Shown here piece by piece: positions 1 to 33,379 of a stretch of 33,379 nucleotides of DNA. Under the pieces are notes generated by a model. The model did no database searches. It saw only the letters and a list, made by a program, of their open reading frames with translations, and was not told where the DNA came from. The stretch is from an uncultured Pseudomonadota bacterium (GTDB lineage: Bacteria > Pseudomonadota > Gammaproteobacteria > Ga0077536). The position numbers and the translations under genes are program-made. Position 1 is the first letter of the stretch, and each line of letters begins with the position of its first letter. The stretch spans positions 1-33,379 of the forward strand of contig CAIKBL010000050.1 in assembly GCA_903825645.1 (NCBI GenBank), in the 5' to 3' direction.

Positions 1-4782
<4,782 letters not shown>

Positions 4783-4820
4783 GCACGTACGATACACCCA
4801 AGACGCGCACAAATAACTGT

Positions 4821-4849
4821 AATATAAGTGTTTTCACGTATATTTTAAA
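4821..4849 (-). promoter_or_regulatory. Candidate sigma-70 promoter for the GAF kinase gene
   Basis: On the minus strand TTTAAA (4849-4844) and TATATT (4826-4821) are separated by 17 bases, in the only strongly AT-rich stretch near the kinase start. The predicted transcript would begin near 4814 and give a leader of about 30 bases before ATG 4782. The -10 matches consensus at five of six positions and the -35 at four. Prediction only. Confidence 0.35.
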
Positions 4850-5233
4850 TTCCGTGGTGGGGTTTTTTTGCAGGATTTTCGTCTACGTTGTACGGGAACT
4901 TCGAGATTGAGGGAGCCCTGACGGATCGCGCAAATAAAAACCAAACGTGCCATGTGCGGCCCCTCACTTTTATTGAAGTTTTAAGGAGCGGCCAGGAACA
5001 TCCTCACCGAACTCCTCCCGCCCATCGCGAGAGGGGCCTGCACGTCGTAACCCCACGTTTCGGCAGTGCAGTCAGGGCCACCCGGCAACAGCGCGGGAGT
5101 TGGGCGTGGTCTAGCAGAGCATCTAATTTCATATCTTGGAAGTAAAGCCCGGCAGATACGTACGTGAGCGGCTTGGAAATACGCGCCATAACCGCGCTGC
5201 GCGCTGTCCAAGTGCTGACACTGATTCTAAAGC
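4850..5233. other. Gene-poor intergenic stretch, no recognised feature
   Basis: The short open frames on both strands here (for example 4981-5211 minus and 4888-5145 plus) show no recognisable domain, no good ribosome binding site, and cysteine- and arginine-rich composition typical of out-of-frame GC-rich DNA. With the adjoining kinase relic it looks like eroded sequence. Nothing else is seen. Confidence 0.5.
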
Positions 5234-5338
5234 GCGATAGTCTTTTCCGAAAGATATGTCTCAGATTTAAGCTGAGTGACCCGGACTTCTAGTGTCTTAA
5301 TTTCATGCTGCTGCGCGGCCAACTCTTTTCCCTGCGGC
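5234..5338 (-). pseudogene. Possible relic of a coiled-coil-encoding 3' end
   Basis: On the minus strand a frame ending in TAG near 5234 reads as a heptad-like, charged helix (key stretch KELAAQQHEIKTLEVRVTQL, then KSETYLSEKTIAL). This composition differs from the arginine/cysteine-rich shadow frames around it and resembles a coiled coil as found in IS66-type transposase N-termini, phage fibre tails or similar. No start codon or full domain can be assigned, and upstream the frame enters the antisense of the kinase relic. Identity not established; it may be chance. Confidence 0.22.
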
Positions 5339-5339
5339 G

Positions 5340-5753
5340 AGGTGTCATCTCGCTCCGCGCTGAGTTGCTCAACCCAGTTCGGACCAGTTTGCACTACGGT
5401 TCACGCTGTATCGCGCCTTCACTGCGCATTACCCTTAGGGGGAAATCGAACCCTTTACACGACCCCGCTTTGGACAGGGTACGCCGCTGTCTCGCTACCG
5501 GCCCGATCTGCCCGCGTGGATTGAACACTTGCTGGCTCGCGCAACTGATGCCAACCCCCTTGCGCGTTACAGTGATCTGCTGGAGCTCGCACTGGAACTG
5601 GAAAGCAGCATGGTGCGCGGCGAGCCGTTGATCTTACGCCGTGTCTCTCTGTACGAGCGCAACCCGCTTCGTTTCTGGCAATGGACAGCCGCGCTGCTGG
5701 CAATAGATCTCGCGGTGAGTCTCGCGCAGCACGGGCTAGGGCCTTTAAAGTAA
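5340..5753 (+). pseudogene. Decayed 3' end of a PP2C/serine-threonine kinase-type gene
   Basis: The last part reads cleanly: key stretches GEIEPFTRPRFG, LSRYRPDLPAWIEHLLARAT and ERNPLRFWQWTAALLAIDL, ending in a hydrophobic segment and TAA 5751-5753. This resembles the C-lobe end, linker and terminal membrane helix of bifunctional PP2C-phosphatase/protein-kinase proteins often found beside nitrate-assimilation genes. Upstream the DNA still resembles codons for a kinase helix-F region (like QSDLFALGVTLYRALTGHYPYGE), but the expected Tyr codon is TAG at 5436-5438 and an extra base near 5379-5382 shifts the frame. Only about 130 codons of a gene normally well over 500 codons remain; the kinase core and phosphatase domain are gone. 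I infer a dead remnant. The family call rests on remembered motif similarity and was not searched. Confidence 0.72.
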
Positions 5754-5774
5754 GGCGTGCTCGTCTATAACGCC

Positions 5775-5799
5775 GTCCGGTGCGCATGCCCGCACGGAC
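5775..5799. terminator. Hairpin after the kinase relic
   Basis: GTCCG-g-TGCG (5775-5784) pairs with CGCA-CGGAC (5791-5799) around the loop CATGCC. It lies just downstream of the relic's stop and may be its former terminator. There is no T-run after it, so termination strength is doubtful. Confidence 0.3.
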
Positions 5800-6215
5800 A
5801 CCGCCCCGCTAGATGGGCGCGCTAAAACAGTCTTCGCCCCTGCCGGTGACCGAGCCGTTGACGGCTACAAGCCTGCGCGACGCGTCAAGATCGACGGCAT
5901 GCATCGAGAACCTCGCTTTATTTGCGTCAATCCCGTCGAGCGTTGGCTGATCGGTCCCTTTCGTCCCTTTGAGGCGCCTATCGTCGGGGTCAGACATACC
6001 TGGCCTCCGGCGCGTGCCATTCCGGATGGGGATCGCGCAACCTGACAAAATAGCTCAGATCACGCAGACTTAGGCAGCGACGTGCTCCGGATAGCGAAAA
6101 TCGCTCGACGATCCGTCTACTCACCGTGGTGCGCAGGGAACTAGGCCTGATATGTCAATGCCAACGCCCTTGCGGCGCCTCTCGACGATCCCAACCATGC
6201 TGTGGATGTAGCCGC
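5800..6215. other. Gene-poor stretch upstream of the ABC-like gene
   Basis: A 79-codon minus frame (5809-6048) and its plus-strand counterpart show no domain I recognise and no convincing start. Whatever promoter drives the 6216-15401 block must lie here, but no clear -35/-10 pair or operator could be picked out. Nothing else is seen. Confidence 0.45.
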
Positions 6216-8006
6216 GTGAACGCTTCAACCGAATCGTTTGGTCGCAAAACCTGGGCCCGATGTACGACCCACATCAAGGTTTTCCTCACCTCGCCTGATG
6301 CCGGTCCCCAAGCGAAATGGATGTCCGGGCTGCTCGTCGTTTTTCTGTTAGGCATCAACGCGCTGAGTGTCCTGAATAGTTATGTCGGTCGTGATGTCAT
6401 CACGACCCTCGCGAATCGTGACCTGCCCGGATTTTCGCGACAAGCGCTGTTGTGGTTACTGGTGTTCGCGGGCGCGACGCTCGTCTCCGTGGTTTCGCGC
6501 TATATCGAAGAGCGACTGGGACTGCTGTGGCGTAATTGGACGACCCGGCGAGTCCTGAGCCGTTACATGAGTCATCGCGCGTACTATCGGATTTCCGTGT
6601 CGGGCGAAATCGAACATCCGGATCAGCGCATTACAGAGGACATCCGCACCTTCACGGTCACCACCTTGTCCTATGTTCTCATGCTACTGAATGGTTCCAT
6701 CACGGCCATCGCCTTTGCCTATGTGCTGTGGTCAATCAGTCCGCTCCTGTTGTTCGTAGCCATTGCCTATGCGGCATTCGGATCGCTGCTGACGCTCAAG
6801 CTGGGCCGTCGACTCATGCGGCTCGACTTCTGGCAACTCGATAAGGAGGCCAAATTTCGCGCTGCACTTGTCCACCTCAAGGTCAATGCGCGTCTCGTCG
6901 CGGTTGCTCAACGCGAGGGCTATCTTAGCGAACGCCTCATGTCACTGCTCACCGAACTCACGAGCAATGCCGAGCGCATCATCCGGGTGAATCGCAACGT
7001 CGGTTTTTTTACCACCGGTTATAACTGGCTGATTCAACTCATCTCTCTCGTGCTGGTCGCCCCGCTCTATGCGCATGGAGAAGTCCAGTTCGGTGTCGTG
7101 ACCCAAGCCGCTGCGGCATTCGCCCAGCTCGTTGGCGCCTTCTCGCTGATTGTGACCCAATTCCAGTCGCTGTCTTCCTTCGCTGCGGTCGTGACCCGCG
7201 TGGATAGTCTTTTCACGGCCGTCAGACCAAGCCCAGAAGCCAGTGTTGAGCCGTTCATCAACGTGCTCGACCAGGGTGATCACGTGCGCTTCGAGGAGGT
7301 CTGCATCCCACGCGCGAACAGTGGCGGCGCCCTGATTAACAAGCTCACCCTCGCCATCAAGGCGGGGCAACGCGTGCTCATAATCGGCCAAGAGGAAGCC
7401 GCGCTTTCAGCCTTGTTCCGGGCCACCGCCGGCTTGTCGACACCCGGCACCGGAGCGATTTTCCGACCGCCTTGCGGACAGATCATGTATCTCTCCGAGC
7501 GTCCCTATCTTCCTTTGACTATCCAGGACTTTCTCCTGCAACCCGGACCCATCGATTGTGATCCGGCTACGGTTTTTTTCACCGATCCCGGGGAGACGGT
7601 GGCGTCCGCGTGTCCCCTGCCCTGGTTCCCCGCCGGCAACACCCACCAGGTATTAGCTGAATTGGATCTGACTGCGCTCTATGAGCGCCTAAGCTTGCTG
7701 CAGGACGAGCACGACTGGGATAGCCGCCTGACGCTAGGTGAGCAGCAACTGCTCGCCTGCGCGCATCTTCTACTCATGTCGCCTCTTTTCGCAGTGCTCG
7801 ACAGGCCGAACACGACCCTTGAGAACGTCACGTTGAAGAAGGTTTACGGTGCGCTCCAGGCGCGCGGCATTGGGTATATCGCTTTTGGTGGCGAGGCGAC
7901 CCATCCTGAGCACTACGACACGATCGTGGAGCTGTTGCCGGATGGCCGTTGGCGTAGCCGTGCCAGTCAACCGCCACCCGATGAAAGCTCTGGTCGACAC
8001 GCGTGA
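6216..8006 (+). CDS. ABC transporter-like protein (YddA/ABCD type) with degenerate ATPase domain
   Basis: Inner-membrane protein of 596 residues from GTG 6216; the open frame extends upstream to 6126 but that part is Cys/Arg-rich and unlike the family. Residues ~30-330 form a transmembrane domain of the SbmA/YddA/peroxisomal ABCD type (ABC_membrane_2-like) with about six hydrophobic helices and the cytoplasmic loop segment RITEDIRTFT typical of that family. The C-terminal half aligns with an ABC ATPase, but key motifs are lost. Walker A is GQEEAALS from Gly391, lacking the invariant Lys. Walker B ends LDRPN, with Arg where the catalytic Glu should be. The H-loop His is replaced in AFGGEATH. 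A signature remnant, LTLGEQQ, remains. The frame is intact, so this is not simple decay. The stop overlaps the next gene's GTG by 4 nt, implying coupled expression with the glycan enzymes. I infer an ATPase-dead transporter or scaffold; an ion-coupled mode like SbmA is possible. Confidence 0.85.
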   Translation: MNASTESFGRKTWARCTTHIKVFLTSPDAGPQAKWMSGLLVVFLLGINALSVLNSYVGRDVITTLANRDLPGFSRQALLWLLVFAGATLVSVVSRYIEERLGLLWRNWTTRRVLSRYMSHRAYYRISVSGEIEHPDQRITEDIRTFTVTTLSYVLMLLNGSITAIAFAYVLWSISPLLLFVAIAYAAFGSLLTLKLGRRLMRLDFWQLDKEAKFRAALVHLKVNARLVAVAQREGYLSERLMSLLTELTSNAERIIRVNRNVGFFTTGYNWLIQLISLVLVAPLYAHGEVQFGVVTQAAAAFAQLVGAFSLIVTQFQSLSSFAAVVTRVDSLFTAVRPSPEASVEPFINVLDQGDHVRFEEVCIPRANSGGALINKLTLAIKAGQRVLIIGQEEAALSALFRATAGLSTPGTGAIFRPPCGQIMYLSERPYLPLTIQDFLLQPGPIDCDPATVFFTDPGETVASACPLPWFPAGNTHQVLAELDLTALYERLSLLQDEHDWDSRLTLGEQQLLACAHLLLMSPLFAVLDRPNTTLENVTLKKVYGALQARGIGYIAFGGEATHPEHYDTIVELLPDGRWRSRASQPPPDESSGRHA

Positions 8007-11000
8007 GCGTCACCGCGATGAGTGACGCCGCCCACCGTGCGCCAGAAGATCTGACCGTTCCCACCGCCTGGACACCGTATGCGCCCGGACAAACCGAACT
8101 CCAGATCACGCCCGTCGTCAGCGCGTGGGGTCCGACGCTTCGACTCGAATTCGATTTTCATGACGGCGGCGGCTTTGTCATCGCACGCCGCGCATGCCCA
8201 CTCGTGTTGCCTGAAAATTTCTCTTTCACCTTCGCGCTCCGAGGCGATGCACCCCGCAATCATTTCGAGTTCAAGCTGGTGGATGCCAGCGGCCATAATG
8301 TTTGGCGCTTCCGTGAAGCAGACTTTGCCGTGCCGGCCACCTGGCAGCACATGACCCTCACCGACGAGGATATCCCCTTTGGCTGGGGCCCCTTGGGTGG
8401 CGGTCCCCCGCGCGACGTCGCCTCGATCGAATTCGCCATCGCCGCCGGCCCCGGTGGCCGGGGTACCCTCGAACTGGCGGCGCTCACGCTGCAAGATGAC
8501 ACCTATCGGCTGACGCCCCAGATCTCGGCCTCCAGCACACGCGCCGGTTATCTCCCCGGCAACGTTCTCGCGGACACGGCCACCACCGGTTGGCACAGCG
8601 CTGAGTTGGCCGGGCAATGGCTGGCGATTGATTTTGGGATGGTCCGCGGCATGGGAGCACTCGCCATCGACTGGGCTGACACGTCGCATGGCGACGAGGC
8701 GTGGATCCAAACTTCGCCGGATGGGGCGGTGTGGGTCACGGTTGGCACCCTGAAAACGGGTCACGGCGCTCGCCGCCATGTCCTGTTGAATACCCGCACG
8801 CGGCACCTGCGCGTGGTTTGCCCGGCAGCGACCGCCACAGGTTTCGGGATCCGGCACGTCGAGATCAAACCGAACCGCTGGGGCAAATCGCTTAACGATT
8901 TTTTTGCCGCCCTGGGTGCGGAGGCACCCCGCGGGCACTATCCACGTTACCTGCAGGGCGAGCAGAGTTACTGGACCGTGATCGGCACCCCGACAGGCGG
9001 TGCTCACGCCCTGTTCAACGAAGAAGGGATGGTGGAGATCAGCCGGGGTGGCCCCACGTTGGAGGCTTTCGTGCACTGTGCCGATCACCTGCACACCTGG
9101 GCTGACGCCACGATTGGCCAAGCGCTGGTCGACAGCTGGATCCCCCTGCCGAGCAGTACATGGGCCTGCCCCGACTTTAGCCTTACGATCCGCGCCAGCG
9201 CGTTAGCGGAAACACCCGCGGGTTTGCAGATTCATTACCGCCTCGAAAATACGACGTCCACGGCCCGAACGATGATCCTGTTTGTTGCCATTCGACCGTT
9301 TCAGGTGACGCCGCACTGGCAGGCCTGGAAAAATTTCGGCGGCGTGGCCAACCTCCACACGCTGGAAGCCCGCGAGGACGGGGTCTGGATTGACGGGCAC
9401 ATCTGCCTATCCTCGCCGCGCAAGCCGTTTCGATTCGGGGCGTTGACCTTTGCGGACGGTCCGGTGACAGCGGCGCTCAGCGCCGGGCAGCTACCGAGCG
9501 CACAGCGCGTAGACGATCCCTTCGGCGCCGCCACGGGCGTGCTCGCCTTTACCGTATCGCTCGCGCCGGCTGCGCATCAGGACATCGTGCTCTCCGTCAC
9601 GCCCGGCGCCCCTCCGGACCGCGCGGACCCAACTGTCCCAGTCCTTCAATCGTTCGTGAAGGCCGCCGAGCAGTGGCAAACCCAGCTAACGGGATGGGAC
9701 ATCCAACTGCCCGAGGGGGCGCAAGATCTGGTGCACGACATCAAGACTGCCGCCGCCCATATTTTAATCAATCGTGACGGCCCCGCCCTGCAACCGGGTC
9801 CACGCCGCTATACTCGGGCCTGGATCCGGGACGGCGTCATCATGGGTTGCGCCCTGCTGCGTCTTGGCTTGAAGACCCCTCTGCGCGACTTTGTACGCTG
9901 GTATGCGCTGGCGCAGCGGGACGACGGCATGCTTCCAGATTGCCGCGATAGCGAAGGGGCCGAGTGGCTACCCGAGTTCGATGCCTTCGGCGAGCTCGTC
10001 TATGCCATCGCAGAATATTTCAGGTTCAGCGCAGATAAGGCTTTTGTCCGGGAGCTCTGGCCTGCAGTCACCGCCGCGTTGAACTGCATGGCGCAATTAC
10101 GGGCCACGCGCTTGACGCCCGAATACGAAACGCCGGCGCGTCGACGCTATTACGGTCTACTGCCCGAATCCATGAGCCACGAAGGGTACATGGGTCATCC
10201 AGCGCACGCGTATTGGGATGACTTCTGGGGTCTGCGGGGATTGAAAGACGGCATCGCGCTCGCCGCGACACTCGACGACGTACCCGCCTACGCCCAGTAC
10301 ACCCAACTTCTCGCGGATTTCAGGCGGGATGTTTATGCGTCAATTGCGCGCTGCGCGCGGGAGTTAACCCTCGATTTCATCCCCGGCTCCGCGGATCAGG
10401 CCGATCTGGATCCCACCGCCACGGCCATCGCCCTCGCGCCCGTCGATGAATTGGCGCATTTGCCCCGTAATCTGCTTGAACATACCTTTGACCTTTATCT
10501 GACGACGCTGCGGCGGCGGCATGCAGATCAGCACTGGCATAATTACACGGCCTATGAGATCCGGATCGCCGGGGCTCTGTTGCGCCTAGGACGCCGCAGT
10601 GATGCGCTTGAGGTACTCGCCTCCATGCAGGCCGACCAACGACCACGCGCCTGGCACCAATGGCCAGAAATTTCCTGGCGGGATCCCTTAAGCCCGAGCT
10701 TTCTGGGGGATTTGCCCCATACCTGGATCGCCGCTGAATACATTTTGGTCGTCACCGCACTGTTTGCTTTCGAAAGGGAGGCAGACGAGGCCTTGGTGAT
10801 TGGGGCCGGCATCGCGGCTGCCTGGTTACGTGACTGCTTTGTGGTGGAGGTAAAAGCGTTGCCGACCCACTATGGTCCGCTGAGCTATACCCTGCGCCAG
10901 GTACATGCGGGCGCTTTACGCCTGCAGATCCCGGCCGGCATTACCATGCCGCGCGGCGGGATCATCATTCAACCGCCCCTCGATAGGCCTTTACGTCAGG

Positions 11001-11089
11001 TCACGGTCAATGAGGTACCGATCGAATCCTTTGGCCCCGACAGCGTGACTTGTCTGCACTGTCCCGCAGACATCGTGATGACATACTGA
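8003..11089 (+). CDS. Discoidin-domain protein with (alpha/alpha)6 glycoside hydrolase-like domain
   Basis: Large protein of 1028 residues, probably cytoplasmic since no signal peptide is seen. Residues ~20-160 resemble a jelly-roll carbohydrate-binding module (GTLELAALTLQDD edge). Residues ~165-290 look like an F5/8-type C (discoidin) domain, with QWLAIDFGMVRGMGALAIDW and WIQTSPDGAVWVTVG. A beta-sandwich region follows to ~540. The last third, ~565-960, looks like a glucoamylase/GH15- or GH94-type helical toroid: RAWIRDGVIMGCALL, DDGMLPDCRD, PEFDAFGELVYAIAEYF and AYWDDFWGLRGLKDG hold acidic residues that could be catalytic. The GTG start overlaps the ABC-like gene's stop by 4 nt; ATG 8018 is an alternative. 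A phosphorylase-like gene follows after 64 bp. I infer an oligosaccharide-processing role with the next enzyme; substrate and bond specificity are unknown. Confidence 0.8.
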   Translation: MSVTAMSDAAHRAPEDLTVPTAWTPYAPGQTELQITPVVSAWGPTLRLEFDFHDGGGFVIARRACPLVLPENFSFTFALRGDAPRNHFEFKLVDASGHNVWRFREADFAVPATWQHMTLTDEDIPFGWGPLGGGPPRDVASIEFAIAAGPGGRGTLELAALTLQDDTYRLTPQISASSTRAGYLPGNVLADTATTGWHSAELAGQWLAIDFGMVRGMGALAIDWADTSHGDEAWIQTSPDGAVWVTVGTLKTGHGARRHVLLNTRTRHLRVVCPAATATGFGIRHVEIKPNRWGKSLNDFFAALGAEAPRGHYPRYLQGEQSYWTVIGTPTGGAHALFNEEGMVEISRGGPTLEAFVHCADHLHTWADATIGQALVDSWIPLPSSTWACPDFSLTIRASALAETPAGLQIHYRLENTTSTARTMILFVAIRPFQVTPHWQAWKNFGGVANLHTLEAREDGVWIDGHICLSSPRKPFRFGALTFADGPVTAALSAGQLPSAQRVDDPFGAATGVLAFTVSLAPAAHQDIVLSVTPGAPPDRADPTVPVLQSFVKAAEQWQTQLTGWDIQLPEGAQDLVHDIKTAAAHILINRDGPALQPGPRRYTRAWIRDGVIMGCALLRLGLKTPLRDFVRWYALAQRDDGMLPDCRDSEGAEWLPEFDAFGELVYAIAEYFRFSADKAFVRELWPAVTAALNCMAQLRATRLTPEYETPARRRYYGLLPESMSHEGYMGHPAHAYWDDFWGLRGLKDGIALAATLDDVPAYAQYTQLLADFRRDVYASIARCARELTLDFIPGSADQADLDPTATAIALAPVDELAHLPRNLLEHTFDLYLTTLRRRHADQHWHNYTAYEIRIAGALLRLGRRSDALEVLASMQADQRPRAWHQWPEISWRDPLSPSFLGDLPHTWIAAEYILVVTALFAFEREADEALVIGAGIAAAWLRDCFVVEVKALPTHYGPLSYTLRQVHAGALRLQIPAGITMPRGGIIIQPPLDRPLRQVTVNEVPIESFGPDSVTCLHCPADIVMTY

Positions 11090-11153
11090 TGTGCCGCTTA
11101 TCAACTGATCTGCCGACTACCGCACTCCGTTTAAACCGCACGGATCACCCGCC

Positions 11154-14100
11154 ATGACAACGTCCGCACCTGCGTCGCCCTATCCCAGACGACTCGGCCA
11201 ATCTGACCGGCTGCTGATGACGTTAAACGCCAACGGCGCTGTCAATCGTTTCTCGTGTGGCGACATCTCGTTGAACCTGTTTCCCGGCAGTGAAATGGAG
11301 GGCGGTCCAACGAATGTGTACCTGCGCCGGCTTGCGCCCGACGGGTTCTCTAGCGCGACGCCGTTACTGGGCCCGAAAAGTCCCGCAAAATATTCAATCA
11401 CCGAAGCGGGCTTCAACGCCGATGGCGCATGGGAAGGTATTGGCTTTTCGCTCCAGCTCGTCTTGTCACCCACCAGCCTTGCCTGGTTCTGGCAGGTAAG
11501 TCTGCAGAATCTGACCAGCGCAACGAGCGTGGTCGACTTGATCTATACCCAAGATCTTGCCCTGGCGGACTACGGTTTTCTGCGCACCAACGAGTACTAC
11601 ACCAGTCACTACTTGGACCACACCCCGCTCCTGCATCCTCAAGTCGGCACTGTGCTTGCGACCCGCCAGAATCTTGAGATGCGGGGTAGACACCCCTGGG
11701 TCGTCATCGGCTCGCTCCGTCGCGGCGTCGCCTTCTGTAGCGATGCACGCCAGTTCTACGGCTTAGGCCTGCGCCACCATACGGGGCCGGCGGCACTTCG
11801 CGGCGCGCTACCGGGTCGAGATCAGCACGAACATGCCCTGGCAGCCATCCAGGACAATGCGCTGACGCTCCCCATCGGTGAAACCGTCACCTGCGGTTTC
11901 TTTGGCCTATTCGAGCGTGACCATCCGGCGGCGAGTGACGGCTCTGATCTCGCGCGTGTGACGCACACCTTGACGCTTCCTGAAGCCCGCCCGCCGACGC
12001 CAGCGGCGGCGGCGCAAAGCGCACCGGCGCCGACCCTGTTCAGCGTGGCGTCTATTTTTATCGCGGCAGATTTGTCCGCCGCTGAGCTTGTCGCCTTTAG
12101 CGGTGCGACGTTGCGGCTTACGGAGCAGGACGCGACCGGTACACTCTCCGGTTTCACGCCGGACCATCGCCATATCGTGTCGAAGCGCAAGGAGCTACAG
12201 GTGTTACGGCCGCATGGCCAGATTTTGCGCACCGGCAGTCATGATTACCCTGAGGAGGCGTCGCTCACCACCACGGTTTGGATGGCGGGGGTTTTTAGTT
12301 CGATGCTGACACAGGGACATGTGGCCATCAATCGATGCCTGTCAGCGACCCATAGCTACTTGAGTCTATTCCGGGCGCAGGGGCAACGCGTCTTCGTCGA
12401 GATGGAAAACGACTGGCAGCTGCTTGATGTGCCCTCCGCCTGTGAATTCTCGCTGGATGGCTGCCGTTGGCGCTACCAGCAAGCCGACACCCATCTCGAA
12501 GTTTCCACGCAGATGCGGCGGGACACGCATGACATTATCTTCACCGTATCCGTGCTTGCCGGACCGGCCCGACGCTTCCTGATTTCGCACCACATCGCGT
12601 TCACTGGCGATAATGGCGCCAACGCCGGTGCGATAGCCTACCGTGTCTCAGACACAGAAGTCGTGCTCGAGCCCGCCGGAGGGACCGAGATCGGCACCCG
12701 TTTCCCGGGCGGTGGTTTCCGCATACGGCCAGAACCCGGCACCGTCGTCGAGCGGTTAGGCGGTGACGAATTATTGTTCTGTGATGGCCGCACGAGAGCA
12801 CAACCGTTCTTTTGCATCATCACCGCGCCAAGCCGGCAAATCGGCCTGAATCTGCGCGTTGATTTGATCGCGCAGGAAACACGCGCGGCAACCGCCGATC
12901 CGCCCTCAACGTACTGGCGGAGGCTCTCGCGCGGACTCACGCTGCGCCTCCCGCACGACGCGTCCGCCGCGCGGGAGATCGAGGCCATCGACACTATCCT
13001 GCCGTGGTTCGCCAGCAATGCGATGGTGCATTATCTCGCACCGCGCGGGCTCGAGCAGTTTACCGGCGGCGGCTGGGGCACCCGGGATGTTTGCCAAGGT
13101 CCGCTTGAGTTATTGCTGTCGCTTGGTCATTTCGCCGAGGCCCGACATCTGCTCACCCAGGTATTCGCGGCGCAGAATGCGGATGGCGATTGGCCGCAAT
13201 GGTTCTGCTTTTTTCCCCGCGACCGACATCTCCGTGCGACCGACGCGCATGGCGATATTATTTTCTGGCCGCTCCTCGCGCTCGCGACCTATCTAGAAGT
13301 CACGACCGACGGCGCCCTGCTCGATGAACGATTGCCTTATTACACCCCGACAGACAGCCCGCGCGTAGAAATGGATACCCTTCTCGGCCATGTGAAACGG
13401 GCCCTCGGGTGCATTGAGTCGCGCTTGATTCCGGGCACCGCCCTCATCGCCTACGGTCATGGGGACTGGAATGACGCCATGCAGCCCTTCGATCCGGCGA
13501 TGCGTGAGCGCTTGTGCAGTAGCTGGACGGTCACGTTGCATTACCAGACCTTGCGCGCGCTCGCCCGCGCCACCACGCTGATCAGCCGCGCGCAGGAAAG
13601 TGCCGCACTCATAGATGCTGCCGTAGTCGTCCGCGCCGCATTCCAGCAGATCCTTGTCGTCGATGAAGTGATCGCGGGGTTCGCCTACTTCCACCCCGAT
13701 GGCCGCATCGACTATCTGGTGCATCCGCGAGATCAGGTGACCGGTCTGACTTACAGCGCGCTGCCAATGATCCACGCCCTCGCCCAGGACATGCTCACGC
13801 CGGCGCAGGCGGCGTCACATCTTAAGATCATCGCCGCGCACCTTCGAGGCGTGGATGGCGTCCGTCTATTCGATCGCCCACTGCGCTACCATGGGGGGAT
13901 ATGCACCTGGTTTCAACGCGCGGAAAGTGCCGCGTTTTTCGGACGCGAAATCGGACTTATGTATACCCACGCCCATCTGCGTTACTGCGAGGTCTTGGCT
14001 CGACACGGATCAGCGGAAGCCTTCTTTTTTGCGCTCTGCCAGGTCAACCCCATCGATGTCTGTGCCCGGATCCCGGGCGCGAAGCCGCGCCAGGCCAACT

Positions 14101-14558
14101 GCTATTATTCAAGTTCGGATGCGGCGTTTCCCGACCGCTATGTGGCGGCAGACCATTACGCGCAAGCCCTCCAGGGCACGGTGCCGCTTGAAGGTGGTTG
14201 GCGCATTTATTCCAGCGGTCCTGGGATCGCCGTCGGGCTGATCGTTCGCTCCCTCCTCGGTCTGCGTATCACGCAGGCGGGGTTAGACCTAGATCCGGTG
14301 ATGTCCCTGGCCCTCGATGGACTCGAGGTTGAGATTGATCTCTTCGATCGGCCTTTCCGTGTGCGCTACCACGTTGGCGCACCGGGCTATGGTCCGGTCA
14401 GCGTTGAATTAAATGAGCAACCTTTAGCTTTCACGCGACTGCCCAATCCCTATCGCACGGGCGGCGCACGCCTCACTCGCGAGGCCCTGCTGAGCCACCC
14501 GCGCACGACGGGAAACAATCTGGTGATCCAGTTAGGCGCCGTGCCGTGGCCCGCCTGA
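11154..14558 (+). CDS. GH94/GH149-like glycoside phosphorylase
   Basis: Protein of 1134 residues without signal peptide. The N-terminal half (~1-560) is a beta-sandwich of the type found in inverting beta-glucoside phosphorylases and in the phosphorylase part of cyclic beta-1,2-glucan synthases (ASPYPRRLGQSDRLLMTLNA; TNEYYTSHYL). The helical catalytic domain starts near 600, with APRGLEQFTGGGWGTRDVCQ, QNADGDWPQWF and HGDIIFWPLLALATYLE, then GHGDWNDAMQPFDP, where Asp771 of the DWND motif corresponds to the region holding the catalytic acid in GH94. Length fits GH149 (beta-1,3-oligoglucan phosphorylase, roughly 1100 residues) better than plain cellobiose phosphorylase (about 800). Such enzymes use phosphate to split a beta-glucan into glucose-1-phosphate and a shortened chain. 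It sits in the same block as the discoidin protein. Family group is firm; exact GH family and substrate are inference. Confidence 0.82.
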   Translation: MTTSAPASPYPRRLGQSDRLLMTLNANGAVNRFSCGDISLNLFPGSEMEGGPTNVYLRRLAPDGFSSATPLLGPKSPAKYSITEAGFNADGAWEGIGFSLQLVLSPTSLAWFWQVSLQNLTSATSVVDLIYTQDLALADYGFLRTNEYYTSHYLDHTPLLHPQVGTVLATRQNLEMRGRHPWVVIGSLRRGVAFCSDARQFYGLGLRHHTGPAALRGALPGRDQHEHALAAIQDNALTLPIGETVTCGFFGLFERDHPAASDGSDLARVTHTLTLPEARPPTPAAAAQSAPAPTLFSVASIFIAADLSAAELVAFSGATLRLTEQDATGTLSGFTPDHRHIVSKRKELQVLRPHGQILRTGSHDYPEEASLTTTVWMAGVFSSMLTQGHVAINRCLSATHSYLSLFRAQGQRVFVEMENDWQLLDVPSACEFSLDGCRWRYQQADTHLEVSTQMRRDTHDIIFTVSVLAGPARRFLISHHIAFTGDNGANAGAIAYRVSDTEVVLEPAGGTEIGTRFPGGGFRIRPEPGTVVERLGGDELLFCDGRTRAQPFFCIITAPSRQIGLNLRVDLIAQETRAATADPPSTYWRRLSRGLTLRLPHDASAAREIEAIDTILPWFASNAMVHYLAPRGLEQFTGGGWGTRDVCQGPLELLLSLGHFAEARHLLTQVFAAQNADGDWPQWFCFFPRDRHLRATDAHGDIIFWPLLALATYLEVTTDGALLDERLPYYTPTDSPRVEMDTLLGHVKRALGCIESRLIPGTALIAYGHGDWNDAMQPFDPAMRERLCSSWTVTLHYQTLRALARATTLISRAQESAALIDAAVVVRAAFQQILVVDEVIAGFAYFHPDGRIDYLVHPRDQVTGLTYSALPMIHALAQDMLTPAQAASHLKIIAAHLRGVDGVRLFDRPLRYHGGICTWFQRAESAAFFGREIGLMYTHAHLRYCEVLARHGSAEAFFFALCQVNPIDVCARIPGAKPRQANCYYSSSDAAFPDRYVAADHYAQALQGTVPLEGGWRIYSSGPGIAVGLIVRSLLGLRITQAGLDLDPVMSLALDGLEVEIDLFDRPFRVRYHVGAPGYGPVSVELNEQPLAFTRLPNPYRTGGARLTREALLSHPRTTGNNLVIQLGAVPWPA

Positions 14559-14711
14559 AATCCGGGCTGGAAACGTCGAGGGGGCGCCCACCTCACCCGC
14601 CGAAGGCAGCCCCCATCGGGCGATTCCGCTCGATCGCCGCCTTGTTGCCCAAACACGGGTAAACTTGGCCAGGCGTTAACGCGTGCGGCCCATCATCGTT
14701 TTGGAAATAAC
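14559..14711. other. Intergenic spacer with possible hairpin
   Basis: A GGGGGC...GCCCCC inverted repeat near 14579-14614 has a long loop and no T-run, so at best a weak terminator between the phosphorylase gene and the secreted SUMF1 protein gene. No small gene is seen. Confidence 0.25.
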
Positions 14712-15401
14712 ATGCATCTCAGGCCCAACCACACCCGCTGGAAAAGTTCGTTCGCTCTGGCGTTAACCCTGATGCTAGTGTCCACCGCCATATGCTCGGC
14801 GGCCCCCACACCGGAGCAACTGCTTGCTATGGCGTTTGTCGACATCCCCAATCAGTCTTGGAAAATGGCGCGTTACGCGGTGACCTTTGCGCAATGGGAT
14901 CTGTGCGTCAAAAAGGGCGGGTGTCAGGCCTATGACCCTGCGGATCAGGGCTGGGGACGCGATAACCGACCGGTCATCAACGTCTCTTGGGATGACGCGC
15001 AGAATTTTATCGATTGGCTCAATCTCGGCGCGCGACATCACTATCGATTACCCACCGAAGAAGAGTGGGTTTACGCGGCCCATGGTGGCACCACGACGGA
15101 TTATTACTGGGATAGCGGGGTGGGAAGTGGGCATGCCAACTGCTACGGATGCGGCAGTCAATGGGACGGCAATCAAACCGCGCCCGTGGGTAGTTTTCCG
15201 CCGAATCCCTACGGGCTCTACGATATGCTCGGTAACGTCGCCCAGTGGACGGATACCTGTTGGGCGGAGGACTGCGTGCAACGGAGCCTTCTGGGCGGAT
15301 CTTGGAGCGCAGATCCCCAAGACCTCCGGGTTAACTTCCGTGCGCGTCTTAAGGCGAGCAGCCGAAGTGCCCACAATGGGTTTCGTCTCATTCAGGATTA
15401 A
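14712..15401 (+). CDS. Secreted formylglycine-generating-enzyme-like (SUMF1/FGE-sulfatase domain) protein
   Basis: 229 residues. An N-terminal signal peptide is clear: basic TRWKSS, a hydrophobic core ALALTLMLVSTAI, and a cleavage-like CSAAP near residue 30. The rest is a compact SUMF1/DUF323 domain: YAVTFAQWDLC, RPVINVSWDDAQNFIDWL, YRLPTEEEWVYAAHGG, NPYGLYDMLGNVAQWTDTCW, LLGGSW and a C-terminal NGFRLI. The usual N-terminal strand pair ('MV.IPGG.F.MGS') is shortened, making it smaller than most family members (about 250-320 residues). It has several Cys (two pairs around CYGC and CWAEDC) that could be disulfides in the periplasm. True FGE activity needs a specific active-site Cys pair, which I cannot confirm. 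Many bacterial members are not sulfatase activators, and no sulfatase gene is in the window. It may be a surface lectin-like or enzyme-accessory protein. Confidence 0.85.
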   Translation: MHLRPNHTRWKSSFALALTLMLVSTAICSAAPTPEQLLAMAFVDIPNQSWKMARYAVTFAQWDLCVKKGGCQAYDPADQGWGRDNRPVINVSWDDAQNFIDWLNLGARHHYRLPTEEEWVYAAHGGTTTDYYWDSGVGSGHANCYGCGSQWDGNQTAPVGSFPPNPYGLYDMLGNVAQWTDTCWAEDCVQRSLLGGSWSADPQDLRVNFRARLKASSRSAHNGFRLIQD

Positions 15402-15433
15402 CCCGTGAGGCGCATGTTCGCGCGCATCACGGG
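15402..15433. terminator. Bidirectional hairpin between convergent genes
   Basis: Immediately after the SUMF1 gene's TAA, CCCGTGA (15402-15408) pairs with TCACGGG (15427-15433), with an inner GCGC/GCGC pairing. It lies between two convergent genes and fits a bidirectional terminator, although neither side has a strong T-run. Confidence 0.55.
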
Positions 15434-15450
15434 ATGCCGGTAGACCCCTG

Positions 15451-16461
15451 TTATCGGAATGCGGGGATCACTTCTTTCGCGAACAACTCCAGATGTTCAT
15501 TGCTCCATTCCGGATGCAGGCCCGGCGGCACCGTCCAGCTGTACCAACGCGACGTGCCTGTCGCCTCGACGTAATCCTTGATCATCTCGATGGCCTTGGC
15601 CGGCTCTACGATGTGGAAGCCGCTCGCTTCGAGCTCGGCGCGATCGGCGTTCACTGGATGGAAGAAGTCCATACCGGCATCCGCGAACCATTTAGCATAA
15701 CGATTGATTTGGTACGCGAAATGGGCCTTCGCCTCTTCCCAACGCTTATCCGGATCCCGCGCGACCATGAGCCACACGTAGCCCCCGGCAATTTCGTGAT
15801 CGGCCGGATCTTTACCGATTTTTTTGAGCTGATCCCAATAAAGATTCGCGAAAGGACTGATGGGGCCTGTCGCGATATAGCCATAGCCGACACGTGCCGC
15901 GCGCCGCACGGCGACGTTACTGAAGCCGGCGATCCAAAGCTTGGGCGGTTGCTGGACCGGTCGGGGAAACAGCTGAATATCATTGTAGGTGTAATGCTTA
16001 CCCTTGAAGCTGAAGCGCTCCCCCGCGAATAACCGTTGGATGATCTCAATCCCCTCATCCATGCGTTGCGCACGCTCTTTAGAATCGATGTTGAAACCCG
16101 TGAACTCCTCCACGCGGTACCCTACGCCCAAGCCCAATTCGAGCCGACCATTCGAAATCACATCGAGGGTGGCCGCGTCTTCCGCGACGCGAACGGGATC
16201 ATGCAACGGCAACAGCAGAACGCTGGTGCCAATGCGAATACGTTTAGTGCGGGCCGCAATGGCACAACCAATCGGCAACATCGACGGCGAATAACCATCG
16301 TCAATGAAATGATGCTCGGACAACCAGACATCATCAAACCCTAATTGCTCGGCGTAGACGATTTGATCGAGCGTAGCGGCGTACACCTCTGCGTCAGAGC
16401 GCTGCCCTTGTGAAGGATTGCGAAAATCATACCAGAGGCCAAAAGTAAGCTTTTTTTTCAT
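15451..16461 (-). CDS. Luciferase-like flavin/F420-dependent monooxygenase (LLM class)
   Basis: 336-residue bacterial-luciferase-fold oxidoreductase. The opening MKKKLTFGLWYDFRNPSQG, then YAEQLGFDDVWLSEHHF, RIRIGTSVLLLPLHDPVRVA, ATLDVISNGRLELGLGVGYR and PPKLWIAGFS, are typical of the LLM-class TIM barrel that binds FMN or F420. The acidic-His SEHHF motif lies in the cofactor/substrate pocket. It probably reduces or oxygenates a small organic or acyl-CoA-linked substrate in the cytoplasm. The F420 biosynthesis operon begins 1 kb away, so F420 is the more likely cofactor; this is context inference, as LLM members using FMNH2 look much the same. It is divergent from the crotonase gene at 16621 with a 159-bp shared upstream region. 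ATG 16461 has no obvious Shine-Dalgarno sequence. Confidence 0.88.
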   Translation of the reverse strand: MKKKLTFGLWYDFRNPSQGQRSDAEVYAATLDQIVYAEQLGFDDVWLSEHHFIDDGYSPSMLPIGCAIAARTKRIRIGTSVLLLPLHDPVRVAEDAATLDVISNGRLELGLGVGYRVEEFTGFNIDSKERAQRMDEGIEIIQRLFAGERFSFKGKHYTYNDIQLFPRPVQQPPKLWIAGFSNVAVRRAARVGYGYIATGPISPFANLYWDQLKKIGKDPADHEIAGGYVWLMVARDPDKRWEEAKAHFAYQINRYAKWFADAGMDFFHPVNADRAELEASGFHIVEPAKAIEMIKDYVEATGTSRWYSWTVPPGLHPEWSNEHLELFAKEVIPAFR

Positions 16462-16620
16462 GGCGGGTTACTCAATGTTCAGATCCAAAAACGGAGTCGA
16501 CTAATTGTAACGGCGCTCACGTCTATTTGTGCACCCGAGGAGCAATGAGGACGACGCTAGCGCCACGCGGCGCCGCGCCGCACAATGCATCGACCTTATT
16601 TGTTCAGGAGGAGTCGTCTC

Positions 16621-17406
16621 GTGTCATTCAAGTATTTGCGCATAGCGCAACACGACCATGTCCAGCTCGTGACCTTCACCCGCCCGGCGCGCGCCAATGC
16701 CGTCAATTATGACTTTCTGGTTGAAATCGAGGCCTGCGCGCACGCCTTGCGGGAAGCGCCCGAGATCCGCGCCGTGGTCTTCACGGGCGAAGGCAAGCAT
16801 TTCAGTTCGGGGATGGATCTGGAGGATGACAGCGGCTATGACGTGCCGTTACTACTGCGCCGCCGCCGCATTCAGGCCGGTGCCCGCGCCATTACAGCCC
16901 TTTATGGCATAGACCAAATCACGATTGCGGCTTGGCGGGGCGCCGCCATGGGGGGCGGGGCCTGCCTCACCACCGCGCTCGATTTCCGCGTCGGGGCGGA
17001 TAACTGTTTTATGTGTTACCCCGAAATCGATATCGGGATGAACTTGATGTGGCAGAGTTTACCGCTCGCGGTGCATCTGGTGGGACCGGCCCGAGCTAAA
17101 CGGCTGGTCGTGGGGGGAGAGCACATCACCGCCCCAACACTCCTGGATTGGGGCATGTTGGACGAGATGGTGGTCCCAGAGGAAGTCGTGCCGCGGGCGA
17201 TGAAACTGGCCACTTTCTATGCCAGCAAGCCGCCCCTAGCCGCCCAGATGATCAAGCAGAGCGTTAACCGGATTGCCTCGGCGCTTGATCACAGCATCAT
17301 GCACATGGACATTGATCAAAATCTGCTGATGCGCACCACCCAAGACCAGTCAGAGGCATTCGCGGCTTATCTCGCGAAGCGCCCGCCACACTTTGTCGGG
17401 GAATGA
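16621..17406 (+). CDS. Enoyl-CoA hydratase/isomerase family protein (crotonase fold)
   Basis: 261 residues from GTG 16621, chosen because a strong AGGAGGAG (16606-16613) sits 7 bases upstream; the upstream ATG at 16585 would place that site inside the gene. Crotonase landmarks: VTFTRPARANAVNYDFL, AVVFTGEGKHFSSGMDLED (CoA and oxyanion loop), AAWRGAAMGGGACLTTALDFR and CYPEIDIGMNLMWQSLPLAV. The position of the first catalytic Glu of true hydratases is Ala/Cys here, while the second Glu is kept in YPEID, so an isomerase or other crotonase reaction is as likely as hydration. It ends in KRPPHFVGE, a common family tail. It lies between the LLM gene (divergent) and the F420 operon (convergent) and may act on the same substrate as the 22767-31623 operon. 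Confidence 0.9.
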   Translation: MSFKYLRIAQHDHVQLVTFTRPARANAVNYDFLVEIEACAHALREAPEIRAVVFTGEGKHFSSGMDLEDDSGYDVPLLLRRRRIQAGARAITALYGIDQITIAAWRGAAMGGGACLTTALDFRVGADNCFMCYPEIDIGMNLMWQSLPLAVHLVGPARAKRLVVGGEHITAPTLLDWGMLDEMVVPEEVVPRAMKLATFYASKPPLAAQMIKQSVNRIASALDHSIMHMDIDQNLLMRTTQDQSEAFAAYLAKRPPHFVGE

Positions 17407-17450
17407 AACGACTGTCTACCTGTAGTCCGACCGCCCGGTGCGGTGTCGGG

Positions 17451-17466
17451 GCGCCCTAACGGGCGC
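17451..17466. terminator. Hairpin at the end of the F420 operon
   Basis: GCGCCC (17451-17456) and GGGCGC (17461-17466) enclose a TAAC loop directly beside the fbiC stop codon, between the convergent crotonase gene and the F420 operon. A second imperfect stem (CCGAC...GTCGG) lies at about 17427-17449. No T-run; probable bidirectional terminator. Confidence 0.45.
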
Positions 17467-19917
17467 TCAAGCCCGCACGGCGGGATTGCGGACCAGTTTC
17501 TGACGCTCGCTGCGCTCGTAGGCTTTAGCTGGCGTGTTGACAATCTCCGACAGCTCGCCGGCTTGCTGCCCCGTCGCCACCCGCTCGTCACTGACCACCC
17601 CGTAGGTCGTCGAGCGCTGCCGCGCTTGGCGCCCCGCGCTCGCGATCATGGCTAACATCTCGAGCGAATTCGTTTCCTGTCCGTGACTCGCGCCGGCCGC
17701 CCGCGTAATACTTTCGTTCATCAGCGTGCCGCCGAGATCGTTCACGCCAGCGCCGAGACAGGCCACGACGCCGGCATGCCCCATTTTCACCCATGACGCC
17801 TGGATGTTGGTAATCAGCGGATTCAGCGCAAGGCGGGCCACGGCGTGCATCAGAATCGCCTCGCGGAACGTGGGTCCCTTACGTGCCTTCCCCTTGAGAT
17901 AAAGGGGCGCTTCCATATGGACGAAGGGCAGCGGAACGAATTCCGTGAAGCCACCAGTTTCAGCCTGAAGTGCTCGAAGACCCAGTAAGTGTCGCGCCCA
18001 GTTCTCATAGCGATCAACGTGTCCGTACATGATCGTCGAAGTCGTTCGGAACCCCACTTCATGCGCGGTTCTCATGACTTCGAACCATTGCGCCGTGTTA
18101 ATTTTGTCCGGGCATATCACCTTACGAACTTCATCATCGAGGACTTCGGCAGCGGTCCCCGGTAACGTATCAAGTCCCACCACATGCAGGCGTTCAAGAT
18201 ACGCACGCAAGGGTATTTTCAGTGTCGCGGCGCCCTGCCAGACCTCGAGCGGCGAGAACGCATGCACATGCATCGCCGGCTCCACCGCCTTAACGGCCGC
18301 CACGATGTCGAGATAGGTCTGACCCGTGTATTGCGGGTGAATGCCCCCCTGCATGCAGACTTCGGTGGCCCCACGGGACCAACCTTCGCGCACCCGCCGC
18401 TGAATTTCAGCTATGTCCAGATCGTAGGGCTTCCCGCGCAGATTTTCCGACAGCTTCCCTTTCGAAAACGCACAGAACTGACATTTGAAATAGCAGACGT
18501 TCGTATAGTTGATATTACGGTTAACGACGTAACTCACCACGTCCCCGTTGTGGTGTCGACGCAAGGTATCCGCGGCCTGACACACGTACGCGAAATCATC
18601 TCCTCTCGCCTGGAAAAGACGGACGATCTCAGCCTCGCCGAGTCCCTCTCCCGCACAAGCACGGGCCACGGCGGCGGCTACTTCAGGTGACACCCGCGTC
18701 GGCAACTTGGCCAGCAACCCCAAGTCATGCGCACTCGGCGTCACCTCATCCCCGGGACACCACGGATCCGGGCGCGGCAAACCCTCGGCATCAATCGCCT
18801 GCAACACCGGCGTGCGAAACACAGGGGCGAGCCAGGTTTCGCCGGCGAGCGCGTAACGCGGATAGACGGTCAGGCGCTCCTGCAGGAGCTTTCCGGCCGC
18901 GGCGGTTGCTGCGGTTAATTCATCCAAATGCGGCCAGGGTGCTTCAGGATTCACGTAATCCGGGGTCAACGGCGACACGCCACCCCAATCGTTGATCCCC
19001 GCCCCGATCAGTTGCGGCAGGACCCCGGGACTCAGGTTTGGCGGCGCCTGGATACTCATCTCTACGCCGAACAGCACGCGTGCCAGCGCCAAGGTCCACA
19101 ACATCTCCGCCAAGTCGGGCTCTGGCGCGTCCACCATTTTGGTGCCCGCTTTAGCCCGGAAATTCTGGATGATAATTTCCTGAATATGGCCATGACGGGC
19201 GTGAATGGCGCGAATGGCCAGCAACGACTCGATCCGCTCCTGGCGCGTTTCGCCGATGCCGATCAATATCCCCGTCGTGAACGGAATACGTGCCCGACCG
19301 GCATCCTCCAATGTCTTGAGCCGCACCGCCGGCACTTTATCCGGGGAGCCATAGTGCGGCATCCCCTTTTCGGTCAATCGCTCCGCCGCCGATTCGAGCA
19401 TGATACCCATGCTGGGCGCGACCGCGCGCAAACGCGTCAGTTCGCCCGGATCTAACGTGCCTGGATTAAGATGCGGAAAGAGCCCGGTCTCGCGGAATAC
19501 CGCCTCGGCCGCAGCGCGTAGATAGTCGAGCGTGCTCTCGAAACCCATTTTCGCGAGCGCGGCGCGGGCGGCCTCGTAGCGCAGTTCGGGTCGCTCACCG
19601 AGCGTGAAGAGCGCTTCCTTACAGCCCATCGCTGCCCCATGCCGGGCGACCTCGATGACTTGTTCAATCGACAGATAGGGCTGTTCTACTTTTTTGGGTG
19701 CCTGGGCGAACGTGCAGTAATGGCAGACATCGCGGCAAAGATGCGTCAGCGGAATGAAGACCTTACGCGAATAGGTCACCACATTGCGGAACCCGGCATC
19801 CCGGATGACCGTCGCCGCCGCCATCAGCGACGCCGTGTCTATCCCCGTGATGAGATCAAGGGCTTCCGCATCGCTCGGCAATTGACCGCCCATCGCGCGC
19901 TCAAGCACGGTCCGCAT
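17467..19917 (-). CDS. fbiC: FO synthase, fused CofG-CofH (bifunctional radical SAM)
   Basis: Makes the deazaflavin FO, the chromophore of coenzyme F420, from tyrosine and 5-amino-6-ribitylaminouracil. 816 residues from ATG 19917. The frame stays open upstream to 19980, but the ATG lies just 2 nt after the cofC stop, which favours it. The N-terminal half is CofG, with the radical SAM cluster CxxxCxxC at Cys61, Cys65, Cys68 (CRDVCHYC). The C-terminal half is CofH, with Cys475, Cys479, Cys482 (CYFKCQFC). Other landmarks: GTLDPGELTRLR, GINDWGGVSPLTPDYVNPEA, QGGIHPQYTGQTYLDIV and GAGVNDLGGTLMNESI. The fused form is known from actinobacteria and F420-carrying proteobacteria, whereas archaea use separate proteins. 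Last gene of the cofE-cofD-cofC-fbiC operon. Confidence 0.96.
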   Translation of the reverse strand: MRTVLERAMGGQLPSDAEALDLITGIDTASLMAAATVIRDAGFRNVVTYSRKVFIPLTHLCRDVCHYCTFAQAPKKVEQPYLSIEQVIEVARHGAAMGCKEALFTLGERPELRYEAARAALAKMGFESTLDYLRAAAEAVFRETGLFPHLNPGTLDPGELTRLRAVAPSMGIMLESAAERLTEKGMPHYGSPDKVPAVRLKTLEDAGRARIPFTTGILIGIGETRQERIESLLAIRAIHARHGHIQEIIIQNFRAKAGTKMVDAPEPDLAEMLWTLALARVLFGVEMSIQAPPNLSPGVLPQLIGAGINDWGGVSPLTPDYVNPEAPWPHLDELTAATAAAGKLLQERLTVYPRYALAGETWLAPVFRTPVLQAIDAEGLPRPDPWCPGDEVTPSAHDLGLLAKLPTRVSPEVAAAVARACAGEGLGEAEIVRLFQARGDDFAYVCQAADTLRRHHNGDVVSYVVNRNINYTNVCYFKCQFCAFSKGKLSENLRGKPYDLDIAEIQRRVREGWSRGATEVCMQGGIHPQYTGQTYLDIVAAVKAVEPAMHVHAFSPLEVWQGAATLKIPLRAYLERLHVVGLDTLPGTAAEVLDDEVRKVICPDKINTAQWFEVMRTAHEVGFRTTSTIMYGHVDRYENWARHLLGLRALQAETGGFTEFVPLPFVHMEAPLYLKGKARKGPTFREAILMHAVARLALNPLITNIQASWVKMGHAGVVACLGAGVNDLGGTLMNESITRAAGASHGQETNSLEMLAMIASAGRQARQRSTTYGVVSDERVATGQQAGELSEIVNTPAKAYERSERQKLVRNPAVRA

Positions 19918-19919
19918 GC

Positions 19920-20591
19920 TTACCACGCGGATTGCACCTGATGTCGCGGCAGGACGCGCGTCTGAATCTCGCGATCGCATAGATAGGCCAAGGTTTCTGC
20001 TTCGGTGTCGTAAGTCATTAAGTTTCTCAGATCATCGGGGGTGTCGATGTCAAATGCCAAACCGGGCAGACTAAGCACCTGAACCGCGGCGCCCGCCACT
20101 TCGGCTGCAGCGCAATGGGCCTGGAAACTTTCCCGGCCAAAATGAAATTCCATTAGGCCCGGTGGCGAGACCGCCAGGGCATTGGTGCCGAAACCTTCTC
20201 GGTCGGCCACGATCGTTATCTGGGTCGGGCCGTGATGCTGGCGCACAATCGTTTCGATTTCATCCGCGGTAGCCATCGGCACGTCCCCTGGCAGCATGAG
20301 CATCCGGGTTTCGCCACGCCCTGCAAGAAACTCGCCTGCTTGGCTCACCGCGCGCGAGAGCCCACGGCCTTCTTCATGCAGCGCACAAATCCCGAATTGG
20401 CGCGCCAAGCCGGGGACGGCTTCTTCCTGACTCACCAACAACGTACCCGATACGCCTCGGCAACGACCGAGCGTTGTGAGCAGGTCCTGCAACATCACCC
20501 GCGCAAGTTGAGCACGCTCCACGTCCGTCAGCACTGCACTGAGGCGCTGCTTGGCAAAGACGAACGGTTTGACGGGAATGACCACCCACAT
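19920..20591 (-). CDS. cofC: Phosphoenolpyruvate/2-phospholactate guanylyltransferase (CofC/FbiD)
   Basis: 223 residues. Activates 2-phospho-L-lactate, phosphoenolpyruvate or 3-phosphoglycerate with GTP, producing the side-chain donor for CofD. Nucleotidyltransferase landmarks: WVVIPVKPFVFAKQRLS at the N-terminus, LLVSQEEAVPGLARQFG, EEGRGLSRAV, MLMLPGDVPMAT (metal-binding Asp), GFGTNALAVSPPG and GLAFDIDTPDDL. Length and order are standard for the family. It sits between cofD (43-nt gap upstream) and fbiC (2 nt downstream). Which of the three C3 substrates it prefers cannot be read from sequence by eye. Confidence 0.93.
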   Translation of the reverse strand: MWVVIPVKPFVFAKQRLSAVLTDVERAQLARVMLQDLLTTLGRCRGVSGTLLVSQEEAVPGLARQFGICALHEEGRGLSRAVSQAGEFLAGRGETRMLMLPGDVPMATADEIETIVRQHHGPTQITIVADREGFGTNALAVSPPGLMEFHFGRESFQAHCAAAEVAGAAVQVLSLPGLAFDIDTPDDLRNLMTYDTEAETLAYLCDREIQTRVLPRHQVQSAW

Positions 20592-20634
20592 CGGGCTTAA
20601 TCCGCGTCCCGCACAACTGGAAAAGGGCCGGTTG

Positions 20635-21597
20635 TCACCATTTTCGCAACGCGCTCAATTGGTCAATAAAATCAAGGGTGCTGCGGGCCAATGCCACTTT
20701 GTCAGCTAACGTTACCATGACGGATGGCGCGGCGATAGCAGACAAATCCGAGCGCCCCACGGTTCCAATCAGCGCCTCATCCTGAGCGTCCAGAATGAAA
20801 CCGTCAAGGATATCTGCGTAGTGCTCAGCCACCGCTGATGCCGTCAATGGCATCTTTAACTCGCGCATCATTTTCGCCGTAGGTCCCTTGATGGCGAGCC
20901 CCGCCACAATCGGCGATATCGCGACCACGGGCACCTGCAGACGCTGTAACAGTGGCCGCAATCCCGGTACTGCGAGTACCGGGTCAATGCTGACGAAGGG
21001 ATTCGAGGGGCACAGGATGACCCCCGCCAGCTGGGGATCTTCCAACCAGTGTCGGGCTAGCGGATTCAACGTCGCGCTGGCGCTTCCTTCGAAGGTGAAC
21101 CCCGTGACCTCCGGCCTGCATTGATCGCGCACGAAGTAGTGCTGGAAGCCTAAATTGCCCTGGGGCGTATGCACCACCGTCCTGACCGGGACATCGCTCA
21201 TGGGCAACATGGCATGACGGATCCCTAAGGCGGTGGCAATCTCACGGACGACTTCGGTAAGCGAGGCTCCGGCTTGTAGCCGCTGCGTCCGCGTGACGTG
21301 GAGCCCAAGATCTCGATCACCCAGACGGAACCAAGCTTCGCCGCCCAGCTGCTGCAGGGCCTCCATGAAACCCCAGGTCTCATCGCGCCGGCCCCAACCC
21401 AAATCGGGGTGACTCAGCCCGGCGAGTGAGTAGGTCAGCGTGTCGATATCCGGACAGATCTGGAGACCGAGGTGTTCGAAGTCATCCCCCGTATTGACGA
21501 GAAACGCAAGCGCGTCGGGTCCTAGCAATTTCGCGAGCCCAACCGCTAGCTTGGCGCCCCCCACGCCGCCCGTGATCGCCAGATACCGGGCGCTCAT
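20635..21597 (-). CDS. cofD: 2-phospho-L-lactate transferase (CofD/FbiA)
   Basis: 320 residues. Transfers the phospholactyl-type moiety from the GDP-activated donor to FO, giving F420-0 or dehydro-F420-0. Landmarks: ITGGVGGAKLAVGLAKLLG at the N-terminus, LVNTGDDFEHLGLQICPDID, LGWGRRDETWGF, WFRLGDRDLGLHVTRTQ, MLPMSDVPVRTVV and LCPSNPFVSIDPVLAVPGL. The start ATG overlaps the cofE stop by 4 nt (ATGA), so translation is probably coupled. No unusual residue is evident and length is typical. Confidence 0.96.
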   Translation of the reverse strand: MSARYLAITGGVGGAKLAVGLAKLLGPDALAFLVNTGDDFEHLGLQICPDIDTLTYSLAGLSHPDLGWGRRDETWGFMEALQQLGGEAWFRLGDRDLGLHVTRTQRLQAGASLTEVVREIATALGIRHAMLPMSDVPVRTVVHTPQGNLGFQHYFVRDQCRPEVTGFTFEGSASATLNPLARHWLEDPQLAGVILCPSNPFVSIDPVLAVPGLRPLLQRLQVPVVAISPIVAGLAIKGPTAKMMRELKMPLTASAVAEHYADILDGFILDAQDEALIGTVGRSDLSAIAAPSVMVTLADKVALARSTLDFIDQLSALRKW

Positions 21598-22358
21598 CGA
21601 AACATATCTTCCGCCACGGGTCGCACCAGATCTTGCGCACTCTGAGTGGAATCATCGGGCGGTAACCCCTGGATGAGGACCGCAGGTGTCTGCTGCACAC
21701 TCTCGCCCATCAGCAGGCAGGCCGTGGCCGCGAGGGAATCCACCCGGTTGATGATGGTGACTTTTAACTCACGGCCAAATAAATCGTGGGTCCCGCGCAA
21801 ATCGTCCAGCACTTTCACCCCGGCGCAGCCGATGGTGCCGCCGATCGTGCCCAGTCGCCACGCTCGATTCATGCTGTCGGCAATGATGACGCCGCATTGG
21901 CGCCCGGTCGCGTCCGCCACCGCCGCACGCATGCGCCGGGCAGACTCGTCCGGATCGATGGGGAGTAATAACGCACACTCGCCGCCTGCGTGTTCGATAT
22001 TGGACTGATCGATGCCGGCGTGTGCGCCCACATTGCCGAGCCGATGCCGCATGATGAGCACCCCGGGTTTCTTGCGCATGACCTCGGTCGATTCATCCAA
22101 GATCAGTTGTACGAGGCGTGGATCTTTATCGGTCTCTGTCGCGAGCTCGATGGCCCGTGGGCCCGGCGTGACGTCGGCCAGCGGGATCAGACGTCCTTCC
22201 GCCTTGGAGACAATTTTTTGCGCCAGCACGAGGATGTCCCCATCCTGTAGCAACACCGGCAGACGCGCCAGTCCGGCCAGCAGAATGGCCACGAGATCAT
22301 CGCCGGCCTTGACCAGCGGGATACCCGGAATTACGTGAAACTGCAACACACTATCCAT
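21594..22358 (-). CDS. cofE: Coenzyme F420-0:L-glutamate ligase (CofE)
   Basis: 254 residues. Adds the gamma-linked glutamate tail to F420-0 using GTP. Landmarks: FHVIPGIPLVKAGDDL, GDILVLAQKIVSKAEGR, DPRLVQLILDES, HRLGNVGAHAGIDQSN (GTP/metal region) and GVIIADSMNRAWRLGTIGGT. It is the stand-alone short form; the nitroreductase-like C-terminal domain of mycobacterial FbiB, which reduces dehydro-F420-0, is absent, and no separate reductase is in the window. If the operon uses phosphoenolpyruvate, that reductase must be encoded elsewhere. First gene of the operon; AAGGTG lies 7 nt before ATG 22358. Confidence 0.95.
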   Translation of the reverse strand: MDSVLQFHVIPGIPLVKAGDDLVAILLAGLARLPVLLQDGDILVLAQKIVSKAEGRLIPLADVTPGPRAIELATETDKDPRLVQLILDESTEVMRKKPGVLIMRHRLGNVGAHAGIDQSNIEHAGGECALLLPIDPDESARRMRAAVADATGRQCGVIIADSMNRAWRLGTIGGTIGCAGVKVLDDLRGTHDLFGRELKVTIINRVDSLAATACLLMGESVQQTPAVLIQGLPPDDSTQSAQDLVRPVAEDMFR

Positions 22359-22766
22359 CCCCTCGCACCTTGGTGGAGCTGCACCTTACGCCCTCCCGAA
22401 TCGTTTTAAAATCCACCCGCGTCTTAACCGCTGACATTCCGCGCGCGAACATCACCGCTACCCTGCCGCAGCTCGGACGCCTGCTCGCCCGGACCAGCGT
22501 GCCGTCGACCATGCAGCATGGATGTAATGCGCAACGTCCGCCCTCCCTGCGTTTTCCTCTGCGCATGAAATCGCGATTCCTCCTGGCCAGGGCATGCAAT
22601 ATCCAGCAGCCATAACGGCTGGTTGAAAAACACTGCCTAGGCCTCGGACTGGGTGACGCAGTGCTTCTCGTTCTTGCGGGCGTTGCCGTCGTCCCAGTCA
22701 AAGCCGACAATCAACGTCCCGCGCAGCCTCGCTGGGCCGCACGACCATTTCCAGAAAGGTTCTCCT
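22359..22766. other. Divergent intergenic region between the F420 and acyl-CoA operons
   Basis: Apart from the brnT remnant, this 408-bp stretch must hold the promoters for cofE (minus) and for the acyl-CoA operon (plus). No convincing -35/-10 pair or symmetrical operator could be assigned. AGAAAGG at 22753-22759 serves as the ribosome binding site for the gene at 22767. Confidence 0.5.
22424..22714 (-). pseudogene. brnT: Broken BrnT-family toxin gene
   Basis: On the minus strand the frame from TTG 22714 reads as a typical BrnT N-terminus (GFDWDDGNARKNEKHCVTQS), then hits TAG at 22639-22637 where the family normally continues as EA-x-VF. In the same frame it continues AVFFNQPLWLLDIA, GQEE-RFHA, KTQGGRTLRIT and SMLHG, all matching BrnT order, with one inserted Ser codon. 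After about 22510 a frame change is needed: DGTLVRA and then a weak ISAR-like FARGMSA appear in the neighbouring frame. BrnT is a ribonuclease toxin of type II toxin-antitoxin systems, normally followed by antitoxin gene brnA, which is absent: cofE starts only about 65 bases downstream. I infer an inactivated toxin remnant. The plus-strand ORFs here are shadows. Confidence 0.8.
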
Positions 22767-24428
22767 ATGCATAAAGACGGCGTTGCGCTTGCCGTCGGCC
22801 TCCAGATTCAGGCCACCCTCTCGGCACTGCTCAAGACGCTGCTGACGCGTCTTAAAACCACCTTGAGCACGCAGGGCCCTGTTGCTGAGCAACTGGATTC
22901 CGTGCAGGTCGTGAGCTACGAGCTCGCATTTATAACAGCTGAGTTGCATGCAATGCGCGCCATGCTTGAGTACGCGCAGGCTTGCGAAACCCAAGGCGAT
23001 GCGGCCCTCGAAACGAGCATGGCGCTCGTCTTTGCGGCCGATGTGATCCCCAAAATCCGTTATCGCTTTGAGAAAATTAGGCACGCCGTTCAGCTGACCT
23101 CGGTCGAATACCTGGCGACCTTTGAGCAACCTGTGGTACTCGAATTCTGCGCCTGCTTTAACGATCCGCAGGCGCTTGAACAGGTCGGACGCGCCATCCT
23201 GACGGCAGGCAATTGTGGGCGTGCGCTGTTGCCCGAAGACAAGCAAATCATTGCCGCCAGCTTTGCCCGAGTCGCTACGGAAATCGTCATGCCCCGCGCA
23301 GAAGCGATCCATCGCGAAGATCTCACCGTCCCAGACGAAATCCTGAGCGCCATCGCCGAGATGGGGTGTTTCGCCCTTTCAGTCCCTGAGCGTTTCGGCG
23401 GCACTGCCCCCGATGGCGGGCATGACAACCTCTCCATGGTAGTCGTGACTGAAGAATTGTCCCGCGGCTCGCTCGCGGCGGCCGGGAGTCCGTTGACCCG
23501 CCCTGAAATCGTCACCCGCGCCCTGCTTGCCGGCGGCGATGAAATCCAAATGGCGCGCTGGTTGCCCGAGATCGCACGCGGCAACCCTCTGTGCGCCATC
23601 GCGGTGACCGAGCCGGACTGTGGCTCAGATGTCGCCGCGGTGCGCTTACGGGCAGTCCCGGTGGCCGGCGGCTGGTGCCTGAATGGCGCCAAAACCTGGT
23701 GTACGTTTGCCGGCAAAGCAACCTTATTGCTCGTGCTCGCCCGCACCGATCCGGATCCGGCAGCGGGCCATCGTGGTCTGAGCCTGTTCCTGCTGGAGAA
23801 GCCGCCGACGGATGAAAAATCCTTCGCCGTGGATCTACCCGGCGGCGGCGTGCTCTCCGGCAAGGCCATCCCGACCCTCGGCTATCGCGGCATGCATTCC
23901 TACACGCTCTTTTTCGATAACGTTTTTATTCCCGCCGATAACCTTGTCGGCGGATCGAGCGCGGCAGGAAAAGGTTTTTACCTCACGATGGCGGGTTTCG
24001 CGGGCGGGAGACTGCAAACCGCGGCCCGTGCCTGTGGACTGATGCGCGCCGCGTTCGATGCGGCGGCCCGTTACGCCGGCGAGCGCCGCGTATTTGGTCG
24101 GAAGCTCGCCGATTATCAGCTGACCCTGGCCAAACTGGCCGTGCTCGGGACTTCGCTGCGTGCCTGCCAGCAGATGACCTACCACGTCGCCGCCCTGATG
24201 GACGCGGGTGCCGGCCAGATGGAGGCCAGTCTGGTTAAGCTCTACGCCTGTCGCGCGGCGGAGCAACTGACCCGGGAAGCCTTGCAGATCCATGGCGGCA
24301 TGGGGTACTCAGAGGAAACGAGCGTGAGCCGCTACTTTGTCGATGCAAGGGTCTTGTCCATTTTTGAGGGCGCTGAAGAAACCCTTGCGCTGAAGGTCGT
24401 GGCCCGTGACCTCATCCTTAATGCCTGA
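22767..24428 (+). CDS. Acyl-CoA dehydrogenase with long N-terminal extension, methylsuccinyl-CoA dehydrogenase-like
   Basis: FAD enzyme of 553 residues from ATG 22767, supported by AGAAAGG 8 nt upstream; the frame stays open further upstream into the brnT scar. Residues ~1-155 form an extra helical domain (QIQATLSALLKTLLTRLKTT...). The ACAD core follows: LSVPERFGGTAPDGG, VTEELSRGSLAAAGSPLTRP, TEPDCGSDVAAVRLRAV (FAD/substrate loop), NGAKTWCTFAG, TLGYRGMHSYTLFFDNVF, GGRLQTAARACGLM, ERRVFGRKLADYQLT, QIHGGMGYSEETSVSRYFVDARVLSIFEGAEE. The Glu in FEGAEE matches the usual catalytic base. Size, extension and the TRPEIVTRALLAGG and GGRLQTAARA segments resemble (2S)-methylsuccinyl-CoA dehydrogenase of the ethylmalonyl-CoA pathway, but no crotonyl-CoA carboxylase/reductase or mutase gene is nearby. 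A related branched-chain acyl-CoA may be the substrate. First gene of the operon. Confidence 0.85.
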   Translation: MHKDGVALAVGLQIQATLSALLKTLLTRLKTTLSTQGPVAEQLDSVQVVSYELAFITAELHAMRAMLEYAQACETQGDAALETSMALVFAADVIPKIRYRFEKIRHAVQLTSVEYLATFEQPVVLEFCACFNDPQALEQVGRAILTAGNCGRALLPEDKQIIAASFARVATEIVMPRAEAIHREDLTVPDEILSAIAEMGCFALSVPERFGGTAPDGGHDNLSMVVVTEELSRGSLAAAGSPLTRPEIVTRALLAGGDEIQMARWLPEIARGNPLCAIAVTEPDCGSDVAAVRLRAVPVAGGWCLNGAKTWCTFAGKATLLLVLARTDPDPAAGHRGLSLFLLEKPPTDEKSFAVDLPGGGVLSGKAIPTLGYRGMHSYTLFFDNVFIPADNLVGGSSAAGKGFYLTMAGFAGGRLQTAARACGLMRAAFDAAARYAGERRVFGRKLADYQLTLAKLAVLGTSLRACQQMTYHVAALMDAGAGQMEASLVKLYACRAAEQLTREALQIHGGMGYSEETSVSRYFVDARVLSIFEGAEETLALKVVARDLILNA

Positions 24429-24445
24429 AGGCGGGAGATTGTTTG

Positions 24446-25306
24446 GTGATTGACTACACCCAGCTACTCGGCAAAGTCGTCGACGAGCGTGAAACCCGTT
24501 TTCGCGTGGAAGACACCCTGCTTTACGCCCTGTCGATCGGCATTGGCGCAGATCCGATCGACCGAGATCAACTCAAGTACGTCTATGAGCAGGGCCTGGA
24601 GGCCGTGCCCTGCATGAGCCTCGTGCTGGGTTATCCGGGTTTCTGGCTGAAAGATCCGCAGTATCAGGTGGACTGGCCCCGCGTGTTACACGCCGAGGAG
24701 TCGTTTGAAATCCACGCCCCCCTGCCGGTAGCAGGCACCATTCACGCCCGCACCGTCATTACCGGGATTATTGATCGCGGCAAGGAAAAAGGTGCCTATC
24801 TCTATTCCACGAAAGAAGTCCGCACCGAAGCGGGCGGGACGCTACTCGCAACGGTGCGCTCGGCGTCCGTCGCACGCGGTGATGGTGGCTTCGATGGGCC
24901 GACCGGTCCGATCGACAAGCCGGTGGCCATCCCGACGCGCACGCCCGACCTCATCTGCGACTTACCCAGTCTGCCGCAACAGGCCTTGCTGTATCGCCTG
25001 TGCGGCGACTTGAATCCACTGCATGTCGATCCCGCCGTCGCGCGGCGTGTCGGCTTCGAGCGACCGATTCTGCACGGTCGCTGCACCATGGGGATAGCCC
25101 AGCACGCGATCCTGAAAAGCTGCTGTGGCTATGTCGCGCAACGCCTCAAATCGATGCAGGTTCGCTTCACTGCACCCTTCATGCCCGGCGAGACGCTCCG
25201 CACCGCGCTCTGGCACGACGAGCATGGGGTGTTTTTCACCGCCACGGCGCTCGAACGCGGCGTGATGGTCCTGAATAATGGCTACGCTGCAATAGGGCCC
25301 GCCTGA
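24446..25306 (+). CDS. MaoC-type hydratase (enoyl-CoA hydratase 2 / MFE-2 fold), copy 1
   Basis: 286 residues from GTG 24446, favoured by GGGAG (24433-24437) 8 nt upstream over TTG 24443. Double-hotdog architecture as in the hydratase-2 domain of peroxisomal multifunctional enzyme 2. The N-terminal hotdog (YALSIGIGADPIDRDQLKYVYE, LVLGYPGFWL, HAEESFEIHAPLPVAGTIHA) is the substrate-binding half. The C-terminal half carries the signature YRLCGDLNPLHVDPAVARRVGF with catalytic Asp and His, then PILHGRCTMGIAQHAI and VRFTAPFMPGETL. It should hydrate trans-2-enoyl-CoA to (R)-3-hydroxyacyl-CoA. It lies 17 nt after the dehydrogenase gene and overlaps the next hydratase by 1 nt (TGATG). Confidence 0.92.
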   Translation: MIDYTQLLGKVVDERETRFRVEDTLLYALSIGIGADPIDRDQLKYVYEQGLEAVPCMSLVLGYPGFWLKDPQYQVDWPRVLHAEESFEIHAPLPVAGTIHARTVITGIIDRGKEKGAYLYSTKEVRTEAGGTLLATVRSASVARGDGGFDGPTGPIDKPVAIPTRTPDLICDLPSLPQQALLYRLCGDLNPLHVDPAVARRVGFERPILHGRCTMGIAQHAILKSCCGYVAQRLKSMQVRFTAPFMPGETLRTALWHDEHGVFFTATALERGVMVLNNGYAAIGPA

Positions 25307-26163
25307 TGCTCTCCCCTGCCGCTCTTGTGGGTTTACGCATCGATGCCCGGGAAGTCGCCTACAGCGCCGCCGACACCCTACTCTATGCCTTGAGCCTTGG
25401 CTTCGGGGCCGATCCCCTGGATGCTCACCAGCTCGGTTATGTCTATGAGCAGGCACAGCAGGTAGTCCCGACCTTCCCGCTGGTCGTCGGTTATCCCGGT
25501 TTCTTCATGCGCGATCCCCGCTTTACGCTCGGCTGGGATCGGCTCCTGCATGCCGAAGAACATTTGGTCCTGCACCGGCAGCTGCCGCCCGCCGGGATTG
25601 TGCGAGATTGCACCCATATCGACGCCCTCGTCGATCGGGGCGCTGACAAGGGTTGTTTTGTCCAGACCCGCAAGGAGCTGCACAGCGAGAACGACGGCCT
25701 GCATTTGGCGACCCTGTATTCGAACCTGTTGTGCCGCGACGACGGTGGCGGTGGCAGCGGCGGCACGCCAAGACCGGCACTCGAATCCGCGCCTGCCAGC
25801 AGCCCCGATCGACTTGAGACGGTCACGACACTGCCCCAACAGGGCTTGCTGTATCGGCTCTCTGGCGATACCAATCCGGTGCATGTCGATCCGGATGCGG
25901 CGCGCCGCGCCGGCTTTGATCGCCCTCTTTTGCATGGCCGTTGCACGCTCGGCCTGGCAGTTCACGCGGTGATGCGCGCTTGCCTCGCCTATGACGGCGC
26001 GGGGATTACAGAAATCATGGTCCGGTTCGCGGCCCCCTTCTTTCCCGGCGAGACTCTGCAGGTCTCGTGCTGGCAAACGCGCGACAAAATCCAGTTCGCG
26101 GCCGCCAGCGCTGAGCGCGGCATCCCCGTGCTAAGCCATGGACTGATCCGCCTCGCTGACTGA
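25306..26163 (+). CDS. MaoC-type hydratase (enoyl-CoA hydratase 2 / MFE-2 fold), copy 2
   Basis: 285 residues, clearly homologous along its length to the upstream gene (YALSLGFGADPLDAHQLGYVYEQ versus the same region there), so a tandem duplicate that has diverged. The hydratase-2 signature is intact: YRLSGDTNPVHVDPDAARRAGF with Asp and His, then LLHGRCTLGLAVHAVM and VRFAAPFFPGETLQVSC. The linker between hotdogs holds a Gly-rich run (DGGGGSGGTP) absent from copy 1. The pair may hydrate two successive intermediates or form a heteromer. ATG 25306 shares one base with the upstream TGA, so the two are translationally coupled. Confidence 0.92.
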   Translation: MLSPAALVGLRIDAREVAYSAADTLLYALSLGFGADPLDAHQLGYVYEQAQQVVPTFPLVVGYPGFFMRDPRFTLGWDRLLHAEEHLVLHRQLPPAGIVRDCTHIDALVDRGADKGCFVQTRKELHSENDGLHLATLYSNLLCRDDGGGGSGGTPRPALESAPASSPDRLETVTTLPQQGLLYRLSGDTNPVHVDPDAARRAGFDRPLLHGRCTLGLAVHAVMRACLAYDGAGITEIMVRFAAPFFPGETLQVSCWQTRDKIQFAAASAERGIPVLSHGLIRLAD

Positions 26164-26200
26164 GTCCGGCAAGGCAGACCTATGCCTGCTTCGCCGGGAC
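26164..26200 (+). terminator. Stem-loop after the hydratase pair
   Basis: GTCCGGC (26164-26170) pairs with GCCGGGAC (26193-26200), and an inner AGGCA (26172-26176) pairs with TGCCT (26183-26187), directly after the stop codon. No T-run, and the operon continues 38 nt on, so it may be an attenuating or mRNA-stabilising hairpin rather than a full terminator. Confidence 0.4.
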
Positions 26201-26238
26201 AGTTAAGATCGGTAACCACTTAGTGATAACTGAATCCC

Positions 26239-27456
26239 ATGCAGGACATTCTTCGCGGGCTTCGCATCGTCGAGGCTTCGGCTTTTATTGCCGCACCGAT
26301 GTGTGGCATGACGCTCGCCCAACTGGGCGCGGATGTCATTCGTTTTGACCAGATTGGTGGCGGCATCGATTATCGACGCTGGCCGGTCACTGCAGACAAT
26401 CACAGCATCTACTGGGCGGATCTGAACAAAGGGAAACGGTCTCTTGCGGTGGACTTGCGGCAGCCCGAGGGACGCGGTCTCATCGCAGATCTCATCGCCG
26501 CGCCGGGGCCCAATGCGGGGATCCTCTCCACCAACCTGCCCGCCAAGGGCTGGCTGGCCTATGAGACCCTGTGTCAGCGACGTCCGGACGTCATCCAGAT
26601 GGCGATCGTCGGGGATCGCCACGGTGGATCTGCCGTCGATTACACGGTCAACGCCCAGGTCGGTTATCCGTTCCTGACGGGCCCGGAAGGCGACGATCGC
26701 CCCATCAATCATGTGCTACCGGCGTGGGATATCACGACCGCGATGCTGGCGGCAACTAGCCTGTTGGCTGCCCTTCGCTTCCGCGATCAATCCGGGCAGG
26801 GGCAGAAAATTGAGCTGGCGCTCGCCGACGTCGCCCTCGCGATGGTCGGTAATTTAGGGTTTATCGGTGATCGGGTGATCAACGGGAGCGAGCGGACGCG
26901 CGGCGGTAATTATCTTTATGGTGCCTTTGGGCGCGACTTCGTGACCGCCGACGGCACCCGCATGATGGTGATGGCCATCAGTGCCAAGATGTGGAGCGGC
27001 CTGCTCGCCGCCACGGGCCTAGCGGACGACATGCAGGCCGTTGCCCATCGCCTCGGTCTCGACTTTGCGCGCGAAGGGGCACGTTATACGGCACGTCGAG
27101 AAATCGCGGCGGTCCTCGACGGCTGGATCGGGGCGAGACCTTTCGCTGCCGTCGCCGCCGCGTTTAATGCCGAAGGGGTCTGTTGGGGGAAATATCAGAC
27201 GCTCACTGAACTCATCGATCATGATCCTGATGTCACCCCGGCCAATCCGATTTTCCATGCGGTGGCGCAACCCGACATTGGCACCTACCCCGTGCCCGGA
27301 TTGCCCGCCCATTTCAGCGCTGTCGCGCGCAGTCCAGCGCGGCGCGCCCCTCGCCTTGGCGAGCATACCGACGAAATCCTGTCCGAGATCCTGGGCCTGT
27401 CGAGCGGCACGATTGGCGATCTTCATGACCGTGGCATCGTCGCCGGCCCTCCTTGA
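26239..27456 (+). CDS. Class III (CaiB/BaiF family) CoA-transferase
   Basis: 405 residues, the usual length. It moves CoA from a donor acyl-CoA to an acid through an enzyme-aspartyl anhydride. Landmarks: ILRGLRIVEASAFIAAPMCGMTLAQLGADVIR (N-terminal Rossmann-like part), YWADLNKGKRSLAVDLRQPEGR, and HVLPAWDITTAMLAATSLLA, where Asp164 aligns with the catalytic Asp of formyl-CoA transferase, followed by RFRDQSGQGQKIELALADVALAM. It probably activates the acid degraded by this operon; the acid is unknown. The length is also close to mesaconyl-CoA C1-C4 transferase of the 3-hydroxypropionate bicycle, but the companion genes do not support that pathway. 75 nt separate it from the hydratases, with a stem-loop between. 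Confidence 0.92.
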   Translation: MQDILRGLRIVEASAFIAAPMCGMTLAQLGADVIRFDQIGGGIDYRRWPVTADNHSIYWADLNKGKRSLAVDLRQPEGRGLIADLIAAPGPNAGILSTNLPAKGWLAYETLCQRRPDVIQMAIVGDRHGGSAVDYTVNAQVGYPFLTGPEGDDRPINHVLPAWDITTAMLAATSLLAALRFRDQSGQGQKIELALADVALAMVGNLGFIGDRVINGSERTRGGNYLYGAFGRDFVTADGTRMMVMAISAKMWSGLLAATGLADDMQAVAHRLGLDFAREGARYTARREIAAVLDGWIGARPFAAVAAAFNAEGVCWGKYQTLTELIDHDPDVTPANPIFHAVAQPDIGTYPVPGLPAHFSAVARSPARRAPRLGEHTDEILSEILGLSSGTIGDLHDRGIVAGPP

Positions 27457-27481
27457 CCTTTAACTTGCACGGAAACTACGC

Positions 27482-28558
27482 ATGAGCACATCTCGCCAGG
27501 ATATTTTTTCAGGAACTAAAGAGGTGGAAAGTCACCTTCAGATTGATCTCGTTCGACTCGAACCTTACTTGCAGAAACATATCCCCGATTACGCGGGACC
27601 GATTACGCTCAAACGTTTCAAAGGCGGGCAATCGAATCCGACGTACCAGTTGGTCACACCGAATCGCAGCTATGTCCTGCGGCGCAAACCTTCGGGTACG
27701 TTGCTGCCTTCAGCGCATGCCGTCGACCGCGAATATCGGGTGATCAGCGCGCTGCACGGCGTCGGGTTTCCAGTACCGCGCCCGTTCGTGCTGTGTGAAG
27801 ATACCAGCGTCATTGGGGCAATGTTCTACGTGATGGAGATGGTGGAAGGCCGCGTCCAGTGGGAAATGACACTGCCCGGGATGTCACCGGCCGAACGCGC
27901 CGGGATCTATGACTCGATGATCAGTACCCTCGCGCATCTTCAACGCATCGATTACAAGGCCGTTGGATTGGGCGATTTTGGTAAGCCGACCGACTATTTC
28001 GCGCGCCAGATTTCGCGCTGGGGTAAAACCTACGGGGTCTCCGAGACCACCCCGATCCCGACGATGCATCGACTCAGCGCGTGGCTCGCCGTGAACGTGC
28101 CCGACAACGATGAAACGACGCTGGTCCATGGCGACTACCGCATGGACAATGTGATCTTCCACCCCACCGAGCCGCGGATCGTCGCCGTCCTGGATTGGGA
28201 ACTGTCCACCCTCGGTCACCCGCTGGGTGATTTCACCTACCAACTCCTGCCTTGGTTGCTCAAGACCATGGGCGACAAGGTCAGCAACCTGGGGGGGCTC
28301 GATCTCCCGGTGCTCGGCATCCCGACCATGGAGCAGTACATCGCGCGGTATTGCGCGTTGACGGCACGCGCCGAAATTCCCCATCTGGAGTTTTATTCCG
28401 CCTATACCGTCTGGCGGTTAGCCTGTATCTATCAGGGGATCATCAAACGCGTCGAGGAAGGGACCGCGGCGAGCGCCGACGCCCCCAAGAGTGCCGATTT
28501 GGTCAGCGAACTCGCCGCCATTGCCTGGACCTACGCGGTAAAAGCCGGAGCACACTAA
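27482..28558 (+). CDS. APH-family phosphotransferase, ACAD10-like kinase domain
   Basis: 358 residues of the choline/aminoglycoside-kinase fold. N-terminal lobe: ITLKRFKGGQSNPTYQL and YVLRRKPSGTLLPSAHAVDR; hinge region FYVMEMVEGRVQWE. The catalytic loop VHGDYRMDNVIFHPTEP carries the Brenner-motif Asp and Asn, and AVLDWELSTLGHPLGDFTY supplies the metal-binding Asp, so the kinase site looks intact. This subgroup is typically encoded next to acyl-CoA dehydrogenases, or fused to them in ACAD10/11, where the kinase phosphorylates 4-hydroxyacyl-CoA to allow isomerisation to 3-hydroxyacyl-CoA. A similar job on a hydroxyacyl-CoA here is inference from that family. 3 nt separate it from the next dehydrogenase gene. 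Confidence 0.9.
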   Translation: MSTSRQDIFSGTKEVESHLQIDLVRLEPYLQKHIPDYAGPITLKRFKGGQSNPTYQLVTPNRSYVLRRKPSGTLLPSAHAVDREYRVISALHGVGFPVPRPFVLCEDTSVIGAMFYVMEMVEGRVQWEMTLPGMSPAERAGIYDSMISTLAHLQRIDYKAVGLGDFGKPTDYFARQISRWGKTYGVSETTPIPTMHRLSAWLAVNVPDNDETTLVHGDYRMDNVIFHPTEPRIVAVLDWELSTLGHPLGDFTYQLLPWLLKTMGDKVSNLGGLDLPVLGIPTMEQYIARYCALTARAEIPHLEFYSAYTVWRLACIYQGIIKRVEEGTAASADAPKSADLVSELAAIAWTYAVKAGAH

Positions 28559-28561
28559 CTG

Positions 28562-29725
28562 ATGAACATTGATACCTTGCGTTTTCCTCATTTCGAGTCC
28601 CCGCCCGAAGTCGACGCCTTGCGTCAGGAAGTCCGGGCTTTCTTGGCCGAAGAGCTGACGACGGTCAAACCGGTCATGCGGAGTAATACCTGGGACGGCG
28701 TTGACCCCGCCTTCAGCCGCAAGTTGGGGGCCCGTGGCTGGCTCGGCATGACGCTGCCGAAAACCTATGGTGGTCACGAGCGCAGTATGCTCGAGCGTTA
28801 TGTGGTGGTCGAAGAGACCCTCGCTGCCGGCGCGCCCGTCGGCTACCACTGGATCGCCGACCGACAGAGCGGCCCCATGGTCGTGCGCCTCGGCACAGAA
28901 GCCCAGAAGCACAAAATTGTGCCCGCGATTGCCCGCGGAGAAGCCTGCTTCGCCATCGGCATGAGCGAGCCGGATTCCGGCTCCGATCTCGCCTCCGTAA
29001 AAAGTCGCGCGGAAAAGGTGCCCGAAGGCTGGCGCCTTAACGGCACCAAGTTGTGGACCACCGGGGCGCATCGGGCCAACTACATGATCGCTCTGTTTCG
29101 GACAGATTCCTCCCCCGATGCCAAGCACCGCGGTCTCTCGCAATTTTTGATCGATATGAACGAAGTCTCTGGCATTACCCCGCGTCCCATCCGCGACCTC
29201 ACCGGTAGGCGGCATTTCAACGAGGTATCCTTCGTCGACGCGCTGCTGCCCGCGGACGCCCTCCTGGGCAAAGAAGGCGACGGCTGGAAGCAGGTCACCG
29301 CTGAACTCGCCTATGAGCGCAGTGGACCCGAGCGCTACCTGTCCTGTTTTGTGCTACTGACGGAGCTGGTCAAAATCCTTAAAGGCGGCAACGCGAATGC
29401 TGAGATTCTCGCCAAGTTAGGCAAGGAAATCGCGTGGGCAACCAGCCTGCGCAACATGTCCCTGTCGGTGGCGGGCATGTTGAGCGCCGGCCAGGATCCC
29501 AGTCTCCAGGCGTCCGTGGTGAAAGATCTGGGCTGTCATTTCGAGCAGCGACTGCCCGGCCTTGCCCAGGAGCTTGTCGAGCTCGAACCCACGCTCGCGG
29601 GCACCGGAGTCGATTACCAACAGGTCCTCGGCAATCTGATGCAACTCGCGCCTTCCTTTTCACTGCGCGGCGGCACACTCGAAATTCTGCGCGGCATTAT
29701 CGCGCGTGGACTGGGGGTACGATGA
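28562..29725 (+). CDS. Acyl-CoA dehydrogenase, large subunit of a pair
   Basis: 387 residues, typical ACAD length. Landmarks: EVRAFLAEELTTV, RGWLGMTLPKTYGGHERSML, GMSEPDSGSDLASVKSRAE (FAD/substrate loop), NGTKLWTTGAHRANYMIALFRT, TGRRHFNEVSFVDALLPADALLG, AYERSGPERYLSC and, near the C-terminus, SFSLRGGTLEILRGIIARGLG. The Glu that acts as base in a YEG motif of classical ACADs is not seen; the Arg/Gly-Gly-Thr form is shared with FadE-type heteromeric dehydrogenases. Its stop overlaps the next ACAD start by 4 nt (ATGA), suggesting an alpha2beta2 complex like FadE28-FadE29 of steroid side-chain degradation. The substrate is unknown. Confidence 0.93.
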   Translation: MNIDTLRFPHFESPPEVDALRQEVRAFLAEELTTVKPVMRSNTWDGVDPAFSRKLGARGWLGMTLPKTYGGHERSMLERYVVVEETLAAGAPVGYHWIADRQSGPMVVRLGTEAQKHKIVPAIARGEACFAIGMSEPDSGSDLASVKSRAEKVPEGWRLNGTKLWTTGAHRANYMIALFRTDSSPDAKHRGLSQFLIDMNEVSGITPRPIRDLTGRRHFNEVSFVDALLPADALLGKEGDGWKQVTAELAYERSGPERYLSCFVLLTELVKILKGGNANAEILAKLGKEIAWATSLRNMSLSVAGMLSAGQDPSLQASVVKDLGCHFEQRLPGLAQELVELEPTLAGTGVDYQQVLGNLMQLAPSFSLRGGTLEILRGIIARGLGVR

Positions 29726-30768
29726 ACGACACACAGAAAATGCTTGAAGACAGCGTCACACGGCTGTTTAGCGATTTGATCACGCGCGAAGCGCTGACCC
29801 GTATCGAGGAGACCACCTGGGATGTCCCATTGTGGCAGGCCATTACCGATCTGGGACTGCCGCAGGTCTTAATCAGTGAAGCCCGCGAGGGCATGGGGGG
29901 CAGTTGGGTCGATGCCTTCCTCGTCGCGCGAGCCTGCGGCCGTCATGCCGTCCCGGCCCCCGTGCCGGAACAGATGTTGGCAGGTTTCCTCTGTGATCAG
30001 GCGAGTCTGTTGCTACCGGCCGGCATCGCCGGCGTGCTGCCCGCGCCCGTGCCGGTGGCGGCGCTCAAGGGCGATAACGCCAGCTTCAGTGCGGCACGTG
30101 TGCCCTGGGGTCGACACGCAGACTTCTTTGTCGGGTTAACGGAGGCCGGCCATCTGGTGATGCTATCCAACACCGGGGTGACGGTGCGGGAAGAGGCGAA
30201 TCTGGCCCGTGAGCCACGCGATCACCTCACCTTCGAGGCTACCCCCCTGATTGGACATGCCGCCGGCGGCCTCCCCGCCGACAGCGTGCGCTGGCTTGGG
30301 GCCCTGCTCCGCAGCGCCCAGATTTCAGGTGCGGCCGCCGCCTGTCTCGAGCTGAGCGTCAAATACACTTCCGAGCGTGTACAGTTCGGTCGCGCGCTTT
30401 CGCAGTTCCAGGCAATTCAGCACCATCTTGCGGAAATCGCCGGTGAAATGGCGTCCGTCGATACCATGGCCATGGTCGCGTGTCGGGCGTTCGATGCGCG
30501 TGGCATCAACGGCACCGATCGCAACGCGCGTTTTGACATCGCCGTAGCGAAATGTCGCGCCAGCGAAGCCGTCGAGCCCATCACGCGGCTGAGTCACCAG
30601 GTGCATGGCGCGATTGGTTTTACCTACGAATATGATCTGCAGTTCCTGACCCGACGACTATGGTCCTGGCGCGCCGAGTTCGGTGCCCAGGGAGAATGGG
30701 GTAAATATCTGGGTGGTGTAGCCATGGATCAGGGCGGCGATCAGCTGTGGCCCTATATGACCGCCTAA
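29722..30768 (+). CDS. Acyl-CoA dehydrogenase, small subunit of a pair
   Basis: 348 residues from ATG 29722 at the 4-nt overlap; the open frame extends far upstream but there it is antiparallel to nothing and overlaps the previous gene, so that part is spurious. A shorter, divergent ACAD: ALTRIEETTWDVPLWQAITDLGLPQVL, SEAREGMGGSWVDAFLVARACGRHAVPAPVPEQM, RSAQISGAAAACLELSVKYTSERVQFGRALSQFQAIQ, HLAEIAGEMASVDTMAMVACRAF, RLSHQVHGAIGFTYEYDLQF. The FAD/substrate loop (TEP..GSD) and the C-terminal catalytic Glu are missing or altered, as in the partner subunit of heteromeric ACADs. It probably works only with the upstream subunit. Confidence 0.9.
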   Translation: MNDTQKMLEDSVTRLFSDLITREALTRIEETTWDVPLWQAITDLGLPQVLISEAREGMGGSWVDAFLVARACGRHAVPAPVPEQMLAGFLCDQASLLLPAGIAGVLPAPVPVAALKGDNASFSAARVPWGRHADFFVGLTEAGHLVMLSNTGVTVREEANLAREPRDHLTFEATPLIGHAAGGLPADSVRWLGALLRSAQISGAAAACLELSVKYTSERVQFGRALSQFQAIQHHLAEIAGEMASVDTMAMVACRAFDARGINGTDRNARFDIAVAKCRASEAVEPITRLSHQVHGAIGFTYEYDLQFLTRRLWSWRAEFGAQGEWGKYLGGVAMDQGGDQLWPYMTA

Positions 30769-30819
30769 CCGCGTCGGACCCGAAATATCAATTCAATGAG
30801 TGATGAGTGAGCACAAACC

Positions 30820-31623
30820 ATGAGTAATGATCTGCTGTTATTCGAGAAACACGGGCACGTCGCCAAGGTCACCATTAACCGCCCCGATAAGCGTAACCCG
30901 CTCGGACTGGCCGGCGATGGTGAGCAGTTCCAGGCGATGGCCAAACGGGTGAACGATGATTTCGATATTCGCTGCCTCATCATGACCGGGGCTGGCCCCG
31001 CTTTTTCCGCGGGTGGCGATCTGAAGGCCATGCGCGAGCGCTCTAACGAGTTCGGCGTGGACAATCTGCGCCTGCGCGATCACTACCGCAGCGGGATCCA
31101 CGGGATTATCAAAGCCATGTGGGGCATCGAGGTGCCCATTGTCGGCGCCATCAACGGTCCCGCGATTGGACTCGGCGGTGATGTTGCCTCCCTGTGCGAC
31201 ATTCGTCTGTCGGCTGCCAGCGCCAAGTTCGGCGCGACGTTTCTCAAGATAGGGCTGTTGCCCGGTGATGGCGGTGCCTGGTTGTTGCCCCGCATCGTGG
31301 GTTGGTCCCGCGCCGCACAGCTCTTCTTTACAGGCGATTTAGTGGATGCGAACACCGCTCGTGAATGGGGCTTGGTGTCGGAAGTGTATCCGGACGATCA
31401 GCTCATGGCAGAAGCCGAAAAGCTGGCGGCCAAAATTGTGCAGCAACCGCCCCAAGCCCTGCGCATGACTAAGCGCCTGATGCGCGACGGCGTCAACGCC
31501 AATTTCGACGCCATCATGGAAATGTCAGCGGCGATGCAAGTCCTGGTGCAGCGCACCGATGATCACATGGAAGCACTCGACGCTTTCTTCGAAAAACGTC
31601 CACCTGTGTTCACGGGCAAGTAA
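30820..31623 (+). CDS. Enoyl-CoA hydratase/isomerase family protein
   Basis: 267-residue crotonase-fold enzyme. Landmarks: VTINRPDKRNPLGLAGDGEQ, CLIMTGAGPAFSAGGDLKAM (oxyanion loop), AINGPAIGLGGDVASLCDIR, FGATFLKIGLLPGDGGAWLL, RLMRDGV and FEKRPPVFTGK. The two glutamates of classical hydratases are replaced (Asp at the first site, Phe near the second), while GDGG supplies an acidic residue as in some enoyl-CoA isomerases and related members. Its position after the ACAD pair suggests it acts on the product of their reaction. The stop is immediately followed by ATG of the next gene (TAAATG). Confidence 0.9.
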   Translation: MSNDLLLFEKHGHVAKVTINRPDKRNPLGLAGDGEQFQAMAKRVNDDFDIRCLIMTGAGPAFSAGGDLKAMRERSNEFGVDNLRLRDHYRSGIHGIIKAMWGIEVPIVGAINGPAIGLGGDVASLCDIRLSAASAKFGATFLKIGLLPGDGGAWLLPRIVGWSRAAQLFFTGDLVDANTAREWGLVSEVYPDDQLMAEAEKLAAKIVQQPPQALRMTKRLMRDGVNANFDAIMEMSAAMQVLVQRTDDHMEALDAFFEKRPPVFTGK

Positions 31624-32154
31624 ATGAGCGTGATACCCTCACTGCCGGCTGACATCGCCGAACCTGCTGAGCTCGTGGCCGCGATCCGCGCGCGGCGCGG
31701 CGGGGGCCTTTTCAACCTAGATCGCATGTTGCTGCATAGTCCCGCCTTCGCGAAAGGCTGGAACGTCTTTATGGGTGCGGTTCGAACCGAGCTTTCGGTG
31801 TCGCCCAAATTGGGCGAGCTCGCCATCTGTGTCGTGGCCGTGCTGAACGGCGCAGAATACGAATTCATCCACCATGCGCCAATTTTTAGAAACGCCGGTG
31901 GCACGGAAGCACAGATATCCGCGCTCCGCGATCCGGCGGCCGCGGCGGTGAGTCCGTTGTTCACGCCGCTGGAGCAGAATGCCATTCGCCTGACCATTGC
32001 CATGACCCGCGATCTCAAAGTCGATGATGCCCTCACGACCGAATTACGCGCGCACATGCCAACGGATCAGGCGCTCGTGGAATTGATCGGTACCATCGCG
32101 GCCTACAATATGGTGTCCCGTTTCCTGGTCGCGACGGGGATCACGCCAGAATAA
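31624..32154 (+). CDS. Carboxymuconolactone decarboxylase (CMD/AhpD-fold) family protein
   Basis: 176-residue all-helical protein. The core LFNLDRMLLHSPAFAKGWNVFMGAV, SPKLGELAICVVAVLNGAEYEFIHHAPIFRNAG and IRLTIAMTRDLKVDDA is characteristic of the CMD/AhpD fold. The redox CxxC of AhpD is absent: the corresponding stretch reads NGAEYEFIHH, so a peroxidase-type disulfide role is unlikely and a decarboxylase/lactonase-like or purely structural role remains open. The EF/YEFIHHAP motif is common in the subgroup that accompanies acyl-CoA operons. It directly abuts the crotonase gene. Reaction unknown. Confidence 0.87.
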   Translation: MSVIPSLPADIAEPAELVAAIRARRGGGLFNLDRMLLHSPAFAKGWNVFMGAVRTELSVSPKLGELAICVVAVLNGAEYEFIHHAPIFRNAGGTEAQISALRDPAAAAVSPLFTPLEQNAIRLTIAMTRDLKVDDALTTELRAHMPTDQALVELIGTIAAYNMVSRFLVATGITPE

Positions 32155-32182
32155 CCCTCCCCCCATCTGCAAAGGAGAAACC

Positions 32183-32458
32183 ATGGACGAATCTGCATTC
32201 AGAACGCGGCTGACGGCGCTCGGCGCTACGCCCTTACACCCCGTGGAATGGGTCCCAGGCCACGCCACGCAAGATCACACGCACCCTTTTGATGCCTACG
32301 GATTCGTCCTGCGGGGAGAATTCACCCTCACCACGAGTGTGGGTGAAACCTTCCTGCCGGCCGGCTCTCATTTCTATCTGAAAGCCGGCACCGTGCACCA
32401 CGAAACTGCGGGCCCCGAAGGCACGCAAGTCTTGGGTGCGCGCATCGAGCCGGTCTGA
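32183..32458 (+). CDS. Small cupin-domain protein
   Basis: 91 residues, a single cupin barrel. First motif: GHATQDHTHPFDAYGFVLRGEF with His-x-His metal ligands. Second motif: LPAGSHFYLKAGTVHHETAG with the third His. The Glu of the first motif is not conserved. AAAGGAG lies about 7 nt before ATG 32183. Last plus-strand gene of the operon; probably a metal-binding enzyme or sensor of unknown substrate. It lies convergent with the monooxygenase-like gene downstream, without a clear terminator. Confidence 0.85.
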   Translation: MDESAFRTRLTALGATPLHPVEWVPGHATQDHTHPFDAYGFVLRGEFTLTTSVGETFLPAGSHFYLKAGTVHHETAGPEGTQVLGARIEPV

Positions 32459-32475
32459 TCCGCGCCAGAAAACGC

Positions 32476-32784
32476 CTAACCGCGTAGCGGCAAGGGATCG
32501 CCCGCCAGGTATTTATTGCCGCTCACGATTTTGAACTTACCCTTGATCGCGGCTTGGAAAGCCGCCATGTGGGCGGTGGCGAAATGCGCATCCAGCGCGG
32601 CCTGATCCTGCCAGGCCTCGGTGATGTGGATCAGATCTGCACGGGTGACATCCTGCGCAAAGACATAGCTGACACATCCGGCTTCCGCATTGGAGGCCTC
32701 AATCATCTGTTGGAGCGCGGGCAACAAGCCGGTTAAATCCTGCGTCGCCACTTCTGCTTTGGCATGAACAATCAGCATGCTCAA
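32476..32784 (-). CDS. Antibiotic biosynthesis monooxygenase (ABM/YgiN-like) family protein
   Basis: 102-residue ferredoxin-like alpha/beta barrel protein, normally a dimer. Landmarks: LIVHAKAEVATQDLTGLLPALQQMIEAS, EAGCVSYVFAQDVTRADLIHITEAWQDQAALDAHFATAHMAAF. The pattern of Asn/His-Phe pairs resembles YgiN quinol monooxygenase and other small cofactor-free oxygenases. Ribosome binding site AAGGA lies about 9 nt before ATG 32784. Ends 18 nt after the cupin stop (convergent). Its substrate is not predictable. Confidence 0.88.
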   Translation of the reverse strand: MSMLIVHAKAEVATQDLTGLLPALQQMIEASNAEAGCVSYVFAQDVTRADLIHITEAWQDQAALDAHFATAHMAAFQAAIKGKFKIVSGNKYLAGDPLPLRG

Positions 32785-32823
32785 TTTCCTTTATGGGTGG
32801 TAAGTTTCGCCAATCTCGTGGTT

Positions 32824-32842
32824 GGGCAGGAAGCCCCTGCCC
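32824..32842. terminator. Hairpin downstream of the methyltransferase gene
   Basis: GGGCAGG (32824-32830) pairs perfectly with CCTGCCC (32836-32842) around a 5-base loop, between the methyltransferase stop (32870) and the ABM start. No T-run; a weak terminator or attenuator at best. Confidence 0.35.
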
Positions 32843-32869
32843 CGCTACCCCGGATGTCGCGCGATAGGC

Positions 32870-33379
32870 TCAGGTCGGACGTGCCGATACCAGCCAGGTC
32901 GCACTCAGCATGCGCACCGTTCCGGCCGAGACATAAGGCGTCAGCGCCACCGTAAGCGCCTCCAGCACTCGCGTCTTATCAGTCGTCGAGGCCTCATCAA
33001 AGGCCTGCGCTGCAGGTCCCATGTGCGTCATTTGTTCGATGGCATCCTCGAGACTCCCCAGATCGAGCAACGCCTCATGAGGCGTCAAGGTCACGCGTTG
33101 GAAGCCCGCACGCTCGAGCGTGCCGCAGACATGATCCGGATCTGCGAAGGCAAAGGGGCCCGGCGCGTTCGGCGCTAGCGGCGCGGGGCGCGGCAATATC
33201 TCGAACGCCGCCCGAACGGGGACCGCCATCCAGGGATTCAATTTGAGTGCCTGCCAGCAAATAAAGCTGAGCCGCCCCGTCGGCCGAAGCGCGCCGTGCA
33301 GATTGGCGAAGGCACCGAGCGGATCGGGGAAAAACATCACACCGAAACGGGAAGTCACGAGATCCAAGCTCGCGGGCTC
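32870..33379 (-). CDS. SAM-dependent methyltransferase, C-terminal part only
   Basis: 170 codons visible; the frame is open to the right edge, so the N-terminal SAM-binding motif is outside the window. What is seen starts with the end of motif IV and a following strand (DLVTSRFGVMFFPDPLGAFA), then LRPTGRLSFICWQALKLNPWMAVP, typical of the Methyltransf_11/25 class I fold. The C-terminal part, EQMTHMGPAAQAFDEAST and VSAGTVRMLSATWLVSAR, resembles small-molecule methyltransferases. Substrate unknown. Any listed start inside the window would be artificial. Confidence 0.82.
   Translation of the reverse strand, partial: EPASLDLVTSRFGVMFFPDPLGAFANLHGALRPTGRLSFICWQALKLNPWMAVPVRAAFEILPRPAPLAPNAPGPFAFADPDHVCGTLERAGFQRVTLTPHEALLDLGSLEDAIEQMTHMGPAAQAFDEASTTDKTRVLEALTVALTPYVSAGTVRMLSATWLVSARPT

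Follow-up and report, generated by a model that had tools for sequence, protein, structure and literature searches.

What does an ABC exporter-like protein do when its ATPase domain keeps its fold but has lost its catalytic residues, and why does its gene stand beside those of two glycan enzymes? The gene that raises this question, abcX, lies in a contig of an uncultured gammaproteobacterium (CAIKBL010000050.1), of which a stretch of 33,379 nucleotides, the window, was analysed.

The abcX gene and the two enzymes downstream

The abcX gene occupies positions 6216–8006 of the forward strand, starts with GTG and is an open frame of 596 amino acids. The protein matches the Pfam families ABC_membrane_2 (PF06472, 3e-37) and SbmA_BacA (PF05992, 1e-10), and its match to ABC_tran (E 0.0015, 19.6 bits) is below the Pfam cut-off of 25. 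An AlphaFold2 model (overall pLDDT 77) preserves the ABC fold. It features a transmembrane domain of six long helices (residues 30–336; 6303–7223, forward strand), where confidence is low in parts with pLDDT below 50, and a degenerate nucleotide-binding domain (residues 349–585; 7260–7970, forward strand) that retains its fold, with pLDDT mostly ~90 except for residues 441–470, and that aligns with MalK/FtsE-type domains over ~200 residues with Z ~19. By sequence, the nearest solved chains are ABCD-type proteins and Rv1819c, and SbmA is more distant. The protein has the domain order of type IV ABC transporters (YddA/ABCD/Rv1819c), a PF06472-type transmembrane domain followed by a nucleotide-binding fold, but the functional motifs of that class, the P-loop GK[ST], the Walker B glutamate and the H-loop histidine, are absent.

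The motifs were read against L033, an intact paralogue from the same genome, and all of the following lie on the forward strand. In the Walker A remnant LIIGQEEAALSALFR (7377–7421) the lysine is replaced by Leu397, in the Walker B remnant FAVLDRPNTTLE (7788–7823) the catalytic glutamate is replaced by Arg530, and in the H-loop remnant YIAFGGEATH (7875–7904) the histidine is replaced by Gly559. Alignment to L033 additionally places Glu428 at the position of the Q-loop glutamine, and the ABC signature remnant RLTLGEQQLLACA (7725–7763) is in part preserved.

The stop of abcX and the start of the next gene, disc, share the four nucleotides GTGA, with disc beginning at 8003. The clean frame and the 4-nt overlap with a discoidin/glycosidase gene were both described in the first-pass annotation and were confirmed, as was the identity of the two downstream neighbours. 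The first, disc (8003–11089, forward strand), encodes a protein of 1028 amino acids with a discoidin domain (PF00754, 6.6e-9), an (α/α)6-type glycosidase domain and an N-terminus that is not signal-like. No catalytic-domain family of Pfam reaches its cut-off in the window disc. Its AlphaFold2 model (pLDDT 88) was matched by Foldseek to GH94, glucoamylase-type, GH116 and exo-β-D-arabinanase structures with TM-scores by query length of 0.33–0.46; the 50 listed fold matches also include rhamnosidase and one cyclic glucan synthase. Entries of GH144, GH162 and GH192–194 (clan GH-S) are not among these 50, and no Pfam match to them was found. Together with its homologues, disc looks like an unclassified (α/α)6-type glycosidase family with discoidin that comes in forms with and without a signal.

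The second neighbour (11154–14558, forward strand) encodes a GH94 β-1,2-oligoglucan phosphorylase of the SOGP type, with 1134 amino acids, matches to PF21958 (3e-58), PF21250 and PF21270, and an N-terminus that is not signal-like. Its profile matches the structure 5h3z at 9.5e-235 over profile positions 35–1119; this structure we take to be LpSOGP, which fits the residue numbering in the published description of that enzyme. The catalytic residues described for LpSOGP (PMC5309861) are retained in the window SOGP as D774, R644, D645, W772, E932, Y937, H939 and R922 and are invariant in five aligned rows, the numbers having been matched by eye with an offset of one. A small protein of the FGE-sulfatase fold (PF03781) is encoded directly after SOGP, at 14712–15401.

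Loss of the ATPase motifs across the family

A search of 58 genomes, the window's own included, found 19 that match abcX at 1e-20, six of which (again including its own) hold an orthologue and 13 of which match without abcX itself. The five non-self orthologues are 43–59% identical to the window protein, or 45–59% by the genome search itself, and have identical motif losses in all five cases. Homologues of disc and SOGP lie directly downstream in four of these loci, and the contig of the fifth ends inside disc. A sequencing error at the motifs was excluded by the same losses in these five other genomes.

A single-sequence search of genome contigs with the window protein gave no match, but a profile search found relatives, and the best 80 of 118 became the named loci (55 Pseudomonadota, 14 Verrucomicrobiota, 5 Myxococcota, 2 Gemmatimonadota, 1 Thermodesulfobacteriota, 1 Binatota and 2 unplaced). 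Because both profile patterns were taken from the transmembrane domain, candidates were picked independently of their ATPase motifs, although they were finally ranked on the full-length protein. The canonical P-loop (GxxxxGK[ST]), the catalytic glutamate and the H-loop histidine are each found in 0 of 81 members (the 80 loci and the window), two rows being gapped at the glutamate and histidine, whereas all three are present in each of the 43 intact relatives, among them E. coli YddA. Arginine takes the place of the catalytic glutamate in 47 of the 81 and histidine in 24. The first-pass annotation had listed the Walker A lysine among the replaced residues together with the Walker B glutamate and the H-loop histidine. 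This holds for the window protein, but the loss of the lysine is not family-wide, as this residue alone persists in 30/81. The losses are otherwise conserved in orthologues and in the whole family, a point on which the first-pass annotation had left its reading to depend, and they are therefore not a product of recent decay. The record of one named locus, L057 (CAMCBY010000122.1), is titled Klebsiella pneumoniae and is a MAG contig that shares sequence with contig C122 of genome G024; its species label looks wrong, since G024 falls in the window's own taxonomic family.

A tree of the transmembrane domain only (44 dead and 42 intact proteins, YddA and SbmA) places the ATPase-dead form in a single clade, supported in 100/100, with a long stem and adjoining the intact proteins L154 and L155. 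In a quick tree with Verrucomicrobiota added, the intact proteins G457b, G692b and G653 are closer still. The sequences are thus consistent with one origin of the ATPase loss across the sampled clade, and because the trees put abcX beside intact proteins, this loss looks independent of that in SbmA. Constraint within the clade is shifted. Mean pairwise identity among 79 dead members is 61% in the transmembrane domain and 42% in the ATPase domain, versus 53% and 51% among 42 intact relatives, and 102 of the 125 columns that are conserved at ≥90% in the dead clade lie in the transmembrane domain (residue ≤335). Three acids, E98, E99 and D209, are fixed in the dead clade and are not found at those columns in intact relatives.

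Among 221 Verrucomicrobiota genomes, dead abcX was recognised in four; G520 and G560 are two weak ones among the ten matches listed. In a single genome, G576, the abcX protein has only 356 amino acids and ends after the transmembrane domain. SOGP follows with overlapping frames, and tblastn with six query proteins (five of the dead family and one intact) found no remnant of an ATPase domain in what remains of this stretch of 2,825 bases. The contig end lies ~290 bases away on the start side and so does not affect the 3' end of the gene. On the quick tree this protein groups with G692a and L108, nested among the dead forms. The comparison with SbmA drawn in the first-pass annotation was apt, in that intact YddA-like ABC proteins are the neighbours of this family on the tree and the ATPase domain is gone from one of its members. 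In another copy, from Thiocystis violacea (L054:10001–11605), the match is cut short within the ATPase domain by a stop that follows 454 matched residues, and this may be another lineage that is losing the domain.

Genomic context of abcX

The neighbour clusters of abcX include GH94, GH1, phosphoketolase, SOGP, GH144 (PF10091), GT2 and MdoG genes. At least one core glucan gene (SOGP, disc, GH94, GH1, GH144 or MdoG) is present in 53 of the 80 named loci versus 2 of 17 loci of intact relatives, both with MdoG only (Fisher 6e-5). The contrast is biased, because the context HMMs were built from the dead loci. The SOGP and GH94 models overlap. Among 72 representatives under 90% identity, 47 have a core gene within the stretch. 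The linkage of abcX to both downstream enzymes, for which the first-pass annotation had proposed a co-occurrence search, is thus borne out. It had also considered that intact orthologues in the same context would point to recent decay; none was found among the five nearest intact relatives (L181, L182, L265, L268 and L269), whose stretches hold no core glucan gene.

The 27 loci without a core gene within the stretch include a few that adjoin tRNA-synthetase or wax-ester-synthase genes. Twenty-six of them, representing 24 genomes, were checked genome-wide (L044, which shares its record source with L036, was omitted), and 13 genomes proved to have disc and 14 SOGP, in one case as a weak fragment of SOGP. 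Either gene is present elsewhere in 18 of the 24 genomes (19 with the weak fragment), and neither in five. For background, disc is found in 16 of 398 Pseudomonadota genomes (at 1e-10) and full-length SOGP in 6 of 396. Dead abcX is found in 3 of the 396, all of which have SOGP; 84 of the 396 matched abcX in some way, the motifs having been read in the 29 best loci besides the window's and the lower ones separated by score. In the 221 Verrucomicrobiota genomes disc and SOGP are each found in 16, and all four genomes with dead abcX are among the 16 with disc, for which the chance probability, uncorrected for kinship, is 1.9e-5, or 2.6e-4 minus the centre genome. These four rank first to fourth by disc score, and three of them first to third by SOGP score, partly by construction, since the profiles were derived from abcX loci. 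Related genomes in all of these counts are not independent. The enzymes also often occur without abcX: in Pseudomonadota, abcX is missing from 15 of the 16 genomes with disc and from 3 of the 6 with SOGP, and in Verrucomicrobiota from 12 of the 16 with disc.

GH144 has no match in the window; its HMM matches in 13 of 80 abcX loci and, of the 11 Pseudomonadota disc loci without abcX, in 9. Pfam confirmed PF10091 for two proteins. From SOGP, with its retained LpSOGP residues, and from GH144, we infer that the substrate is probably β-1,2-glucan. The Rhizobiales abcX loci (L048, L059, L077, L081–L084, L087, L094, L097, L101, L110 and L113) feature phosphoketolase (XFP) and often GH144 without a signal-like N-terminus.

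The disc loci that do not have abcX reveal what stands in its place. Fifteen such loci were read, eleven from Pseudomonadota and four from Verrucomicrobiota, and 13 of them hold a sugar importer, either a solute-binding protein with a BPD permease (SBP/BPD) or MFS_2; the two exceptions are L192, which is cut by the contig end beside disc, and L195, which holds a more distant disc. An importer of the SBP, BPD or MFS_2 families is found in only one of 91 abcX stretches, at 8.7 kb in L081, where the 91 include five second copies, the sequence shared by L048 and L059 and a number of short contigs. Both comparisons used five importer queries from four of the 15 loci, so that four self-matches are included. 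The window holds no homologues of the tested SBP, BPD and MFS_2 queries. Judged by gene content, abcX is in the slot that sugar-importer families fill in the sister loci.

The N-termini of the enzymes, called signal-like by hydropathy alone at a threshold of 2.0, differ with the transporter. Without abcX, disc has a signal-like hydrophobic start in 10/10 readable Pseudomonadota loci and in 6/6 near-full-length copies (>830 bits) from four Verrucomicrobiota genomes, one of them at 2.01. Beside abcX, 30 of 31 disc proteins are below the threshold, and the one that passes, in L040, does so upstream of the start common to its relatives, in what looks like non-coding sequence. In the Verrucomicrobiota genomes with abcX, disc is without a signal in three of four; G576 is ambiguous (2.32, with an ambiguous disc start). 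GH144 is signal-like in 8/9 cases without abcX, the ninth (L189) having been read too short upstream, versus 0/13 with abcX. Of 15 readable disc copies that abcX genomes carry at other loci, five are signal-like (L215 repeats L197). On the disc tree (53 rows) the signal-less form is one clade and requires one change. These patterns are suggestive of a compartment switch of disc, a single event on its tree, that is paralleled by a second enzyme family.

Candidate function and relation to known systems

The preferred reading, with a probability of roughly 0.6, is that abcX is an ATP-independent inner-membrane importer of a β-1,2-glucan utilisation unit. Such an importer would explain at once the importer slot, the cytoplasmic-looking cutting enzymes and the glucan-degrading loci. 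The Rv1819c/BacA fold features a large water-filled cavity, and an abcX homodimer with such a cavity would pass a long, perhaps cyclic, β-1,2-glucan whole from the periplasm to the cytoplasm. There disc, or GH144 or GH1 in other genomes, would cut the imported glucan, and SOGP or another GH94 enzyme would phosphorolyse the pieces to glucose 1-phosphate. The leftover ATPase domain would serve as a structural dimer clamp. Transport may be driven by the proton gradient via the retained acids E141 and E211 and the clade-specific E98, E99 and D209, or the glucan may enter by facilitated diffusion alone, drawn in as phosphorolysis consumes it. The Walker A lysine in 30/81 members and the preserved part of the signature leave room for a nucleotide role or a partner.

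A known ABC-fold carrier that is driven without ATP is SbmA/BacA (SLiPT), a proton-driven importer of peptides, which is thought to have derived from YddA-like ABC proteins by loss of the nucleotide-binding domain, a proposal made from trees (PMC13316013). The abcX family shares its ABC-type transmembrane fold and two of the six acids of its glutamate ladder (E193, E203, E269, E276, E287 and E378): the E193 position is Glu or Asp in 80/81 members and the E276 position is acidic in 81/81. Intact ATP-driven relatives also have acids at these two positions. The remainder of the ladder is missing, with leucine at the E203 position in 79/81, arginine or lysine at the E287 position in 77/81, asparagine at the E269 position in 79/81 and aspartate in the other two, the window among them, and glutamate at the E378 position in 0/81. 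Additionally, unlike SbmA/BacA, the abcX family retains a dead ATPase domain, as in the window (exceptions were seen in G576 and the truncated L054), and is linked to glucan enzymes, not peptides. On these residues, proton coupling of abcX is possible.

A heterodimer is an unlikely alternative, in which abcX would be the degenerate half that pairs with an intact YddA-like paralogue to give one working ATP site, as in TAP or TM287/288. In heterodimeric ABC exporters the second half supports function. Those with one degenerate site have lost the catalytic glutamate (PMC7756269, PMC7544095), whereas in abcX the canonical P-loop, glutamate and histidine are all gone. The window's own genome has an intact paralogue elsewhere, G457 and G692 each carry one dead and one near intact copy, and G098 and G162 hold further matches, by similarity alone. 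The signature also retains its glutamine in 76/81 members and serine or threonine in 74/81, although its glycine is kept in only 37/81. A search of the ORFs up to 7.5 kb from abcX in the 80 loci found no close ABC partner; the four matches to the ABC set (E <1e-6) are all below 28% identity. The 13 of 58 genomes that match without abcX and the member that consists of the transmembrane domain only, which a partner does not readily explain, also argue against pairing.

It is quite unlikely that abcX is an exporter that releases a glucan made in the cytoplasm by reversed GH94/SOGP, as NdvA/Cgt do for cyclic glucan. NdvA belongs to a different ABC branch, which counts against this proposal. MdoG, present in 10 of 80 loci, and the GT2 genes in some loci would fit synthesis, and glycoside phosphorylases are generally reversible (PMC11842490), but the partners look degradative (GH144, GH1 and phosphoketolase) and the slot in sister loci is taken by importer families (SBP/BPD or MFS_2) and by no exporters.

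The first-pass annotation had also proposed a receptor, or a scaffold for the two cytoplasmic enzymes; either role, with the dead domain sensing a ligand or binding the enzymes, is very unlikely. The ATPase fold is preserved in the model without its catalytic residues, and the frames of abcX and disc overlap. However, constraint is concentrated in the membrane part of the protein, its cytoplasmic domain is less conserved and is missing in G576, the importer slot is occupied by abcX, and in 27 of 80 loci core glucan genes are absent from the neighbourhood, so the role of a receptor or scaffold is not supported. A decaying pseudogene or sequencing artefact has practically no chance of being correct, since one truncated member (L054) and a relaxed ATPase domain are set against open frames in 65 aligned loci of several phyla, 41–60% identical to the window protein, with the same losses, in one clade and with 102 conserved transmembrane columns.

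Returning to the importer, comparison with characterized systems shows where it would differ. Rv1819c, YddA and ABCD1–4 (type IV, PF06472) share the domain order and fold of abcX and are its best solved relatives by sequence and model, and Rv1819c, the mycobacterial BacA, transports water-soluble compounds (PMC10960864). The ATPase motifs are present in YddA and the 42 other intact relatives that were read, whereas the dead clade is without them. The β-1,2-glucan clusters of Listeria and Streptomyces combine SOGP or GH1 with an SBP-dependent ABC importer (PMC12369401, PMC11842490) and thus resemble the abcX loci in having β-1,2-glucan enzymes with a dedicated transporter. They differ in that abcX stands in the window where the SBP-dependent importer stands, and that the downstream glycosidase is unclassified. 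Among the titles and abstract openings of the best matches in PMC, there is no mention of an ATPase-dead YddA-type clade or of its link to β-1,2-glucan.

A wider reading is tentative, at somewhat short of even odds: in this clade an ABC transporter may have turned into an ATP-free carrier a second time and independently, a change in which glucan came to be taken up whole, the depolymerising enzymes moved from periplasm to cytoplasm, and intact, dead-domain and domain-free stages survive. If this is true, the route thought to have led to SbmA would be readable step by step, and the dead clade would provide the apparent missing stages of such a conversion. β-1,2-Glucans are important in symbiosis and osmotic life (PMC11842490), and abcX is a candidate transporter of them for Rhizobium, purple sulfur bacteria and others whose loci, with one exception, hold none of the tested importers. 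Proteins of the dead clade are likely to be labelled as ATP-binding ABC transporters in current annotation.

An Rfam search of the window gave no match. The first ~6 kb (1–6100) holds only short ORFs (60–157 amino acids listed), mostly on the forward strand, with a G+C content of 0.54–0.59; Pfam found no match for two of these ORFs. Genes for F420 biosynthesis, which appear to sit in a gammaproteobacterial genome, are located at 15451–22358 and include a fused CofGH (17467–19980), CofC, CofD and F420 ligase, with an LLM-class oxidoreductase adjoining. The region 22653–32154 encodes acyl-CoA dehydrogenases, MaoC, a CoA-transferase, an APH-like kinase and a CMD protein, and is likely an acyl-CoA catabolic cluster.
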